This document shows positions 1 to 64,000 of a DNA stretch of 64,000 nt, in pieces; positions within the stretch are counted from its first letter, which is position 1, and every line of letters starts with the position of its first letter. Under the pieces are notes generated by a model. That model ran no database searches. It had not been told where the DNA came from and was given only the letters and a program-made list of their open reading frames with translations. Source of the DNA: Sphingorhabdus sp. EL138 (GTDB taxonomy: Bacteria; Pseudomonadota; Alphaproteobacteria; Sphingomonadales; Sphingomonadaceae). Both the position numbers and the translations under genes were made by a program. The stretch covers positions 434,001 through 498,000 of the forward strand of contig NZ_OGVD01000003.1 of the NCBI RefSeq assembly GCF_900258045.1, written 5' to 3'.

Positions 1-2
1 GA

Positions 3-1601
3 CCTTATCTGACAAGGCGTACGACACCCCAGCAGGTCGATGTCATATGCAAAAGTGCAGAAATTTCCCGGCCAACATTTTTTCGAAAATTGAGAAAATT
101 CCGGAATGATCCACGGATTTCCAGTCTGGTTGCGAACAAATCCAGCGGCGGCGCAAAGACATCTCGGTTAGATCCAGACGTCTTGAAGATCATTGAAAAA
201 GTGATGAAAAGCTATTTTCGCAAGCACAAGAGCAATGCCGTACTAAGGGATTTGTGGGAGCATATTGTCAGAGCCTGCCTTAAAGAAGGACTGAAGGCCC
301 CTTCTGAATCTACGGTAAGGAGGCATTACCACGCGCTATCGGCAAGAGATAAAGCGCGCATGAAATATGGTGCTAAATACGCATATGAACAATTTGACCG
401 TAAGAAGGGGACTAATCCTGAGCGTACATTTCCGTTGGAGCGCGTGCAAATTGACCATACGCTTTGTGATATTGAACTTTTGGACTCAGTAACCAGAGAG
501 GAAGTGGGACGCCCATGGATTACTATTGTCATGGACGAATATTCGAGGGCTGTACTTTCTTTCGTTCTCACCTTTGAAGCACCTTCCGCGACGACGGTTG
601 CCTATGCCCTCACCCGGGCGGTGTTGCCCAAAGAAGACTGGCTCGCATCGCTCAGCGTGAATGGTAGCTGGCCCTTTCGCGGCAAACCACATCGCATATT
701 CACTGACAACGGCAGTGATTTCACCTCAAAAGCAATCAACTTTGGTTGTGATGAGTGGCTCATACCGAGGCCAGAAAAACGGCCCAAAGGCTCTCCGCAA
801 TATGGTGGGCAGATTGAGCGCATCATCGGTACGGTCATGAAGAAAACTAAACTTTTGCCTGGCGCTACCGCTAGAAATTTCGAGCTCGCCGTCAAAAAAG
901 GCCGCCATAATGGCAAAAAAACCGCAACAATGACGTTGCGGGAATATGAGGCTGTATTAGCGACATGGTTTGTTCAAGAATATCATGCGCGCCCTCATGC
1001 GGGTCTAGGTATCTCACCTATGGAGCAATGGCGCCGCGGCATTGAAGGATATGGCAAGCAACCAGGCATTGGGGAACCAGAGCTGGTTTCAGACCCGAAG
1101 AAGTTCTTTATCGACTTTTTGCCCGGCGAGCGTCGTACTTTGCAACGCTATGGCTTTGTTTGGAATTACATCGAATATTGCGATGACTCACTGCAGCCGC
1201 ATCTCGATATGTCGCTCGGCCAGCGCTATCTTGTAAAACGCAATCCGCATGACATATCCAAAATATATTGGCTCAACCCCAAAGATAACAAATATTATCA
1301 GATACGGGCCACGACCCCCGGCCTTTCAGGTTACACTTTGTGGGAATGGAACAAGGCGCGAGAACTTGTAAAGAACTCTGGCACAAAACGCACGGTCGAA
1401 GCGATTGCAGAGCGCATGCGTCAAGAAGAAGTGCTCCTTGGTATCGCAAAAGCAGAAACGAAAAGGGTCCGCAAGGCCAGTGCCCGCAAGCTCGATTCCA
1501 AACATGTCACTAAGGAAATGCTGGGCGAAGACGAGACTGTAAGCGAACCAATTGAAACCAAGCCTTTTGTGCGTCAGATTTTCAAGGTGGAAAAACGATG
1601 A
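3..1601 (+). CDS. tnsB: Tn7-like/TniA-type DDE transposase, 5' end cut by window edge
   Basis: Strand-transfer transposase of the TnsB/TniA/Mu family. Counting from the internal TTG at 90, the catalytic triad is visible: D in VQIDHTLCD, D in RIFTDNGSDF and E in GGQIERIIG. A C-terminal beta-barrel region with WNYIEY follows. The frame stays open from 90 back to base 3 and reads sensibly (CKSAEISRPTFFRKLRKF, helix-turn-helix-like), so the real start is upstream and the TTG at 90 is not it. It overlaps the next gene by 4 bases, as tnsB/tnsC pairs do. It forms a complex with the downstream AAA protein and TniQ to insert the element. Confidence 0.93.
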   Translation, partial: PYLTRRTTPQQVDVICKSAEISRPTFFRKLRKFRNDPRISSLVANKSSGGAKTSRLDPDVLKIIEKVMKSYFRKHKSNAVLRDLWEHIVRACLKEGLKAPSESTVRRHYHALSARDKARMKYGAKYAYEQFDRKKGTNPERTFPLERVQIDHTLCDIELLDSVTREEVGRPWITIVMDEYSRAVLSFVLTFEAPSATTVAYALTRAVLPKEDWLASLSVNGSWPFRGKPHRIFTDNGSDFTSKAINFGCDEWLIPRPEKRPKGSPQYGGQIERIIGTVMKKTKLLPGATARNFELAVKKGRHNGKKTATMTLREYEAVLATWFVQEYHARPHAGLGISPMEQWRRGIEGYGKQPGIGEPELVSDPKKFFIDFLPGERRTLQRYGFVWNYIEYCDDSLQPHLDMSLGQRYLVKRNPHDISKIYWLNPKDNKYYQIRATTPGLSGYTLWEWNKARELVKNSGTKRTVEAIAERMRQEEVLLGIAKAETKRVRKASARKLDSKHVTKEMLGEDETVSEPIETKPFVRQIFKVEKR

Positions 1602-2503
1602 GCGGGGTCGCGGCAGCGGCGCCGGGAAACGGCCGCGTCAATGAAGAGCGCATTGCTCATATCAAAGATCGCCCATTTATCCACTATCCACGTTTTGCTA
1701 AATATCTCGGTAAGATGGAAAGAATGTTGGTGGCAAATGATGAAAATCGGAAGAACATTCTGATTGCTGGAGTATCGGGAAATGGGAAATCATCGATCGG
1801 CAAATATTTTCTGGAGGCCAACCTTCCAATAAGCCAACCCGATAGCGATGCCGACTTTGCACCAATAGTCTACGTCTCGCTGCCTGAAGACGCGAATGTG
1901 GGTTCATTTGCTGGCCGTATTCTCGAAAATTTGTGGGAAAGCAGGAAAGCAAATGTCAATCATTCCGAACGCATGCATATTGCCCGCTCGATGCTCAAGG
2001 CGCTGGGAACCAAGATCTTGATCATTGACGAGTTCCAGCAGTTAAACACAGGAACGAGGCGCAACCGTGAGGCATTGCAAAATACGGTCAAAGAGATTGG
2101 CGAATATTGCAATTTATCGGTAGTCGGTATTGGCATGCCGCCTGCAGTCGACATAATTTTAAGTGAGCCGCAATTGAACCGGCGATTTGAACCGCTAGCA
2201 CTTCCTCAGTGGACGTTTAATGATGAGAGCCGGTCGTTACTAGGCGCTATGGAAGATCATTTCGAGTTGCAGAAAAAATCCTTTCTCGCCGAGAATGATA
2301 CCCTTGCTCGGCGAATATTACTCCAAACGGACGGAACCTTGTGTTGGATAATGGAATTCTTGGAAATGGCAGCCATTGAAGCCATTAATTCTGGAAAAGA
2401 GAAAATCGATTTAAAGCTAATTGATAGCTTGGACTGGATCCGCCCCTCAAAAAGAGCCGCTCATGCAAGCCGCGAACTGGGGATTCAGGCGGACGAAGCG
2501 TAA
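1598..2503 (+). CDS. tniB: TniB/TnsC-like AAA+ ATPase transposition regulator
   Basis: ATPase that links target recognition to the transposase, 301 residues. Walker A is GVSGNGKSSIGKYF (about residue 58) and Walker B is KILIIDEFQQL (about residue 138), with a sensor-like region near VVGIGMPP. Length and layout fit the TniB family (short TnsC). The ATG overlaps the tnsB stop and its own stop overlaps the tniQ ATG (TAATG), so the three genes are translationally coupled. No frameshift or missing motif is seen, so it is probably functional. Confidence 0.92.
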   Translation: MSGVAAAAPGNGRVNEERIAHIKDRPFIHYPRFAKYLGKMERMLVANDENRKNILIAGVSGNGKSSIGKYFLEANLPISQPDSDADFAPIVYVSLPEDANVGSFAGRILENLWESRKANVNHSERMHIARSMLKALGTKILIIDEFQQLNTGTRRNREALQNTVKEIGEYCNLSVVGIGMPPAVDIILSEPQLNRRFEPLALPQWTFNDESRSLLGAMEDHFELQKKSFLAENDTLARRILLQTDGTLCWIMEFLEMAAIEAINSGKEKIDLKLIDSLDWIRPSKRAAHASRELGIQADEA

Positions 2504-3501
2504 TGAAAACTCGAGCCGGTCTTTGGCTCATCCATCCCAAACCGCAGGATGGTGAACTGCTCTCGTCATGGCTGATAAGGATCGCAGCCATGACGGGGCG
2601 CAGTTTGCATGGGTTTTGCGACGATCATTGGCGCGGCCTGAATCTATGGAACAGGGATCTTGATCATCTGGCACCAGAAGTTGTTCTAGAAACACTGGCG
2701 AAGCGAACGGGAACACCAACTAATCAGGTACAAGCAACCACTTTAAATGCATTTGAAGGAACGCTGGTGCCTCGCGTGGTACCAAATGGCTCTACCGCAA
2801 TGGTCCGCCCTATTGGTGTCTGGCATAGGGAGCGCAAAACGCATGGCCTGCAATATTGTTCTCATTGTCTAACCGAAGATCAGATCCCCTATTTCAAAAC
2901 TCTATGGCGCCTCCTTCCAGTATCGACTTGCACACGCCACGGTGTCATATTGAAGAGCAGCTGCCCGCGTTGTGATGCACCAGTAGCACCGCACCGGGGC
3001 GATTTTCTGATATGCCATCATTGTGGTTCTGATTTGAGAGGCCAAAAACACGAGCCTGCAAATTCGAACGTGCTCCAATTTCAGCATCACCTTCAAGGTG
3101 TATTAGCTGGAAATCCGGTCTGCTGGCCAGGGTTTCACGGAACCTACCCGATAGCGTTTTTTGCACTGATAAACCGGCTTGTGCTTTTGCTCTCAACAGG
3201 GGCCAGGCGAGATCGCTTGCTAAAGATACTCCAAGCGAGATGCGATATTGAAGGGATTACCGAATTTACTAGCAAAACTAAAGATACAAAGACCCTGTCC
3301 CCGCGGTCGGTGCATGATGTTATGATCGGTATAACCTATTTGCTGCGCGGGTGGCCATGGATATTCATTGCAACATTCTTAGATGCAAAAGTTTATTGGT
3401 CCTGGGCAATGAAAGACCTGAAGCCCCAAAATGCACCTTATGTATTTTTCCAGCCCACAAAGGCTTTCCTCCAAATCGACCCCAATGCTAAAGATCGGTG
3501 A
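2503..3501 (+). CDS. tniQ: TniQ/TnsD-type target-site selection protein
   Basis: TniQ proteins choose the insertion site in Tn7-like elements. The N-terminus has the family signature (HPKPQDGELLSSWLIRIA). Two zinc-binding clusters follow: YCSHCLTED, then CTRHG/CPRCD/CHHCG around residues 115-180. At 332 residues it is shorter than Tn7 TnsD, closer to TniQ of Tn5053 or Tn6022 TniD. If the element sits in comM, this protein should recognise comM. The stop overlaps the convergent gene at 3488 by a few bases. Confidence 0.9.
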   Translation: MKTRAGLWLIHPKPQDGELLSSWLIRIAAMTGRSLHGFCDDHWRGLNLWNRDLDHLAPEVVLETLAKRTGTPTNQVQATTLNAFEGTLVPRVVPNGSTAMVRPIGVWHRERKTHGLQYCSHCLTEDQIPYFKTLWRLLPVSTCTRHGVILKSSCPRCDAPVAPHRGDFLICHHCGSDLRGQKHEPANSNVLQFQHHLQGVLAGNPVCWPGFHGTYPIAFFALINRLVLLLSTGARRDRLLKILQARCDIEGITEFTSKTKDTKTLSPRSVHDVMIGITYLLRGWPWIFIATFLDAKVYWSWAMKDLKPQNAPYVFFQPTKAFLQIDPNAKDR

Positions 3502-5293
3502 CAATTACACCTTCGCATATCTCGGTGGATCGCTCCATAAGCACTTCGCCTAGATTTCCAGGTGTGTTTCGCGTCCGGTGGTGGACTATGTTGTCGATCG
3601 TAACATCCTGATAACTGCCTCTCGGCCAAGTCCCCCTTACATCGTCGTCAGCATACATGGCCTGCCTGCGGTCGGAAATCCGTTTCAACAAAGAAAACAA
3701 GAACGCATGATCATCCAACTGACTGTGATTCATCACGATACCAACTGGATAAGCCTCTTTCGGTGTTTTTCTTTCAATCTCCAGCGTCCAAACAGTTTGG
3801 TCCTCAACAGCCACCGGAAGAAAAGCGATCCGGCGGCCACGGCCATGATCCTTAAACCAGGCCCAATAGCCCCAGCTCTCAGGAAGCTCGATGAATGTAA
3901 GAATTTCCGTACCTCTGCGGAGAGACGAGTTAAATGTATCCAGATCACCCCCGTCATGAAGGTATTTTCCTGCGGTTAAAAAATTGCCGATTGGGAATTT
4001 CAGCTCAACATCTTTTACCTGGACCAATTGCGGTGTTTCAAATTCTCCATAGTCGAGGAAATAAGCGCTACTTACGACCGGCTGTAATGCCGCAAGATTG
4101 CGAAAATCTTTGACCGCATGTCTGACACCAGCAATTTTTTCATCACCTCCCGGTGGAAGAAATGACATTTGGTCAATCATTTTATGAATTGTTCGCCGGG
4201 CTCGTTGCGGAAAATATGTTATTCCTGTTTTTGAGGCTGTCTCGAACCGGACATCTCTGAAATTTGGAAATGAACGCAAGAAACTGGTTTTTGCGGCCGC
4301 TAATATCACAGGCCGTATCGACGGACGGCGTCCCCGCACAACTTCCATAACTCCGCCGTGATGGTATCGGGTATTTTCTTTAGGGTTTTCTTCTTCCTTG
4401 GCCTTATTCTCCGCATCTTCGAATTCTCGAACACTTAAATCGAACGGAAGCTCCAAAATCAATGTTTCGAATTTGGGCATACGACAATCACTAATAATCC
4501 GTGTTACCTGTCGGACAATGGAGTCATCTGGCAATTCTGGGAATTTTGTCTCCCAAGGGTCGGACAATTCAGCCTCGATATTCAAGTCCCCAATTATGTT
4601 GAAAGTTCCTGCATCGACAATGTTATTGTCTTTCCGAGCATTTCGCCAATGCGCTCGCTGGAAGCGCCAAAAATTTGCGATCTCACGATTAGACATAATC
4701 AATGCCATTTGTAGCGCGCAAGCCCGTGATACAAAACCCAAACGCGGAGCTACACGAAACGTTTTATCATCGACAAAGCCAGTGCGGCTTTCATCTACGA
4801 CGTCATCAAAATAGGAATCGGTCGAGACGGTGCGAGAAAGGCCATCAATGAGCAAACTGGCTGCAGCACCATAAAATCTGCTCAGTTCGGCGTAAGGCGT
4901 AAGATAGAAATTGTTACCAGCTTCCTCATCCAATCTGGTCTTTCGACGAAAGCTGGCGAAATCCTCCAAACCGTGCGGAATTGCCTGTCCATATGCCTCC
5001 GAAAATGAGTTATCTTCAAACTCAGTAGTTTCAACATATTCCATTTCGAAAAGGCGTTTTGCGTTTTTGACTTTAGGTACAGTTATGCTTTTCCCATCAA
5101 AAAGCGTGCCGATCGGATAAAAACCAATAGCGCTGTACGGAAGCCACTTATGAACGGTGCTTTGGTTATTGAGGGTGGGCAAAAAAGTTGCGCTGATTTC
5201 GATCAGATCATCGAACATTGGTGAACGCCGGACCGGGCCGAGAAAAGATAATCTGACGGGTTGTTTGAAGCTCGTGAAATTGAACAGTGGCAT
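3488..5293 (-). CDS. Unknown 601-residue protein of the transposon module (possible TnsE/TniE-like accessory)
   Basis: I do not recognise this protein with certainty. Start chosen at the ATG at 5293 (MPLFNFTSF), just after the upstream stop at 5319; the longer frame from 5392 would overlap the upstream gene and reads poorly. There is no signal peptide or membrane segment. A charged linker (EDAENKAKEEENPKE) splits it near residue 285. The C-terminal third (WGYWAWFKDHGRGRRIAF, LEIERK, YPVGIVMNHS) has an alpha/beta feel that loosely recalls TnsE C-terminal domains; this is a guess. It is convergent with tniQ and forms an operon with the gene at 5319-6260, so it is part of the transposon backbone or first cargo. 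Confidence 0.55.
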   Translation of the reverse strand: MPLFNFTSFKQPVRLSFLGPVRRSPMFDDLIEISATFLPTLNNQSTVHKWLPYSAIGFYPIGTLFDGKSITVPKVKNAKRLFEMEYVETTEFEDNSFSEAYGQAIPHGLEDFASFRRKTRLDEEAGNNFYLTPYAELSRFYGAAASLLIDGLSRTVSTDSYFDDVVDESRTGFVDDKTFRVAPRLGFVSRACALQMALIMSNREIANFWRFQRAHWRNARKDNNIVDAGTFNIIGDLNIEAELSDPWETKFPELPDDSIVRQVTRIISDCRMPKFETLILELPFDLSVREFEDAENKAKEEENPKENTRYHHGGVMEVVRGRRPSIRPVILAAAKTSFLRSFPNFRDVRFETASKTGITYFPQRARRTIHKMIDQMSFLPPGGDEKIAGVRHAVKDFRNLAALQPVVSSAYFLDYGEFETPQLVQVKDVELKFPIGNFLTAGKYLHDGGDLDTFNSSLRRGTEILTFIELPESWGYWAWFKDHGRGRRIAFLPVAVEDQTVWTLEIERKTPKEAYPVGIVMNHSQLDDHAFLFSLLKRISDRRQAMYADDDVRGTWPRGSYQDVTIDNIVHHRTRNTPGNLGEVLMERSTEICEGVIVTDL

Positions 5294-5318
5294 CCCTAAA
5301 TTTGCCTTCCCAACTATT

Positions 5319-6260
5319 TCAATTGCGTTGTTCCACCGCCGCGTTTTGCAACTGACGGCAGAGATATCCTGCTCCTTGCGGCGTGGTTCCAAGCACGCTT
5401 CCCAACCGACGCTGGGTAAGAGATGGAAAAGCGAGCATGAACTTGTTTGCTATCTGGTAGCGGCTTCGCTTTGTGAATTTTCTTATGCGATTGGACGCTG
5501 CAAAGTTGGCCTCTAGCTGATCCAGTTCGCGCAAACCATCAGCTGACTCATTCTCAATGGTTGAAATAAGCATATTTTGCATTTCAGTAGCTGTTAAATC
5601 AAAAAAACGAACTGAACCAATCAGATTGGGCATCAACGTATCCGTCAACCCCGATTTCCAGACCAAATAGGGTATAAACAACCCAGCTATCCAGACCGAT
5701 GGAATCAACCTGCCCCCATTTGTAGTTTTCATTTGAAGAATATGGGCCTCAATTGATGCTTCCAGATGATCTAATATCATCAGGTTAGCATGAACCAGGC
5801 TGCTAGCTGATGGCGACAATGAAAGGTCCTGACAAATCTCACGAACCGCCCTCCATATTGGCGTGTAGATCGAATATGCCTCACCGTCCCAATGGTTCAT
5901 TTCTTGAGATGCGTTGAATACGGAATTCCAAATAGAGGACGCTTCATTATGAACGGAACAACGAGAAAGATTGAATGTTGCGATTACAAAATGGGTGATC
6001 GTCGTAATATGAATGGGATCATTCAACCCCTGCTTGTAACGGGGCGGGAGTGCCGCACCGGCAATCCAATTCTCAACTTCCAAAAGATCAACCCCTATAC
6101 CTGCATTGGAAGCTGACTGGGAAATAGCGCGCAATCGCATACGAACCGCCCAAATATCTGCCACCGGACTGTTCTTAAGTCTGCCGTCCAGCTTTCCGAG
6201 TGCCAAGTATGCTAGATCTCCCATCCTTGAAGTGATAGAACATATCGGGAACTTTGCCAA
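5319..6260 (-). CDS. Unknown 313-residue protein with N-terminal RHE_PE00001/DUF1612-like region and C-terminal HTH
   Basis: Early residues read LDGRLKNSPVADIWAVRMRL and then LEVENWIAGAALPP. This layout resembles the alphaproteobacterial RHE_PE00001/DUF1612 helix-turn-helix family (LDxRLxxSPxxxGWxxR). The C-terminus (SLTQRRLGSVLGTTPQGAGYLCRQL) looks like a winged or simple HTH. It is probably DNA-binding. It is the upstream partner of the 601-residue gene (25-base gap). A regulatory or target-related role in the transposon is plausible but not shown. The gene itself is well supported; the family assignment is weak. Confidence 0.5.
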   Translation of the reverse strand: MAKFPICSITSRMGDLAYLALGKLDGRLKNSPVADIWAVRMRLRAISQSASNAGIGVDLLEVENWIAGAALPPRYKQGLNDPIHITTITHFVIATFNLSRCSVHNEASSIWNSVFNASQEMNHWDGEAYSIYTPIWRAVREICQDLSLSPSASSLVHANLMILDHLEASIEAHILQMKTTNGGRLIPSVWIAGLFIPYLVWKSGLTDTLMPNLIGSVRFFDLTATEMQNMLISTIENESADGLRELDQLEANFAASNRIRKFTKRSRYQIANKFMLAFPSLTQRRLGSVLGTTPQGAGYLCRQLQNAAVEQRN

Positions 6261-6366
6261 TCCAATAGATGCAACGTCGCCAGATGATCTAACCTGTTAC
6301 GGGAAGATGCCTCGGCGAGGCCGGGTAGTACAAACTATTCCAGTAAATGGGAGCAACGACGGTGAA

Positions 6367-6395
6367 GGTATCTTGGCCCTACTTGCCGAGATACC
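6367..6395 (-). terminator. Hairpin after the MaoC gene
   Basis: A perfect 7-base inverted repeat (GGTATCT/AGATACC) with a 15-base loop begins 17 bases past the stop of the last gene of the minus-strand operon. No strong T-run follows, so it is a weak terminator candidate separating the biosynthetic operon from the transposon genes. Confidence 0.3.
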
Positions 6396-6412
6396 GCTCG
6401 CTGTAATCTGGA

Positions 6413-6904
6413 TTACGCAAAAAAAGTATCACCAATCGCTTTTGTTTGCTTGTCTACTAACAAGACCCTGACCTTCATAGTTTGAACTAACCTATTTTCG
6501 TTCGCATAGGTCCTACAGCTGGCTTTGACTAAAACCGCATGTTTATATAGCGCGGGTTGAGAAACACTCAGAACCCTGCATTTTATAGTCAATGCGTCAC
6601 CTACGTACGCTGCTTTGTGCCATCGCAGGTGGGTGTCCAGACCGATCATGTCTGCATCGAACGGAAGACCGCCATTTAAGACCATCCGCATGGTCAAAGC
6701 TGCAGTATGCCATCCGCTGGTAGCATGGCCCTTCAGCAAAGCAGCGGCGGGCCCAATACCGCTGCTGTGAAAATCCTGTCCATCAAATTTTTTAGCAAAT
6801 TCTTCGACTTCGGCTTTTTCGAGTATCTCCGGGCCAGCAGAAAACTCGGAGCCCACGGCTACATCTTCCAGTCCGACTTTTTGAGTTGAACTCAAGATAC
6901 ACAA
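6413..6904 (-). CDS. MaoC-like (R)-hydroxyacyl dehydratase, hotdog fold
   Basis: Dehydratase or hydratase acting on 3-hydroxyacyl thioesters. The catalytic Asp/His pair is in the hydratase-2 pattern FDGQDFHSS, followed by GHATSGWHTAALTMRMV, typical of single-domain MaoC proteins. Its 163 residues match the usual 150-160. It starts with TTG at 6904 directly after the crotonase stop (6906), so the two are coupled. Last gene of the minus-strand operon that begins with the ACP. With FabZ-like and crotonase genes present, it may set double-bond position or remove a specific hydroxyl in the acyl chain. Confidence 0.85.
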   Translation of the reverse strand: MCILSSTQKVGLEDVAVGSEFSAGPEILEKAEVEEFAKKFDGQDFHSSGIGPAAALLKGHATSGWHTAALTMRMVLNGGLPFDADMIGLDTHLRWHKAAYVGDALTIKCRVLSVSQPALYKHAVLVKASCRTYANENRLVQTMKVRVLLVDKQTKAIGDTFFA

Positions 6905-6905
6905 C

Positions 6906-7667
6906 TCATTTCACCGCTCGCTGCGCAGAAGCTGAATGCAGCAAACGATCTCTCACTTCTTTGCGACCCAAAGCTTCGGCTTGCCGATGGGCAACTTGAG
7001 AAAGCTGTTCATCTATATCTCCAAATTGGTTCGAGTTTCTAATTTGTTTGGCCGATGCATAAGCGTTAGAGTTATGACGGAATCGCCGATGCAAATATCT
7101 CTTCAATTGTTTGTCCTCTGCCATATCCTGAACAATTTCGGCCCATTCGTATCGAATCAAATCATCTGAAACGAGTGTTTTGCTCTCAGCGTAGGTCAAG
7201 AGTGCACGCGATCCAAAGCGCCACTCCAACAATTTGAAACCGGTATCTGGGACCAAGCCCAGGCGGGCATAAAGCAATGAAACTCTTGTGTTTCCTGTAA
7301 CAAGTACCAAATCGGAAGCCAGTGCTAAATCCGCGCCCGCTCCTGCTGCAAGACCGTCAACAATCGATACCGTTAAAAGAGGGGAACGCAACAATTCCAG
7401 TATGACTGACTGGACTTGCTCAACCAGTCTTTTTCTTTCCGCAAATTTTTGGTCGAGTGTGTGCTCCATGAATTCTCCGGAGCCCCCGATACAGAACCAA
7501 CCCTTCACTCCTCGAAGGACTAGGAACTTGGCATCTTTGCGAGTTGAGGCGGCTCCAATGGCTTCCTTCAGAAGCGGAATTGTTACAAGATCTAAACCGT
7601 TCTTTGTAGCAGGCTCTCGGATGGTAATTATAATTATATCATCGATCACTTTTGATTCAATGGACAT
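6906..7667 (-). CDS. Enoyl-CoA hydratase/isomerase (crotonase) family protein
   Basis: Crotonase-fold enzyme, 253 residues. The oxyanion-hole segments are GWFCIGGSGEF (about residue 56) and DGLAAGAGADLALASD (about residue 103). The first catalytic Glu of true hydratases is replaced (GADLALAS) and the second region reads LGLVPDTGF, so it could be an isomerase, dehydratase or decarboxylase rather than a hydratase. It sits between an SDR and the MaoC gene in the acyl-assembly operon, as crotonases do in type II or beta-branching polyketide systems. Confidence 0.85.
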   Translation of the reverse strand: MSIESKVIDDIIIITIREPATKNGLDLVTIPLLKEAIGAASTRKDAKFLVLRGVKGWFCIGGSGEFMEHTLDQKFAERKRLVEQVQSVILELLRSPLLTVSIVDGLAAGAGADLALASDLVLVTGNTRVSLLYARLGLVPDTGFKLLEWRFGSRALLTYAESKTLVSDDLIRYEWAEIVQDMAEDKQLKRYLHRRFRHNSNAYASAKQIRNSNQFGDIDEQLSQVAHRQAEALGRKEVRDRLLHSASAQRAVK

Positions 7668-7699
7668 GCTGTTTGCCTCCGATTATCGGGAAGATGTAT

Positions 7700-8500
7700 T
7701 CAATTCGTAGCATTTGTAGTGACGTCGTCGGGACTGGAACAAGGATTTACCAAGCCAGCATAACGACCGCGCGGGGACCAAACATAAGTAGTTCGAATAT
7801 TAGCATTGTTATCGACGTCGGAGAGGCACGTTTGCACAATATGCTTTGCGACGTCTTCTGGATCAGGTAATTGACCGATCTGGGCACGATGTTTGGCGAT
7901 ATGTGCTGGATCATTGCGCTCTAACAGTTTTGCTGTTGCCGTGCCTTCGACGATATCCGCGCTAACAATTTCTAATTTTACGCCATAAGCTGCAAACTTT
8001 GGAAGCAGCTGGCGCAAAGCCATTTCACCGGCTTTCTTAGTAATAGCGATCGGTGCGTAGGGCTCGTAAGGTTCAATTTGATTGTAAAAATGGGCTTCAT
8101 GGCTGGTTAGAAAAACAATGCGTCCATCTTGTACCAAGTACGGCAAAAACTTTTCGCAAAGGCGCTTCTGTGCGTTCACATTGATTTCGAATGCATAGTC
8201 CGATGATTTATCCCACTCCAATCCACCACTGGCTGACAAAACCAGAACATCTATTTGACCTAAAGAAGTAGCAACATATTGTTCCAATTGATCAATCGAC
8301 TTCAAATCGCAGATATCCACTTGAAACACATGACAATTCTTACTTAACGATTTCCGGAATTTCTCGGCACGTCGAGCGTGTTTGTGAAAAGTAAAACCGA
8401 CGCGCCAACCTAATTTATCGAGATTTGACGCAACCGCAGCTCCAATCCCTCTTGAACCTCCGATTATGAGAGCACACCCTTCGCGTTCAGCCAAGTTCAT
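7700..8500 (-). CDS. Short-chain dehydrogenase with displaced catalytic Tyr
   Basis: SDR-fold oxidoreductase, 266 residues. The cofactor motif GGSRGIGAAV is intact, and a Ser is present in FLTSHEAH. The usual YxxxK is not: the Lys of PIAITKKAGE is preceded by I at the Tyr position, and the nearest Tyr is seven residues before the Lys. Relatives with a Y-x6-K-AGE pattern exist among divergent SDRs, so the enzyme may still be active. ATG overlaps the PPTase stop by 4 bases. Likely acts on an acyl-ACP intermediate; substrate unknown. Confidence 0.8.
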   Translation of the reverse strand: MNLAEREGCALIIGGSRGIGAAVASNLDKLGWRVGFTFHKHARRAEKFRKSLSKNCHVFQVDICDLKSIDQLEQYVATSLGQIDVLVLSASGGLEWDKSSDYAFEINVNAQKRLCEKFLPYLVQDGRIVFLTSHEAHFYNQIEPYEPYAPIAITKKAGEMALRQLLPKFAAYGVKLEIVSADIVEGTATAKLLERNDPAHIAKHRAQIGQLPDPEDVAKHIVQTCLSDVDNNANIRTTYVWSPRGRYAGLVNPCSSPDDVTTNATN

Positions 8501-9234
8501 ATCTCCCCTAGAAAATTTGATATTTCGTTCTGCTCGATCTCAATTACGGCAGGCATCGAACCATGAGGCATCGAAATAGACCAGCGATAGTCTCCAAAAC
8601 AATATGACCGCGATTCCCAATTATTTCCCCAAAATTGGCATTCATATTCCTGGTAGCAAAAACCCGTAGATCTTATTCTTGCGATATCAATTTCGTTTAA
8701 TTTTAATTGATGGCCTTTCCCGACAGCCTTAATTATCGATTCTTTTAACGTCCAATATCTATAAAAAAAGTCCAGCTTGTCTGCTTCGTTGAGAAATTCC
8801 AATTTCTCTTTGTTTGAGAACAATCTGGGCACTAGTCTTTCTAGAGATCTATTTGAAACCCTCTCAACGTCCACGCCGACAACGTCGGCTGAAGATATTG
8901 CAATAAATATCAATTCCTTTGAATGGCTAACGTTGAAATGTATGCCATTATCTTCAACCAATTTTGGTTTGTTTCCGGATTGGGAATGAATACCCACTTC
9001 AGATGGATGTTGTTTTAAGAACCGCCCTAACAACTTACGTAACAGCGCTCGCGAGTATAGTTTTTGATCCCTTTTTGCGTCCTGCTTTACCTGCTCAATC
9101 TTGGACTTCTCGTTATTTGACAGAATGGCCCAACAGCGTTGATGTAGGTTGTCTTGGACTTCCCCGAGCGATGCCAAAAAGACAACAGTTCCATCAGTTT
9201 TGCAATAGCTATTTCCAGTCGAGCAAACTGTCAT
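8497..9234 (-). CDS. Sfp-type 4'-phosphopantetheinyl transferase
   Basis: Transfers phosphopantetheine from CoA to carrier proteins. Motifs: NVSHSKELIFIAI, VGVDVERVS (Mg-binding) and RYWTLKESIIKAVGKG. At 245 residues it is a full-size Sfp-type enzyme. It should activate the ACP at 12909-13184 and the carrier domain of the protein at 14614-16413. A cluster-borne PPTase makes the pathway independent of the host AcpS. A 100-base gap to the upstream FabG gene may hold an extra promoter. Confidence 0.92.
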   Translation of the reverse strand: MTVCSTGNSYCKTDGTVVFLASLGEVQDNLHQRCWAILSNNEKSKIEQVKQDAKRDQKLYSRALLRKLLGRFLKQHPSEVGIHSQSGNKPKLVEDNGIHFNVSHSKELIFIAISSADVVGVDVERVSNRSLERLVPRLFSNKEKLEFLNEADKLDFFYRYWTLKESIIKAVGKGHQLKLNEIDIARIRSTGFCYQEYECQFWGNNWESRSYCFGDYRWSISMPHGSMPAVIEIEQNEISNFLGEI

Positions 9235-9334
9235 TTAAATTCAACCCAATTGAAACCACTATGCTTCTCTGTAATTGATTGGCTGGCGGTAACGGTTAAA
9301 GAGGTCTTTGTTGGTTTAGGCATATCGATCTACA

Positions 9335-10084
9335 TTAGATGGTTAGGCCCATTGACGAACTTAGTCCGCCATCCAATCTGATCACTTCACCATTCATGTA
9401 TTGCGCTTTCTCCGAAAGCAAATACACGATCAGCTCTCCAATTTCGGGCGGCTCAGCCGATCGCTTAGCGGGCACAACTTTAGATAATTGATCACCGAGG
9501 CCCTTAAGATCAGAAATCATTTTTGTGTTCACAAAGCCTGGAGCGACAGTGTTTATAGAAACGCCGCGAGAAGCATATTCTTGCACGAATGCACGATTAA
9601 AAGCTTCTATCGCTGCCTTAGAAGCCGCATATACGGCGTTACCGCGATTGCCCCGGTGAGCCGCGATGGACGAAATAGCAACAATTCGGCCGTCTTTGCT
9701 TCTCGACATCTTACGAATAAGTTGCTTACATATTAGAATATATGCCCAAAAGTTCACTGCCATTGTTTGTTGAGCGATATCCAATTTAATGGAAGGCACA
9801 ATTGCATCGCTAGAAATCCCTGCGGCATGAACGAAACCGTAATACTCCAACTCACTTAGTTGTTCACAAAGTGTTTCGACTGCTCCGAGATCTGACAAAT
9901 CACATTGGTGTATTGATGGTTGCAATTCACCACCAAATCTTAACTTGCTGACAATCGCTTCAGCCTGTTCCTTACTCCGATAATACGTGAAATCAACCAA
10001 GTAGCCAGCCTCACTTAGTTGCTGAACGATCTGTGCTCCGATGCCACCAGAACCGCCTGTTACCAAGACTCTTTTCTTGCTCAA
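9335..10084 (-). CDS. 3-oxoacyl-ACP reductase, FabG-type SDR
   Basis: NADPH-dependent ketoreductase, 249 residues. Motifs: VTGGSGGIGAQI, the active site SSIAAHRG with YAASK (YxxxK intact), NTVAPGFVNTKM and a C-terminal YMNGEVIRLDGG. All FabG hallmarks are present, unlike the neighbouring SDR. ATG overlaps the KAS stop by 4 bases. It should reduce the beta-keto group made by the adjacent KAS pair. Confidence 0.92.
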   Translation of the reverse strand: MSKKRVLVTGGSGGIGAQIVQQLSEAGYLVDFTYYRSKEQAEAIVSKLRFGGELQPSIHQCDLSDLGAVETLCEQLSELEYYGFVHAAGISSDAIVPSIKLDIAQQTMAVNFWAYILICKQLIRKMSRSKDGRIVAISSIAAHRGNRGNAVYAASKAAIEAFNRAFVQEYASRGVSINTVAPGFVNTKMISDLKGLGDQLSKVVPAKRSAEPPEIGELIVYLLSEKAQYMNGEVIRLDGGLSSSMGLTI

Positions 10085-11340
10085 TTTCGGTATCTCTCTA
10101 GCACTAACGATACATTCTGCCCCCCGAATCCGAATGAATTCGACAGAACAAAATTCATACTTTCATTGTGATTGGAATTTTTAATAACATTGATCCCCAG
10201 ATCATCATCGAAGTTCTCAATATTGATACTCGGAGGACAGGTTCGGTGCTCTAAAGCTAGTAAAGATATTGCCGCTTCCACTACACCCGCTGCGGCCAAT
10301 GTGTGCCCAATCATAGATTTGCTCGAGGAAACTGGAACACTGGAAATTGAAGAACCAAACACAAGGCGCAACCCAAGAGCTTCCATCTTATCATTTTCAG
10401 GGGTGCTAGTACCGTGTGCATTGACGTAGCCGATATCCGCAGGTTTTACCCGCGCATCTGCAAGTGCGCGTTCAATACATAACTTTATTCTTTCTCCAGA
10501 AGGATTACTTCGAGTCCGATGGAAATTATCTGTTGCATCTCCACATCCGGCTACAAAACCCAATATCGATGCGCCACGTTCGCGAGCGGCAGCTTCTTGC
10601 TCTAACACTAATGCTGCACCACCTTCGCCCATCACAAAACCATCTCGGTCACGATCAAAAGGCCGAGAGGCATAGAGTGGATCATCGTTTTTAGTTGATA
10701 GTGCGGATAAAAGAGAAAACCGTATGAGTCCCTCAGGATACACGCTGGAATCGGCTCCCGCAGCAATTGCAATTTTTGTACTACCTCGCCTAATTGCATC
10801 GGCACCAAGTTGAATCGCCGTCGCGCCAGAAGCACAGGCAGTACTCACTATCGCTGGCGGCACCAAGAAACCATACTTCTTTTGCAACTCGGCGTATCGA
10901 GTTGCTCCCCTTCCATCACGGTGAAGATTATGAATCGCTTGCTTCAATTGGAGATCTGTTTCGCAGTCATTTCCCAAAGCACGCTGACTGTAGTTAGCAC
11001 GGTCTTTAAGGTCGCCCTCTCCACCAGGGATTGCTAAGTATACTGAAGCAGAGGAAGCTAGTTCTGATCCGTCTTTGCAAACACCTGCTTGCTCCAAAGC
11101 TTCTTCGACGACATCGTTCAGTATCAATCTTGTTCTTTCAAACGACGTGATCTTATTGTCTTCAGGATAGAAATCTACCGAAGCAGCAATTCTCGTTCGC
11201 ATTCCTTCGGTTGGGAAACGATCAATTTCCTTCACTCCGGAAGTACCTTCAACTAACTTTCTCCAATTTTCTTCCTTGTCGCGTCCCAGTGATGTAATCA
11301 AACCCAAACCGGTTACCGCTACACGTTCTTTCCTATACAT
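10081..11340 (-). CDS. Beta-ketoacyl-ACP synthase II-type condensing enzyme (KS alpha)
   Basis: Elongating ketosynthase, 419 residues, close to FabF length. The full triad is present: Cys in VSTACASGATAI, His in NAHGTSTPEND and His in SKSMIGHTLAAAG, plus the C-terminal NSFGFGGQN. It overlaps the upstream KAS-like gene by 8 bases, the arrangement of KS alpha and chain-length-factor genes in type II polyketide and aryl-polyene clusters. It probably condenses malonyl-ACP units on the cluster ACP. Confidence 0.92.
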   Translation of the reverse strand: MYRKERVAVTGLGLITSLGRDKEENWRKLVEGTSGVKEIDRFPTEGMRTRIAASVDFYPEDNKITSFERTRLILNDVVEEALEQAGVCKDGSELASSASVYLAIPGGEGDLKDRANYSQRALGNDCETDLQLKQAIHNLHRDGRGATRYAELQKKYGFLVPPAIVSTACASGATAIQLGADAIRRGSTKIAIAAGADSSVYPEGLIRFSLLSALSTKNDDPLYASRPFDRDRDGFVMGEGGAALVLEQEAAARERGASILGFVAGCGDATDNFHRTRSNPSGERIKLCIERALADARVKPADIGYVNAHGTSTPENDKMEALGLRLVFGSSISSVPVSSSKSMIGHTLAAAGVVEAAISLLALEHRTCPPSINIENFDDDLGINVIKNSNHNESMNFVLSNSFGFGGQNVSLVLERYRN

Positions 11341-12409
11341 TTTGTTGCCCTCGCTCGATCACACACGACGCAATTGTGGGCTCGCTTCCAACCGCCGTAA
11401 CGCAAATTTGTTGGGGGATTTTGCCACCGGCGGGGCTGTCGATCGATTGAGTAATTGGAAACTTCAAACGTCCCGAAATTACATCTGAAGCTATACAAAG
11501 AGAAAAGGGGAATGACGCCTCCATCAAACTGCCTGTGGATTGAGCTAAGTTTCCAAAATATTTTGGTCCATTTTCGTTCAAAACGCCGTTAGTCAAATCA
11601 AATATCTTTTTGTTAGAACTCGCAACGTCAGTGAGCACATAATCAATCCCACCCATACGTTTTAAAGCAACGAGGTTTTCTTCCGAATTTTTGTGGACAA
11701 CTTCTCCCAAAATCGCTTTTTCCTTGGCCTTTCGTTCTTTTGCGAAACTTGCTCTTTCCAATACAAGGAAACCGCAACCAAAGCCCAAATCTAATGAACT
11801 GTCGCCACACGTCGATTCAAAATCAGTTCCTGACGGTGGATTAAAGTAGGATTGCATATCAGGACGTGCTCCATTGAATATTCCTCCAACTAAGGCCACC
11901 GAACTGCGTCCCGATACAATTCGGTTGCGAGCCTCTTCGACTGCACTGACTCCTGCTTGAATTTCGCCCAAAAATGTCACACTCATCCCGGTTACTCCGA
12001 ACACCATCGAAATATTTGCAGCAAATAGGTTTTGAAGTTGAGCTAAGAACAGACTCGGCCTCAGGTTACTCAGTTCCGAAATCAGCGTCTTGTAATCAAC
12101 CGAGTCACCATGATAAGCTTCAAAAATTCTGCTATCAATCTGCTCATCTCGTTCACCAAAATGTGTGGAAACCATCACGTCAGCATCAGCCAGAATTTCA
12201 TTCTTCGCCTTAATTCCGGCCATTTCCAGTGCTTGACCAGCAGCAAAACATGCTAATCGTTGCGACAGTCCTTGCGATCTTAAGTCTGAACGCTTTGGTA
12301 TCTGGGCCGAATAATCTATCGAATGAGGATCCGTATTCTCGATTCCAGATCCTTCGCTAGCGTACACCGTGTGGTAAGAATATCCGGTTACCACTACATC
12401 TTCATTCAT
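11333..12409 (-). CDS. KAS-like protein without catalytic residues (chain-length-factor-like partner)
   Basis: Thiolase-fold relative of FabF, 358 residues, shorter than true KAS. The nucleophile loop reads VTFLGEIQAGVSAV, with Glu where Cys would be, and neither the HGT nor the GHT histidine motif is visible. It pairs with the intact KAS next to it. By analogy with the chain-length factor of type II PKS (Cys replaced by Gln), it probably shapes the acyl tunnel or primes by decarboxylation. Overlaps the dehydratase gene by 8 bases. Confidence 0.75.
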   Translation of the reverse strand: MNEDVVVTGYSYHTVYASEGSGIENTDPHSIDYSAQIPKRSDLRSQGLSQRLACFAAGQALEMAGIKAKNEILADADVMVSTHFGERDEQIDSRIFEAYHGDSVDYKTLISELSNLRPSLFLAQLQNLFAANISMVFGVTGMSVTFLGEIQAGVSAVEEARNRIVSGRSSVALVGGIFNGARPDMQSYFNPPSGTDFESTCGDSSLDLGFGCGFLVLERASFAKERKAKEKAILGEVVHKNSEENLVALKRMGGIDYVLTDVASSNKKIFDLTNGVLNENGPKYFGNLAQSTGSLMEASFPFSLCIASDVISGRLKFPITQSIDSPAGGKIPQQICVTAVGSEPTIASCVIERGQQNV

Positions 12410-12893
12410 GAATGTTACTCCCAGATATTGGGCTAGGACCGAATTTTACCCCCACCCGTTCCAGTCGCTTGATAATGTCAGCCTTCAACATGTCGCTTGG
12501 GAAATCCTTGATTGCCAAACGCAGCTCTGTTTTTGCTAACAACTCATTCGCGCGCTTCAAGGTACCCCTGAATACATCAAACCCAGATCCCTCGTGAGAC
12601 AGTTCGGCGCGAACCAACAACTCATCACCTGGATTCGAGAAGCTCCGAAATCTAGCGTGATCAACCGCTATCAAAAATGGCATTTTGGCGGCCTGCAATC
12701 GAGATAATGATATAAAGCCCGCCGCCTGCGCCATCGCCTCGATCATTAAGACTCCCGGCAATATAGGGAAGCCAGGAAAATGGCCTTCAAAAATCGTAGA
12801 ACTCTTGGGAACAGTTGATCGAAAAGTCATTGCATCTATCGACGGAGAAGCATCGACTAATTCATCCAGCAAGATTACCTTGGAAAGATTCAA
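12402..12893 (-). CDS. FabZ/FabA-like 3-hydroxyacyl-ACP dehydratase
   Basis: Hotdog dehydratase, 163 residues. The signature FEGHFPGFPILPGVLMIEAM carries the catalytic His, and the Glu/Asp helix follows (AMAQAAGF). Start is TTG at 12893 with a GGGA ribosome site; the ACP stop lies 15 bases upstream. It removes water from hydroxyacyl-ACP made by the cluster ketoreductase, giving enoyl chains. No enoyl reductase is seen nearby, so the product may keep its double bonds (polyene-like). Confidence 0.9.
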   Translation of the reverse strand: MNLSKVILLDELVDASPSIDAMTFRSTVPKSSTIFEGHFPGFPILPGVLMIEAMAQAAGFISLSRLQAAKMPFLIAVDHARFRSFSNPGDELLVRAELSHEGSGFDVFRGTLKRANELLAKTELRLAIKDFPSDMLKADIIKRLERVGVKFGPSPISGSNIHE

Positions 12894-12908
12894 TCAAATT
12901 ATCCCAAT

Positions 12909-13184
12909 CTATTTTTCTGAAATCAGCACTTCAATACTTTTGCATAATTTGCTCATTATGAAATAGTCAGATATTTTCGCTTCTTGATTGTTTACCTTCT
13001 CCATCCAACCCTCAACAGGTAGCTTTATTCCATATTTTTGATCAATTTCGTAAGTTACATCCATAAAATCGATACTGTCTATTTCCAGTTCTTCTATGAG
13101 ATTAACATCTAACCCAATATCTTCCTGATCTATCTCGCAAATAGATGATATTATTTCACGAACTTCTGAAACTATTTTTTCCAT
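12909..13184 (-). CDS. Acyl carrier protein
   Basis: 91 residues, four-helix ACP with the phosphopantetheine serine in LEIDSIDFMDV (about residue 40) and an acidic surface around it. Ribosome site AAGAAGG lies 8 bases before the ATG. First gene of the nine-gene minus-strand operon 13184-6413; its promoter must be in the AT-rich region to the right. The DSID motif instead of DSLD is common in specialised ACPs. Confidence 0.92.
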   Translation of the reverse strand: MEKIVSEVREIISSICEIDQEDIGLDVNLIEELEIDSIDFMDVTYEIDQKYGIKLPVEGWMEKVNNQEAKISDYFIMSKLCKSIEVLISEK

Positions 13185-13517
13185 ATTGCCCTTCTTGCTC
13201 CTGAATCAAAATGAAAGATCGCACCATGGAAAATCAATGTGGATGAACGCCGTGATAACAATCCAAATCGAAACTGCATTTCATATGATTCTCATTTTAC
13301 TTAGATTTATCAATCAATGTCAATGATTTTTGCCATATAAATGATTTATAATTATATCATATGGGTTTTGATTTATTTACCTTCAGATAAACACAGGAAA
13401 AATGATGATAAAGCTTACAAATCTAGAAAAATATAATATACAAAGTAATTGAGCTATTTTTAAAATCTGCAAACAGAGATCAAATCACGGATGAATTGTA
13501 ATCGGTATTGAGGGTAT
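13185..13517 (+). promoter_or_regulatory. AT-rich divergent promoter region between ACP operon and pyrD
   Basis: 333 bases without a gene and extremely AT-rich, with many TA steps (for example TATAATTATATCATAT near 13350-13364). It must hold promoters for the ACP operon (leftward) and pyrD (rightward). AT-rich DNA with TA steps is the preferred target of MucR-type silencers, and a MucR gene lies at 24832. I cannot assign a clear -35/-10 pair. Confidence 0.5.
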
Positions 13518-14561
13518 ATGAGTTCGTCTTACAAGCTGATCAGACCATTGTTATTTTCTTTGCCACAAGAAAGCGCGCATAATCTTGCAATCAATGTGTT
13601 GAAATATGGATTGGTCAAAAAAGCGCCTCCACCAGATACTATTTTGCGCACAAACCTTGCGGGACTGAACTTACCCTCGCCCTTAGGTATGGCGGCCGGC
13701 TTCGATAAGAATGCCGTCGCTTTCTCAGGCCTGTTTCGAATAGGTTTCGGATTCGTAGAAGTGGGAACTTTAACTCCAAAACCGCAGCTTGGGAATCCAA
13801 AGCCCCGCTTGTTCAGGCTCAAGGAAGATGAAGCCCTCATAAACCGACTGGGCTTTAATAATATCGGGATATGCTCTGCGTTACGAAATTTGACGAGTTA
13901 TCAAAAAGGCGCACAAATATTGGGAGTGAACATTGGTGCTAACAAAGATTCTGAAGATAGGATCGGCGACTATATTAAGTCTATCGACACGCTGGGTCTG
14001 ATCCCAGACTATCTGGTAATAAACATCTCTTCTCCCAACACACCTGCCCTTCGAGAATTGCAGTTTGCAAATAATTTCGAACAATTGTTAGAAAGACTAA
14101 GCGATGCAAGAGATAGGGTTAGAGGCCCTATATTCATCAAGATTGCGCCCGATCTTTCAGAACAAGAGATTGATCATATTGCAAGACTAACAGTCAAAAG
14201 TCGGATTGATGGACTGATTGTTGCAAACACAACCATCAACAGACCAGAAGCTTTACTGAGCCGACATTCACTTGAAGTAGGGGGTTTGTCAGGTCGACCT
14301 CTCTCAACTCATTCGATCAATTTGCTGAAAACGTTTAGACAGAAAATTGGTAATTCGATGCCATTAATTAGCAGCGGCGGGATCAATGACGCACAGAGCG
14401 TATATGAACGAATTCGTGCCGGAGCAAATGCTGTACAGCTGTATACCGCACTAATTTACAAGGGACCTAGTTTGCCGACCGACATAAACACGGAATTGGT
14501 TCATATACTACAAAAAGATGGCTTTTCAAACATTATGCAAGCTGTGGGTGTAGATTCATAG
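13518..14561 (+). CDS. pyrD: Class 2 (quinone-linked) dihydroorotate dehydrogenase
   Basis: Membrane-associated flavoenzyme oxidising dihydroorotate to orotate with quinone, in pyrimidine synthesis. 347 residues with the class 2 N-terminal helix (YKLIRPLLFSLPQESAH), GMAAGFDKNAVA, NRLGFNN, the catalytic Ser in VINISSPNTPALRELQ, and the FMN-phosphate site LISSGGINDAQSV. It looks full-length and active. It lies inside the biosynthetic cluster, on the opposite strand to both operons. Pyrimidine genes have no obvious role there, so I infer a second, possibly inhibitor-tolerant copy giving self-resistance. A biosynthetic oxidoreductase role is the alternative. Confidence 0.93.
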   Translation: MSSSYKLIRPLLFSLPQESAHNLAINVLKYGLVKKAPPPDTILRTNLAGLNLPSPLGMAAGFDKNAVAFSGLFRIGFGFVEVGTLTPKPQLGNPKPRLFRLKEDEALINRLGFNNIGICSALRNLTSYQKGAQILGVNIGANKDSEDRIGDYIKSIDTLGLIPDYLVINISSPNTPALRELQFANNFEQLLERLSDARDRVRGPIFIKIAPDLSEQEIDHIARLTVKSRIDGLIVANTTINRPEALLSRHSLEVGGLSGRPLSTHSINLLKTFRQKIGNSMPLISSGGINDAQSVYERIRAGANAVQLYTALIYKGPSLPTDINTELVHILQKDGFSNIMQAVGVDS

Positions 14562-14613
14562 ACTTAAAGCTCGTGACCTTCGGGCATTCGAAGCGCAGCA
14601 AGTGTAAGTATTG

Positions 14614-16413
14614 CTAATTCCCAGTCTTCGATTTTTGCAAACAATCAATGAGATCGGCAATCGCAAGAAGCTGTGGCGTCTCCAAAAATTCCTCAGGCCC
14701 CAACTCGATACCATAGCGTTCTGATACGGTTTCCAAAAAGATAATCAGATTCAACGAATCTCCACCAGCACTAAAAAAGTCATCCTCCAGGCCCACGTTC
14801 TCCACCTCCAACATGTCCTCCCAAATAGATGCAATTTCCTTTTGGATTTCTGTGCTGGGTGGTGTCGCCCGTTCATCAACGTTAGCGGCCAGCAACTCAG
14901 CCAGAATTCCTCTAAGTATTTTACCGGTTGCCGAGCGAGGAATCTCATCTACGACATCAATATGACTCGGTACTTTATATGCCGGTAGTGATTTCAAGAG
15001 TTTAGATCGTATCTCCGGCCCATCAATTTCACACCCCGCCGTGACGACGACTGCGGCCCGTATATCATTACCTAGAGTTTGGTGCGCGACCTTGTAAGCA
15101 GCACCATCTGACAATTCATCTAGCTCAATCAAAGCTGAATCGATGTCCGCGAGAGCAACCAAATTTGCGCCCCGCTTTATTGAATCACCTTTTCTTCCGA
15201 TAAGAAATAAATAACCATTTTGATCAAAATAACCGAGATCTCCCGTGAGAAACCATCCATCAGAAAAGGAAACGTCGTTGGCGGCTGAATTACATTCATA
15301 TCCGTCTATCACGATCGGGCCTCTGAGGCAGATTTCACCTGATTTCGAATCAGATTTCGAACGCATAATTTTAATATCTACATTTGTGGGGAAGCCAACT
15401 GACCCGGCTTTGCGATCAGCTGGAGGCAGAGGGTTAGATGCCACCACGGAAGCCTCTGTAATACCATAGGTTTCGATCACCGGAGCTCTGAAGAATGCTT
15501 CGATTGTTTTCATAACACTCGCTGGAAGCGCTGCAGAAGACGATCTCACAAATCTCAATCCTGTTTTTGCGTGCATTTGGCTATTTTGCGCAGCAACCTT
15601 TAACACTGATTGATAAATCGCTGGCGCTGCAGTTACCCAAGTCGCCTTAATATCTGCAACTAAATCAAGCATCTGTCTCGGGTCAAACTTGGCTACACAC
15701 ATAATGCTGCCACCTGAACATAATGCTGATAGCAGCCCTGTAACGAGACCATGTGTATGATATAACGGCATTGGACAAAAACAAATATCATCAGCAGTCA
15801 GATCAAAGATGTTCTGCATATTTTCTGTTGCGAGGATCAATCGCTTTTCAGATAGTGGAATAATTTTTGGTGTTGCCGTTGTGCCAGAAGTACCCACTAT
15901 AAGCGCTAGCCGTCCTTCGTCTGTTACGAACTCCAAATCCTGAAAATCTTCTGCAGAACAATCCATAGATATATCTTCAAGGGGAACAACCAATAATCTG
16001 GTAAGCTCGCCATAGACCTGTGTTAGTTTGTCCCGGTCCCACACTACAGCTTGAGCACGCATCTTCTGAATTCGTTGAACGATATCCAATATTGGCAACT
16101 TTGGATCGATAACAACACATTCATGATAACACATCATGCTTATTGAAATAGTAGCCCCTGTCACGCCTGGTGGAACAATACACGCCACCCGAATCCCAGG
16201 CTTTAGACCCTTTTCCCGCAGTTGTTTCTCGATGTCGACAACTCGGGAAATGAGTTGAGAATATGTTTGTGAATTGCCAGATTCGTCGCAAATCGCAATC
16301 TTTTGCGGTGTGACACGGGCTATCCGCTTAAGACGATCAAGAATACCCTCATACTCTTTTTGGCTGACGCCGGCATACTCTGCAACTGAGGTTTTCGCTA
16401 CGCCTTCTCCCAT
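14614..16413 (-). CDS. Adenylation domain fused to carrier (T) domain, NRPS-like
   Basis: Acyl/aminoacyl-adenylate-forming enzyme with its own carrier domain. Core motifs: IVGTSGTTATPKIIPLS, ETYGITEASV, SDGWFLTGDLGYFDQNGY and PRSATGKILRG. The last about 80 residues hold a phosphopantetheine site (FFSAGGDSLNLI). No condensation domain. Start at ATG 16413 (MGEGVAKTS) with GAGGA 8 bases upstream; a longer frame from 16476 overlaps the upstream gene and reads as noise. It probably loads an acid or amino acid on its T domain for the HpaB-type or KAS III-like enzymes. Specificity cannot be read by eye. Confidence 0.9.
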   Translation of the reverse strand: MGEGVAKTSVAEYAGVSQKEYEGILDRLKRIARVTPQKIAICDESGNSQTYSQLISRVVDIEKQLREKGLKPGIRVACIVPPGVTGATISISMMCYHECVVIDPKLPILDIVQRIQKMRAQAVVWDRDKLTQVYGELTRLLVVPLEDISMDCSAEDFQDLEFVTDEGRLALIVGTSGTTATPKIIPLSEKRLILATENMQNIFDLTADDICFCPMPLYHTHGLVTGLLSALCSGGSIMCVAKFDPRQMLDLVADIKATWVTAAPAIYQSVLKVAAQNSQMHAKTGLRFVRSSSAALPASVMKTIEAFFRAPVIETYGITEASVVASNPLPPADRKAGSVGFPTNVDIKIMRSKSDSKSGEICLRGPIVIDGYECNSAANDVSFSDGWFLTGDLGYFDQNGYLFLIGRKGDSIKRGANLVALADIDSALIELDELSDGAAYKVAHQTLGNDIRAAVVVTAGCEIDGPEIRSKLLKSLPAYKVPSHIDVVDEIPRSATGKILRGILAELLAANVDERATPPSTEIQKEIASIWEDMLEVENVGLEDDFFSAGGDSLNLIIFLETVSERYGIELGPEEFLETPQLLAIADLIDCLQKSKTGN

Positions 16414-16417
16414 CTCG

Positions 16418-17443
16418 CTATTCCTCAGGCACGGACGAAGGAGGCGTTCTTCGCAAAGAGTCACAAAGCTGCTCATACCCCATTAGACTGATGCCATTTG
16501 AATCGAGCCAATCATCATCATAAATCTGATCCAGGTAGTTTATTCCGGAATCAGGCAGTATGGCTAGAGCGCTCCGGTGCTCGGAATGAAGGAGCGATGA
16601 CAACGCTGCAAATATAACCAGCCCAGACGACCCTCCCAACAAAAAGCCATGACTTTTTGAAATTTCTCTGCAAACTGAAATAGCCATTTGGTCCGACGCC
16701 ACCACAATATTGTCGAAGGCAGAAAAATCAGTGTTCTGACTTCGCCAACTCAATCCAACACCGTTGATGAGGTAAGGGGTAAACTTTCCACCGAATATTG
16801 AGGAACCTGCGATATCTGCGGCAACTACACCTACGTCTTCACAATGGCTTTTGATGTAACTTCCTATCCCTGAGAGATGACCGCCAGTGCTTACACTACC
16901 CACAACTAAGTCTGAAGATGTGGAACGAACGTCCTCAAGTATTTCGGGGCCCATCTTATAGTAGTGGTACTCTTTATTGGAAACATTGTCATATTGATTC
17001 GGCCAATAAGCTCCCGGATGAAGCTCCAGTAATTCCTGAACTCTAGCGATCCTAGCCTTCTGAAATCCTCCTTCAATATGTGGCTCAGTTACCAAATCGA
17101 CTTGCGCACCAAATGCCCGATACCAATTCAAGACCTTTGGACTAACTTTCGGATCAACAACAACAATAACTTCGAATCCATAAATCGCTCCGAGCATCGC
17201 AAGTGATTTACCAAGATTCCCTGAAGTGGATTCGATTAACAAACCGTTCTTCTTTAGCGCTCCATTTGCCAATGCAGAATGGACTAATCCAATCGCAGTT
17301 CGATCTTTCACACTAAAGTTGGGGTTAAACGATTCTATTTTGGCAAACAGTTGCTTATCATTTGGAACCAAATCGTGCTTAATTTTCACAATGGGTGTGA
17401 CGCCAACGCAGTCACTAATCCGGTCTACAATTTCTCTAGACAT
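16418..17443 (-). CDS. SbnA-like PLP-dependent cysteine synthase family enzyme
   Basis: Fold-type II PLP enzyme, 341 residues. PLP lysine in NFSVKDRTAIG (about residue 46), substrate loop STSGNLGKSLAM, phosphate loop STGGHLSG, and a C-terminal ILPDSGINYLDQIYDDDW that resembles SbnA-type enzymes (which join O-phosphoserine and glutamate) more than CysK. SbnB, the usual partner for 2,3-diaminopropionate, is not in the window. It may supply a beta-substituted alanine for the A-T protein, whose gene starts 4 bases after this stop. Related beta-substitution enzymes (for example O-ureidoserine synthase) are alternatives. Confidence 0.82.
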   Translation of the reverse strand: MSREIVDRISDCVGVTPIVKIKHDLVPNDKQLFAKIESFNPNFSVKDRTAIGLVHSALANGALKKNGLLIESTSGNLGKSLAMLGAIYGFEVIVVVDPKVSPKVLNWYRAFGAQVDLVTEPHIEGGFQKARIARVQELLELHPGAYWPNQYDNVSNKEYHYYKMGPEILEDVRSTSSDLVVGSVSTGGHLSGIGSYIKSHCEDVGVVAADIAGSSIFGGKFTPYLINGVGLSWRSQNTDFSAFDNIVVASDQMAISVCREISKSHGFLLGGSSGLVIFAALSSLLHSEHRSALAILPDSGINYLDQIYDDDWLDSNGISLMGYEQLCDSLRRTPPSSVPEE

Positions 17444-17470
17444 AAATTGATCCTTGAATCCGAAATGCTG

Positions 17471-18661
17471 CTAAAGAACGGACATTGTCCCGCTCGTTTT
17501 TGTGAGAATAGTATTGGCAGCATCACCAATATGAATGGGGTCCTCGACGTGAAGCGCTCCCAATCCATATTCATAATAGGGTGTCTCGATTGAGAGTGTC
17601 ATTCCACACTCGACAACGTCTTTGCTTCCAGGTGACAATATTGGCCGCTCATATGGCTCCAATCCGATACCATGTCCCACATGGTGTCGCCGATATTCCG
17701 GGAACCCAGCTCTATGGACACATGACATAGTCAATTCGAATATGTCATTACCGGTCATTCCAGGTCGGATGTGTTCTATCGCATAGCGTTGTCCCGCATA
17801 TAGAGCGTCAAATTTTTCACGATAAATACGGTCATCACCAATTACAAATACTCGAGCTATATCAGCCCAATAATAGTTTTGTATTGTGTCACAATCAAAC
17901 CAAATCAGACCGGTGTCTTTTATGCATATGTCTTTTCTCTGACGACGCTGCCCTCCTACAGCGTGCCTTCCGGCCTTTATCATTGTCAATGCAGGACGAG
18001 CGCCCTCGTTAATGAGCGCTCGCTCGAAAGAGGATGCAACATCAGCCTCCGTAGAATTTGGCCCGATTGACGAAACAGCTGCTTGTATTGCCTCTTCTGC
18101 AGACTGGGCTGCTAACTGTATTAACTGCACTTCCTCGGAAGTTTTAACACGACGAATATCTCGCAAAATCTCTGAGCCATTCTCAATAGAGCAGTTTGGA
18201 AAACATGCCGTTATCTGTTCAAAGAATTCACGAGGTACACCATCAATGTCGAAGCCTAGAGCCGCTTGTTCTAGGCCCAGATTCTCAAACAAGCGCTGAG
18301 TAGCCAAAACAGCGGTACGCCCCATCGGAGATTTGCAAGATATTTCGCGCAGTGTCTTTTCTTCTAAAGTGAAATCATTCGCGTCACCTGTTTCTCTATA
18401 GAAAGTTCCATAGAATTCGCATTCTCCAACCTCGACATCAGCATCTAGAATCTGATCACTTTCTCCATGCGAATGCACCACGTGAATTTCGTTCGGACTG
18501 TCTGCTAAGACAACCACGAGGCAGATTCCATGGTACGGATTTAATGTCCGTACAACAGGCATGAAACCAGATAAATAGAATGTGTTTTCTTTGGTGCTAG
18601 AAACAATAGCATCAAGTTGATGCTCTTTAAGCTTAGCTACCAGGCGATCTGAATTATACAT
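17471..18661 (-). CDS. M24-family metallopeptidase/creatinase-like hydrolase
   Basis: Pita-bread dimetal hydrolase, 396 residues, with an N-terminal creatinase-type domain (residues 1-155). Metal ligands are visible: D in WFDCDTIQNYYWADIARVF (two), H in HHVGHGIGLEPYERP, E in SIETPYYEYG and E in LHVEDPI. Xaa-Pro peptidase, creatinase or a C-N bond hydrolase are all possible. It is inside the second operon (start abuts the Nudix stop), so a pathway substrate is likely, perhaps trimming an amino-acid or guanidine-type intermediate. Confidence 0.85.
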   Translation of the reverse strand: MYNSDRLVAKLKEHQLDAIVSSTKENTFYLSGFMPVVRTLNPYHGICLVVVLADSPNEIHVVHSHGESDQILDADVEVGECEFYGTFYRETGDANDFTLEEKTLREISCKSPMGRTAVLATQRLFENLGLEQAALGFDIDGVPREFFEQITACFPNCSIENGSEILRDIRRVKTSEEVQLIQLAAQSAEEAIQAAVSSIGPNSTEADVASSFERALINEGARPALTMIKAGRHAVGGQRRQRKDICIKDTGLIWFDCDTIQNYYWADIARVFVIGDDRIYREKFDALYAGQRYAIEHIRPGMTGNDIFELTMSCVHRAGFPEYRRHHVGHGIGLEPYERPILSPGSKDVVECGMTLSIETPYYEYGLGALHVEDPIHIGDAANTILTKTSGTMSVL

Positions 18662-19051
18662 TCAACCACCCAACATTTTCTGCTTTTCAAGCTCGTCGTA
18701 CAATATTTGGACTGCCGGGGCGAAGAGGTGATACGATCCCCCATCAAGCCAAGCCAATTCTGATACTTCGCCGGATGGTTGGCCATCTATTTCGTTCTCA
18801 CTCCGATAACAGACCAGTCGTACTTTGCCCTCTTCACGATAAGCCGGTCCTTCAACGGTTATCAAATGAACTAAATTTTCCGCTTTTAGAACAACCGAGA
18901 TTTCTTCGCTTAGCTCTCTACAGAGTGCTTGCTGGTGAGACTCTCCAACCTCGACCTTTCCACCGGGCAGATACCATTTTTTGTTATCCCTAACTCGCAC
19001 AAGCAGTATCGCCCGACCACTCAAAGCAACTAGGCATGAACACTCAATCAT
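18662..19051 (-). CDS. Nudix hydrolase
   Basis: 129-residue Nudix protein. Its Nudix box runs from GGKVEVGES to RELSEEI, matching Gx5Ex7REUxEExGU apart from the last Gly (SV). It hydrolyses a nucleoside diphosphate linked to another moiety. It overlaps the HpaB-type gene by 8 bases and its stop touches the M24 start, so it is embedded in the operon. Together with a LOG protein it hints at nucleotide-derived chemistry or detoxification in the pathway; substrate unknown. Confidence 0.88.
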   Translation of the reverse strand: MIECSCLVALSGRAILLVRVRDNKKWYLPGGKVEVGESHQQALCRELSEEISVVLKAENLVHLITVEGPAYREEGKVRLVCYRSENEIDGQPSGEVSELAWLDGGSYHLFAPAVQILYDELEKQKMLGG

Positions 19052-20504
19052 CGATATTGCTCAAACTCAGAGAAACAGATTGTCGGGGTTTTTCCCAATC
19101 ATAGCCCCTAAATTGACTCCTCGCTATTATGGTTGGGTCACCAGCGTGATAGATTTCATAGGTCAGCTGCCGTTGCCCAAAACCTTCCCCTACCAAATCC
19201 CAAGCAAGATTAAGAAGCTTAACACGGTCCATCGCATTTAGATTTGTGGAACCCAAAGCTTCTCGCAGAAGATTTCCATTGCTTCCCTTAAAATCTGCTT
19301 CTGTAGGCAATGCCATCATAGAACCGGGAGCCAAAGAACGAATTTTTTCCAAAGCACGTGAATACATTCTTGGAAAATTGATTCTTAGCGCATGGATCGC
19401 CGCAATGTCAGGATTAAATGTTCCAGAGTCGTCTGCTTGTGACTGATTTTCACTTCTCTCAACCAATGCCTTAGCAGCCTCCAAGTCTGACGCTATTTCT
19501 CCTAGCTGTTCTTGAACATTTGGGGATAGCGATAGTTCTAGATCTTGGGCAATCTTTGAAGCTACACCGGCAACAAATTCCCCTTTAGAAATGGCACGGG
19601 CCGCCCCTTGATGACCTGCGTGATTACGAGCGAAACTACGATCATAGAATTGATTCGATCTCATAACATCTTTGAAAACGAAAACCCTTTCCCAAGGGAC
19701 AAAGACATTTGTCAGAATCATGTAACTGTCTATTTCATCAAATAGATTTGCTAGCGGATAGTCAAAGCTGGCCTCCCCCCCTCTTGATAGTGGCTTCCGA
19801 CAAACAAGCTGCAATCCCGGCGACGCGATCGGGAGCGCAAATGCCAAAGCAAAGTCTTCGTCTCCCGGCTTCAAGCCAGGCATATTGAAAACCATTATTT
19901 CATCCGCGATTGGCGCCAGTGTAACGATCATTTTCGCGCCAGAAACCACTATACCCTCTTCATTTGTATGAATGACTTTCACACCGCAAAAAGGATGCTC
20001 GGACGAACCAAGACTAGCATTTCTATCTATTTTGGGATTAATAGCACCGTGAGCAACGAACAAATTGCGTTCGCAGCAAAGCCGATAGTAATCTTTCATG
20101 TTCTGCGAGTACGAAGTGGCCGAAGAATCTCCCAAAAACTCTGAGTGAACAGCCCAAGACATAATTGCCGCATTCATAAAATCAGGTGTACGCCCAAGCA
20201 TTCCGAAAGACAAATCGGCGATTTCTTTGTAATGCCGCCGCTTTGACTGCAGATCAGTCACGCTTTCAGGAATTGACAGGCTAGCGGCGATAGCGTTGCC
20301 AGATCTATCTAATGTTGTGTGGGTTTCCGGCTTTTCAACTTGAAGTCTGTAGTAAGAATTGATGACATTAACAGCACCCAAAAAGGCTGGCTCAGTGGCT
20401 ACATTTTTAACAATTTCCCCATCAAGATAAACCTTTCTGTTATCATCAATTCTCTTTGAATATGACTCAACGTCCATATCTTTAGACTCAATTTGATTTA
20501 ACAT
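19044..20504 (-). CDS. HpaB/PvcC-type flavin-dependent monooxygenase
   Basis: 486-residue FADH2-dependent oxygenase of the 4-hydroxyphenylacetate 3-hydroxylase family (acyl-CoA dehydrogenase fold). Visible family segments: NLFVAHGAINPKIDRN, VVSGAKMIVTLAPIADE, FVPWERVFVFKD and HQGAARAISKGEFVAG. Relatives hydroxylate free phenols or carrier-bound aromatic residues (SgcC type). No flavin reductase partner is in the window, so it must use a host one. Upstream of it lies an AT-rich 77-base gap after the LOG gene. Substrate may be the residue loaded by the A-T protein. Confidence 0.87.
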   Translation of the reverse strand: MLNQIESKDMDVESYSKRIDDNRKVYLDGEIVKNVATEPAFLGAVNVINSYYRLQVEKPETHTTLDRSGNAIAASLSIPESVTDLQSKRRHYKEIADLSFGMLGRTPDFMNAAIMSWAVHSEFLGDSSATSYSQNMKDYYRLCCERNLFVAHGAINPKIDRNASLGSSEHPFCGVKVIHTNEEGIVVSGAKMIVTLAPIADEIMVFNMPGLKPGDEDFALAFALPIASPGLQLVCRKPLSRGGEASFDYPLANLFDEIDSYMILTNVFVPWERVFVFKDVMRSNQFYDRSFARNHAGHQGAARAISKGEFVAGVASKIAQDLELSLSPNVQEQLGEIASDLEAAKALVERSENQSQADDSGTFNPDIAAIHALRINFPRMYSRALEKIRSLAPGSMMALPTEADFKGSNGNLLREALGSTNLNAMDRVKLLNLAWDLVGEGFGQRQLTYEIYHAGDPTIIARSQFRGYDWEKPRQSVSLSLSNIDD

Positions 20505-20581
20505 ACTACAATTTGTATTTAGTTTTATGAATTTTGTCTATATTTTTCTAGAAATAAATCCAACTTCCTTTTTTTGGAGTT

Positions 20582-21160
20582 CTAAATTATCTCTTTCGAC
20601 CATTTTGGATTTACCGGGTTGGACAAAGCAAGTTTCAATAGCAGCTCATTTGGCCGTTCTTCGAACACAAGCATGTCAGTGTGTTCACGTGACACAAATC
20701 CAGCTCTTGTCATGTGCTCGATGAATTCACACAGTTTGTCAAAATAGCTTGAAACGTTCAGAAAACCGCATGCCTTTTGGTGCAATCCAATTTGTGCCCA
20801 GGTCCACTGCTCTACTATTTCCTCTAATGTTCCCGCTCCTCCCGGAAGCGCAACAAATGCATCGCTTAGCTCAGACATCAATTGCTTTCGATCATGCATC
20901 GATTGAACTATATGCAATTCAGTAAGCTTAGGATGTGAGAGACCAGCAGACTTCAGATGTTCTGGGATCACACCTGAAATCTCTATGCCATACTGCGATG
21001 CCGAATCAGCAAGAACACCCATCAACCCAACATTACCGCCGCCATAGACAAGGCTACCTCCGATCGTTGCAATTTCCTTCACGAAATTGTCAACAGCTTC
21101 AGCATACAAATCATCATTGCCCATGGCAGACCCACAAAAGATACAAATTCGCATCATCAT
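20582..21160 (-). CDS. LOG-family nucleotide phosphoribohydrolase
   Basis: Rossmann-fold LONELY GUY/TIGR00730 protein, 192 residues. Motifs: FCGSAMGND, GGSLVYGGGNVGLMG and the catalytic MHDRKQLM with LPGGAGTLEEI. Such enzymes release a base from nucleoside 5'-monophosphates (cytokinin activation in plants and the Rhodococcus fascians fas operon). Housekeeping copies are common in Sphingomonadales, but this one sits in the biosynthetic operon between KAS III and monooxygenase genes, so a pathway role is inferred. Confidence 0.88.
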   Translation of the reverse strand: MMMRICIFCGSAMGNDDLYAEAVDNFVKEIATIGGSLVYGGGNVGLMGVLADSASQYGIEISGVIPEHLKSAGLSHPKLTELHIVQSMHDRKQLMSELSDAFVALPGGAGTLEEIVEQWTWAQIGLHQKACGFLNVSSYFDKLCEFIEHMTRAGFVSREHTDMLVFEERPNELLLKLALSNPVNPKWSKEII

Positions 21161-21220
21161 TCCTCCCTAGACAGCAGTGACAGCAACCGAGATTTGGCGC
21201 CTTGCATATTGCACTCAAGA

Positions 21221-22165
21221 TTACTTAGAGCGTAAGATCATTGCGCCCCAAGAATGCGAACCCATCATTAAACACAGCAGCGTCTGGCCATCATTTTGGG
21301 AGTTCTTGGACCGCCATAACTTGCTATGCACCAAATTAATCAAACAATCTGATGAATAGACATGTGAGTATGTTGCCAAACCTTCGTGATAAGATCGTTT
21401 TCGTTCGATACGCAAAAATCGCGATAGGAATTCATTTGAGTCTGAGCGAATGTTTGGGCAAAATAAAAAATCGACATCATTGCGAGTTAGCATGGCATCG
21501 TGATAGGCTTTCTCAACTGCTTTTCTCACCCCATTCACTACGAACTGCAAACCTGCCGCTTTTTGATCTGGCCAAGTAAGGTGAAGGACTTTTTGATTGG
21601 TAGCTTGCCCTTCTCCTAATATCTCAAACTGAGCCTCATCGCTTTCTCCTGACACGATACAACTGGCAGCTCCGTCACTCAATATTCCAAGTTGCATGTG
21701 TGCAACCCGTGTTCTTTCATACGCACAATCAGTTGAAACTATAGCTATATTCTGCAGGCCCTCGCTTTCAATCGCATTGCGGGCAAACTTAAATGCTGGC
21801 ATCAAGTTTCCACACGAATTCATACTCAAAGCAACGGTCGGCACAGCCTCCAAACCGGCTGCCTCCATATAAGATAAGAGCTCCATTCCTCCCTTCTCTC
21901 TCGGATCCAATGTTTCTGAGCAAATCAGCAGCAAATCTATGTCGCCACAACTCCGATTACTACAGGCAATTGTTTTAGACAGAGACCTTGCCGCGAGCGA
22001 AGATGCTGAATCTCCGCTTGCGCAAAAATCTCGCAGCCCTTGCTTTCGGAACATGTCCAGAAGATCATTGTCCACACAGTTTCGCAAGCTATCTATACGC
22101 TGTGGCTCTCCTACTTCGTATGACAATCCACTGATAAACGTCTTTGACCTGCACCTATCGATCAT
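21221..22165 (-). CDS. KAS III-like condensing enzyme/acyltransferase
   Basis: Thiolase-fold protein of the 3-oxoacyl-ACP synthase III/HMG-CoA synthase group, 314 residues from ATG 22165 (MIDRCRSKTF); the longer frame from 22300 overlaps the thioesterase gene. Cys is in ALSMNSCGNLMPAF and His in TYSHVYSSDCLINL; the C-terminus is MGSHSWGAMIL, where the usual glycine-rich GGG/GWG differs. ATG overlaps the previous stop (ATGA). KAS III-like proteins in such clusters prime chains or esterify carrier-bound groups. Confidence 0.82.
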   Translation of the reverse strand: MIDRCRSKTFISGLSYEVGEPQRIDSLRNCVDNDLLDMFRKQGLRDFCASGDSASSLAARSLSKTIACSNRSCGDIDLLLICSETLDPREKGGMELLSYMEAAGLEAVPTVALSMNSCGNLMPAFKFARNAIESEGLQNIAIVSTDCAYERTRVAHMQLGILSDGAASCIVSGESDEAQFEILGEGQATNQKVLHLTWPDQKAAGLQFVVNGVRKAVEKAYHDAMLTRNDVDFLFCPNIRSDSNEFLSRFLRIERKRSYHEGLATYSHVYSSDCLINLVHSKLWRSKNSQNDGQTLLCLMMGSHSWGAMILRSK

Positions 22166-23061
22166 TGCTCGACCTGATCGTTGATGGTTTGATCCACTGC
22201 TTGTCCTCCGGTGAACATCTGACCTATTCCCTGACACACCAACGAACCTGATATTGACCACACTTGCACTCGAAAACTCAACAAACGACCGTTGATACAT
22301 TCCGCATATGCGTCACCCAAGAGCCAACCATCTATGGAAGAAATATCAAAATATTGGATATTGAGGTTCAATGTGGAGGCTTTGACAATATTAGAAGTTG
22401 GGCCCAACACATTGAGAGCAGCTGGCACCCCGAGAACATCGACAATCGGCAACACTGCAGATGCCTTTGAGAAGCGGTCTTCACCCACCCCGTCTTTATG
22501 TCGCATCCATCGTAGAGAGCGAGGCGTTGGATTTTTGCGCTTACCCATGTCTAGAAAGTTAATATGTCTTTGCTCAAATGCCTCCCAGAACGGCGCTTTC
22601 GGCATTCGCTTTGCGATTATACTCTCAATTGACTGCATTTCATCTGGATGTGGAACCACTGGCATCGACCCGGTATGCACACTTGGGGCAACACACTCTT
22701 GGAACGTCCATATTTGACTAATGGCGGCTAAAAAACCCTTTTGAAACAAAGAGACCTGAAAAAGAGCTACCTGCGATGATGATATCCGAACCATCTCAGT
22801 CTCAATCTTCGCCTCCCCGGCGGCTACTCTCTTAATGAACTGTATGGACATATTAGCAGGCGTATCATCACATATCGCCTTCACAGTTCGCAACATTGCA
22901 GCCGCAATATATCCGCCATTGACAGATATAATTTTGGTAGATTTTTCAAAGTTTATGGTATGTTTTGCAAAGCCATCCCCTTTGTCTTCTAATACGGGTT
23001 CGGAAAGCTTATTAAACATTGATAATTCTACTCCGTTTTCCAGAATTGACATTGAAACCAA
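22162..23061 (-). CDS. Thioesterase-fold (double hotdog, 4HBT_3-like) protein
   Basis: 299 residues. The N-terminal hotdog has NGGYIAAAMLRTV, MSIQFIKRVAAGEAKIE and SSSQVALFQVSLFQKG, as in TesB-like acyl-CoA thioesterases. The second half has a matching beta-rich layout ending in QVWSISGSLVCQGIGQMF. First gene of the nine-gene operon 23061-14614. It may release the product or edit mischarged carriers. Alternative start ATG at 23052. Substrate unknown. Confidence 0.75.
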   Translation of the reverse strand: MVSMSILENGVELSMFNKLSEPVLEDKGDGFAKHTINFEKSTKIISVNGGYIAAAMLRTVKAICDDTPANMSIQFIKRVAAGEAKIETEMVRISSSQVALFQVSLFQKGFLAAISQIWTFQECVAPSVHTGSMPVVPHPDEMQSIESIIAKRMPKAPFWEAFEQRHINFLDMGKRKNPTPRSLRWMRHKDGVGEDRFSKASAVLPIVDVLGVPAALNVLGPTSNIVKASTLNLNIQYFDISSIDGWLLGDAYAECINGRLLSFRVQVWSISGSLVCQGIGQMFTGGQAVDQTINDQVEQ

Positions 23062-23228
23062 GCATACATTGTATTTGATATAAAATCTTGATCACGAAAT
23101 ATTGCTGTTATATCTTTCATTAATCAATCTATTGATTTTTCTCAATATATCTTTCATCTTATACTAATTTGACTACACTTTATCTTGAATTCAGCGCAAA
23201 ATTCTACCATTAAACAGGTGCTTAGTAT
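23062..23228 (+). promoter_or_regulatory. AT-rich divergent promoter region with direct repeat ATATCTTTCAT
   Basis: Lies between the thioesterase operon (leftward) and the MATE gene (rightward). An 11-base direct repeat, ATATCTTTCAT, occurs at 23110-23120 and 23147-23157. Strongly AT-rich. Probably carries promoters of both units and a binding site for a common regulator, possibly MucR. Confidence 0.45.
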
Positions 23229-24608
23229 ATGTCTGACAAAATTAAGGGCCATGCTTCTGTTATAGATAGTAAACGAGAATTGATGTTAAGCGGCCCAATA
23301 GCGAAGGTGATCGTTCGCCTATCCGCGCCCACGACGTTCGTAATGTTAATGCAGATATCGATGTCCCTGGTAGAACTTTCTTATGTTGGTCGGCTCGGAG
23401 TCGATTATCTCGCGGCCATATCTCTTGTGTATCCATTCTTCTTATTTGTGAGCACGATGTCATCTGGAGGCATTGGCGCCGGGATAACAGCGACAGTAGC
23501 GAGGTCGATTGGATTAAAGAAAAAAACCCATTTGAGCGAGATAGTTTCAAGTGGAGCGGTTATATCTTTGTTTTTTGGAATATTGATCGCAATAGTTTTT
23601 TTAGCATTCGGCAAACATTTGTTTTATTTAATGGGTGCCCGTGATTCAGTTTTGGATGCAGCTGTACGCTATTCAAATATAGCTTTCTGTGGTGCGATAT
23701 TCATTTGGACATTCAATGGACTAGCGTCTGTACTTAGAGGGATAGGGAGCGTGGCACCGCCGGCTCGTTTTGCACTGTTTGGTGCACCAATCGTTATGCT
23801 CGTTACGCCCACATTAATTGTAGGCGGTTCGGTTTTTGGCGGTATCGGACTGATTGGTGGAATCGTGGCTCTGATCTCTTACTATGCGATTGGATCTATT
23901 TATCTTGGTTGGGAAGTTTGGAAGCTAGGAATCAGAATGAACTGGCAGGTCATTGGGTTTGGCTCGGGATCTTATTTTAGAGCAATACTATCGATAGGCA
24001 TTCCATCGTCCGCAATTACAGGAATATTGAACATCAATACGATTATGCTCACGGGAATTGTTGGAGCAAATTTTGCGCCTCAAGTGCTCGCCGGCTACGG
24101 AGCCGGTTCGAGATTGGACTTAGCATTGTTGCCAATTCTATTCGGAATAGGCTCAGCAGCAACTACGTTGGCAGGGGTCAACATTGGTGCCTCGCAGTTC
24201 AAAAGGGCAATTCACGCCACTTGGATTTCGGCAATGTTAGCATTTATCACTACAGGTGTAATTGGAGTTCTAGCGGCCATTTTTCCTTGGTTCTGGATTG
24301 GACTATTCTCTTCCGATGTAAACGTACTAGAAGCTGGTTCATTGTATTTGACCGTTGTTGGTCCTGCATACGGTTTCCTAGGAATTGGCACAGTTTTATT
24401 TTTTGCAAGCCAGGGCCTTGGAAAGCTCAAATGGTCTTGGAGAGGAACCCTATTGCGACTCGCTGTAGCATCAGGGGGGGCATTGATTGCAGTAACAGCA
24501 GCTCAACCGTTTTGGATCGTCGCATTAGCGATAGCAATATCTTATGTTGTGATGGCAGCGGTTTTATCAAAGCCATTTTGGTCATCTAGTGACCCTCAGA
24601 CAACTTGA
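23229..24608 (+). CDS. MATE-family multidrug/toxin efflux transporter
   Basis: 459-residue inner-membrane antiporter with about 12 hydrophobic segments in two similar halves. The N-terminus reads LSAPTTFVMLMQISMSLVELSYVGRLG and the second half starts near AILSIGIPSSAITGILNI, both typical MATE repeats. It is transcribed away from the second biosynthetic operon and shares its promoter region, so product export is the likely role. Confidence 0.92.
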   Translation: MSDKIKGHASVIDSKRELMLSGPIAKVIVRLSAPTTFVMLMQISMSLVELSYVGRLGVDYLAAISLVYPFFLFVSTMSSGGIGAGITATVARSIGLKKKTHLSEIVSSGAVISLFFGILIAIVFLAFGKHLFYLMGARDSVLDAAVRYSNIAFCGAIFIWTFNGLASVLRGIGSVAPPARFALFGAPIVMLVTPTLIVGGSVFGGIGLIGGIVALISYYAIGSIYLGWEVWKLGIRMNWQVIGFGSGSYFRAILSIGIPSSAITGILNINTIMLTGIVGANFAPQVLAGYGAGSRLDLALLPILFGIGSAATTLAGVNIGASQFKRAIHATWISAMLAFITTGVIGVLAAIFPWFWIGLFSSDVNVLEAGSLYLTVVGPAYGFLGIGTVLFFASQGLGKLKWSWRGTLLRLAVASGGALIAVTAAQPFWIVALAIAISYVVMAAVLSKPFWSSSDPQTT

Positions 24609-24831
24609 ATGGCTTGAAAAGGCATACGCTTTGATTGCAATCAAATCCGCCGTCACCTAAGAAATTTTCTAATGGTGCTGTCAGGATTCGAGCAAGAATT
24701 GATCTTTTCAATTGCCCTTGATTGTAAAATCATGCTCTGAATAATTGATTGCCGCGGAGTTATCGTATATCTCTGAGCTAACTTGATATAGCATAAATCA
24801 AGATAGAAAATCGCAAAAACAGGACCAGACA

Positions 24832-25251
24832 ATGAATAAAGATACTGATCGAGATGACATGTTCATCTCGATGACCTCGAACATAGTTTCGGCTCATGTC
24901 GCAAACAACAACATGGCAGTTTCCGACATACCAAATTTTATTGAAAAAATTCATAGCTCACTTGTTGGCTTGGCAAATCGAGATATCTCGGAACAAATGG
25001 AAGAACCCGCCGTCCCGATTGTTGACTCAGTTAAGCCAAGTTATATTGTTTGCTTGGAGGATGGAGAAAAGATGAAAATGTTGAAACGTCATCTTATGAC
25101 CCATCATAACTTAACTCCTGAAGAGTATAAGAAAAAGTGGGGATTGCCTTCTGATTATCCGATGGTTTGCTCCCAATACTCCGCAAAAAGAAGTGATCTT
25201 GCCAAAAGGAACGGTTTGGGACGAGCACGGAAGAAAAAGATGGCCGCTTAG
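24832..25251 (+). CDS. MucR/Ros-family zinc-finger transcriptional regulator
   Basis: 139-residue regulator. Family core visible: YIVCLEDGEKMKMLKRHL, MTHHNLTPEEYKKKWGLP, DYPMVCSQYS and KRSDLAKRNGLG. MucR proteins act as H-NS-like silencers of AT-rich DNA and also activate virulence or symbiosis genes. Placed at the right edge of the AT-rich biosynthetic region, it may control those operons. The preceding 223 bases are AT-rich with ATAGCATAAAT as a possible -10 near 24787. Confidence 0.93.
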   Translation: MNKDTDRDDMFISMTSNIVSAHVANNNMAVSDIPNFIEKIHSSLVGLANRDISEQMEEPAVPIVDSVKPSYIVCLEDGEKMKMLKRHLMTHHNLTPEEYKKKWGLPSDYPMVCSQYSAKRSDLAKRNGLGRARKKKMAA

Positions 25252-25675
25252 ATTTTTGACCATTCTTTTCAGTTGCTTGCGTATCCTTTCAATTCACTAT
25301 GACAGCGCTAATTCGCGTGATATTTCGATTAGTTTGTTGAGAGCAGTTTAATTGCTACGATAGGGCAATCGCAAATGAACATAGTTGTAAACCAGCTTTG
25401 ATCTTTCAACGTTAAATGCTGCGGCCACTAAGGAAGCAGGGGCGGCGTGAAGAGCCCTCGTTCCAACACAACGCGCGCCCGCTGGAGTGTTTCTTAATGA
25501 TTTTGAGATTTATGGTCCCACCACCTTATGATGGGCCTTACCTGAACGTTGGAATTGGACTTAACTTTGGCGACAACCATGATTAATCGACTTCCGTGAG
25601 TTAGAGATCAAAAAACTTGCGCCCTCAATATCCGAAAGCGGACATTGGGATTGTTACTGTTTTGTTCCGAAACCG
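25252..25675. other. Gene-free stretch between mucR and APH gene
   Basis: 424 bases. I find no credible gene. It contains one copy of a dispersed motif, CCGAAAGCGGACATTGG (about 25629-25645), whose relatives occur near 26626, 31120 and 32271. It probably marks the join between the AT-rich biosynthetic segment and the next cargo segment. Confidence 0.4.
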
Positions 25676-26560
25676 TCATAGATTGTCGCATAAAACTGAG
25701 TCTATTACCCGCATTTGCTGGTTAGCATTTGGACTATCTTTGCCCTCCAATGAAACAAGTGTGATAAGAGCTTTCCACAAGGCCCATCCACGGGCACGGG
25801 CCCATGTATTGCTATCCATATCCATTCGAGATTTAAATATCGCACGGCTCTCGCGTGTTAAAAAGGTCCAAGCTAAAACCAAGTCGCAAGCAGGGTCTCC
25901 GCCCCCCATTCCTCCGAAATCAATAACGGCAGCTAACTTCCCATCTCTTACGATGATGTTTCCAACACTGAAATCGCCATGAACCCACACAGGTTCATCA
26001 ACCCATTGAGAGCTTACAGCTTGCTCCCAAATAGCAGTAACCGTTTCAGTTTCAATTATGCCCTCCAATTTCGAGATAGCCGTGTTTGTCTCTTCACTAT
26101 AAACTGTGAGAGCGCCTCCTCGATAAAAGTTATGCGCACCGGCCAACGGGCCTCTTGCTGTGTCGATTTGATGGAGTTCTTTAAGAAATCGAGCACAATC
26201 TTCAGCAAATTGCGGTAGGTCGCTTTGATCCAATACATCTGCATTCTCGCCCTCTATCCATCGGTAAATGGACCAATTCCAAGGGTAGTCCTTGGACGCA
26301 TGCCCCATAGCGACCGGCTCTGGAATCGGGAAAGGTAAGTTGGGTGCCAATTTTGGCAACCACTCTTGCTCAATATGCACTTTTTCTGCGTATCTTTTGG
26401 CGCTTGGCAGTCTCACTGTCATATTACGACCCAAATGAAAGGTTCTATTGTCCCACCCACTCAATTTGACCGGCGATACAGGCAAACCTGCCCATTGTGG
26501 AAATTGTTCTGCAACAAGTTTGGTAACAAGTTGCATAGAAACATCGGGACATACGGTCAT
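25676..26560 (-). CDS. Aminoglycoside phosphotransferase (APH)-fold kinase
   Basis: 294-residue small-molecule kinase. Catalytic loop VHGDFSVGNIIV (HGDxxxxN) and metal-binding VIDFGGMGGGDPACDL are intact; the N-lobe has TVRLPSAKRYAEKV. Similar proteins annotated as APH family are widespread, and only some confer antibiotic resistance. It stands alone between intergenic regions, so neither a resistance role nor a link to the biosynthetic cluster is established. Confidence 0.88.
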   Translation of the reverse strand: MTVCPDVSMQLVTKLVAEQFPQWAGLPVSPVKLSGWDNRTFHLGRNMTVRLPSAKRYAEKVHIEQEWLPKLAPNLPFPIPEPVAMGHASKDYPWNWSIYRWIEGENADVLDQSDLPQFAEDCARFLKELHQIDTARGPLAGAHNFYRGGALTVYSEETNTAISKLEGIIETETVTAIWEQAVSSQWVDEPVWVHGDFSVGNIIVRDGKLAAVIDFGGMGGGDPACDLVLAWTFLTRESRAIFKSRMDMDSNTWARARGWALWKALITLVSLEGKDSPNANQQMRVIDSVLCDNL

Positions 26561-26625
26561 TCGGCGATTTTACATGAAACCTGCATTCAAAGGAATATTT
26601 GTCAGATAAGCGTTCAATACCAAGC

Positions 26626-26650
26626 GTCCGCTTTTGCGCCCATAGCGGAC
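26626..26650. repeat. Hairpin-forming intergenic motif GTCCGCT...AGCGGAC
   Basis: A perfect 7-base inverted repeat around TTTTGCGCCCAT. Related, partly degenerate versions sit near 25629-25645, 31117-31135 and 32271-32288, all between genes. They look like a dispersed intergenic repeat (REP-like) of the donor chromosome or remnants of a small element. Confidence 0.4.
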
Positions 26651-26812
26651 AGTGAATTTAAATAACTCGGGTATCAAACATAGATGCTCTTTGGCACAAA
26701 TTTTGTTATCATAAACAATTACTGATGGTATGATTTTGGCCATGCTCTACAATTTTGATCTCCCAATAGACAAAGTTGGAAACGACTTTCCTGATTTTAA
26801 GGTAATCGACAG

Positions 26813-27925
26813 ATGACATTTCACAGCTCATGGCTTCTGGGATTGGTGCTCGCATTAACCGCTTGTAGTGATGCCGGTGGCAATGGCGGCGGGCGAGGCG
26901 GCTCGCCTACGGTTGTCAGCGGTACCGTGACACAAGCAGAATTTGTCAGTGAAATTGAAGCGGTCGGCACGGCATTTGCCAATGAGCAGACCGTAATTAC
27001 CTCACCGGTTACCGAAAGAATCGAGCGGATTGGCTTTACCGACGGTGCGATTGTCCGGCGCGGCGCGATCATCGCGCAATTGTCCCGGGGTGAAGAATCA
27101 GCGGATCTCAGCTCAGTAGAAGCAAGGGCGCGTGAAGCAGAAAAACAGCTTGAGCGGCTGACCTCACTTCAGAAACGCGGTTTTGCTACCAACGCCGCAG
27201 TGGACGAGCAGACTGCTTTGCGTGATGGTGCCAGAGCTGATGCAAACGCCATCCGCTCTCGTATATCCGATCGCGTTATCCGTGCGCCCTTTGATGGCGT
27301 TTTGAGCTTGCGAACGGTATCGCCTGGAACAGTCGTAACGTCGGGCAGTCCCATTGCCACGATCAGCGACATCTCCTCAATCAAGCTGGATTTTACTGTA
27401 CCTGAAAATTTCCTGACAGCGCTTGAAGCAGGTCAGGTGATAGAAGCAACAACATCAGCCTATCCTAATCAGAGCTTTTTTGGGACGATCGACAATATCA
27501 ACCCACTGGTCGACCCCCTTTCGCGCAGTTTGACTGTACGCGCGATATTGCCGAATGCTGCCCGAAAACTCCGTCCTGGCATGTTGATGAGCGTACGCAT
27601 TGTTTCGGAAACCCGGACCGGACTTGCCATTCCGGAAACCGCTTTGCTCGCCCAAGGAGACCAGAATTTCGTTTTCCTGGTCGACAAAGACGGGATTGCG
27701 CGGCGCACAGTCATCGAAGTCGGCTTGCGCTCCAAAGGCATGGTGGAGGTCAGAATCGGGATCACTCTAGGCGACAAGATTGTCGCTGATGGAACCGTCA
27801 AGGTGCGCGACGATGCACCGGTCAACGCAGTCTTGCCCGGTCAGAAAGTGCCTGAAAAGGCAGCTGAAAAGGCGCCAGGGAAACCAGCGAAACCGGCACG
27901 CAGCAGCGGAGCAACCGGCTCATGA
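26813..27925 (+). CDS. RND efflux periplasmic adaptor lipoprotein
   Basis: 370-residue membrane-fusion protein. Lipobox LALTACSD puts the acylated Cys near residue 19. Barrel-sandwich hybrid halves flank a short coiled coil (SVEARAREAEKQLERLTSLQKRG), with RAPFDGVLSLRTVSPGTVV typical of the lipoyl domain, then the beta-barrel, and a Lys/Pro-rich tail. The stop overlaps the RND pump ATG by 4 bases. It bridges the pump to an outer-membrane channel not encoded here. Confidence 0.93.
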   Translation: MTFHSSWLLGLVLALTACSDAGGNGGGRGGSPTVVSGTVTQAEFVSEIEAVGTAFANEQTVITSPVTERIERIGFTDGAIVRRGAIIAQLSRGEESADLSSVEARAREAEKQLERLTSLQKRGFATNAAVDEQTALRDGARADANAIRSRISDRVIRAPFDGVLSLRTVSPGTVVTSGSPIATISDISSIKLDFTVPENFLTALEAGQVIEATTSAYPNQSFFGTIDNINPLVDPLSRSLTVRAILPNAARKLRPGMLMSVRIVSETRTGLAIPETALLAQGDQNFVFLVDKDGIARRTVIEVGLRSKGMVEVRIGITLGDKIVADGTVKVRDDAPVNAVLPGQKVPEKAAEKAPGKPAKPARSSGATGS

Positions 27926-30900
27926 TCCTTTCAGACGTCTCGGTCAAAAGGCCCGTTTTTGCGGTCGTTCTCAGCCTTTTGTTGGTGCTCGCCGGTATCG
28001 TCGCTTTTCTCGATCTGCCAGTGCGACAATATCCGGCAATTGAACCGCCGATTGTTTCGGTCGATGTCAACTATCCCGGCGCTGCTGCAAATGTTGTGGA
28101 ATCGCGTATCACACAGATTTTGGAAGACCGGATTGCCGGGGTGGAAGGTATCGAGATGATCCGTTCGTCCTCCCGCGATGGACGGTCTGATATCACCATT
28201 GAATTCTCGCCTGATCGCGATGTCGATGCGGCGGCCAATGACGTACGGGATCGCGTCTCCGGCGCGCTGGACAATCTGCCCGAAGAATCCGATCCACCTG
28301 AAATTAACAAGGTTGATGCTGATGCGCGGCCTTTCATGTGGCTCAACCTGACCGGCGAAGGTCGCGAATCCTTGTGGCTGGCCGATTATGCCGACCGGGT
28401 GTTGGTGGACCGTTTTTCTTCGATTGACGGTGTTGCCCGGGTGCAACCCAGCGGTGCCTCGCGTCCGGCCATTCGTGTCTGGCTGGATCGCGAAAAAATG
28501 GCTGCGTCCGGCATTTCGCCTAATGATATTGAAGAAGCGCTGCGGCGAGAAAATGTTGAGTTGCCAGCAGGTAGAGTTGAATCTTCGGATCTCAATCTCA
28601 CGGTTCGCGTCGCCAGAGCTTATGGCAATGTCGACGATTTTCGGGCGCTGGTGATCCGGCGTACCGATGATGGCGCATTGCTGCGTTTAGGGAATCTGGC
28701 TCGCGTCGAACTGGGCCCGGAAAATGTTTATGCCCATTTCCGCTCCAATGGCCTTCCGGGTGTGGGCATGGGTATTATCCGGCAATCCGGCGCGAACGAG
28801 TTGCAGGTCGCCAATGATATCAAGGACCGCATTGAGGAGATTACCCCCCTCCTCCCGCCCGGCGTTGAGCTTGCCGTGAGTTATGACAGCAGCGTTTTTA
28901 TTGCCAAGGCGATTGACAATGTCTGGCAAACACTGGCTTTTGCAGCGATTCTGGTCATCTCGGTTATTTACCTGTTTCTTGGTTCTGTGCGGGCCACCAT
29001 CATCCCTGCAGTGACAGTTCCGATTTCGATTATCGGGACATTTTTCGTGCTCTGGTTGCTTGGTCTTTCGATTAATTTGCTGACCTTGCTCGCGTTGGTC
29101 ATGGCCATTGGTCTGGTCGTGGATGACGCGATCGTCGTGCTAGAGAATATCTATTCGCGCATTGAGCGTGGCGAAAGCCGCTTGATTTCAGCTTTTGAAG
29201 GCGCGCGTCAGGTGGGCTTTGCGGTCGTCGCTACTACCGCTGTGGTGGTTGCGGTTTTTGTGCCGGTCATGTTTTTGCCTGGTGAAACGGGCCTGTTGTT
29301 TCGCGAACTTGCCATTACCATGATTGTCGCCGTTTCCATCTCCACTTTCGTCGCGCTGACGCTCATCCCAGTCATGTGTTCGAAAATCCTGAAAAAAGGC
29401 GGTGGCGAGACCAAGTTGAGTCGATATGTCGACGGTAAATTTCGGCAAACAAGCGTGGGCTATGAAAGCATCCTGTCGCGATGGATTAGCAAACCTGTTC
29501 TGCTAGGAGGCGTCGCCTTCGGACTGGCCGCTTTATTCGCTGTTATCGGATTGCAAACGCTGAAAAGCGAGGTTGCTCCGCCGGAAGATACCGGTTTCAT
29601 GTTTGGCCGTGCAACCATTTCCGAGGGCGCGGGTTGGGACCGACTCGTCAAGACCATGCTCGACATCGAAGAGCTTGCGCTTCCATTGACCGAGGAGGAT
29701 GGTCCGCTGCGCCGGGTCTTGTTCCGAGCACCTGGTTCTTTTGGCCCTTCAGGAGATTTTTCTTCGGGTCGGATTATCATGTTCCTGAAACCTTGGGATG
29801 AACGCGATATGACAACCGCTGAAACCCAGTCGGCGGTCAACAAGCTGTTTCGGGATTACCCGGCGGCGCGGGTGTTTGTTTCCGGCGGTTCGACCATCGG
29901 CGGACGTGGCGGTGAGGCCATTCGCTTCGTGATTGCCGGTGATACTTATGGAGAATTGACTCGCGCCCGCGACGCGCTGTTTGTCGCCGCTGAAGAATAT
30001 CCCGGCATCGCGACGCTGGAGTCCGACTATAAAGAAACCCGACCGCAGCTGGTGGTCAACGTCAATACGCTGCGAGCCGCTGACCTCGGTGTCTCGGTTG
30101 AGGAAATCGGTAGAACTTTGGAGACCATGATGGGGTCGCGCAATGCCGGAACCTATGTGGACCGGGGTGAGGAATATGACGTGGTGCTGCAGGCGGAACC
30201 GGAAGATCGGGTCACTGCCGAGGATCTCGCCAATGTCTATGTCCGTGCGCGAGATGATAATCTCGTCCCGTTATCGGGTCTGGTAACATTGACTAGCCGA
30301 GCGGAAGCTGGCGAGTTGAACCGGTTCAACAAATTGCGTGCAATCACTTTGGAAGGCACGGTGGCAGATGGTTATTCGCTCGGCGAGGCGCTAACCTTCC
30401 TGGAAGACGAAGCCGCATCGCTGGCGGAAGTGGTATCGATTGGCTATGAAGGCCAGAGCCGCGCGCTCAGGCAGACGGGTGGTTCCATTTGGCTCGTCCT
30501 CGGCTTTACAATCATATTGGTTTATCTGGTGCTCGCGGCGCAGTTTGAAAGTTTTATCAGCCCGCTGATCATCATTCTAGGGGTGCCGCTAGCTGTCAGT
30601 GGAGGGCTGCTGGGCCTCACCGTGTTGGGCGGAACGCTCAATCTGTACAGCCAGATCGGTTTGGTCATGCTTGTCGGGTTAGCCGCCAAAAACGGCATAT
30701 TAATCGTCGAATTTGCCAACCAGCTGCGCGATGAAGGTATAGAATTTGAAAAAGCCATATTGGAATCTGCAAAACGCCGCTTCCGCCCTGTCCTGATGAC
30801 ATCTATTGCCACAGTTGCCGGTGCGCTTCCGCTAATGCTCGCAACTGGCGCAGGCGGCGCAAGCCGCGAAGCGATCGGCATTGTGATCGTGTGGGGCGTT

Positions 30901-31038
30901 AGCATTTCCACGATGCTGACATTGATCATTATACCGTCATTTTACTATTTGCTAGCACGCGGCACTGGCAGCCCTCTCGCTGTGACGCGGCGCCTCAAAA
31001 GATTGCGCCAAGGCAAAGAAGTCCTGAGCGGTGCTTAG
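27922..31038 (+). CDS. RND-family inner-membrane efflux pump
   Basis: 1038 residues, the normal AcrB/MexB/MdtB-type length, with 12 membrane segments and two large periplasmic loops. Proton-relay aspartates in AIGLVVDDAIVVLENIYSR; the N-terminus SDVSVKRPVFAVVLSLLLV and the segment GLAAKNGILIVEFANQLRDEG are family hallmarks. Couples proton influx to drug or metabolite export with the adaptor just upstream. No outer-membrane factor follows. GC-richer than the biosynthetic cluster, so probably acquired separately. Confidence 0.95.
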   Translation: MILSDVSVKRPVFAVVLSLLLVLAGIVAFLDLPVRQYPAIEPPIVSVDVNYPGAAANVVESRITQILEDRIAGVEGIEMIRSSSRDGRSDITIEFSPDRDVDAAANDVRDRVSGALDNLPEESDPPEINKVDADARPFMWLNLTGEGRESLWLADYADRVLVDRFSSIDGVARVQPSGASRPAIRVWLDREKMAASGISPNDIEEALRRENVELPAGRVESSDLNLTVRVARAYGNVDDFRALVIRRTDDGALLRLGNLARVELGPENVYAHFRSNGLPGVGMGIIRQSGANELQVANDIKDRIEEITPLLPPGVELAVSYDSSVFIAKAIDNVWQTLAFAAILVISVIYLFLGSVRATIIPAVTVPISIIGTFFVLWLLGLSINLLTLLALVMAIGLVVDDAIVVLENIYSRIERGESRLISAFEGARQVGFAVVATTAVVVAVFVPVMFLPGETGLLFRELAITMIVAVSISTFVALTLIPVMCSKILKKGGGETKLSRYVDGKFRQTSVGYESILSRWISKPVLLGGVAFGLAALFAVIGLQTLKSEVAPPEDTGFMFGRATISEGAGWDRLVKTMLDIEELALPLTEEDGPLRRVLFRAPGSFGPSGDFSSGRIIMFLKPWDERDMTTAETQSAVNKLFRDYPAARVFVSGGSTIGGRGGEAIRFVIAGDTYGELTRARDALFVAAEEYPGIATLESDYKETRPQLVVNVNTLRAADLGVSVEEIGRTLETMMGSRNAGTYVDRGEEYDVVLQAEPEDRVTAEDLANVYVRARDDNLVPLSGLVTLTSRAEAGELNRFNKLRAITLEGTVADGYSLGEALTFLEDEAASLAEVVSIGYEGQSRALRQTGGSIWLVLGFTIILVYLVLAAQFESFISPLIIILGVPLAVSGGLLGLTVLGGTLNLYSQIGLVMLVGLAAKNGILIVEFANQLRDEGIEFEKAILESAKRRFRPVLMTSIATVAGALPLMLATGAGGASREAIGIVIVWGVSISTMLTLIIIPSFYYLLARGTGSPLAVTRRLKRLRQGKEVLSGA

Positions 31039-31305
31039 TATGTTATCGTTGAGGTTCGACAACCTATTCATTGTTCCAGACTTTGCATCATATTTGAAGC
31101 AAACTGTATCCAGTCGATATCCGCTTTTGCGCCTAAAGCTAACACCTTACAGCCTCTAATCTCGGATGGGAAGACGGCGCATTTCTATTGTCGGCTCACA
31201 CACCCATCGCGAACATTTAGTACGCTTCTACTAATCCGTAACAATGCAACGAAAGTGGCCTAGCCGGTTTGGACCAAAGTGAGGGTAAGCTGCCTCCAGT
31301 TCAAT
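31039..31305. other. Intergenic stretch with degenerate repeat copy
   Basis: Between the convergent RND and EamA genes. Contains ATATCCGCTTTTGCGCCTAA (31118-31137), a relative of the hairpin motif at 26626 in the same orientation but with a broken stem. No gene and no clear terminator seen. Confidence 0.35.
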
Positions 31306-32139
31306 TTAGCTTATCGAAAGGCACACTACTCCGCCGGTCACGGTGATGGCCCCCAATAGTTTTTGCACCGTCATCTTCTCACGCAAAATGAATGTGCCGA
31401 TCAACGCTGCGAATAAAATACTGGTTTCGCGAATGGCGGAAACACCGCCCATCGTGGTCAGGCTCATCGCCCAAACTGCGATACAATAACCCAGCGTTCC
31501 TAGTAATCCGGCGACAACGACTAGTGCACCCTCTTTTCCACGGGGTAGGCTAGGTGCCCGCCGCCTTATCGCGACATAAGATAATGGGATCAAAAAACCC
31601 GCCACGACAGCCTGCCATGCCGCATATCCGGTGGCACTTTCGGCTAGGCGTACACCCAGACCATCGACTACCATATAGCTGGCAATGAAAAGTCCGGCTG
31701 CGAGAGCTGCGAAGATCGACTTTGTATCGGGCCGATTGTTTCCCAGTGCGAGAACAATTATGCCGAGTGAGACAAACGCAATTCCAGCAAGACCAATATT
31801 GTCGGGTAGTTCGCCAGCGAACAGGGTGGCTCCAAGGGTGACCAAAAGAGGCGCACTTCCTCGCGCTATAGGATAGACACTGGCAAGCTCACCATCGCGG
31901 TAGGCTCGAACCAAAAATAGACAATATCCTATCTGAAGCAAGGAAGACAGAGTGAGAAAAGGCCAGCTCGGTGAGGCCGGCGGTTCTAAAGCCAAAGCAA
32001 AGGGTAAGGCGGCTATCCCACCAACCAAGCATATGATAGAAATCGACCAGAGGCGATCCTCTCCGTTCCTGACAATGGCATTCCAGCTTGCATGAATCAG
32101 TGCCGATGCGAGGAGGAGGCCAACGATGATTGGAGACAT
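31306..32139 (-). CDS. EamA/DMT-family transporter
   Basis: 277-residue drug/metabolite transporter with ten hydrophobic segments in two EamA repeats (SALIHASWNAIVRNG at the start; AIRETSILFAALIGTFILREK in the second half). Inner-membrane exporter of unknown substrate. Stands alone, with its promoter presumably in the 32140-32257 gap. Confidence 0.88.
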   Translation of the reverse strand: MSPIIVGLLLASALIHASWNAIVRNGEDRLWSISIICLVGGIAALPFALALEPPASPSWPFLTLSSLLQIGYCLFLVRAYRDGELASVYPIARGSAPLLVTLGATLFAGELPDNIGLAGIAFVSLGIIVLALGNNRPDTKSIFAALAAGLFIASYMVVDGLGVRLAESATGYAAWQAVVAGFLIPLSYVAIRRRAPSLPRGKEGALVVVAGLLGTLGYCIAVWAMSLTTMGGVSAIRETSILFAALIGTFILREKMTVQKLLGAITVTGGVVCLSIS

Positions 32140-32449
32140 ATCGGCCTTTCAATTGCGCCGTTTACTTGAGTTTTCTGTTTGGGTCGTACGGATGCGAATT
32201 ACAACCTTGCACAGACGTCAATGACAAACCCTGCCTGAAATTCGTTATATTATTCCTATGTCCGTTTTATCCCGAAAGCCGATATTGGACTTGCGATTTT
32301 TTGAAAGCAAACTGCCTTGTTACTTTCAACCTCTCATGCGGTTCATGTATCAGCATGCGATAAGGGTAATTATCACATGCTATTTATTGCGCGATTCTGA
32401 TGATTGGACTACCAAATCAAGCTCGATTCACAGCAAGGAACCATCGCAA
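32140..32449. other. Gene-free stretch upstream of the tyrosine recombinase
   Basis: 310 bases holding the divergent promoters of the EamA and recombinase genes. An open frame from 32258 extends the recombinase upstream but lacks family character. A motif CCCGAAAGCCGATATTGG (32271-32288) belongs to the dispersed repeat set. I see no tRNA or attachment-site core. Confidence 0.35.
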
Positions 32450-33658
32450 ATGACTGATCCGATCGATGCTACCCAGGTTCCCGAAACCACGAACAATCAT
32501 GCCATGCAGCTGATCGGTGATATTCGCTTTGCCGCACCGCCCCACACAAACATCGACTGGGATCTGCTCAACGCTTTTGTGGCCCAATGCCCAGCCAACA
32601 CACTGCGTGCCCTGCGCAATGATTTTGAAACATTTGATCTGTGGTGCCGGCGCTCTAGCCTCCCTGCCCTTCCCTCCGAACCAGCAACAATAGCTGCTTA
32701 TCTTAATCATCGAGCCGAGCAAGGTGCCAAAACAGCTTCCCTGTCCCGCTATGTCGCCTCTATTGCAAAAATTCATCGGTTGCTTGATCTTTCCGATCCC
32801 ACAAAGAATGAAACCGTGCGGCTTACCCTTTATGGCTTGCGCAGAAAAAATGGCTCAGTACAAAATCAGGCCAAAGCGCTCCGGTTCAAGGGCGATGTTA
32901 AAAATGTGCTGCGCGATAAGCCGCGTGGGATCGCGATCAAGCAGTTGCTGGAGGCATGCGGAGACAATTTGATTGGGCTGCGCAATCGCGCGCTGTTATC
33001 GGTTGCCTATGATACGGGACTGCGACGATCTGAACTGGTGGCTGTGCAACTGGACGATATTATGCCTGCCCTCGATGCCGATGCGCGGTTGCTCAATATA
33101 TCTCGAACCAAAGGCGACCAGATAGGTGAAGGCGCCACAGCCTACTTGTCGCCACGGTCCGTCAAGGCAATCGAAGCCTGGACGCAGGCAGGAGAAATCA
33201 AAACTGGGCCCCTGTTTCGACGAGTTCGCGTTTGGCACCGTAAAGCAAAGCCTGCCCATCCCGGTATCAATATGCGAGATCTTTCTGGCCGCGCAATTTG
33301 GGATCAGCGCAAACGCTATCCCAAGGCAGCCGTACCGACCCGAACCACGTATCGGGTAGGCGACGAGGCGCTGCATCCGGGATCCATCCCGCCGATATTC
33401 AAACGCGCGGTTCAGGATACATTTGATCGAGGGCTGCTGCCAGACTTTGATAAGAACAGCATCAAGGATGCGGTTGCAGCGATCAGCAGTCATTCGACGC
33501 GGGTGGGACTGACCCAGGATTTGTTTTCTGTAGGAGAAGATATTGGTGCGATTATGGATGCGCTTCGGTGGCAGTCGGAGAAGATGCCGCTTCGATACAA
33601 TCGCAAACTTGCCGCCGAAGCTGGGGCTGCGGGTAGATTGCTCGGCCAATTGCGTTAA
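32450..33658 (+). CDS. Tyrosine recombinase/phage integrase family protein
   Basis: 402 residues from ATG 32450 (MTDPIDATQ), preceded by AAGGA 9 bases upstream; the longer frame from 32258 is unlikely. The N-terminal SAM-like core-binding domain covers about residues 40-130. Catalytic residues: R in YDTGLRRSELVAV, HxxR in SSHSTRVG, and Y in MPLRYNRKLA. It marks the left edge of the defence-like region, but no tRNA or direct-repeat attachment site is visible, so whether it mobilises this segment is unknown. Confidence 0.9.
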   Translation: MTDPIDATQVPETTNNHAMQLIGDIRFAAPPHTNIDWDLLNAFVAQCPANTLRALRNDFETFDLWCRRSSLPALPSEPATIAAYLNHRAEQGAKTASLSRYVASIAKIHRLLDLSDPTKNETVRLTLYGLRRKNGSVQNQAKALRFKGDVKNVLRDKPRGIAIKQLLEACGDNLIGLRNRALLSVAYDTGLRRSELVAVQLDDIMPALDADARLLNISRTKGDQIGEGATAYLSPRSVKAIEAWTQAGEIKTGPLFRRVRVWHRKAKPAHPGINMRDLSGRAIWDQRKRYPKAAVPTRTTYRVGDEALHPGSIPPIFKRAVQDTFDRGLLPDFDKNSIKDAVAAISSHSTRVGLTQDLFSVGEDIGAIMDALRWQSEKMPLRYNRKLAAEAGAAGRLLGQLR

Positions 33659-33727
33659 CGCGACTTGCAATTTCGGCTGTCTAACTAGGAAAGAACGAAA
33701 CCATCAATATTGGTTCCTCTCTGAAGC

Positions 33728-34354
33728 TTATCTCGGCTCCACGAGTTTCTGACCTTCATTAATGACATCCATAATGCCGCCGCCGAGTTTTATGTCCATC
33801 ATCAACATAAGGTCGGCCAAATCACCATAACGAATAGCCGCGCCACGGCGCATTTCTTCCTGTGTCTGCTTGAACGGGTCATACAAGCTCATTGCCCAAT
33901 CTTCTCGCGTAGCGCTGCTGGAATTTGACGCCCTGGATACTGGCGTAACTCTCACATACTGAAAGCCCGTCAGACGGCCAAACCGACGATTCATAGAATG
34001 GCTTATGATTTTTCCTGAAATATCATCGTCAGAAAATGTCCTTTTATATGCAGATCTATAGCCTGTATAATCTATATGAACCCATAGTTGCATTGGGCTG
34101 TGGAGCGTTTTCGCATTCTCCAAATCCCAGATCGGAAGAGTTTTATCTGGGGGAACCGGCTGCTCACGCCTGACTAACAACGCCCTATTTGCGGTTCGGG
34201 ATGAAACGACGTCAACAATTTCCCCGATATACTTGGAAATCGCATTTTCATTGATAGCTCCCGTGGGCACATGAAGACATTCTGGTAATCCCCAACGATG
34301 CAGCGCATTGTCCCTAGCGACGTGATCAATCTCAAAGGGCATCGACAAACTCAA
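33728..34354 (-). CDS. Unknown protein downstream of the RES toxin
   Basis: 208 residues, no recognised domain, signal peptide or membrane segment. Start is TTG 34354 with AAGGAG 5 bases upstream, or ATG 34342. Features: PPDKTLPIWDLENAKTLHSP, HIDYTGYRSAYKR and a C-terminal helix-rich GDLADLMLMMDIKLGG. Same strand and 62 bases after the RES gene, so probably the third gene of that toxin-antitoxin operon. Confidence 0.6.
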   Translation of the reverse strand: MSLSMPFEIDHVARDNALHRWGLPECLHVPTGAINENAISKYIGEIVDVVSSRTANRALLVRREQPVPPDKTLPIWDLENAKTLHSPMQLWVHIDYTGYRSAYKRTFSDDDISGKIISHSMNRRFGRLTGFQYVRVTPVSRASNSSSATREDWAMSLYDPFKQTQEEMRRGAAIRYGDLADLMLMMDIKLGGGIMDVINEGQKLVEPR

Positions 34355-34416
34355 AGCTTCTCCTTGTGGCTAGTTCACTAGAAGGTAAAAATTTGGATGC
34401 AGAATATAACCTGATC

Positions 34417-35127
34417 CTATTCATCCAGCGCATAAACAGGCCCATCACCATCAATCGCCAAATCACGAATATAGTCCACTCGGTTGCCGTTCCAATGATA
34501 ACTAATATGACGGCCTTGCAACGGTATGCTCATTACATTTGGCCAAAAAGCAGCAAAGCATTCTCCGCCCGGTTGCCGCAGACTTGGGTACACAACACCA
34601 TCAACATTGGCTTTTCTAGCCTCATTTGCGAAGCTTTGAGAGGCAGTATAATCTACCGGATCCAATAGCGCTAGATAATCACCCCCGCGCAGATCTATAA
34701 GCTCCGCATCAATCGAGCCGATGAGTTCACGCTTTTGAGCGATCCATCCCGGCTCCTCGTCCGTTGCGGTCAGAAATTTAACCGTGTGGAATATGGTTTC
34801 AGCCAGCGCGGTCTCAAAGCTATTAGCGGCATAATAAGCGCCAAAATTACCATCATGAAACCGCCCAGCACTATCGGCCGAGCAATGAGTGAAAGGCGAC
34901 ATCACATAGGATGCTCCGAAGCCGCCTACATGGCGCTCAGGTGGTATGAGATCCAACTTGGCAATCGTTTCAGCCAAACGCGGATTGGTCTTGCCTTCAG
35001 CTTGAGCCAATACGGCCCAGTCAGCAGGATCTGCGATATCTTCAAACAAATCAATCGGCGGATATGCAGAGTTTATAAGACGGAATGTGCGCCGCCAATC
35101 TAATCGAGATAATGGCGGATTCACCAA
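34417..35127 (-). CDS. RES-domain NAD+-degrading toxin
   Basis: 236 residues from GTG 35127, whose GTGA overlaps the antitoxin stop; the longer frame to 35244 would run through the antitoxin. RES toxins (MbcT-like) break down NAD+. Family residues: R in RRTFRLI, E in ALAETIFHTV and S in VVYPSLRQPGGECFAAFWP. First of two RES modules in the window. Confidence 0.9.
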   Translation of the reverse strand: MVNPPLSRLDWRRTFRLINSAYPPIDLFEDIADPADWAVLAQAEGKTNPRLAETIAKLDLIPPERHVGGFGASYVMSPFTHCSADSAGRFHDGNFGAYYAANSFETALAETIFHTVKFLTATDEEPGWIAQKRELIGSIDAELIDLRGGDYLALLDPVDYTASQSFANEARKANVDGVVYPSLRQPGGECFAAFWPNVMSIPLQGRHISYHWNGNRVDYIRDLAIDGDGPVYALDE

Positions 35128-35534
35128 GGACTGCGCTGCGTATCCAAATAACGCCGGACACGCATCAGATCGGTTAATTGACCAGCGAGCATGACACCAA
35201 GCGCGGAATTCCCACCAAAAGCTGTATTGGGCTTTTTGATCCAAGCATAAACGCGCTCGTTCTCAGCAAAAAGTAACCGTAGCGCCTTATGAATACCCAT
35301 AAGATTGGAAAGCCTTGCAGCAAGATCATTACCTACATGCCCTAAGTTTCCATCCTTCCAACGCTGAAATGTGCGTACAGAAATACCTCCAAGCAAAGTG
35401 GCCGCCTCAGCATCGGTTAGCTCCCAACGATCAAATAAATTGATTGCTGCACGTTGCATCGCACGCTCTTCAGCGTCGCTAAAACCAACAATAGGGGGCG
35501 GCGCATCTTGTGCTATAACCCGAAGTTGAACCAT
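35121..35534 (-). CDS. MbcA/ParS/Xre-type antitoxin of RES module 1
   Basis: 137 residues from ATG 35534 (MVQLRVIAQD), preceded by AAGGAAGAG. N-terminal HTH-like part (WELTDAEAATLLGGISVRTFQRWKDG) and C-terminal toxin-binding domain (NTAFGGNSALGVMLAGQLTDLMRVRRYLD). It neutralises the RES toxin encoded just downstream and should repress the operon from the inverted repeat upstream. Confidence 0.92.
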   Translation of the reverse strand: MVQLRVIAQDAPPPIVGFSDAEERAMQRAAINLFDRWELTDAEAATLLGGISVRTFQRWKDGNLGHVGNDLAARLSNLMGIHKALRLLFAENERVYAWIKKPNTAFGGNSALGVMLAGQLTDLMRVRRYLDTQRSPW

Positions 35535-35543
35535 ATTCTCTTC

Positions 35544-35588
35544 CTTGACATATGGCACATATATAGAACATTTACGACAAATGTCAAG
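35544..35588 (-). promoter_or_regulatory. Inverted-repeat operator upstream of RES module 1
   Basis: CTTGACAT (35544-35551) and ATGTCAAG (35581-35588) form a perfect 8-base inverted repeat with 29 bases between, just before the antitoxin ribosome site. AT-rich core ATATATAGAAC may contain the promoter. Likely autoregulatory site for the antitoxin. Confidence 0.5.
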
Positions 35589-35641
35589 ATTATAGCGCCA
35601 TTCGGCCATTAGGCATCCCAAGTGACAATAAACCTGCCATT

Positions 35642-37066
35642 CTATGGATAGTATTCTTGCGCGTCTGGATGCCCTGCTAGTTGAACAGGTCGATAAGGCT
35701 TAATATCGCCCACTTGCGGAACGACATCAGCTTTTAGCCTTTCAATCACTGAGGCGTGCAATGTAAATCCGGGATCTACATATCTTGGGCCCGTTTTCCA
35801 TCTTTTCGAAAATGGCCCGAATTTAAAGAGAAACTCCTCCTGGTGCTGCAAACCCTTCGGATTTGGCGATCTCACTAGAAGGTTATCTTGTATCTGAACA
35901 TCGGAAAAGCAATCACGCAGCTCATCAACCATCCAATCCAATGCAATGTCGCTCAAACGCGATTCCGCTTCCAAATAACTGCCACCAATATCGCTATGAC
36001 ATCCTGGAAACCAGACTTGCTTTAGCCAAATTGGTTTTTTATCTATATTCTTATCAGCTTCTTTTTGGCTGCCCCATATCACTCGCGGGAAATCTGCTCG
36101 ATCTTCATCGATTGCCAAAGCATGTCTCGCAAATCCGACATCAGAATCAAGCCAGCCATCATAATTCTCTTTGTTCCAAACTGCGCGATGCCCGTTCTTC
36201 CAGATTTTATACCAGTGCAGCGGATTGCCAAAGCGGAGCGGCTTATCAGGATCCGGAGAATAATATTTGAACTGTGATTTTAAAACTTTCAGGTACCAAT
36301 AACCTGTAACCCCCAAAAGACCGGCAAATGGAATCGTGAACCATAGCGACCAAACCCAATATATCGCGGCGAACAGCAACGCCGCAGCTCCAAAGAATAC
36401 ACCACGAACCAGCCAAGTAATTGCCCCGTTCCCAAGTGCAGCGACTGAATCAAAGACACCGATAAAGTCTGGTTGAACATTACCCTGCACATTCCGCTCG
36501 CCTTGTGGAGGAGCAGATTTGTATTTGTCGCGGAAGCGTTTTCCCTTTTCCTCGCGCTGGCGGGAATATTCTTTATGGCCGCGCGGATAACCAGCGCCAT
36601 GATTATAGACGTAATTCACTGCATCTTCAGCAATCTTACGCAACCGTGGGCCATATTTTGGGATGGGTGAACCATCCGGCATTTCGGTAGGTACACCGCA
36701 AAGGTTCATAACATTTGCAAGCGCTCTTACGGTGTAAGCGCCTCGAGAAAAACCAAAGAGGAATATCTTATCGCCGGGTTCATAATAGGAAATAATCTGC
36801 TCATAACAATCGGTAATGTTTTTATCTATTCCTGTACCGACGGCTGCTTCTAATATGTGCCGAACACGTTTAAAAGTCATGCCCCCAACCTCGCCGGCCC
36901 CTAAGCCTGCATCATAAAAAGCCACTTGCTGCGAAGGTTTGATCGGCGAGGACGGTCCCGGACGCATTGCACGATACATCTTATATATATTGGACAGACG
37001 TTGATCCGGCTTCAATCCGCCAATTTGGCCAGTACCGTCAGAAAATATCAATATGTTTTTTGGCAT
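35642..37066 (-). CDS. DUF2235-family alpha/beta hydrolase with membrane segments
   Basis: 474 residues. N-terminal FSDGTGQ and the nucleophile elbow FGFSRGAYTVRAL define the DUF2235 (Tle1-like phospholipase) family; WFPGCHSDIGG carries the later catalytic residues. Two or three hydrophobic segments at about 215-265 (VFFGAAALLFAAIYWVWSLW, then IPFAGLLGVTGYW) suggest membrane anchoring, unlike soluble T6SS effectors. Ribosome site ACGGAG. It follows the nuclease-helicase gene on the same strand after a hairpin. A membrane-damaging effector in a defence system is a possibility, not shown. Confidence 0.85.
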   Translation of the reverse strand: MPKNILIFSDGTGQIGGLKPDQRLSNIYKMYRAMRPGPSSPIKPSQQVAFYDAGLGAGEVGGMTFKRVRHILEAAVGTGIDKNITDCYEQIISYYEPGDKIFLFGFSRGAYTVRALANVMNLCGVPTEMPDGSPIPKYGPRLRKIAEDAVNYVYNHGAGYPRGHKEYSRQREEKGKRFRDKYKSAPPQGERNVQGNVQPDFIGVFDSVAALGNGAITWLVRGVFFGAAALLFAAIYWVWSLWFTIPFAGLLGVTGYWYLKVLKSQFKYYSPDPDKPLRFGNPLHWYKIWKNGHRAVWNKENYDGWLDSDVGFARHALAIDEDRADFPRVIWGSQKEADKNIDKKPIWLKQVWFPGCHSDIGGSYLEAESRLSDIALDWMVDELRDCFSDVQIQDNLLVRSPNPKGLQHQEEFLFKFGPFSKRWKTGPRYVDPGFTLHASVIERLKADVVPQVGDIKPYRPVQLAGHPDAQEYYP

Positions 37067-37112
37067 TGGAAAACTCCGTAATTTAAGGAGATTGTTGGTG
37101 AAGTATAATTGA

Positions 37113-37129
37113 AATCCGGAACCCGGATT
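37113..37129 (-). terminator. Hairpin between nuclease-helicase and DUF2235 genes
   Basis: Perfect 7-base stem AATCCGG/CCGGATT with a 3-base loop, 17 bases after the helicase stop. On the minus strand it is followed by TTTCAATT, a weak T-tract. It may end the ubiquitin-like operon, giving DUF2235 its own promoter. Confidence 0.4.
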
Positions 37130-37145
37130 CCAGTGGCTTCATGCA

Positions 37146-40100
37146 CTAAGGCCCATTTCCGGCGTTTGATATTCTGTCCGCTTGGGCCTCGGCGAACCGC
37201 TGCGCCCAGCACAGGCCATTAACGAGTTCCATTTGAGCTATTGTATTGCAGGGTATTTCGAGCAAACGCGGATTTGCATAGATGATTGACAAACATCGAG
37301 CACGACTGATCGCGACATTGAGGCGGTTACGGCTATAAAGAAACTCAATGTTGCGAGGAAGATCCTCACCGCTTGAGGTAGCCATCGACACCAACACTAT
37401 TGCTGCCTCTTGCCCTTGGAATTTGTCAACTGTTCCTACCCTCGCTCCATCTGGCAGCGTTCGTTTCAATAGCTCCACTTGCATATTATAAGGACTGACT
37501 ACCAGAACATCTTCCGTGCCAATTTCATGCTCGGCGCCATCTTTATCGCGCCACGTTTGACCCAGCAGTCCACAATAAGTTTGGTTGACGCGGGCGGCCT
37601 CAGGTTCCGAGCGCTGTGTACATCCCTCACTATCCACATAGACAAAACGCAGTCCTGCCGCTGCAATAGCTTCAGGGTCAAGCACCGGGTCAGCCAAAAT
37701 CTGCTGCGCATCCAATCCTTCCGCTGAACTCAATCGGCGATCATAGACGGCGGCCGAAATAAAGGAGCACAGATCAGGGTGCATCCGGCGGGTTTTTGAG
37801 AGAAAAACGCCTCGATTGGCAGGAACGGTGGCGTGATCTTCCAAGAGGTGTTGAAGCGCTGACACGCCGCTGCCGCCTGGATGTGTACCTTGGATAGGCT
37901 GAGACAACTGCATCTGATCACCAACAAGTACAATGTTCTTAGCCGCGACACCCATCGCCACGATATTGGCGAGCCCCACTTGGCCTGCCTCGTCTACGAA
38001 TAGATAATCGAGGGACCTATCATGTTCTTCCCGGGCAAATAGCCAGGTGGTCCCGGCGACGAGCTGATGAGACCCTGAAACGTCTTTGTTATCCAGCGTC
38101 TCCTGAATCCATCCACCCGTGCCAAGCATCTGGTCTTCACGGCTGCTTTTTTTGATTCCTCTGAAGGAATATCCTTCTGCCGACGCTAGCGATTCAACTT
38201 CCATGATAAGTTGATTAATTGCTTTGTGGCCGTTGGAAGCAACACCAATTCGTTTGCCAGCTTTCAGCAAAGCAACAATCGCCCGCGATGCTGTATAGGT
38301 CTTGCCCGCTCCTGGTGGACCCTGAATGAGCAAATGACTGTGATCGAGCGCGAGAAGGGCATCAATCGTCGCAACAAGTGGCTCTTCTTCCGGCAACATA
38401 ATTGGGAAGCCGTGCTCTCTGCCGATGAGTGCGGGTAAATCGCGGCGCAATATCGAGACGATAGCGGAGTAATGCTCTGCTCGACCGTCTCTGACAGCTT
38501 CTGCAAACCGGTAAACAGCCTTGCGCAGCGGCTTATCGCCAATCGGCCCAGAGGGAATGAGGGACGTTCCCTCCTCAATTGTACTTCTGCTAGGTCCCAG
38601 CTTTAGTTCAATCGTCAATCCATCTTCATTAACCGAAATAACTTCGCCAGCTGGCTCCAGAGTTATCGCGCGTTTTGGGTTATCTCCTGTTTTCAGCTTG
38701 AAGTCTTGAGCTGGAAATTGAAACGCATGGATCGTCGATCGTTTGTCCGCACGCGGGCCAATATTTGGATGGGCTGTCAATCCCGCAAGACATTCTGCGT
38801 CCTCCAGCAGAGCCGTATAATCTAACTCTTGGCGCGCAAACATTGCCCACCATCCCGGTTTGCTTTCTCGGCGGTGAAATTCGAGCAGATCAACGAGCAA
38901 CTGGCGCCATGTGTCATCACCCTCTTCTCCTGCCAATAATGCATCCGACATAGCCGCAACGTTTGCTTCAATTTCGGAAATGCTTTCCGATTTACCCTTC
39001 GCCCCTGCATCACTTGCACCTTCGTACCAAGGTGTTTCGTTGCTGCGCATGCCCAGCAGCCAATCCCGACATTCTAGCGTGGATATACAGTCCTGCTCAT
39101 TGTAATCGCCGATATCTTTAAGCAATTTATCATCTTTGAGGGTGCGCCAACGTTCATACATTACGATGCTGTCCCCCGCAGTTGTAACCTCTCCGCTTCG
39201 AGCATCTTCTAGGTAAAATTTTTCCATGTTTTTGATCGAATAACCGGGTTCGGATGTTCGGATCGCTTCGCGAACGACTTGATAAAGATCCACGAGTTTA
39301 TGGCCACGCAAGAAATCGTCCACTTCGCCTTCACGCGTTCCGTGGAACATGGCGAGCCTTTTTAGGGCAGATTCTTCATAGGACGCGTAGTGATAAATAT
39401 GTGCGTCTGGATATCTAGCTAAACGGGCCGCCATAAAATCCATGGCATCCTCAAAAGCTCTTTTTTCCTCATCTCTGTCATGAGCCCAGAATTCGTGAAA
39501 AACCGCTTTGCCATCATCAACGGTTATTGTCCCGAAAAGATATTCAAGTCCTTCTTCGAAAAGTGGATCGCCTTCCATATCGAAAAACATGTCACCCTCT
39601 GAAGGCCGCGGAAGACGGGACAAACCTTTACCGGGCAGTGTTTGCAGAAGTTCATAGCTGCGCTCGCCTGTTTCGCGCTCAGCAGCCTGTAACCTTGCCT
39701 GATCACGAAGCCGTTCTAAAGTTTCATTTTGAATTCCTAATATTTCCCGAGATGTCGGAATCTCAGCGAGCATTTTTAAATCAGCAATACCGTTTTCACG
39801 TAAAATCGCAGCCTGACCGCGACCAAGACCAGCAACTAGACTAAGATGGTCTTCGGCTTCCCACTGCGCTTCACAGTTAGACGACCACCGGCAAAGCGAA
39901 CAATGATTGCACGGCGTTCCTTCAGATTGCTGGGGCGGTTCGCTTACAAATTTGACGAAGCTCTGACGCGCAAATTCAAAATAGTGGAATACTGAATCGA
40001 CGCGAACAGATGCTGTTTCATGATTTCCCAGAAAGACATGCATCTTTTCGGGTACCACAGCCTGTTCTTTACCCAGAATTTCCGAATATACACACATTTG

Positions 40101-40535
40101 GATGAGGTGTTTGGGCTTTGCTGTGCGAGATAGTTTGGTATCTGCAACTTCGTATGAATAGTCGCCTAGTGATGAAGGCCTGTCTACTTTTACAAGAAAG
40201 TCAGCATAGCCTTGCCAGTTTCCTTCAAGAAGCGCCGCTTGAAATATTACGTCAGGACCCTGTTTGAGTGCTGCCCTGGTAATCTCAGCTTTTTCTATGA
40301 TATCGACGTCACCGCTAATCTCAATGATGGATTTCCCATCTTCCTTTAGTTGATCCAAATAGGCTTGTTCGTGCTCAAGGCCTTTTTCTTGAAACAACTG
40401 CATCTGCTCATCGTCAGGAGGAAAAATGATTGGATTCTCTAGGTTCTTCAGATCCAGAAAAGTTGAGTGTGTGCAGCCAATGAAGTTAATCAAATCGCTA
40501 GCTGAAAAAAGCTTCATTCCATTAAATATTTGCAT
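37146..40535 (-). CDS. TM0106-type RecB-like nuclease fused to RNase H-like domain and SF1 helicase
   Basis: 1129 residues from ATG 40535, with a G-rich ribosome site (the TTG at 40547 is less likely). Domains in order: PD-(D/E)XK nuclease (D in GYADFLVKV, E/K in YEVADTKLSR, about residues 110-135); a four-Cys cluster CNHCSLCRWSSNC (about 209-221), perhaps Fe-S or zinc; a DEDD/RNase H-like domain (FFDMEGDP about 318, YNEQDC about 478); and an SF1 helicase (QGPPGAGKT about 738, YLFVDEAGQV, DKFQGQEAAIV, RLNVAISRA). All motifs look intact. It follows the Ubl operon on the same strand after an 86-base gap. Confidence 0.9.
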   Translation of the reverse strand: MQIFNGMKLFSASDLINFIGCTHSTFLDLKNLENPIIFPPDDEQMQLFQEKGLEHEQAYLDQLKEDGKSIIEISGDVDIIEKAEITRAALKQGPDVIFQAALLEGNWQGYADFLVKVDRPSSLGDYSYEVADTKLSRTAKPKHLIQMCVYSEILGKEQAVVPEKMHVFLGNHETASVRVDSVFHYFEFARQSFVKFVSEPPQQSEGTPCNHCSLCRWSSNCEAQWEAEDHLSLVAGLGRGQAAILRENGIADLKMLAEIPTSREILGIQNETLERLRDQARLQAAERETGERSYELLQTLPGKGLSRLPRPSEGDMFFDMEGDPLFEEGLEYLFGTITVDDGKAVFHEFWAHDRDEEKRAFEDAMDFMAARLARYPDAHIYHYASYEESALKRLAMFHGTREGEVDDFLRGHKLVDLYQVVREAIRTSEPGYSIKNMEKFYLEDARSGEVTTAGDSIVMYERWRTLKDDKLLKDIGDYNEQDCISTLECRDWLLGMRSNETPWYEGASDAGAKGKSESISEIEANVAAMSDALLAGEEGDDTWRQLLVDLLEFHRRESKPGWWAMFARQELDYTALLEDAECLAGLTAHPNIGPRADKRSTIHAFQFPAQDFKLKTGDNPKRAITLEPAGEVISVNEDGLTIELKLGPSRSTIEEGTSLIPSGPIGDKPLRKAVYRFAEAVRDGRAEHYSAIVSILRRDLPALIGREHGFPIMLPEEEPLVATIDALLALDHSHLLIQGPPGAGKTYTASRAIVALLKAGKRIGVASNGHKAINQLIMEVESLASAEGYSFRGIKKSSREDQMLGTGGWIQETLDNKDVSGSHQLVAGTTWLFAREEHDRSLDYLFVDEAGQVGLANIVAMGVAAKNIVLVGDQMQLSQPIQGTHPGGSGVSALQHLLEDHATVPANRGVFLSKTRRMHPDLCSFISAAVYDRRLSSAEGLDAQQILADPVLDPEAIAAAGLRFVYVDSEGCTQRSEPEAARVNQTYCGLLGQTWRDKDGAEHEIGTEDVLVVSPYNMQVELLKRTLPDGARVGTVDKFQGQEAAIVLVSMATSSGEDLPRNIEFLYSRNRLNVAISRARCLSIIYANPRLLEIPCNTIAQMELVNGLCWAQRFAEAQADRISNAGNGP

Positions 40536-40621
40536 AATACCCCCCAATAACTGACTATATTCTTTACTTAAATTTCAGCCTGCGACGAGCAATATGACAC
40601 TAAAGTACACCCATATTGGTT

Positions 40622-41086
40622 TTATTTTTTATCGAATCGCCCTGTAATCCAGTGCTTTAGCTTGCTCAACCAAGCCCAGCCTGCTGGTTTCTTTCCATTA
40701 TGAGAAACTGCAGATGGGGTTGAAGCACCAAGTGGTGACAGTTTTGGATAGTAGTTATCTTTACGCAATCTATCACGGCGACGGCCGCCCTCAATTTGCT
40801 CATCTGACCAATCCTCAGCCCAGTGAACTTGATTTTCATGAATGAAATAATGCGACCGGCAGCTCAAACTCCAACTGCCCACAGACGGTGATATAGAGAT
40901 GGTCTCGCCGTCGAATGTAAAACGCCAATCAATAGGCGAGATTGGCAAAGCAACTTCATTACCGCATCCACACGCACACAAATGTATCATCGTGCGATGC
41001 TCCCCTGAAATAAACAATATTCCGCCTTCAAGGTCTTCAGGTATGTTCAGAACAAATTTTGGAATCAATTGAGCAATGTTGTTCAT
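40622..41086 (-). CDS. DUF6527 metal-binding protein of the ubiquitin-like operon
   Basis: 154 residues. Conserved core: HLCACGCGNEVALPISP (C37, C39, C41), DGETISISPSVGSWS and CRSHYFI (C76, H79), which I read as the DUF6527 family, probably one zinc site. The ATG overlaps the E1 stop (ATGA). The basic, low-complexity C-terminal 50 residues are variable. Function unknown; the family is found with multiubiquitin/E1 operons. Confidence 0.82.
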   Translation of the reverse strand: MNNIAQLIPKFVLNIPEDLEGGILFISGEHRTMIHLCACGCGNEVALPISPIDWRFTFDGETISISPSVGSWSLSCRSHYFIHENQVHWAEDWSDEQIEGGRRRDRLRKDNYYPKLSPLGASTPSAVSHNGKKPAGWAWLSKLKHWITGRFDKK

Positions 41087-42279
41087 GCAGCCTCTCCAAT
41101 GAAATCCTCATTGAGAAGATGATTGCCATCGATAGTAAAAAGCGAAAAATGTTCACTCTCCAAATCCTTATAGAAGCCACGAAATCGCTTCCAACGGACA
41201 ATGGCCAATGCCGCATTCATCATGTTCAAATCAGCAACCTGAATGTTGCGAGCATACACATTGTCCAACCCGTTACTATCGAACGGGATGCGGTCTTTCA
41301 AATGCACTTGCTCCCTCATGCTTGGAGTGCTGGTGGTGACCCTTAGTTGCCCAACCAGAGATCCGTCTGTCATATGGAGCCCCATTCCTACATCAATAAA
41401 TGGTAAATTTAGGCGCTCAAGTTCAGCAACAATGGCCGCTTTCTCCAAACCAGAATCTAAGCAAAGAAACACAAATGTTGCGTCAGCCAAAAGGTGGAAG
41501 CTATCAGGCAACATCCGGACCGAATGTGGAATGATTTGCCGGTGCATGTTGGAGTAGATACCCGCGAGATAATCTACCTTTTTGGGACGTTCTCGCAATG
41601 CGCCGAGCGAAGCGCCTCCGGGTGCACGAAAAGCATTATGCTGAAGAAAATCATCGCCATCAATGATATCGATCCTTTCAGCGGGCGTCTTGGCAGCTTG
41701 ATCCAGAACATACGAACCAGTGCCTCCAACACCGATAATAACTAGACGTTCTCCTGCCAGCTTTTCTGCTAATTCGCCGATCCCGGCGCGGGATGATCCG
41801 GTATCTAGGTAAACAAAAGGGGATTTGATATCTTCATCGGCAACCACTCGGCGCACCCTTGCTGTGACATCAGGAACAATGACAGCAGCTTCATTGGCAA
41901 TAATTGAGCAATAAGTGGACATTTTTTCGTAATAATCCATATAATAGCCAACCTTGGGTTTGCTCGAGAAACTGTGAGTGATCACCAACTTCCCACCCAA
42001 AGACTGCGTTGAGCTGGAATTGATAATTTTATGAAGTGGCTCTCCTTTGGAATTGCATGGAAGCTCTCCAGTAAACATTGCAACATGTGTATCAGGTCGT
42101 TGAGTTTGATCAGCCGACAAAGTCAGAGTTGATACAAGATCGGCTCGCTTGATTGCCTTGCGTTGGGTCACGTATGGGACGTTCCGAACCACAATATGTC
42201 CTGATATGATATCCAATTCATATCCATCTTCTTGCAGGCGAAGGAGATCCGAATTATGATTTATCAGTTGCTGTGACAT
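41083..42279 (-). CDS. E1-like ThiF adenylyltransferase with N-terminal DUF6791 domain
   Basis: 398 residues from ATG 42279 (MSQQLINHNS). N-terminal DUF6791-like part: FTGELPCNSKGEPLHKI, HSFSSKPKVGYYMDYYEK, FVYLDTGSSRAGI (residues 1-168). ThiF/E1 part: ATP site IIGVGGTGSYVLDQAAKTP, IDIIDGDDFLQHNAFRAPGG, FVFLCLDSG, and the C-terminal IDGNHLLNED. Cysteines are C75, C124 and C273; C75 in the DUF6791 part is a candidate transthiolation residue. It adenylates a Ubl C-terminus, presumably that of the overlapping upstream gene. No separate E2, E3 or JAB peptidase gene is present. Confidence 0.9.
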   Translation of the reverse strand: MSQQLINHNSDLLRLQEDGYELDIISGHIVVRNVPYVTQRKAIKRADLVSTLTLSADQTQRPDTHVAMFTGELPCNSKGEPLHKIINSSSTQSLGGKLVITHSFSSKPKVGYYMDYYEKMSTYCSIIANEAAVIVPDVTARVRRVVADEDIKSPFVYLDTGSSRAGIGELAEKLAGERLVIIGVGGTGSYVLDQAAKTPAERIDIIDGDDFLQHNAFRAPGGASLGALRERPKKVDYLAGIYSNMHRQIIPHSVRMLPDSFHLLADATFVFLCLDSGLEKAAIVAELERLNLPFIDVGMGLHMTDGSLVGQLRVTTSTPSMREQVHLKDRIPFDSNGLDNVYARNIQVADLNMMNAALAIVRWKRFRGFYKDLESEHFSLFTIDGNHLLNEDFIGEAA

Positions 42280-42916
42280 TGAAAACCATCCCCTCAACAA
42301 CACGAACTGTCTCGCCCTTGACTAAAGAGCCCTCTGGGCGCTTGGGCGGTCCTTTACGAAAACTAACTGTCAGGCAAATCTGAGCACCTACAGGTGGCAC
42401 TTCAAAAGCCAATGCAATCAACTCTTCAAAACTGATCTTGCCCTTTTTGACTTCACGTTCCCGAGCATTCACAATAATCTTGATGGTTTTCGGCTCTGAT
42501 TTGCGGGATCGGATATGTTCGACACCACCACCTTCAAGCTTAACCGAACCATTCTCAGCAATTGGGAGATCCTGATCGGAGTCCAAGTAGAGCTCGTGGT
42601 CATCCGAAATCCCAGCAATTTGCCGGATATCATCTGCTGAAATCTCATCCGCACCCCATTCCCAACCCCGTTCGTTCACAGTGAAAGTGTGGATATCATC
42701 GGTTTCAAATGATCGAAAAACAGGTATCTGGCCTGACTCAAATTTTATCTCGTTTTCCAAGCCAACCGACTGGGCAATGCCCTCATCAATACGCACCATT
42801 GCATGATGGCTCGCCGGAACCAGCCCTGCTTCGACACGGATTTGGCGGCCGTCAACTAGCTTATCATCAATGGAATAAACTGAACCATTAAGTTCAAATT
42901 TGCGAGACTTGGACAT
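42254..42916 (-). CDS. Multiubiquitin: three tandem ubiquitin-like domains
   Basis: 220 residues from ATG 42916 (MSKSRKFELNG), ribosome site GCAGGAG. Three about 70-residue beta-grasp units: residues 5-72, 76-136 (FTVNERGWEWGADEISADDI, then IAGISDDHELYLD and GGGVEHI) and 143-220 (TIKIIVNAREREVKKGKISF, ALAFEVPPVG, GMVFNVTATDKS). This matches the bacterial multiubiquitin family. The C-terminus ends ATDKS with no Gly-Gly, so any conjugation would need processing or a different chemistry. It overlaps the E1 gene by 26 bases. First gene of the minus-strand operon. Confidence 0.9.
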   Translation of the reverse strand: MSKSRKFELNGSVYSIDDKLVDGRQIRVEAGLVPASHHAMVRIDEGIAQSVGLENEIKFESGQIPVFRSFETDDIHTFTVNERGWEWGADEISADDIRQIAGISDDHELYLDSDQDLPIAENGSVKLEGGGVEHIRSRKSEPKTIKIIVNAREREVKKGKISFEELIALAFEVPPVGAQICLTVSFRKGPPKRPEGSLVKGETVRVVEGMVFNVTATDKS

Positions 42917-43072
42917 AATTACACTCCTGCGGCCGTAACGGACCGTTCGCTTAAGACTCTTGCGGATGATTCGATCTTGGACTACAGCCACATATGAGTC
43001 TTGATATGGACTATCTATATCGAGACTACTATGGAAATCAAGTCCAAATATGGACAAATGGGAGATTTATTT
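42917..43072. promoter_or_regulatory. Divergent control region with palindromic operator GTCCA-AATA-TGGAC
   Basis: Lies between the Ubl operon (leftward) and RES module 2 (rightward). A 14-base palindrome, GTCCA/TGGAC around AATA, is at 43042-43055, and extra TGGAC half-sites lie at 42978-42982 and 43007-43011. Spacing of about 30-44 bases suggests repeated antitoxin binding. Because the region is shared, the antitoxin could also control the Ubl operon (inference). Confidence 0.5.
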
Positions 43073-43462
43073 ATGGCCATAACAACCGTCGCCCAAATGG
43101 GCGGGGGGGAAATTGCGATTCCCGTAAGCTTGGCTGCGTTCACACCATTGGCAGAAGCTTGGGATTTATCTTCAGATGAGCAAATAAAACTTTTGGGATC
43201 GCCACCCCGCTCGACGTTCTTCAAATGGAAGAAGGAGGGTACTGAGGTGCCTAGGGATACTGGCGAGCGCATTTCCCATCTATTGGCGATATGGAAAGCT
43301 CTCGAAATTCTTTTCACTGACCCGGTGCGCTCGCAAGAATGGCTGAAAAGAAAGAATGAATTTTTCGGTGGCCTTTCGGCTCTGGACATTATGCTTGAAA
43401 GAGGCGATTTTTCAGACATCGTAAAAGTGAGGCAGTATCTCGATGCACAGCGAGGGGGCTAA
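43073..43462 (+). CDS. MbcA/ParS/Xre-type antitoxin of RES module 2
   Basis: 129 residues from ATG 43073, chosen because GGGAG lies 8 bases upstream; the frame is open to 43001. HTH-like region DEQIKLLGSPPRSTFFKWKK and C-terminal toxin-binding domain (FFGGLSALDIMLERGDFSDIVKVRQYLD). Divergent from module 1's antitoxin in sequence. It overlaps the toxin start by 20 bases. Confidence 0.88.
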   Translation: MAITTVAQMGGGEIAIPVSLAAFTPLAEAWDLSSDEQIKLLGSPPRSTFFKWKKEGTEVPRDTGERISHLLAIWKALEILFTDPVRSQEWLKRKNEFFGGLSALDIMLERGDFSDIVKVRQYLDAQRGG

Positions 43463-44159
43463 TTTACCGGTTATCGAGATCGACAGCCAATACCACAACT
43501 TGATCCCGTCTCGGTTTCCGCCAGTGCCTGTGTATGAGCGGATCGCCAACGGGAATGATGCGTATTTCGCAGCGGTCGAGGAGCTTACGAATCCTCGCGT
43601 TCGTGAGAAACAACGATTAACCAAAGGCATAGCCGCAGTTGATGAGCAATCTCCAAGATTGCAAAGCTGGAATCACGCACCATTCGCATACCCTAACCCC
43701 GAAGGTAGTAAATTTTACGGACGTGACCGAAACGTCGTCGAACTAGCGGCAGATCTTCAAACAGCGCTTGCTGTATCTGTAATCAGGCGAGAGAACTTTC
43801 TCAAGCGCACATCGGAACCTGCCACTGCAATAGAAATTAGACAGCTGACGCGCAAAGTGACTGGATCATTTATTGATGCAAGAAACTGGAAGGGAATTTC
43901 AGATCGAGAGCGGAGATTAAATCTTGGAGAAGAAGCCGTGAGCCGGTCCTTGGATGGTATCATCTTCCATCCTCATGAGCGCCCTTCCGCAAACAGCGTT
44001 GTTGTTTTGAAGCCCGATTGCTTGGGGAGGCCCAATCAGGCAGAGCACTTTAAATTTCTTTGGAACGGCAACTGCATAACGGTGCTATATGCATTTGGAG
44101 CTGACAAGACTTATGATCCGACTGATCTACAGCTACCAAATGACATTCTCGCGGCATGA
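43443..44159 (+). CDS. RES-domain toxin of module 2
   Basis: 238 residues. RES features: IPSRFPPVPVYERIA near the start, a central ALAVSVIRRENFL where other RES toxins have an ALAET motif, and LDGIIFHPHERPSANSVVVL with the Ser. The first Arg and the E position differ from module 1, so this is a distant RES subfamily. Probably an NAD+-degrading toxin neutralised by the overlapping upstream gene. Confidence 0.82.
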   Translation: MHSEGANLPVIEIDSQYHNLIPSRFPPVPVYERIANGNDAYFAAVEELTNPRVREKQRLTKGIAAVDEQSPRLQSWNHAPFAYPNPEGSKFYGRDRNVVELAADLQTALAVSVIRRENFLKRTSEPATAIEIRQLTRKVTGSFIDARNWKGISDRERRLNLGEEAVSRSLDGIIFHPHERPSANSVVVLKPDCLGRPNQAEHFKFLWNGNCITVLYAFGADKTYDPTDLQLPNDILAA

Positions 44160-44343
44160 TCGACACAATCATGTTCACTGCATACAAAAACACAACCGAT
44201 TATCTAAGTATATTTTAGTCTGCCAGCAACCGGCTCCCAAGCTTTTTCTCTGGCGAAGGCTTGCTTCAACCATCCTATTGCAGCAATTCTTCAAACTCGC
44301 TAACTCTTAATACGCAGTTCGGTCAGTCCCGACTGTGAGGCAT

Positions 44344-44453
44344 AGTAACCTCAACAACGCACGCGCCGGTCAACATTATGTTGGCCGGGTGGCCGTTACG
44401 TATGTCCAGGGTTCGCCTAAAGGTGGCGGCGCTCTGTGCGTGCGCAGGGTTAC
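44344..44453 (+). ncRNA. Candidate structured RNA or leader upstream of the 44506 gene
   Basis: AGTAACC (44344-44350) pairs with GGTTACT (44447-44453); inside, CGCACG pairs with CGTGCG; and 44366-44388 forms a strong hairpin (CCGGTCAACAT/ATGTTGGCCGG). Downstream, GGGT-TACTAAC-ACCC and a GC-rich stretch precede the ribosome site GGAGG of the secreted-protein gene. The gap 44160-44505 has no other gene. I do not recognise a known RNA family; it could be a 5' leader element or an sRNA. Confidence 0.4.
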
Positions 44454-44505
44454 TAACACCCGGCTCCGGGCCCGCCTCTTGTGAAAATCACGACGGAGGC
44501 GATAG

Positions 44506-45387
44506 ATGGCCAAAATCAACTCAACTAATGCACCCAAATGGTATGCGTATGCGATACTGGCTTTAGTGCTTACCAGTGGATCCGCCTCAGCCAATGCGGA
44601 GACAACCGACATTACGATCGGCGAGTTTTTAAAACCTGTGATTGGGTCAACAGATACCAAAGTCCTGCCGGCTACCAACGTTGCTCGCCAATATATCGAC
44701 GCCAACGGTATCAACAAAAGCCAATATCGGATCATTGTTGACGATAACTACGCCCCATATGATACGTTCTTTGAAATAAGGGATGCCTATAAAGGCTATT
44801 GCGAGGCAAGAGATGGTAAACTGGATTTAACTGCCAGCAAGAATAATTATTATATCAAAGATTATTATTCTAACGAATTCCATCGATACGACTGGCCAAA
44901 TATTTCAGGCTATCAGTTATTCACAGCAGTATGCCAGCATCGTACAAGCAAAATGTGGAGCGCCATGGCGGTAGTTATCGCTGATCGCGTCACCCTCGAA
45001 CGGAAATTTGATTGGAGCAATGTGGCTCCTTTGAATCTCAAGACTTTTTCAACAACAACGACCGTGATGGCTGTTGATCCTGCCATCTTCGACCCAAAAA
45101 TGCAGGAAAAAGTGCGCAACTTAATGCCGATCCCGCATAAAAGTGCACCATCTCCTCTCTTAGATGAATTCCGTAATGACCAATCACCCTATTTGCTTCG
45201 ACAAAGAGAATTTCAGGCAAATCTAGCGGTTGGCGATCAAACAAACTGCGGTAAGGTATTGGAAATAAGAGGCCCATTGGTCAAAATCAAATTGCCCAAA
45301 AGCGTCCTTTTCCACAAAAAGTCATCTGCTTGGATCAACAAAGACCGTCTGACAAATGGCCGGCCAGTCGATTGTACCAAGGGCTGA
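44506..45387 (+). CDS. Unknown secreted protein
   Basis: 293 residues with an N-terminal signal peptide (YAYAILALVLTSGSASANA). Ribosome site GGAGG 6 bases before the ATG. The mature protein is soluble, rich in Asn/Tyr/Asp, with four Cys (C93, C139, C249, C290 approximately) that could form disulfides. No domain recognised. It heads a run of small plus-strand genes that may have come in with mobile DNA. Confidence 0.7.
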   Translation: MAKINSTNAPKWYAYAILALVLTSGSASANAETTDITIGEFLKPVIGSTDTKVLPATNVARQYIDANGINKSQYRIIVDDNYAPYDTFFEIRDAYKGYCEARDGKLDLTASKNNYYIKDYYSNEFHRYDWPNISGYQLFTAVCQHRTSKMWSAMAVVIADRVTLERKFDWSNVAPLNLKTFSTTTTVMAVDPAIFDPKMQEKVRNLMPIPHKSAPSPLLDEFRNDQSPYLLRQREFQANLAVGDQTNCGKVLEIRGPLVKIKLPKSVLFHKKSSAWINKDRLTNGRPVDCTKG

Positions 45388-45426
45388 TACATCGTGCCAT
45401 CTGATCAGGAATGAGAAACCAGAAAC

Positions 45427-45618
45427 ATGGACGAAGAACTCAAAATCATCGAACGCATCCTCGAATGGGCGGGTAGCCAGGACCAGGCCTATGCCTGGTA
45501 TCGCACCCAACCTATTCCTTCCGTCGGCGGAGAGACGGCTGAGGCAATGGTAAAGTCAGGTCGTGTGGATGTAATCCATAACTATCTCGATCATTTGGCA
45601 GTGGGTGGCTATGCATGA
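45427..45618 (+). CDS. Stand-alone MbcA/ParS toxin-binding-domain protein
   Basis: 63 residues. AWYRTQPIPSVGGETAEAMV and VDVIHNYLDHLAVGGYA match the C-terminal toxin-binding domain of RES antitoxins (DUF2384-like), without an HTH. Ribosome site AGGAATGAG. No RES toxin is next to it, so it could be an orphan antitoxin or anti-addiction protein able to bind RES toxins. Confidence 0.75.
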   Translation: MDEELKIIERILEWAGSQDQAYAWYRTQPIPSVGGETAEAMVKSGRVDVIHNYLDHLAVGGYA

Positions 45619-45693
45619 CCATCAACTTGCAAGACCTGCAGCACTCTAATTCTAAAATATTTCGGCGCTTCAACAGGCAATGAAGAGGATTGC

Positions 45694-46137
45694 ATGACTG
45701 AAATATCTGCATCTGCCAATAATGTCCCTGAACCAAATTTGCTGAAGAAGCTCATTCACCGAGGCGCTGAGAACACCAAAGCCGATTTGGGACAATCGGG
45801 CGGAGCTTATGATATCGATAAGGTGCGCGACCTTCTGGGTAACGTTTCCTACCAGGCCATTTCCTCGATGGTTCGACACAAAAACCTATTCACGGTCCCG
45901 GATCAAAACGGAAAATCTGTATTTCCAGCTGTTCAATTTACGGAAGACGGGCAGCCGGTGGCAGGATTGAAAGACGTCATCGAAGCCCTTCCTACTGAAA
46001 ATGGCCTAGCAATCCTCAACTTTCTGGTGAACCCGCACAACGATCTCGACAATATCGCTCCGATCGACAAGCTGCGTGAATACGAAGTTGGCGCTGTTGT
46101 CATCGCCGCACGCCGCATGGGCGTGCAAGGCGGATAG
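45694..46137 (+). CDS. MbcA/ParS-like protein with HTH region (orphan)
   Basis: 147 residues. YDIDKVRDLLGNVSYQAISSMVRHKNLFTV looks like an HTH reading module. The C-terminal part (GLAILNFLVNPHNDLDNIAPIDKLREYEVGAVVIAARRM) resembles the Xre/MbcA C-terminal domain, a family common in alphaproteobacteria. Ribosome site GAGGA. No toxin partner is adjacent. Confidence 0.65.
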   Translation: MTEISASANNVPEPNLLKKLIHRGAENTKADLGQSGGAYDIDKVRDLLGNVSYQAISSMVRHKNLFTVPDQNGKSVFPAVQFTEDGQPVAGLKDVIEALPTENGLAILNFLVNPHNDLDNIAPIDKLREYEVGAVVIAARRMGVQGG

Positions 46138-46256
46138 TGCAAAGATCAGAACAGCTGGCTCTGGAATGACTGGTTCAGGCCTCAATTGTCAAAGGACAAT
46201 GGAAGGCTATTGCGCTATCAACCTTTTGTTGAATGTCACAGCATAAGGTTCACGCC

Positions 46257-46697
46257 ATGTTGTTTGCCCTCATGCTTCTTGCGACGCCAATTGTGCCTGC
46301 TGGACAGTCGTTTGACTGTACGCCCATCCGTGTATGGGATGGCGATGGCCCAATCTGGTGCGCTGAAGGCCCGCGCATCAGGCTTTCCGGTATTGCTGCA
46401 CGGGAAATGGACGGAACATGTCGGCAGGGCCACCCTTGCCCCAGAGCAAGCGGTACAGCTGCTCGCGACTATCTGGTTAAACTTGTTGGAAAACCCAAAG
46501 GCGTATCGAGAGAGGGGCATATATTGGTCACTGGGCCCAAACTGAGTTGCAAATCTGTTGGGGGTGCTGGTGGTTCACGGACAGCGGCCTGGTGCAGCAA
46601 TAGCAAATCAGGCGATTTGTCCTGCGCGATGATCAAGGGCGGTTATGCACTTCGCTGGCAAAAATACTGGGGACAGCATCAATGCAAAAAACCTTGA
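46257..46697 (+). CDS. Secreted thermonuclease (SNase-like) family protein
   Basis: 146 residues from ATG 46257, where AAGG is 9 bases upstream and a signal peptide starts (MLFALMLLATPIVPAGQS); the ATG at 46233 is less likely. SNase signature RVWDGDGPIWCAEGPRIRLS and GIAAREMDG, with six or more Cys (CRQGHPCP). Exported nuclease-fold protein; some catalytic Arg/Glu positions of staphylococcal nuclease are not clear, so activity is uncertain. Confidence 0.82.
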   Translation: MLFALMLLATPIVPAGQSFDCTPIRVWDGDGPIWCAEGPRIRLSGIAAREMDGTCRQGHPCPRASGTAARDYLVKLVGKPKGVSREGHILVTGPKLSCKSVGGAGGSRTAAWCSNSKSGDLSCAMIKGGYALRWQKYWGQHQCKKP

Positions 46698-46780
46698 AAG
46701 ACAGTGCCGTTATCATTGTTTCGACGGCATTTATCGCGCTGATCATCCTATGGCCCATCTATGGTTGGTTGACAGGCTGA
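46682..46780 (+). CDS. 32-residue single-span membrane protein
   Basis: Short frame MQKTLKDSAVIIVSTAFIAL..., one hydrophobic helix (about residues 8-27) ending WLTG. Ribosome site GGGGA 9 bases before the ATG. It overlaps the end of the thermonuclease gene by 16 bases, and its TGA shares a base with the next ATG (TGATG), which supports translation as part of one operon. No function known. Confidence 0.55.
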   Translation: MQKTLKDSAVIIVSTAFIALIILWPIYGWLTG

Positions 46781-47121
46781 TGCAGAATATTTCTCTAAGA
46801 CCGATCTCTAAAACAATGCGAATTGCTTTGGGGATAGCCGTAGCAAACGCATTAACGCTAGGCCAACCCTTGGTAATTCCAGATGCATATGCGCATGGCG
46901 GACGCACCGCTGCCGATGGCTGTCACAACGACCGCAAAAGCGGCGGCCGTCATTGTCACGGCGGGAAAACCGCTCCCAAAAAACAGGTTAGAGCGAACGG
47001 CAGCGTTTATTATCCCAATTGTTCAGCGGCCCGGGCTGCTGGTGCGGCTCCGGTCAGAAGAGGGCAACCTGGCTATGCCTCACATCTGGACCGCGACAAT
47101 GACGGTATTGGCTGCGAATGA
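46780..47121 (+). CDS. Secreted excalibur calcium-binding domain protein
   Basis: 113 residues. Signal peptide to about residue 35 (ends VIPDAYA), a His/Gly/Cys-rich linker (GCHNDRKSGGRHCHGG), and a C-terminal excalibur domain: YYPNCSAARAAG with DRDNDGIGCE (DxDxDGxxCE). Start is ATG 46780, coupled to the 32-residue gene; the longer frame from 46645 runs through upstream genes. Often next to thermonuclease genes, as here. Confidence 0.85.
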   Translation: MQNISLRPISKTMRIALGIAVANALTLGQPLVIPDAYAHGGRTAADGCHNDRKSGGRHCHGGKTAPKKQVRANGSVYYPNCSAARAAGAAPVRRGQPGYASHLDRDNDGIGCE

Positions 47122-47200
47122 GCTGTCTTTAAAAAGTGCTGTCCTACATAGAACAAAAAGTGAACAATATGTCTCATATGATTCGTAAGAGAGGTTCACT

Positions 47201-47293
47201 ATGGTTCTACTGGATACATCAATGGTCATTGCTCTGGCGGCAGTGATTGCAAGTCTTTCGTCATTTATTTGGGCGCTGCGTAGAAAGCCGTAG
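47201..47293 (+). CDS. 30-residue membrane peptide
   Basis: MVLLDTSMVIALAAVIASLS followed by SFIWALRRKP: one hydrophobic helix with a basic C-terminus. Ribosome site GAGAGG 7 bases before the ATG. Size and layout resemble type I toxin-like or regulatory membrane peptides, but no antisense RNA can be shown. Convergent with the ParB gene ending at 47301. Confidence 0.4.
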   Translation: MVLLDTSMVIALAAVIASLSSFIWALRRKP

Positions 47294-47300
47294 AGTTTTG

Positions 47301-48194
47301 CTAGCTGGTTTTGCGCAATGCCGTGATTGACTGAAACTCTGACAATATGTCTGGATTATGCTCAGCTAGATATCGGACGATATTTGCACTTTCGAGGAGA
47401 CGCCCGACATATCCAACCGCTAGAACGAGGTTCAAATGGTCTGCCGCATATGATTTTTCAATTGATCTGAAATCCCGATCAAGATTCTCAGATTCCTTCT
47501 CCATCAACGCTATTTGCTCCCCGCTCAACCCCTTGGTTTGCTTCGGCTTATTGCTGACAAGCTGGTCTTGCGGCGTAGCTGCAACCAACGAGCGTGCATA
47601 AGGGAGAGAATATGTGTTCATCGCGATCATGAGCTGAGCGGCCTCAATTTGCCGCATCGGTTTTAGCTTTTTCAGTTCTTTAAAGCTATTATGTGGTACG
47701 TGTTTATCGCGCAAAAGTTCTGAAACTTCTTTGCAGATACCAACCAATAGATTCCGCTTGGCTCTAATGGCGCGAATATTAACATTCAGCGCGCGGGCCA
47801 AACGTTCTTCCGGTACGCCTTTCTTTACCGCTCTCAAGATCATTTTATGTTCCTGGACGAGGGCTAGGCGGTTTACCCGTTTGTTATATGTGAAAGCTTC
47901 ATCTTCAGTCGCAATCAGACAAACAATATCTTTTGCACCTATATCCTTCATAACAGCCAACCGGATATGGCCATCCAAAAGATGGAAAGTGCCAGGATCC
48001 TCTTTATCTCTGTACACGACCGGCGGCTCAATCATACCAATCTCGCGAATTGATGCCGCAATTTGAGCAAACTTCTTCGACGCTCTGATACCGTCACCGA
48101 CTTCGCGCAGCGGAAAAATATCGGCAACAGGAATGCGGAGTGTGGATTCTTCAAACACCTGATCAATGCAGGAAGGCGTGTCCTTTTTGGTCAT
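47301..48194 (-). CDS. ParB/RepB-type protein, second of a pair
   Basis: 297 residues from ATG 48194 (MTKKDTPS). ParB N-terminal nuclease-like domain (RIPVADIFPLREVGDG, LLDGHIRLAVMKDIG), HTH region (GVPEERLARALNVNIRAIRAK) and a RepB-type C-terminal part. Start overlaps the previous stop (ATGA). Forms an operon recombinase-ParB-ParB without a ParA, so it is probably recombinational or regulatory rather than a partition system. Confidence 0.85.
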   Translation of the reverse strand: MTKKDTPSCIDQVFEESTLRIPVADIFPLREVGDGIRASKKFAQIAASIREIGMIEPPVVYRDKEDPGTFHLLDGHIRLAVMKDIGAKDIVCLIATEDEAFTYNKRVNRLALVQEHKMILRAVKKGVPEERLARALNVNIRAIRAKRNLLVGICKEVSELLRDKHVPHNSFKELKKLKPMRQIEAAQLMIAMNTYSLPYARSLVAATPQDQLVSNKPKQTKGLSGEQIALMEKESENLDRDFRSIEKSYAADHLNLVLAVGYVGRLLESANIVRYLAEHNPDILSEFQSITALRKTS

Positions 48195-49087
48195 TTCAGA
48201 TAACTCTCTTCCTCTTGCAGCGACAGCGCTATGCATTCAGGTATAGAATTCAGATCTTCTCTCTCCACAAGACTGAAAAATTTTTCATCGGCGACGAGTT
48301 TGCGAAGCGCTTCGGTTATAAAAATCAGATGATTCTTGGTTGTCTCGGCCCTTTGGATCATATCCTTTTTTCGTTCCGCATCCTCTTGGTATGCTTTTAC
48401 CAGTGCATCAGCTGTCATCTTTTTATTGGGAACTGCCTTGGGATATTCGCTACCTTTGCCCCGCTGCCGACGCACCTCTACTAATCGTTTGGCGGCCAAG
48501 AGTTTCTTACCTTTTAAGGTTCCATCTTCGTAAGCTTTGGCTAGCGCTGCCTGTATGTCTTTATCAGCGGCTTCCGCTATTTCGGTGGCTACCGAAATTG
48601 GAATAACGCCACTTTCCACCGACTTTAACAGTCTGTGCTCGCCCCTTTCGATCAAACGGGTGACTCCCTTAACATAGTCAACCGTCAGACCTGTTTTTAA
48701 GGCTACCTGCTCTTCCGTAAAGCCGCGCTTGTTCATACCGATAATATCTTGAAGGAGATCTAAAGTGCCGTGATTACGTCTGGCGCAATTTTCGACTAGA
48801 CTTGCGATAAGGCAATCTTCTTTGTCCGCCGTAATCACCAATGCCGGTACTGTTTTATGACCCAGGATTTGGCAAGCCTCCAATCGACCCTGGCCGCAGA
48901 CTAAATCATAGATAGGGTCAATCTCTCGGATACGCATCGACACGGTTATTGGCCGCTTCAAACCGATTTTTTTGATATTACTAACTATTTCATTGAAAAT
49001 CTGCGGATTACGATGACGTGGATTTAGGATGTTTATCTTATCTATCGGGATTAACTCTACGCGCTGGGCGGGTTTTGTACTGGTCAT
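48191..49087 (-). CDS. ParB-like protein, first of a pair
   Basis: 298 residues. ParB domain: INILNPRHRNPQIFNEIV and DLVCGQGRLEACQILGHKTV with LVENCARRNHGTLDLLQD, then HTH GFTEEQVALKTGLTVDYVKG. A charged C-terminal helical part follows. ATG overlaps the recombinase stop. Paired with the next ParB gene; the two are only distantly alike. Confidence 0.87.
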   Translation of the reverse strand: MTSTKPAQRVELIPIDKINILNPRHRNPQIFNEIVSNIKKIGLKRPITVSMRIREIDPIYDLVCGQGRLEACQILGHKTVPALVITADKEDCLIASLVENCARRNHGTLDLLQDIIGMNKRGFTEEQVALKTGLTVDYVKGVTRLIERGEHRLLKSVESGVIPISVATEIAEAADKDIQAALAKAYEDGTLKGKKLLAAKRLVEVRRQRGKGSEYPKAVPNKKMTADALVKAYQEDAERKKDMIQRAETTKNHLIFITEALRKLVADEKFFSLVEREDLNSIPECIALSLQEEESYLK

Positions 49088-50658
49088 GCTGCGTACCTCA
49101 GATTGCCGCGTTTCGCTAAAGCGAAAAGGCCACTCAAAGAATTCGTTCGATACGCATCGAACGAGAGACCGTTATATTCAGCAAGTCGCAATACTGCCTG
49201 ACGCATATCCAAGCGCGGTAGTAAATAGTAATCCTTTACCGCGTCATTGCCCGTGTTCATTCTGACCGCCACCGTAATGTCGGGCGACAGACATGTGTCA
49301 AATTTCAACTTCCAACGAGAGGAGCCCGCCTTTGTCGATAGGCAACGCATCATGCATATCGATATCGAAAACTCTTGGTTCACTGTGAGTAGATCGGTTT
49401 CCTCATCTCGATCAACTGTGCCTCCAGCTTGTTCCAAACCATATATGATGTCGCCGACGATTGGAGAGTGCAAAAGCCTCAGTTTTTTATTTATTTCCAA
49501 GTATGAATAGTCATGATCTGGCTGAAACCCAATAAGAGTATATGCCCGTAAAAGCCCGCCAAATCTGCTTCTAAATGCTACGCTAGAGGGGCAATCGTCC
49601 ACTTCGTCTATAATAAGGCCAGACAATATACCTTTGCGATCAAGCACTGATTTTAGGCTAGCGAGCATTTCTTCATCGCTCAGTTTTGCCGATCGCGAAA
49701 CGATGATAGCCTGGGCTTTTTCATATACTGACTTATCTACTATCGCGCGAAATGCGTTATCTGACCTGACCCAATCATTTGGCGCGTTTTCAATGAGCTT
49801 ACCCTTAAGCTTGCATGATGTTTTACCCCAAACATTATTACCGATATATTTTTCGTTTATCAGAATTTGATGGACGGTACCCCGCGTCCATTCTGATCCA
49901 CGATCCGTTGATATGCCCTGTAGATTGAGCCAACTAGCGATATCCCGCTCAGACAAATTATCTTCCACGAAACGCCTGTAGATCTCGCGGACCAGTTCGA
50001 TTTCCTTTGTGGGTCCGGGAACCAATATCACCCGATCTGTGGTGATACTCTTGTGTTCACCTAGCCTAAGTTCATTTTTCTGATTTCCTTCTTGATCCAC
50101 TAGCATTCGTCTTAGACCAAAGCCTGCTGGGCCACCTTGACGGTAACCAAGCCGGATCAAATGCGATTGACCCTTGAAGACTTTTACAGATAGCTCACGG
50201 CTATACTCGCCGGCCATTGCGCGCTTCACGGTCTTGATTATCGAAGACCCTATGCTTCCATCATTTTCAAATTGTTCCGCGCAGTAATGAACAGCCACAC
50301 CGGCACGGCGGCATCGCAGTTCGTATGAAGCCGCTTCATCAACATCCTGAAAACGTCCCCAGCGACTTACATCATATACAATCAGCGCCTTATATTCTGC
50401 CTGTCCTGTCTCAACATCACTCAATAGCTGTTGAAGCGCTTTACGGCCGCCAATATTGAGGCCGCTTTTCCCCTCATCCGCATAGCGCTCGATTATTCTA
50501 TACCCACGACGTTCAGCGTATCGATGAATTTCTTCAGATTGATTATCGGCAGAATACTTCTGGTGCTCCGTTGACATGCGAACATATTCAGCTGCTGGAA
50601 TTTTGTCGGAGTTGGAATCCTCGTCATCGCCATCCGGCTGACTCCAATCAATAACCAT
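49084..50658 (-). CDS. Large serine recombinase
   Basis: 524 residues. Resolvase domain: AAEYVRMSTEHQKYSADNQ with the catalytic Ser, DEGKSGLNIGGR, LIVYDVSRWGRF. Recombinase domain: NLQGISTDRGSEWTRGTVHQ with ILINEKYIG. The Cys-rich zinc ribbon usual in large serine recombinases is not obvious. Operon with two ParB genes. It likely defines a nested mobile unit inside the island; attachment sites not identified. Confidence 0.92.
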   Translation of the reverse strand: MVIDWSQPDGDDEDSNSDKIPAAEYVRMSTEHQKYSADNQSEEIHRYAERRGYRIIERYADEGKSGLNIGGRKALQQLLSDVETGQAEYKALIVYDVSRWGRFQDVDEAASYELRCRRAGVAVHYCAEQFENDGSIGSSIIKTVKRAMAGEYSRELSVKVFKGQSHLIRLGYRQGGPAGFGLRRMLVDQEGNQKNELRLGEHKSITTDRVILVPGPTKEIELVREIYRRFVEDNLSERDIASWLNLQGISTDRGSEWTRGTVHQILINEKYIGNNVWGKTSCKLKGKLIENAPNDWVRSDNAFRAIVDKSVYEKAQAIIVSRSAKLSDEEMLASLKSVLDRKGILSGLIIDEVDDCPSSVAFRSRFGGLLRAYTLIGFQPDHDYSYLEINKKLRLLHSPIVGDIIYGLEQAGGTVDRDEETDLLTVNQEFSISICMMRCLSTKAGSSRWKLKFDTCLSPDITVAVRMNTGNDAVKDYYLLPRLDMRQAVLRLAEYNGLSFDAYRTNSLSGLFALAKRGNLRYAA

Positions 50659-50726
50659 GCGAGGTATCCACCAGTTTCAAGACAGTCTCTCCTATCCCCC
50701 ATCCTTAAACTGAAAGGGTCTGCAAG

Positions 50727-51086
50727 ATGGTTCTTAAAACCGGCAATTTGCTTCCGAAATCATCGATCAGGATTACGGATGGAGATCTCAGCGCAGCGGT
50801 GAGCAAAGCGCTGATGTCAGAACTTGGAGGTAGCCGAAGAGCAACCAAAACAGTGATGCGATGGACCAGTGTCAGCGAACGCACCGCACGTTCTTGGATC
50901 AATGGAGTTACAAGCCCGAGCGGAATTCACTTGGTACTGTTATCTGCTCATTGCAAAACAGTGCTTATAGCTTTTCTTAAACTTGGCGGTCATCATAAAA
51001 TGGTCGCGAACGTTGATCTCGTTGCGGCAGAAGCGGCCATTGAAAATGTCCTGAAAACAATCCGCATGCTCCAAAGTGATCAGTAG
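50727..51086 (+). CDS. Small HTH protein divergent from the recombinase
   Basis: 119 residues. TKTVMRWTSVSERTARSWIN is a clear helix-turn-helix, followed by the conserved-looking SPSGIHLVLLSAHCKTVL. Ribosome site AAAGGG. Only 68 bases separate it from the recombinase start, so it probably regulates the recombinase-ParB-ParB operon. Confidence 0.75.
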   Translation: MVLKTGNLLPKSSIRITDGDLSAAVSKALMSELGGSRRATKTVMRWTSVSERTARSWINGVTSPSGIHLVLLSAHCKTVLIAFLKLGGHHKMVANVDLVAAEAAIENVLKTIRMLQSDQ

Positions 51087-51181
51087 ATTGGGTCGAATCG
51101 GATCTCGTCGCTATAAGGCTAAGGTTCATTCATTGACCAGATAGGATTTGATGCCTAGTTCGCCGCCATGAGGAGTTTGAT

Positions 51182-51385
51182 ATGCCAAAGGTCGAACGAT
51201 ACAATCCAGTAGAGCGTCAGCGCCAAAAACAACGCGCTCGCAAACAGGATGAGCGGGATTTGCGCGATGGCGTCATATCTCCGGAAGCTTTGAACCGTCG
51301 TAATGGTTTTTTCTCCCGTATCGATCTGTCAAACGCCTCCGTGCGTCTCCGGGGACAAGATGCTAGAAAAAAGACTGAGAGCTAG
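51182..51385 (+). CDS. Small basic hypothetical protein
   Basis: 67 residues, highly charged: VERYNPVERQRQKQRARKQD, then RDGVISPEALNRRNGFFSRI. Ribosome site GAGGAG before the ATG. No domain recognised; basic nature suggests nucleic-acid binding. Same strand as the HTH gene, probably part of the nested element. Confidence 0.6.
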   Translation: MPKVERYNPVERQRQKQRARKQDERDLRDGVISPEALNRRNGFFSRIDLSNASVRLRGQDARKKTES

Positions 51386-51391
51386 TCTAGC

Positions 51392-51709
51392 TCATGGAGG
51401 GTTGGTCCCATAGGGCAAAAATGGTAGTAAGATCAGCTCTGGATATTCTCTGGTTAGTGAAAAGAGAATAAGCATAAAAACAGCGCGTAGATAGATTTCG
51501 ATTGCTACAGAAATCAACGCTGCTTCGCGAAGCTCTTTGGCAAGCTTAGGTGAATTATCCAGCACCTCAAAGAAAGCGGCATGGTCGACAGCTTGGAGGT
51601 CAGTCCGTTCGTGAGTTTCAATGGTCGCCTTTGCTAACTCAAATGCAGCTTCCATGACAAATGTAGAATCATCTAAGAGAAATGCGTGAGGTAATTCTTT
51701 GATCGACAA
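51392..51709 (-). CDS. Hypothetical protein, possibly a fragment
   Basis: 105 residues from TTG 51709 with no ribosome site seen. Helical, with a hydrophobic segment (SVAIEIYLRAVFMLILFSLT) near the C-terminus. Reads like real protein but the missing start context suggests a 5'-truncated gene at an insertion border. Function unknown. Confidence 0.35.
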   Translation of the reverse strand: MSIKELPHAFLLDDSTFVMEAAFELAKATIETHERTDLQAVDHAAFFEVLDNSPKLAKELREAALISVAIEIYLRAVFMLILFSLTREYPELILLPFLPYGTNPP

Positions 51710-51738
51710 GCAGCAGGGGACCCATTATCCCGCTGTAT

Positions 51739-52842
51739 ATGCATATGTTTTCTGGCTTGGGCGCTGTAGCGGCCCTGTTCATGACCTTCCCGCTAGCGGC
51801 ACAATCTTCAACTTCTGCACCCGAGACCGCTACGCCGGTCGCCGCAGAGAAAAAGCCGATCCCGATCGTTTCATCGCCGCGGCCGATTAACCCGATCCTC
51901 AAAATGACTATAGCGCCAGAGAAACGCGGCGACCTGTCCACCTGCGATGACCGGGACCCGCCGTCCCTCGAATTTGTCGCAAAAACCTGCTGGCCGGTCC
52001 TGCAAGCCTATCAGGATCTGATCCGTTTGCAGCAAGCCAGCAAGGCAGCAATTTCCGCGCAAAAGAGGACCGCTCCCAATGCTGAAGATTTAAGAAACCG
52101 CGCGCTGATGCTGGCGATCAAGGCGGCAAAACAACATGGCGGGGGCCGCTGGCCAATGCAGGACGAAATCGCGCAAGGCGCCTATCGTTCGCTGATTGCG
52201 CTGCATAAACAATTTGGCCATCATGATGCTGCTCTGACAGCTTATGACGGCCTGATTGCGGTGCAAGCGCGCAGCCTGATGCACGGTGGTACCGCGCGAC
52301 GGGGTTATATCTACAAAGACAAGAGCAAGTATCTCCTTGAGCTGGGCCGCCGCGATGACGCGCTGGCCAATTTCAAAGCGGCAGTCGCCTTGGCGGACAG
52401 CCAGCCGATCGACCTGATATCCAATGTCGAGCATGCCGAACTGATTGCCTATGACGCGACTATCGCGAAGGATGAAGACCGCGCGCTGGATGTGATCAAC
52501 CTGTTCCTGAAAAAGACCGAGCGCCATAGCCGTCACCAGGATCTCGTCTATTATCCGGTCCGCATCCTGAGAATCTATATCCTGGCCGGGCGCGAGGATC
52601 ATAATGGCGTGCTGGCCGAATTGAAAACTTTCAACAGCTTGGCGCGGCGCAATATGTGCCAGCAGGAAAAGCCGGTTGAATTTTACTTTCCGCAGGTCGT
52701 TTCACCGACACAGAGCGATCCGCGTATTGCCGCCGAGCTGAAGACATTTGGGTGCAGCGACGCCGTGATCGCCGCGATGGATACCAATATGGCCAATGGC
52801 GTGCCTGCTTCCGACGGAATCAAACCGCTACCGCCGCGTTAG
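51739..52842 (+). CDS. Secreted TPR-like repeat protein, unknown function
   Basis: 367 residues with signal peptide (GLGAVAALFMTFPLAAQ). Helical-hairpin repeats recall TPRs: AALTAYDGLIAVQARSL, YLLELGRRDDALANFKAAVA and later HRHQD-type helices. Four or more Cys in the mature part. GC-rich like the core genome, in contrast with neighbours, and very close to the 51.7 kb border, so it may be a chromosomal gene captured with the island. Two possible ATGs (51739, 51745). Confidence 0.75.
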   Translation: MHMFSGLGAVAALFMTFPLAAQSSTSAPETATPVAAEKKPIPIVSSPRPINPILKMTIAPEKRGDLSTCDDRDPPSLEFVAKTCWPVLQAYQDLIRLQQASKAAISAQKRTAPNAEDLRNRALMLAIKAAKQHGGGRWPMQDEIAQGAYRSLIALHKQFGHHDAALTAYDGLIAVQARSLMHGGTARRGYIYKDKSKYLLELGRRDDALANFKAAVALADSQPIDLISNVEHAELIAYDATIAKDEDRALDVINLFLKKTERHSRHQDLVYYPVRILRIYILAGREDHNGVLAELKTFNSLARRNMCQQEKPVEFYFPQVVSPTQSDPRIAAELKTFGCSDAVIAAMDTNMANGVPASDGIKPLPPR

Positions 52843-53214
52843 GTGAGGGTTGAATACTCTCATGCCCTTTCAAAAGATGAAAATCGACGGCACTCGAATA
52901 GCAAAAATGCTTCGAAACTGATACAATCAGCTATGGTAAAACGAAAACAAGAGTCCACGATCCAGTCAACTGACAGCTTAAAATACAAAGCTGCAGAAGA
53001 AGAATTCAGAAAACGAAACAAAGCAGTCAACAAAAGGCTGGAGCTGGCACTCAAATCTTTGCTCACGCCTGGCATCGTCATTGAAGAGAAATGGGGCGTA
53101 CCGTTGTTTTGGGTAAGTAAGAACGAGCCAGATGTCTTTATCCGGCGTTTGAATGGTAGGGAACAACGCGGACGAATGATTGATTCTGAATTTCAAGCCA
53201 TTGATGGAGCATAG
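52843..53214 (+). CDS. Hypothetical protein
   Basis: Open frame of 123 residues from GTG 52843, directly after the previous stop; an internal ATG at 52933 (MVKRKQES, 93 residues) may be the true start. Lys/Arg-rich coiled-coil-like middle (AAEEEFRKRNKAVNKRLELA) and a C-terminal WGVPLFWVSKNEPDVFIRR. AT-richer than the gene before it. Not recognised. Confidence 0.4.
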   Translation: MRVEYSHALSKDENRRHSNSKNASKLIQSAMVKRKQESTIQSTDSLKYKAAEEEFRKRNKAVNKRLELALKSLLTPGIVIEEKWGVPLFWVSKNEPDVFIRRLNGREQRGRMIDSEFQAIDGA

Positions 53215-53232
53215 CCAGCTCGCCTGCGCAAT

Positions 53233-53278
53233 TGATCATCAGATTATATTGCACATGATCATCAGATTATATTGCACA
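53233..53278. repeat. Perfect 23-base tandem duplication
   Basis: Two head-to-tail copies (53233-53255 and 53256-53278) of a 23-base unit beginning TGATCATCAGATTATATTGC and ending ACA. It lies between the last cargo gene and the transposon end. Could be TnsB-binding repeats or a slippage product. Confidence 0.8.
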
Positions 53279-53544
53279 ACAAATCCCGGAAGTTAGAAGA
53301 GAGGCGCTTTCCCAAATTTTAGTAATAAGTCATTTAAGTCATTATTGCATCGCAAGTTGACATCTGAACTATGGATTTGCAATTTTGCATCAACTTTGTA
53401 ATTTGGAAAGGACCAGCAAAAGTGCGATTGCATTTTCCAGTGTAGTATCTGTAAAAAAAGATGAAGAATAAATAGCCGCCTTTATCAATTTAGAAAATAA
53501 ATGCTGTTTTCCAGCCTATTAAGGTTATTTTATGTTCTTTGAAT
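53279..53544. other. AT-rich gene-free stretch before the transposon end
   Basis: No gene seen. Contains short near-repeats such as AAGTCATTT/AAGTCATTA (53329-53346) and two TTGCATC/TTTGCATC tracts, compatible with subterminal transposase-binding sites, but I cannot align a convincing set by eye. Confidence 0.35.
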
Positions 53545-53598
53545 TGAGACTCAGTCTCATTCGAACGGACGCAATCTCAACAACTGAGATTTTTTACA
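53545..53598. mobile_element. Right end of the Tn7-like island, with two palindromes
   Basis: Palindrome TGAGAC-TCA-GTCTCA at 53545-53559, then ATCTCA-ACAAC-TGAGAT at 53574-53590 followed by a T-run and ACA. Read from comM outward, the end starts TGTAAAAAATCTCAG, fitting the TG...CA ends of Mu/Tn7-type elements. ACCGC at 53598-53602 matches the target duplication reported for AbaR islands in comM; the exact base of the junction is ambiguous by one. Confidence 0.55.
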
Positions 53599-54440
53599 CC
53601 GCCACCAACCAGAGCCGCCATCGAAGCAGAATGATGGGGATTTCGATAGGGTCGGGTCCGGCTCATCTGGCCGCCCTCCAAAGTACCCGCCACACTGGCC
53701 ACCATCGAAACTTCAAGGGCTTCGGCGGGTGACAAGGGCGGCAAGATGCCAGGCAAGCAGGACGCAAGTAAGGATTTACCCGAGCCTGGCGGACCGTTCA
53801 TCAACAAATTATGTCCGCCCGCGGCCGCAATTTCTAGCGCGCGTTTGGCGGTTTCCTGACCCTTTACGTCTTTCAGATCCGGTCCTTGATCTGGCTCCGG
53901 TACGGTTCCAGCTTCGGGCGGTGTGAGCACCGACTGGCCTTTGAAATGATTGAGCAAAGCGAGCAGATCTTTCGGTGCCAATATTTCGACGTCGCCAGCC
54001 CAGGCCGCCTCCGCCCCCTGCAATGCGGTACATATCAGTCCCAAATTCTCGCTTGATGCATGTAAGGCTGCGAGCAGAACACCGGGCGTGGCTGCCAGCC
54101 GCCCGTCCAGAGACAATTCCCCCACCACCACATAACTGGCCAAAGTCTCTGCATCTATAATGCCCATCGCACCAAGCAAAGCCAGAGCAATGGGCAGATC
54201 ATAATGCGAACCCTCCTTGGGCAAATCCGCAGGTGACAGATTAATCGTGATCCGTTTAGGCGGCAGTGACAAACCCAGCGCCGCTATCGCTGCCCGCACC
54301 CGCTCCCGGCTTTCGGCCACGGCTTTGTCAGGCAGTCCGACGATATTGAAAGCCGGCACGCCCGGGGCAACCTGGCACTGGACCTCGACCCCGCGTGCTT
54401 CCAGGCCCAAATAGGCGACAGTGGAAACCAGTGCTACCAT
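53577..54440 (-). pseudogene. comM: comM (yifB), truncated by insertion
   Basis: 5' half of the Mg-chelatase-like AAA+ protein that acts as a branch-migration helicase in natural transformation. From ATG 54440 it is normal: VALVSTVAYLGLEARGVEVQ, GLPDKAVAESRERV, NLSPADLPKEGSHYDLP, Walker A NGPPGSGKSLLA and RNPHHSASMAALVGGG. It then runs into foreign sequence and stops nine codons later. Usual length is about 500 residues; here about 287, lacking the sensor and C-terminal parts. Any remaining competence function should be lost unless the island excises. Confidence 0.9.
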
Positions 54441-54630
54441 ATAATGCCTTATTGCCCTGTTACTGGCGCAACTGTGGCAAGGCGTATCCAAAGAGTCGAG
54501 CAATACCAGAGGCTTGGCCGGAACCGTCAACAATCCCGACCCACACCTATTTCTGCGTCAGCTGCTGGTTAATCATACGCAAACCAATCGCTTCCACTGT
54601 TTATCAAGCGCCTTTGGACAAAAGCGGCCA

Positions 54631-55383
54631 ATGCAACGGGGAATGAACCAACCAGCCCGCGAAAATCTGGGCATGCCTGATCATGGTTTGAACGGGAATT
54701 TCGGCCTCGGACTCTGGGTCACTCTATTTACCTTTCTTGCGCTGTTTCTATTGCCGGCCGAACAGGCACGGGCGTCCGGTTCCAGCTATACGGTCACCGA
54801 GACCATTGAGACGTTCGAATATGATCTTGCCGAACCGGAACATCAGAGCGGCTGGTCCAGCGCTCTAGCGCAGGAAAGCTATGGGCCTTTTCGGGTGATA
54901 TCGGAAGATACGGCAGAAATGTCGGGCACCGTGGACAGCTATTCGCCGGCCCTGTTTCAGCAGATGCTCCAACAACATCCCGGTATCAAACATATCGTAA
55001 TGATCGACTGTGACGGGTCCATTGATGAAGATGCCAATCTGAGCCTCGCCCGGCAAATTCGCCATGCCGGGATCAGCACACACGTACCTGCACGTGGCTC
55101 CGTGCGCTCAGGTGCGGTTGAGCTGTTTCTCGCCGGTGTGCGGCACACTGCCGACAAGGGTGCTGAATTTATTGTCCATAGCTGGATTGATGAAGACGGG
55201 CGGGAAGCCAATGACTATCCACCCAATGATCCGGTACATGCCGAATATCTGCGCTACTATGCCGAAATGGGTATTCCCGCTGACAAGGCCCGTGCCTTTT
55301 ATGCACTGACCAACAGCGTTCCTTTTGCCCGGCAGCTCAAACTGTCCCGCAACGACCTGGTCCGCTTCCAGCTGTTACACTGA
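54631..55383 (+). CDS. Predicted periplasmic/secreted protein, ClpP-crotonase-like (COG3904-type)
   Basis: About 250 residues. A hydrophobic N-terminal segment (LGLWVTLFTFLALFLLPAEQ) acts as signal or anchor. The body has IKHIVMIDCDGSIDED, then ARGSVRSGAVELFLAGVRHT, a pattern of ClpP/SppA-like folds in predicted periplasmic proteins. Start uncertain (54631, 54643 or 54673). Divergent from comM; the first intact core gene beside the insertion. Confidence 0.65.
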   Translation: MQRGMNQPARENLGMPDHGLNGNFGLGLWVTLFTFLALFLLPAEQARASGSSYTVTETIETFEYDLAEPEHQSGWSSALAQESYGPFRVISEDTAEMSGTVDSYSPALFQQMLQQHPGIKHIVMIDCDGSIDEDANLSLARQIRHAGISTHVPARGSVRSGAVELFLAGVRHTADKGAEFIVHSWIDEDGREANDYPPNDPVHAEYLRYYAEMGIPADKARAFYALTNSVPFARQLKLSRNDLVRFQLLH

Positions 55384-55549
55384 GGGCGACACCCATATCT
55401 ATATTGACAAGTGTAAGTTACGGGTTCGGGGATTCTGCTCCGTCTCTCATTCATGCTATATGCATAAAATAGAATGATAATCGACCAAGAGCGTGATTTC
55501 TTCGACAGTGCGGCTTGCGGGTCATACCGCGATGCATCACATAGAGCGC

Positions 55550-55888
55550 ATGAAAGTGGATATGAACGAGAAACTGAGAAAAAAAAGGTGGAGATACACA
55601 TCGGGATCGCGTTTTGCGCTGTCGATGCTCGGCTTTGCGCTAATGCTGTTGTCCCCTATCGTCGGCGCTATTCCCGGGCCCGGTTTCATTATCATGTTCC
55701 CGATCGGACTGGCTCTTGTGCTGCAAAATTCACGCTGGGCGAAGAAACGCTACGTCGATTTCAAGCAGCGTTTTCCGAAATATGGTCAATGGACCGACTG
55801 GGCCATGCGCCGCAAACGGCACAAGAAGCTGCCGGATGATTTTGAACTGCCGATATTTGGTAAGGTAAAAACCAAGTCAGAAAGCTGA
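55550..55888 (+). CDS. Small inner-membrane protein with PGPG motif
   Basis: 112 residues from ATG 55550 (or 55562). Two hydrophobic stretches around GAIPGPGFIIMFPIGLALVL, then a basic C-terminal tail (KKRYVDFKQRFPKYGQW). The PGPG loop recalls the PGPGW family of putative membrane proteins. Lies upstream of rpmH on the same strand. Confidence 0.7.
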   Translation: MKVDMNEKLRKKRWRYTSGSRFALSMLGFALMLLSPIVGAIPGPGFIIMFPIGLALVLQNSRWAKKRYVDFKQRFPKYGQWTDWAMRRKRHKKLPDDFELPIFGKVKTKSES

Positions 55889-55930
55889 TCTTTTTGTGCC
55901 ACTTTTTTTAAGCGAACCTCGGGCTAACGC

Positions 55931-56000
55931 TTGACTTTCTGCGGCTGCGCACTTATCCGCAGCGTCAACAAGGTGGCCGCAGCTTTTAGCGGCCTTTTTT
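55931..56000 (+). promoter_or_regulatory. rpmH promoter and leader with terminator-like hairpin
   Basis: TTGACT (55931-55936) followed after 17 bases by TATCCG (55954-55959) makes a possible promoter. Downstream, GGCCGC (55975-55980) and GCGGCC (55989-55994) form a stem directly followed by six Ts, a textbook intrinsic terminator 30 bases before rpmH. As it lies after the promoter, it could be an attenuator; alternatively it ends transcripts from the upstream gene. Confidence 0.5.
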
Positions 56001-56029
56001 ATCGAAATTTTAGACGTAGGATAAACGCG

Positions 56030-56164
56030 ATGAAGCGCACATTTCAACCGAGCCGCCTGGTCCGCAAACGGCGCCATGGTTTCCGTGCCCGCAAGGCAAC
56101 TGTTGGAGGCCGCAAAGTGCTGGCTGCCCGCCGTTCGCGTGGCCGCAAGAAGCTCTCTGCCTAA
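56030..56164 (+). CDS. rpmH: 50S ribosomal protein L34
   Basis: 44 residues starting [20 protein letters not shown], the complete and highly conserved L34. ATG at 56030 chosen by homology; the longer frame from 55931 includes the leader. First gene of the rpmH-rnpA-yidD-yidC-engB order conserved in alphaproteobacteria. Confidence 0.97.
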
Positions 56165-56197
56165 GGCACCTGCTCCTGCAGATAATCGGGTGATGCG

Positions 56198-56593
56198 GTG
56201 ACCGATCCGCAGCCTCAACTTACCGAGAAGAAAAGACCCGTTCGCGATATCCAGGTGATTCGCAAGCGCCCGGATTTTCTTGCGGCGAATCGCGGCAAGC
56301 GATTCGTGACGCCCAGTTTCGTGCTGCTGGTATATAAACGCCCAGAAGATCATCCCGCCGTTTCAGAAACTATACGCTACGGCACCACTGTAACAAAAAA
56401 AATCGGCAACGCGGTGGCCCGCAACCGCATGAAGCGCCGATTTCGGGCGCTTTTGGCCGAAACACTCCCCCAATATGGTATAATCGGAGCGGATCATATC
56501 ATGATTGGCCGTAAGGAAAATGAGGAACGAGATTTCATCGTGATGAAAACAGACCTTGAAAAAGCCCTGAAACATCTCGCCAAAAAGCTCTGA
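56198..56593 (+). CDS. rnpA: Ribonuclease P protein component
   Basis: 131 residues from GTG 56198. RNase P protein signature: [20 protein letters not shown] (the RNR motif), preceded by [13 protein letters not shown]. Assists the P RNA in processing tRNA 5' ends. Located 33 bases after rpmH, its usual neighbour. Confidence 0.95.
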
Positions 56594-56598
56594 AAGCC

Positions 56599-56811
56599 AT
56601 GATAAAAGCCGTTTTCATCTTCTTTGTACGCTGCTGGCAATGGGGCCCGTCACGCATTTTGCCACCGACCTGCCGGTACAGTCCGACCTGTTCAGCCTAT
56701 GCGATCGAGGCGATCGAAAAACACGGTGCATTTAAGGGTAGCTGGTTGGGCGCGAAACGGCTATTGCGCTGTCATCCGTGGGGGGGCTCTGGTTATGACC
56801 CGGTTCCCTGA
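56599..56811 (+). CDS. yidD: Membrane protein insertion efficiency factor
   Basis: 70 residues. Family core: [20 protein letters not shown] and [16 protein letters not shown] with conserved Cys. Small amphipathic membrane-associated protein aiding YidC-dependent insertion. Five bases after rnpA, 91 bases before yidC. Confidence 0.95.
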
Positions 56812-56902
56812 ACCCAATATTATATCGAGCTGATTGAATAGGACAGGCACCAGTCTTACTTGGTGTAAAACCGATCTTTAAGACCAGAGTTTAGGAAAAA
56901 TA

Positions 56903-58732
56903 GTGGACGACAAGCGTAATATCATCATGGCGGTCTTGCTAACCGGCATCATCCTGTTTGGCTGGCCAGTCCTGATGGAAACATTTTTCCCGGACATGGT
57001 GAACAAAAACGAAGCGATTGAGCAATCCGAACAGGCTACTGCCGATTCACAGGGAGCCACGCAGGCTGATGGATCTGCTCCTGTTGTTTCGACTACACCC
57101 GGCTCCGCCACCATAGGCGCAGATGCCGCGGCAGGCACGATCCGCAAGCTGCCGGTTGTACTGGCAGAAAGTCCCCGCGTTGCAATTGAAACACCGCGCT
57201 TGAAGGGTTCGATCAACTTGCAGGGCGCGCGGCTTGATGACCTGACGCTGACCGACCATACAACAGAGCTTGCCAAGGATAGTCCACCTGTGCGTCTATT
57301 CTCTCCATCCGGTACCAAGGACGCCTATTTCAGCCGTTTTGGCTGGGCTGGTGATGGCGTCACGCTGCCTAATGACAAAACGGTCTGGAATGCGGATCAG
57401 GACAAACTGACGCCCGACACACCTGTAACGCTGAGCTGGTCCAACGAAACCGGACAGACTTTTGCGATCACATTTTCAATTGATGAGAATTATCTGATCA
57501 CAGCTGAGCAAAGCGCGACCAATCGCGGTGGCAATGCAATCGCACTCAATCCTTTCGGTATACTCAGCCGCGTCCGCGACCTCGACAATGTACCACCGGG
57601 GGAGGCCGATAGCTGGACCATCCACATAGGCCCAATGGGCGTGTTCGAAGGAATCGCCAATTTCGATACCGACTATGATGATGTCGACGAGGCGGGCACC
57701 AATGGCATTGCGGCCGATGCTACCAAGGGTTGGGTCGGCTTCACCGACAAATATTGGCTCGGCGCGCTGATTCCTGTCAGCGATGCGAAAGTCGAAGCCA
57801 AGTTTCGCGCAGGAAGCGGCGACGTTTATCAAGCACAGATAGCCCGCGAAAATGCGCAAATTGTGGCGCCCGGAAAAGTACTGAAAACCACCACCCGCCT
57901 GTTTGCCGGCGCCAAGGAAACAGCATTGCTCGACACTTATAAAGAGCAATATGACATCACCTTGCTGGACCGGGCGGTCGACTGGGGCTGGTTCTACTGG
58001 TTTGAAAAGCCGCTTTTCTATCTGCTCAACTGGCTGTTCAAAATGGTTGGCAATTTCGGCGTTGCGATCATCATCATGACCTTCATTGTGCGCGGGCTGA
58101 TGTTCCCGATCGCACAAAAACAATTTGCCTCAATGGCGCAGATGCGCGCCGTGCAGCCAAAAATGAAGAAAATTCAGGAAAAATATAAGGACGACAAGCA
58201 GAAGCAGCAGCAGGAAATCATGAAGCTGTACAAGGATGAAAAGGTCAATCCTTTGGCCGGTTGTCTGCCGATCTTCCTGCAGATTCCCATCTTCTTTGCG
58301 CTGTATAAGGTGCTGATGCTTTCCATTGAAATGCGTCATGAGCCCTTTGCCCTGTGGATCAAGGATTTGTCTGCGCCCGACCCGCTCACGCCGGTCAATC
58401 TGTTCGGCCTGATCCCGTTTGATCCACCAAGTTTCCTGGCTGTAGGGATATTGCCAATCCTGATGGGCATTACGATGCACTATCAATTCAAGCTGAACCC
58501 CCAGCAAATGGACCCGATGCAGCAACAGATTTTCGGCCTGATGCCGTGGATCCTGGTATTCATCATGGCACCCTTTGCCGCCGGCTTGCAGCTCTATTGG
58601 ACAGTATCCAACGTCCTTACAATCGCGCAGCAGAAATGGCTCTATTCCCGCCATCCACAGCTGAAGGAGCAGATGGCCAAGGATGCTGAGGAAAAAGCGA
58701 AAAAGGCTGCGGAAGAAAAAGCGGGCGCATGA
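56903..58732 (+). CDS. yidC: Membrane protein insertase
   Basis: 609 residues from GTG 56903. N-terminal anchor ([20 protein letters not shown]), large periplasmic domain, then the conserved five-helix core ([20 protein letters not shown] with Arg in the groove; [20 protein letters not shown]). Inserts and folds inner-membrane proteins with or without Sec. The stop overlaps the engB ATG by 4 bases. Confidence 0.96.
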
Positions 58733-59349
58733 CCCCGCTTCATCCGAAAATTTTTTCCGGGCCGATTTCTTTCCTGAAATCGGCACCGCAGCTGCAGTTT
58801 TTGCCCGACCCGTCGGTACCGGAAATTGCATTTGCGGGCCGGTCCAATGTCGGCAAGTCATCGCTGATCAATGCGCTAACCGGCCGCAATGGACTTGCAC
58901 GGACGTCCAATACGCCGGGCCGGACACAGGAACTGAACTTCTTTGATATCGGTGATCCGCTCATCTTCCGGATTTGCGATATGCCCGGCTATGGCTTTGC
59001 CAAGGCACCGCCGAAAGTGGTTCAAAAATGGCGCTATCTGATCAACGATTATCTGCGCGGACGGCAAGTGCTCAAACGGACTTTTGTGCTGATCGACAGC
59101 CGTCACGGGATCAAGAACACTGATGAAGATGTGCTGGATATGCTCGACAAGGCAGCCGTCAGCTACCGGATCGTTATGACCAAGGCCGACAAGGTGAAAA
59201 CAGCCGCGCTGGAAGCGACCAAGGCAAAGGTCTTGGCAGAGGCGAAGAAGCATCCCGCCGCGCATCCAGATCTGATCATTACCTCTTCAGAGAAAAAGCA
59301 GGGCATTGACGAGCTGCGCATGGCCGTACTGGAAGCCGTTCAGATATAG
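58729..59349 (+). CDS. engB: Ribosome biogenesis GTP-binding protein
   Basis: 206 residues (YsxC/YihA). G1 [16 protein letters not shown]3 [13 protein letters not shown]4 MTKADK and G5 ITSSEKK are intact. GTPase needed for large-subunit assembly. Translationally coupled to yidC. Confidence 0.96.
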
Positions 59350-59451
59350 GCTCAACTATCGGTCGGCGTAACTTTGCCCATCGCCATCGCGAATATCAGT
59401 ATGTAAGATTCCCGCTTTCGCTTGCATGATGAGTGGGTTAGGTATGTGTCT

Positions 59452-60123
59452 ATGAAACTGATAATCGGAAACAAAGCCTATTCCAGCTGGTCCATGCGCG
59501 GATGGCTCGCCTGCAAACAATCCGGCCTCTCTTTCGAAGAGCTCACCGTCCCGCTCTATGGAGAGGATTGGGATGATGTGCGGGAGACCGAGAATTTTGC
59601 TCCATCAGGCGGCAAAGTCCCAATCCTGTGGGATGGCGAAAGCGTGATCTGGGACAGTCTGGCGATTATCGACTGGCTCGCCGACAAAACCCATCGTGAC
59701 CGTTTCTGGCCGAAGGACGAAACCGCCCGCGGCATGGCCCGGTCGATGGCCGCCGAGATGCACAGCGGCTTCATGGCCCTGCGCAAACAATGCCCGATGA
59801 ACACACGCAAACGCTATGAAGGGCTTCAATTCACGCCAGAGGTCATTCAGGACGCCGCCCGTATCATGCAGCTTTGGGCACAGGCGCGGGCGCGCTTTGG
59901 TCGCGGCGGCCCGTTTCTGTTTGGCACTTTTGGCGCTGTCGATATCATGTACGCCCCGATCGTATCGCGTTTCCAAACCTACGGCGTTCAGGTTCCCGGC
60001 TTTGCCGCATCCTATATGGACACCATATTGGGCCATGACTGGATGATCGAATGGATGGAGGCTGCCGAGGAAGAACCCTGGGTGATTGAACATTTTGATA
60101 CGCCAGAAGCTGCAAAAGGCTGA
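59452..60123 (+). CDS. Glutathione S-transferase family protein
   Basis: About 223 residues from ATG 59452 (MKLIIGNKAYSSWSMRGWLA); the frame from 59422 adds ten doubtful residues. Thioredoxin-like N-terminal domain with the SSWSMR active-site Ser region and GKVPILWDGE (cis-Pro), then a helical C-terminal domain. Cytosolic; substrate unknown. Common at this position in sphingomonads. Confidence 0.9.
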   Translation: MKLIIGNKAYSSWSMRGWLACKQSGLSFEELTVPLYGEDWDDVRETENFAPSGGKVPILWDGESVIWDSLAIIDWLADKTHRDRFWPKDETARGMARSMAAEMHSGFMALRKQCPMNTRKRYEGLQFTPEVIQDAARIMQLWAQARARFGRGGPFLFGTFGAVDIMYAPIVSRFQTYGVQVPGFAASYMDTILGHDWMIEWMEAAEEEPWVIEHFDTPEAAKG

Positions 60124-60132
60124 ACCAAAAGC

Positions 60133-61275
60133 ATGAGCAACTCTAGCGTCCTTGAACTGGCCAAACGGCTGATCGCCTGTCCGAGTATCACGCCCGCAAC
60201 GGGGCGAGTGTTTGATGAAATGGAAGCGATGCTGGAGCCTCTGGGTTTTGAAGTGTCACGCTTTATTGCCGGCGACAGAACAGAGGATGAAGGTCTGGGC
60301 GGAGCGGTCGAAAATCTCTTCGCGATCCGTAAGGGACCGGAAGGATCCCGCCATTTTGCTTTTGCCGGACATCTGGACGTAGTGCCTCCCGGTGAAGGCT
60401 GGGGAACCGATCCGTTTGTTCCCGAGGTCAAAGGCCATTTGCTTCACGGGCGCGGCGCGGTGGATATGAAAGGCAGTATCGCCTCCTTTGTGAGCGCGCT
60501 TCACAATTTGCCGAGCGACTTGGGTACGATCAGCCTGATCATCACCGGTGACGAAGAAGGACCAGCGCGTTTTGGTACAGTTGCCCTGATGGACCTGATG
60601 GCAGAGCGCGGCATTACGCCAGATCTTTGCCTTGTAGGTGAGCCGACATCGGTGAACCGGCTAGGTGACATGATGAAAATCGGTCGGCGCGGTTCGGTCA
60701 ATATGTGGATTACTGTCAACGGCACACAGGGTCATGTTGCCTATCCCCATCTTGCTGACAATCCGATCACGAAGCTGGGCAAGATCCTGAGCGAAATAGA
60801 TGCGGTCCAGCTCGATGAAGGTACCGACTGGTTTCAGCCGAGTAATATCGAATTTACCGATATTCATGTCGGCAATCCGGCGCATAACGTGATCCCCGCC
60901 AAAGCCGAAGGACGCCTTTCGATCCGGTTTAATGATCAGCATAGCGGCGACAGCCTGAGTGTGCTGGTTCGTGAAATTGTCGAACGCCATGGTGGCGAGC
61001 TCAATCCGATTATTTCCGGGGAGCCGTTTCTGACACCACCCGGGGAATTATCAGGTCTGATTGCCGATGCGATTACGGAAGTGACCGGGGTCGAACCGGA
61101 ATTATCCACTACGGGCGGCACGTCTGATGCGCGGTTCCTGTCGAAAATTGTGCCGGTCGTGGAATTTGGCCTCTGCAACGCAACCATGCATAAGCTGGAT
61201 GAAGCCGTAGCGATGGAAGACCTGGAGCAATTGTCGAAAATTTACGCCCTGGTTGTTGAGCGGGCGCTTGGTTAG
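60133..61275 (+). CDS. dapE: Succinyl-diaminopimelate desuccinylase
   Basis: 380 residues. Dimetal ligands: H in FAGHLDVVPPGEGW, D in GRGAVDMKGSIA, E-E in ITGDEEGPARFGT, and E in LVGEPTS. Ends TTGGTSDARFL as in DapE. Makes LL-diaminopimelate for lysine and peptidoglycan. Nine bases after the GST gene. Confidence 0.95.
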   Translation: MSNSSVLELAKRLIACPSITPATGRVFDEMEAMLEPLGFEVSRFIAGDRTEDEGLGGAVENLFAIRKGPEGSRHFAFAGHLDVVPPGEGWGTDPFVPEVKGHLLHGRGAVDMKGSIASFVSALHNLPSDLGTISLIITGDEEGPARFGTVALMDLMAERGITPDLCLVGEPTSVNRLGDMMKIGRRGSVNMWITVNGTQGHVAYPHLADNPITKLGKILSEIDAVQLDEGTDWFQPSNIEFTDIHVGNPAHNVIPAKAEGRLSIRFNDQHSGDSLSVLVREIVERHGGELNPIISGEPFLTPPGELSGLIADAITEVTGVEPELSTTGGTSDARFLSKIVPVVEFGLCNATMHKLDEAVAMEDLEQLSKIYALVVERALG

Positions 61276-61278
61276 AAA

Positions 61279-61839
61279 TTATCGCCTTCGCCGCAGAATA
61301 ATATAGAGAGCACCGGCACCGCCATGACGCGGATGAGCGCGTCTGACTGCCGCTATATGCGAAGCATGACGAGAGGCCGCCAGCCAATCCGAGATTGCCG
61401 CCCGTATGGCACCGCGCCCCCCTTCACGACGGCGCTGTTCTTCGCTACGGGCCTTGCCGGTGATTAGCAGGATCGCACGATGACCTGCTGCAATGCTAAG
61501 TTCCAGAGCGCTATCCAGCCGTCCATGCGCTGATGACAGCGTGTAGCCGTGCAGGTCGATGGTGACGTCCGGTTGTACAACGCCCTTGTTCAACCGACGG
61601 TCCCAATGACCGTCCAGCCCCGCTTTTTCCGGAATGGCAATCTGCTCTCTTAACGGGATCGCCTTGGTTGGCGCACCGCCGAATGTTGACGCTGTAATGG
61701 GCCCGCGCACCTCAGGCAGCTTCTTCGCCACTGGCAGTGCTTTAACACGGCTGACGCGCGCTTGATCCAGCGGTTCCACCGTCTCGATGACCTTCTGCCA
61801 CAACGCCTTTTCGCCGGCGGTAAGGGGCCGGTCGGACAT
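61279..61839 (-). CDS. Smr-domain protein
   Basis: 186 residues. C-terminal Smr domain: TIDLHGYTLSSAHGRLDSAL, ILLITGKARSEEQRRREGG, and HPRHGGAGALYIILRRR. The N-terminal about 80 residues are a disordered linker (SRVKALPVAKKLPEV). Smr domains cut or bind nucleic acid structures, in some cases at stalled ribosomes. Start 5 bases after the mltA stop on the same strand. Confidence 0.9.
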   Translation of the reverse strand: MSDRPLTAGEKALWQKVIETVEPLDQARVSRVKALPVAKKLPEVRGPITASTFGGAPTKAIPLREQIAIPEKAGLDGHWDRRLNKGVVQPDVTIDLHGYTLSSAHGRLDSALELSIAAGHRAILLITGKARSEEQRRREGGRGAIRAAISDWLAASRHASHIAAVRRAHPRHGGAGALYIILRRRR

Positions 61840-61844
61840 CCGGC

Positions 61845-63149
61845 CTAATTGCCTTGCCGACTTTGGAGCAGCTTGGCCACACTGCCTTTGGGTAGGAAGA
61901 TCAACGCCTGTCCACGCGACGACATACCGCCCGCAATTTGTGCCGCTTCCTCGCCTGCCCCCCAGAATGTATCAAAGCGGTTGGCGCCCTTGATCGCGCC
62001 GCCGGTATCCTGCGCAATCCAGATACCATCGGCGATATTATGCTCCATATCGAGGAATACTGGCGCGCCCAGAGGCACAAATTTCCGGTCGGCCGCGACC
62101 GACGTGCGGCCAACAACCGGATGGCCCATCGCCCCCAGAGGGCCAGGTCCGGTTAGCTCGCGAAAGAAAATGTAACTTTTATTTTCCCGCATGATCTTGC
62201 GGCCTTCTTCCGGATTGGCCCGCAACCATTCGATAATGCCTTGCATATTGGTCTTGCCATCAGCGAGTAACCCGCGTTCGCGCATCACACGGCCAATGCC
62301 AGTATAGTCACGGCCATTTTGCCCATCATAACCAATCCGCATAACCGACCCATCAGGCATGGCGACACGGCCGGAGCCTTGAATCTGCAGGAAGAAAAAT
62401 TCGATATAGTCAGACGCCCAGGCCAGTTCGAGGCCCTTCCCCTGCAAAGCACCATCGTCAATTTGCGCGCGCTCTTCAAACGGAACCAGCCTGGTGCCCT
62501 CCACCTTGCCGCGGATACGTTTGTCTTTCAGGTCATCAGAAAACTCGCCGAGATTGACATCGAGCAAATTGGACGGGCGCTTGTAAATCGGCACCTGACT
62601 GCCATTGGTGCGCACGCGCGATCCTTGAATCTGTGGTTCAAAATAACCGGTGGCAAAGGCCTTGCCATCACCAACCTGCACGGCCTCGAAATAGCGTTCA
62701 AAAAAGCTGCGCGCATCGCCATCCGGCCAACCACTGGCGGCATCGCAGGATTGCCGCCAATCTTCGCCCTGGGTCAGGCCGCTATTGTCAGGCCGCCGTA
62801 CCAAGGACGAACAGCTGGTGCGAAAAGACTGCAGCGCCGCACGGGCTTTGCCCGATTGCAGATTGAGCGACGAAACATCAGGGCCCAGCGCAACGCCCAC
62901 ACCAGTCGCCCTGGTGTCATCGTCAGAAACAGGCGTGACCTGATCAGAGGTGACGGCCTCGAAAGTCCCGGCCGTTTGACTGACTGGTGCTTGCCGGACG
63001 GGATTACGCGCTGGTTCGGGGCTAGGCGGCGGACCTGCAGTCCATTGACCGTCTTCAGCAGGTGCGCCGCGGGCCGTACCTTCGGGAATAATCGATAGCG
63101 AACAGGCGCTGACAAGCGCCATTACGCCGAATAATCCCCCGATTTTCAT
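61845..63149 (-). CDS. mltA: Membrane-bound lytic murein transglycosylase A
   Basis: 434 residues from ATG 63149 (MKIGGLFGVM); lipobox MALVSACS with acylated Cys near residue 16. MltA domain (FATGYFEPQIQGSRVR, YIEFFFLQIQGSGRV, YDGQNGRDYTGIG) and C-terminal 3D domain with catalytic Asp in IAQDTGGAIKGANRFD. Cleaves peptidoglycan glycan strands in the periplasm. The longer frame to 63269 overlaps the next gene and is rejected. Confidence 0.94.
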   Translation of the reverse strand: MKIGGLFGVMALVSACSLSIIPEGTARGAPAEDGQWTAGPPPSPEPARNPVRQAPVSQTAGTFEAVTSDQVTPVSDDDTRATGVGVALGPDVSSLNLQSGKARAALQSFRTSCSSLVRRPDNSGLTQGEDWRQSCDAASGWPDGDARSFFERYFEAVQVGDGKAFATGYFEPQIQGSRVRTNGSQVPIYKRPSNLLDVNLGEFSDDLKDKRIRGKVEGTRLVPFEERAQIDDGALQGKGLELAWASDYIEFFFLQIQGSGRVAMPDGSVMRIGYDGQNGRDYTGIGRVMRERGLLADGKTNMQGIIEWLRANPEEGRKIMRENKSYIFFRELTGPGPLGAMGHPVVGRTSVAADRKFVPLGAPVFLDMEHNIADGIWIAQDTGGAIKGANRFDTFWGAGEEAAQIAGGMSSRGQALIFLPKGSVAKLLQSRQGN

Positions 63150-63177
63150 GATATTAATGCTTCGTCCCACGCAGGAC

Positions 63178-63867
63178 TTACGCTTCATCTGTCTCGTCGA
63201 GAATCCAGTTCGGATCGGCACTGGAAAGATCGCGCATGAAGGTCCAGACGTCATGCGTCTCGACCGCATCAGTAAGCGATCCGCCGATCAATTTACCGTC
63301 CTTGTCTTTGACAACAGCGGCGATATCGGCATCAAAGCGCACCGTGATCCGCGCCATCCGACGATCATAATCCGCATCGGCAATCCGTGCCTCTTCGATC
63401 CTTACCAGACGGTTTTCCAAGACCTCGCCATTGGCCTCACGGGTGTCAATGGCCTCGACAAAGCTTTCATAGACATCATCGTCGCACAATTCTTTCAACT
63501 GCTCACGATCGCCGGTCCAAAATGCTTCCAAAATCATGCCATAGGCAGCCTTGGCACCCTCGACAAAACGTCCGGCATCGAAATTGCGGTCCGCATTGAT
63601 GATCGCACGCATGCCCGATTCGGCAGCGGCATCATAGATCATCGTCGGTTGTGGCGCCGGAGCAGGTGAAGCGGGGACGATATCCGGAATCGGACTATCC
63701 CGCTGATCATCGCGCACAGACCGGTCTTGAGCACGCTTATCCAAGCCGTTCTCTACGTTTCGGGGGGTATGCTCCTGCTCATGGCCGGTGCGTTTACCCA
63801 AAACGGAATAGAGGCGCAGGCCCAGAAAAGCAGCTACCATCGCTAAAAGAACAATCTCGATAGTCAC
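63178..63867 (-). CDS. Tim44-like domain protein
   Basis: 229 residues. One N-terminal membrane helix (IEIVLLAMVAAFLGLRLYSV), a charged linker, then a Tim44/TimA domain (FDAGRFVEGAKAAYGMILEA, FWTGDREQLKEL, VRFDADIAAVVKDKDG). Relative of the mitochondrial import motor component; inner-membrane protein in alphaproteobacteria. Upstream of mltA on the same strand. The last 133 bases of the window hold no gene I can support. Confidence 0.92.
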   Translation of the reverse strand: MTIEIVLLAMVAAFLGLRLYSVLGKRTGHEQEHTPRNVENGLDKRAQDRSVRDDQRDSPIPDIVPASPAPAPQPTMIYDAAAESGMRAIINADRNFDAGRFVEGAKAAYGMILEAFWTGDREQLKELCDDDVYESFVEAIDTREANGEVLENRLVRIEEARIADADYDRRMARITVRFDADIAAVVKDKDGKLIGGSLTDAVETHDVWTFMRDLSSADPNWILDETDEA

Positions 63868-64000
63868 GATATCTCCAATATCTCAGTTACCCCCTACATA
63901 GGCAGGAACTGCGCCAGTTTCAAATGGCTTTCGCGTCTTTTACAAGCGGCAGCGCTTAATGTAGTCACAATCGGTTCATAACTTCTGACGGTTTATCCGT

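Follow-up and report, generated by a model that had tools for sequence, protein, structure and literature searches.

We conclude that three overlapping genes, encoding a ubiquitin-like protein (Ubl), an E1-like adenylyltransferase with an N-terminal DUF6791 domain and a DUF6527 protein, constitute a polyUbl operon of type 6e in its 'domain X' form, and that the DUF6791-E1 protein is probably an E2-E1 fusion, as suggested by structural modelling. They lie in the window, i.e. the whole 64,000-nucleotide stretch of Sphingorhabdus sp. EL138 DNA analysed here, and are followed by the gene of a TM0106-family nuclease-helicase. The link between such helicases and Ubl operons is recurrent but not obligate, and the four-gene set is no fixed system. 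As an overall explanation, to which we give about even chances, we propose a mobile Ubl-conjugation operon that belongs, among polyUbl/Bub-like systems, to the DUF6791 branch and carries an accessory nuclease-helicase. On this reading the module recruits nuclease-helicases repeatedly, probably for what we infer to be a response to phage or DNA damage.

All four genes are open frames on the minus strand, and their identities, as proposed in a sequence-only reading, were borne out by Pfam, NCBIfam and TIGR03491 matches. The Ubl gene (42254..42916, 220 aa) overlaps the E1 gene (41083..42279, 398 aa) by 26 nt, which in turn overlaps the DUF6527 gene (40622..41086, 154 aa) by 4 nt; the tight overlaps claimed earlier hold for these three but not for the helicase gene (37146..40535, 1129 aa), which is separated by a gap (40536..40621) with no terminator-like or promoter-like match. 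The likely helicase ATG is at 40535, 86 nt past the DUF6527 stop and preceded by a ribosome-binding-like GGGGGG run (some analyses used a protein without the first one or two residues, from 37146-40532 or 37146-40529). A terminator-like hairpin of 10 pairs (37110..37132, minus strand) is located directly 3' of the helicase stop, in a region where terminator-like sites (8, against a shuffle mean of 7.0) and promoter-like sites are about as numerous as in shuffled sequences. Chance or misannotation of the four genes is ruled out by the domain matches and by recurrence at other loci.

The toxin-antitoxin and mobile setting described in that reading was also confirmed. RES/Xre toxin-antitoxin pairs are found on either side of the four-gene set, and the region lies inside a ~54-kb insertion interrupting comM, at which a search for terminal repeats or a target duplication found none. 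Divergent from the Ubl gene are an Xre/ParS-type antitoxin (43001..43462, plus strand; PF09722, PF20432) and its RES-domain toxin partner (43443..44159, plus strand; PF08808), while the downstream side carries a second Xre antitoxin (35121..35621, minus strand; PF20432, PF09722) and a second RES toxin (34417..35244, minus strand; PF08808, 4.7e-33) with 26% identity to the first. A Tle1-like lipase-fold protein encoded between the helicase and this second pair (35642..37066, minus strand; PF09994, 1.4e-63) is not counted as part of the Ubl/helicase system. Neither the Ubl nor the DUF6527 protein had a PADLOC match, and PADLOC also returned nothing for seven further genes of the island.

The Ubl matches PF14452 (Multi_ubiq, 5.5e-26) with two stretches above threshold, and a solved 222-aa multi-ubiquitin protein (PDB 9cd2, ZDHYS365) over its full length (2.3e-25), including the TDKS end; 9cd2 represents the Ubl alone and was compared without its operon. 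Three Ubl domains, as originally claimed, are made plausible by the end-to-end match to 9cd2, although Pfam sees only two repeats. A match to a Bil Ubl (8u38) was obtained at 3.5e-4, and the Ubl profile matched BubA weakly (E 0.53). The C-terminal residue is Ser in 45/48 sequences and Ala in the other three, never Gly.

In the E1 protein, DUF6791 (aa 10-160, 41800..42252; 5.4e-51) is followed by a ThiF match (aa 171-297, 41389..41769) of 26.7 bits, slightly below the Pfam cut-off of 28.1; the protein scores above cut-off for NCBIfam NF004805 (PRK06153 family, 6.2e-144) and carries the ATP-site motifs GxGGTG, Asp207, Asp209, Arg218, Lys234 and Asp275. The E1 domain best matches Citrobacter BubCD (profile 1.4e-9; fold Z 21.1), with ThiF (best Z 20.3) and MccB (19.1) close behind in fold. 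Nearly all matches of the E1 profile to PDB chains fall in the ThiF part; the sole match outside it, to cystathionine beta-lyase (E 0.17), is not credible.

We consider DUF6791-E1 to be probably an E2-E1 fusion because DUF6791, when modelled alone, best matches BubB, which acts as E2 in the Bub pathway (Z 9.3, with an rmsd of 3.6 across 120 residues; the model was built on 5 sequences, and a typical best Z without a clear match is 7–8 per tool). The next 49 rows are nearly all E2/UEV folds (Z 4.5–5.7), Cap2 among them, its N-terminal part giving Z 5.3. Foldseek alone gave no match for this model below E 0.4, and sequence profiles do not confirm the E2-like assignment (hhalign probability against Prok-E2_E 2.4%, control 1.3%). 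No separate E2 gene lies between Ubl and helicase, and a Prok-E2_E search found no match in the genome itself, nor in control genomes. The earlier statement that a separate E2 is lacking overlooked that DUF6791 itself is predicted to be E2-like and needs amending; its companion statement stands, as none of the four genes encodes a JAB peptidase and the N-terminal part of the E1 is DUF6791. E2s carry an HPN...Cys motif. Among the 48 sequences surveyed (L180, L224 and L225 excluded), His65 of DUF6791 is invariant and position 75 is C in 32, H in 10, Y in 5 and S in 1, with no Cys column conserved throughout. The H-x9-C spacing would fit the E2 motif, but in the model His65 falls at the beginning of a strand, and position 75 is not always Cys, so we do not claim this equivalence. 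The Ser-ended Ubl, together with the absence of a Cys common to all sequences, suggests a chemistry unlike the classical thioester relay. A fused E2 would provide a predicted role for an uncharacterised Pfam domain, and a system that seemed to have no E2 would then possess E1, E2 and Ubl.

The third protein is a Cys/His-rich, probably Zn-binding DUF6527 protein (PF20137, 3e-23) with CxCxC and CxxH motifs, in which C37, C39 and H79 are invariant and C41 and C76 nearly so (16 sequences); its profile had no match among PDB chains. Its signature, C37-x3-C41 plus C76-x2-H79, matches that printed for type 6e, C-x(3)-C-x(35-38)-H-x(2)-C (PMC1779556), the last pair differing slightly in order and spacing. 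Type 6e, as described in 2006 by Iyer, Burroughs and Aravind, was defined by one to three Ub-like repeats and an E1 with JAB or a distinct N-terminal domain (PMC1779556). Ubl repeats, an E1 with a distinct, non-JAB N-terminal domain and a metal-binding protein with C-x3-C and a distal Cys/His pair are all found here, as is the mobile, patchy occurrence (PMC1779556). Two differences remain: the helicase does not figure in the parts of that description available to us, and domain X, there deemed JAB-analogous, is here predicted to be E2-like (PMC1779556); the fold match to BubB counts against the JAB analogy, which we disfavour. The trio itself has been known since 2006.

Bil and CBASS Cap2/Cap3 are bacterial systems of Ubl or conjugation with E1/E2; unlike them, the four genes here include neither JAB nor cyclase and do include DUF6527. 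Bub (BubA, BubB, BubCD; PDB 9ea4, 9ea5, 9ea8, 9eae, 9eav) is related through the E1 domain and the predicted BubB-like fold, but has a separate E2 and an E1 fused to a JAB deubiquitinase, where we find neither and the E2-like part is fused to the E1. Truer Bub relatives are the E2/JAB operons at L118 and L139, which carry the same helicase.

Beside 44 other DUF6791-E1 genes (40 loci from genomes, i.e. all DUF6791 places bar the window, and 4 from 116 plasmid records; E1 present by construction, some contigs short, and the apparent near-copies L078/L079 and L065/L067 both counted), Ubl was present in 44/44 and DUF6527 in 38/44. A TM0106-type helicase was found at 3/44 and was missing from the available sequence at the other 41. 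Another kind of nuclease-helicase, Peptidase_M78-UvrD-PDDEXK, closely precedes Ubl at 9/44, encoded on the same strand (once with an insertion sequence between), and scores against RTasHel and GajB models. With the window counted, a divergent M78-like gene lies upstream in 16/45 loci (in 6 of these the cluster representative is under the Pfam cut-off) and a RES gene in 5/45.

The helicase of the window combines a RecB-like nuclease, RNase_H_2 and a UPF1/IGHMBP2-like SF1 helicase (AAA_11/AAA_12), parts shared by the TM0106 family (TIGR03491, 316.3 bits, cut-off 97.45), whose sampled members mostly occur with WYL or McrBC. Genomes of the order with both helicase and DUF6791 system numbered 6 against 2.05 expected, window genome excluded (Fisher p 0.011, not kinship-corrected; P 0.023 if the genes are confined to 5% of the genome), and the two were adjacent in 3 of the 6. 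The co-occurrence check proposed at the outset thus came out above chance and with two kinds of Ubl operon, DUF6791 and E2/JAB, despite the 41 DUF6791 loci lacking the helicase. Three relatives are 59–72% identical: at L059 the helicase follows DUF6527 directly on its 3' side, and at L118 and L139 it comes directly after the protease next in line, ending an E2/JAB, Bub-type operon. Neighbourhoods were examined in 24 of the 31 order genomes with the helicase (window, L059, L065, L071 and 20 others), 5/24 being Ubl-adjacent, and in 3 of 67 plasmid records, one with Ubl. A helicase-side profile search of genome contigs found a Ubl operon at 1/80 loci (L180, divergent; several loci are incomplete, and the set may omit records close to the genome of the window); at L218 an E1-like gene was seen with no Ubl found. 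Across 106 helicase rows (104 different sequences; L207, L226 and L227 left out as short), 27 lie beside McrBC, a WYL gene is located within 1.5 kb in 44, and 61 have one or both; 7, including the window, are Ubl-adjacent, two rows have Ubl and WYL/McrBC, and 99 lack nearby Ubl genes. The Ubl-adjacency label requires 5 changes on the tree of these rows (equally low in 4/500 shuffles), so that helicase and Ubl operons appear to have been joined repeatedly; in the window's clade 5/14 rows are Ubl-adjacent. Near relatives without Ubl (L138, L141, L142, L143, L185) have a divergent WYL gene, and L119 (67% identical) has neither Ubl nor WYL. Our literature search, limited in reach, found no paper pairing TM0106-type helicases with these Ubl operons, no paper on DUF6791/DUF6527, no mention of TM0106, and no reported target of the polyUbl operons described in 2006.

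These neighbourhoods bear on whether the helicase belongs to the operon at all. It could be a self-sufficient defence gene that happened to land beside the Ubl operon, within a mobile island rich in defence genes, each acting apart, a serious contender that we place somewhat short of even. The excess of McrBC and WYL over Ubl neighbours speaks for it, as does L065, where the helicase is convergent and has its own WYL, and so do the WYL genes at L071 and L180; yet at four loci covering two operon types (window, L059, L118 and L139) the helicase gene comes immediately 3', on the same strand and with no WYL within 1.5 kb. The above-chance co-occurrence also argues against a mere passenger, a test weakened by defence-island clustering.

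The operon could instead act in general stress, namely in responding to DNA damage, or as a mobile-element stabiliser, with no antiphage role; we give this only slightly less weight than the passenger reading. In its favour, Bub operons frequently have DNA-damage regulators, phage protection being undemonstrated there (PMC13373217), 70% of the multiubiquitin proteins examined adjoin toxin-antitoxin loci (PMC4963859), matching the RES/Xre pairs flanking our set, and addiction or protection against invasive replicons was proposed by Iyer et al. in 2006 (PMC1779556). The partners, however, are of defence type: members of the helicase family also occur with McrBC, and the UvrD helicase-nuclease gives scores with the RTasHel and GajB models. 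It is very improbable that Ubl and E1 carry sulfur or modify a peptide like ThiS/ThiF or MccB, with no protein conjugation: the nearly equal ThiF and MccB fold scores, the variable catalytic position and the Gly-less Ubl would be in keeping with this, but the predicted E2-like domain, BubCD as closest E1 kin and the absence of a biosynthetic gene among the four oppose it.

Under the conjugation model that we prefer, the E1 would adenylate the C-terminus of the Ubl (the conserved Ser, not Gly) and pass the Ubl on to the E2-like domain fused in front of it, perhaps via residue 75, with DUF6527 helping in target selection. Since the set has no JAB, Ubl removal would be absent or left to other proteins. 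The helicase is probably co-expressed from the operon, lacking the WYL regulator typical of many stand-alone relatives, and would then cut or unwind foreign or damaged nucleic acid. Ubl might tag the helicase itself (as a switch or for recruitment) or a target that the helicase processes. The divergent upstream RES/Xre pair takes the place of the M78-peptidase/HTH pair of many relatives and may control expression. A bolder version seems unlikely to us, namely that the fused E2-E1 attaches polyUbl, through its C-terminal Ser and the variable position 75 nucleophile, either to the nuclease-helicase beside it or to phage or repair proteins bound to DNA, thereby directly switching the nuclease-helicase, with effectors from two SF1 families, TM0106 and M78-UvrD-PDDEXK, recruited independently. 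If true, it would be a bacterial counterpart to ubiquitin-controlled DNA processing; two kinds of nuclease-helicase beside two versions of conjugation point to nucleic-acid processing as the controlled process. As to its distribution, the E1 gave no match in a single-sequence search of genome contigs and none in 50,697 phage records, and it is present in 6 IMG/VR contigs.

We conclude that the operon under study is of a type already known, in a variant form that is new in its predicted fusion of E2 to E1 and in its accessory nuclease-helicase, and that helicases of this kind joined Ubl operons repeatedly. All four genes named in the sequence-only reading are there on the minus strand with open frames: Ubl (42254-42916), DUF6791-ThiF E1 (41083-42279), DUF6527 protein (40622-41086) and a TM0106-type nuclease-helicase (37146-40535), whose closest solved helicases are SMUBP-2, UPF1 and DNA2. 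Ubl and E1 overlap by 26 nt (ATGTCACAGCAACTGATAAATCATAA, in which E1 begins and Ubl ends), and E1 and DUF6527 by 4 nt; the helicase overlaps neither, its start ATG (40535) lying beyond an 86-nt gap. No terminator-like or promoter-like sites were called within this gap; a terminator-like hairpin lies 3' of the helicase stop, shuffled sequence yielding about as many such sites.

The first three genes match the type 6e operon as described by Iyer et al. 2006 (PMC1779556): a Ubl of one to three repeats, an E1 with JAB and a Cys/His protein, with a subset in which the JAB on E1 is replaced by another N-terminal domain. Among 44 further loci, chosen by DUF6791 (40 from genomes, 4 from plasmids), Ubl is present in all and DUF6527 in 38. 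The distribution is patchy and mobile: DUF6791 occurs in 7/385 class, 28/396 order and 8/398 phylum genomes (window genome counted in each), and tblastn found the E1 in 116 of 72,556 plasmid records, in none of 50,697 phage records and on six IMG/VR contigs, two of these fragmentary. DUF6527 is also found in 22 IMG/VR viral-contig loci (L231-L252), and since E1 was undetected in 19 of these, within the DNA covered, the protein may also function independently of such operons. The window Ubl is related to PDB 9cd2 over its full length. Across 48 sequences the last Ubl residue is Ser (45) or Ala (3) and never Gly, even at two loci where the Ubl/E1 overlap is absent (L077, L080).

The nearest solved structure to the E1 domain is BubCD, the E1-JAB protein of the Bub pathway, both by profile (1.4e-9) and by fold (Z 21.1). 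The earlier remark that there is no separate E2 missed the DUF6791 part, whose predicted fold best fits BubB, the Bub E2, and which is thus a probable E2 fused to E1. Modelled alone from five input sequences (pLDDT 83.9), DUF6791 has BubB as its top structural match (Z 9.3, 120 residues, rmsd 3.6, 10% identity), the second-best reaching Z 5.7, and nearly all 50 matches listed are E2 or UEV domains, including Cap2; these Z values come from re-scoring the candidates that Foldseek proposed, and a best Z of 7-8 is typical even for models that match nothing clearly. Foldseek alone was weak (best E 0.42), its top three matches being E2s, and profile comparison with the E2 family Prok-E2_E gave a score hardly above control. 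On the strength of the fold model, DUF6791 is probably an E2-like domain. His65 of the E1 protein is the same in all 48 sequences, and at position 75 there are 32 with Cys, 10 with His, 5 with Tyr and 1 with Ser.

The proposed association of the helicase with Ubl operons was supported by the order scan, where the helicase occurs in 31/396 genomes (E 1e-60): it accompanies DUF6791 in six genomes against 2.05 expected (Fisher p 0.011, window genome left out, kinship not taken into account). In three of these six (G585, G589, G721) the two adjoin, with P 4e-6 if placed randomly and 0.023 if confined to 5% of the genome. In the window and at L059 the helicase immediately follows the operon in the same orientation; at L065 it is downstream and convergent, and at L071 upstream on the same strand. 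Its closest relative (L118, 72%) and another on a Phenylobacterium plasmid (L139, 59%) follow a different Ubl operon type, ordered Ubl, Prok-E2_E, JAB/ThiF, DUF6527, SDH-type protease, helicase; the E2 there matches BubB and the E1 BubCD, and the JAB part falls under the Pfam cut-off (16.4 vs 25 bits), with an HTHP...SxxD motif seen by eye. Three other plasmids (L259-L261) carry Ubl, E1 and SDH-type protease, with E2 and DUF6527 annotated on two of them (L260, L261); no helicase is annotated within 7 kb on any of the three, and the helicase is therefore an add-on. The SDH-type (ClpP-like) serine protease gene following the Bub-type operons of all five loci hints that proteolysis is linked to the Ubl pathway.

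The idea of the four genes as one fixed system did not survive a wider survey, as a Ubl operon lies near only one (L180) of the best 80 of 562 genome-contig helicase relatives. On a tree of 106 helicases, 7 are Ubl-adjacent and 27 McrBC-adjacent, a WYL regulator gene lies within 1.5 kb of 44, and 37 are unlabelled; the Ubl label requires five changes, each forced by strong branches, and 4 of 500 shuffles were as low. Five of 14 members of the window helicase's clade are Ubl-adjacent, while the nine non-Ubl rows include five with a divergent WYL gene (L138, L141-L143, L185), three with a RES toxin gene (L144, L145, L206) and one, L119, with neither. No WYL gene lies within 1.5 kb of the same-strand downstream helicases (window, L059, L118, L139), which is consistent with these copies being expressed as part of the Ubl operon. 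A McrBC-linked branch comprises TM0106 helicases of about 43-47% identity that often have McrB and McrC as neighbours, whether or not a WYL regulator is present (L120-L125, L128, L168, L171, L176, L179 and others).

A second nuclease-helicase, a ~1130-aa Peptidase_M78-UvrD-PDDEXK fusion, is encoded immediately before Ubl, in the same orientation, in 9/44 loci (L046, L047, L049, L054-L056, L058, L082, L083), with an insertion sequence intervening in one. Its domains were determined in L046, where the top-scoring models are RTasHel and GajB, and the other eight were assigned by clustering. The cassette runs from a weakly sigma-70-region-4-like gene (9/9) through an unassigned gene (8/9, not recognised in L082) and the fusion to polyUbl, DUF6791-E1 and DUF6527, the last not seen in L055, where the contig ends. 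The L046 and L047 cassettes lie near Tn7-like transposition genes. An SF1 helicase-nuclease thus adjoins the operon in 12/44 loci (nine fusions, three TM0106). Of all the evidence, this recurrence of two different helicase-nucleases beside the operon hints most strongly that the Ubl system has to do with nucleic-acid processing. For the system we infer conjugation, an effector role and phage defence; for Bub, PMC13373217 reports that protection against phage has not been demonstrated.

The same paper places ssDNA-responsive CapW or CapH+CapP at 219/544 Bub operons. Of 45 loci (the 44 and the window), 16 have an M78-like peptidase gene divergent from Ubl, six of them assigned via a cluster whose representative falls under the Pfam cut-off; in five others, the window among them, the divergent gene is a RES gene. 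A Fic gene is divergent on plasmids L259-L261; at L139 the Fic gene precedes the operon in the same orientation, and a CopG-like gene is divergent. Two RES/Xre toxin/antitoxin pairs (34417-35621; 43001-44159; RES proteins 26% identical) bracket the operon and a Tle1-like gene, and from its position RES/Xre may regulate the window operon.

The window is C2:434001-498000 of a 3.66-Mb genome, which probably belongs to GTDB Sphingomonadaceae, since in two genomes of the same family the helicases are identical to those in records of Sphingobium faniae and Qipengyuania xiapuensis. A ~54-kb insertion here splits comM into a C-terminal part left of the window (C2:432749-433093) and an N-terminal part (window 53577-54533); clear terminal repeats or a target duplication were looked for and not found. 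TniA/TniB/TniQ-like genes (90-3501) mark its left end, and it holds a phage-integrase-family gene (32258-33658), RepB/ParB-like genes (47301-49087) and a serine-recombinase-like gene (49084-50658, NCBIfam matches under cut-off). Also on the island is a cluster that looks biosynthetic (6413-23061), with ketoacyl synthases, FabA-like dehydratase, phosphopantetheinyl transferase, AMP-binding/PP-binding protein, PALP enzyme, HpaB-like hydroxylase and acyl-CoA thioesterase.
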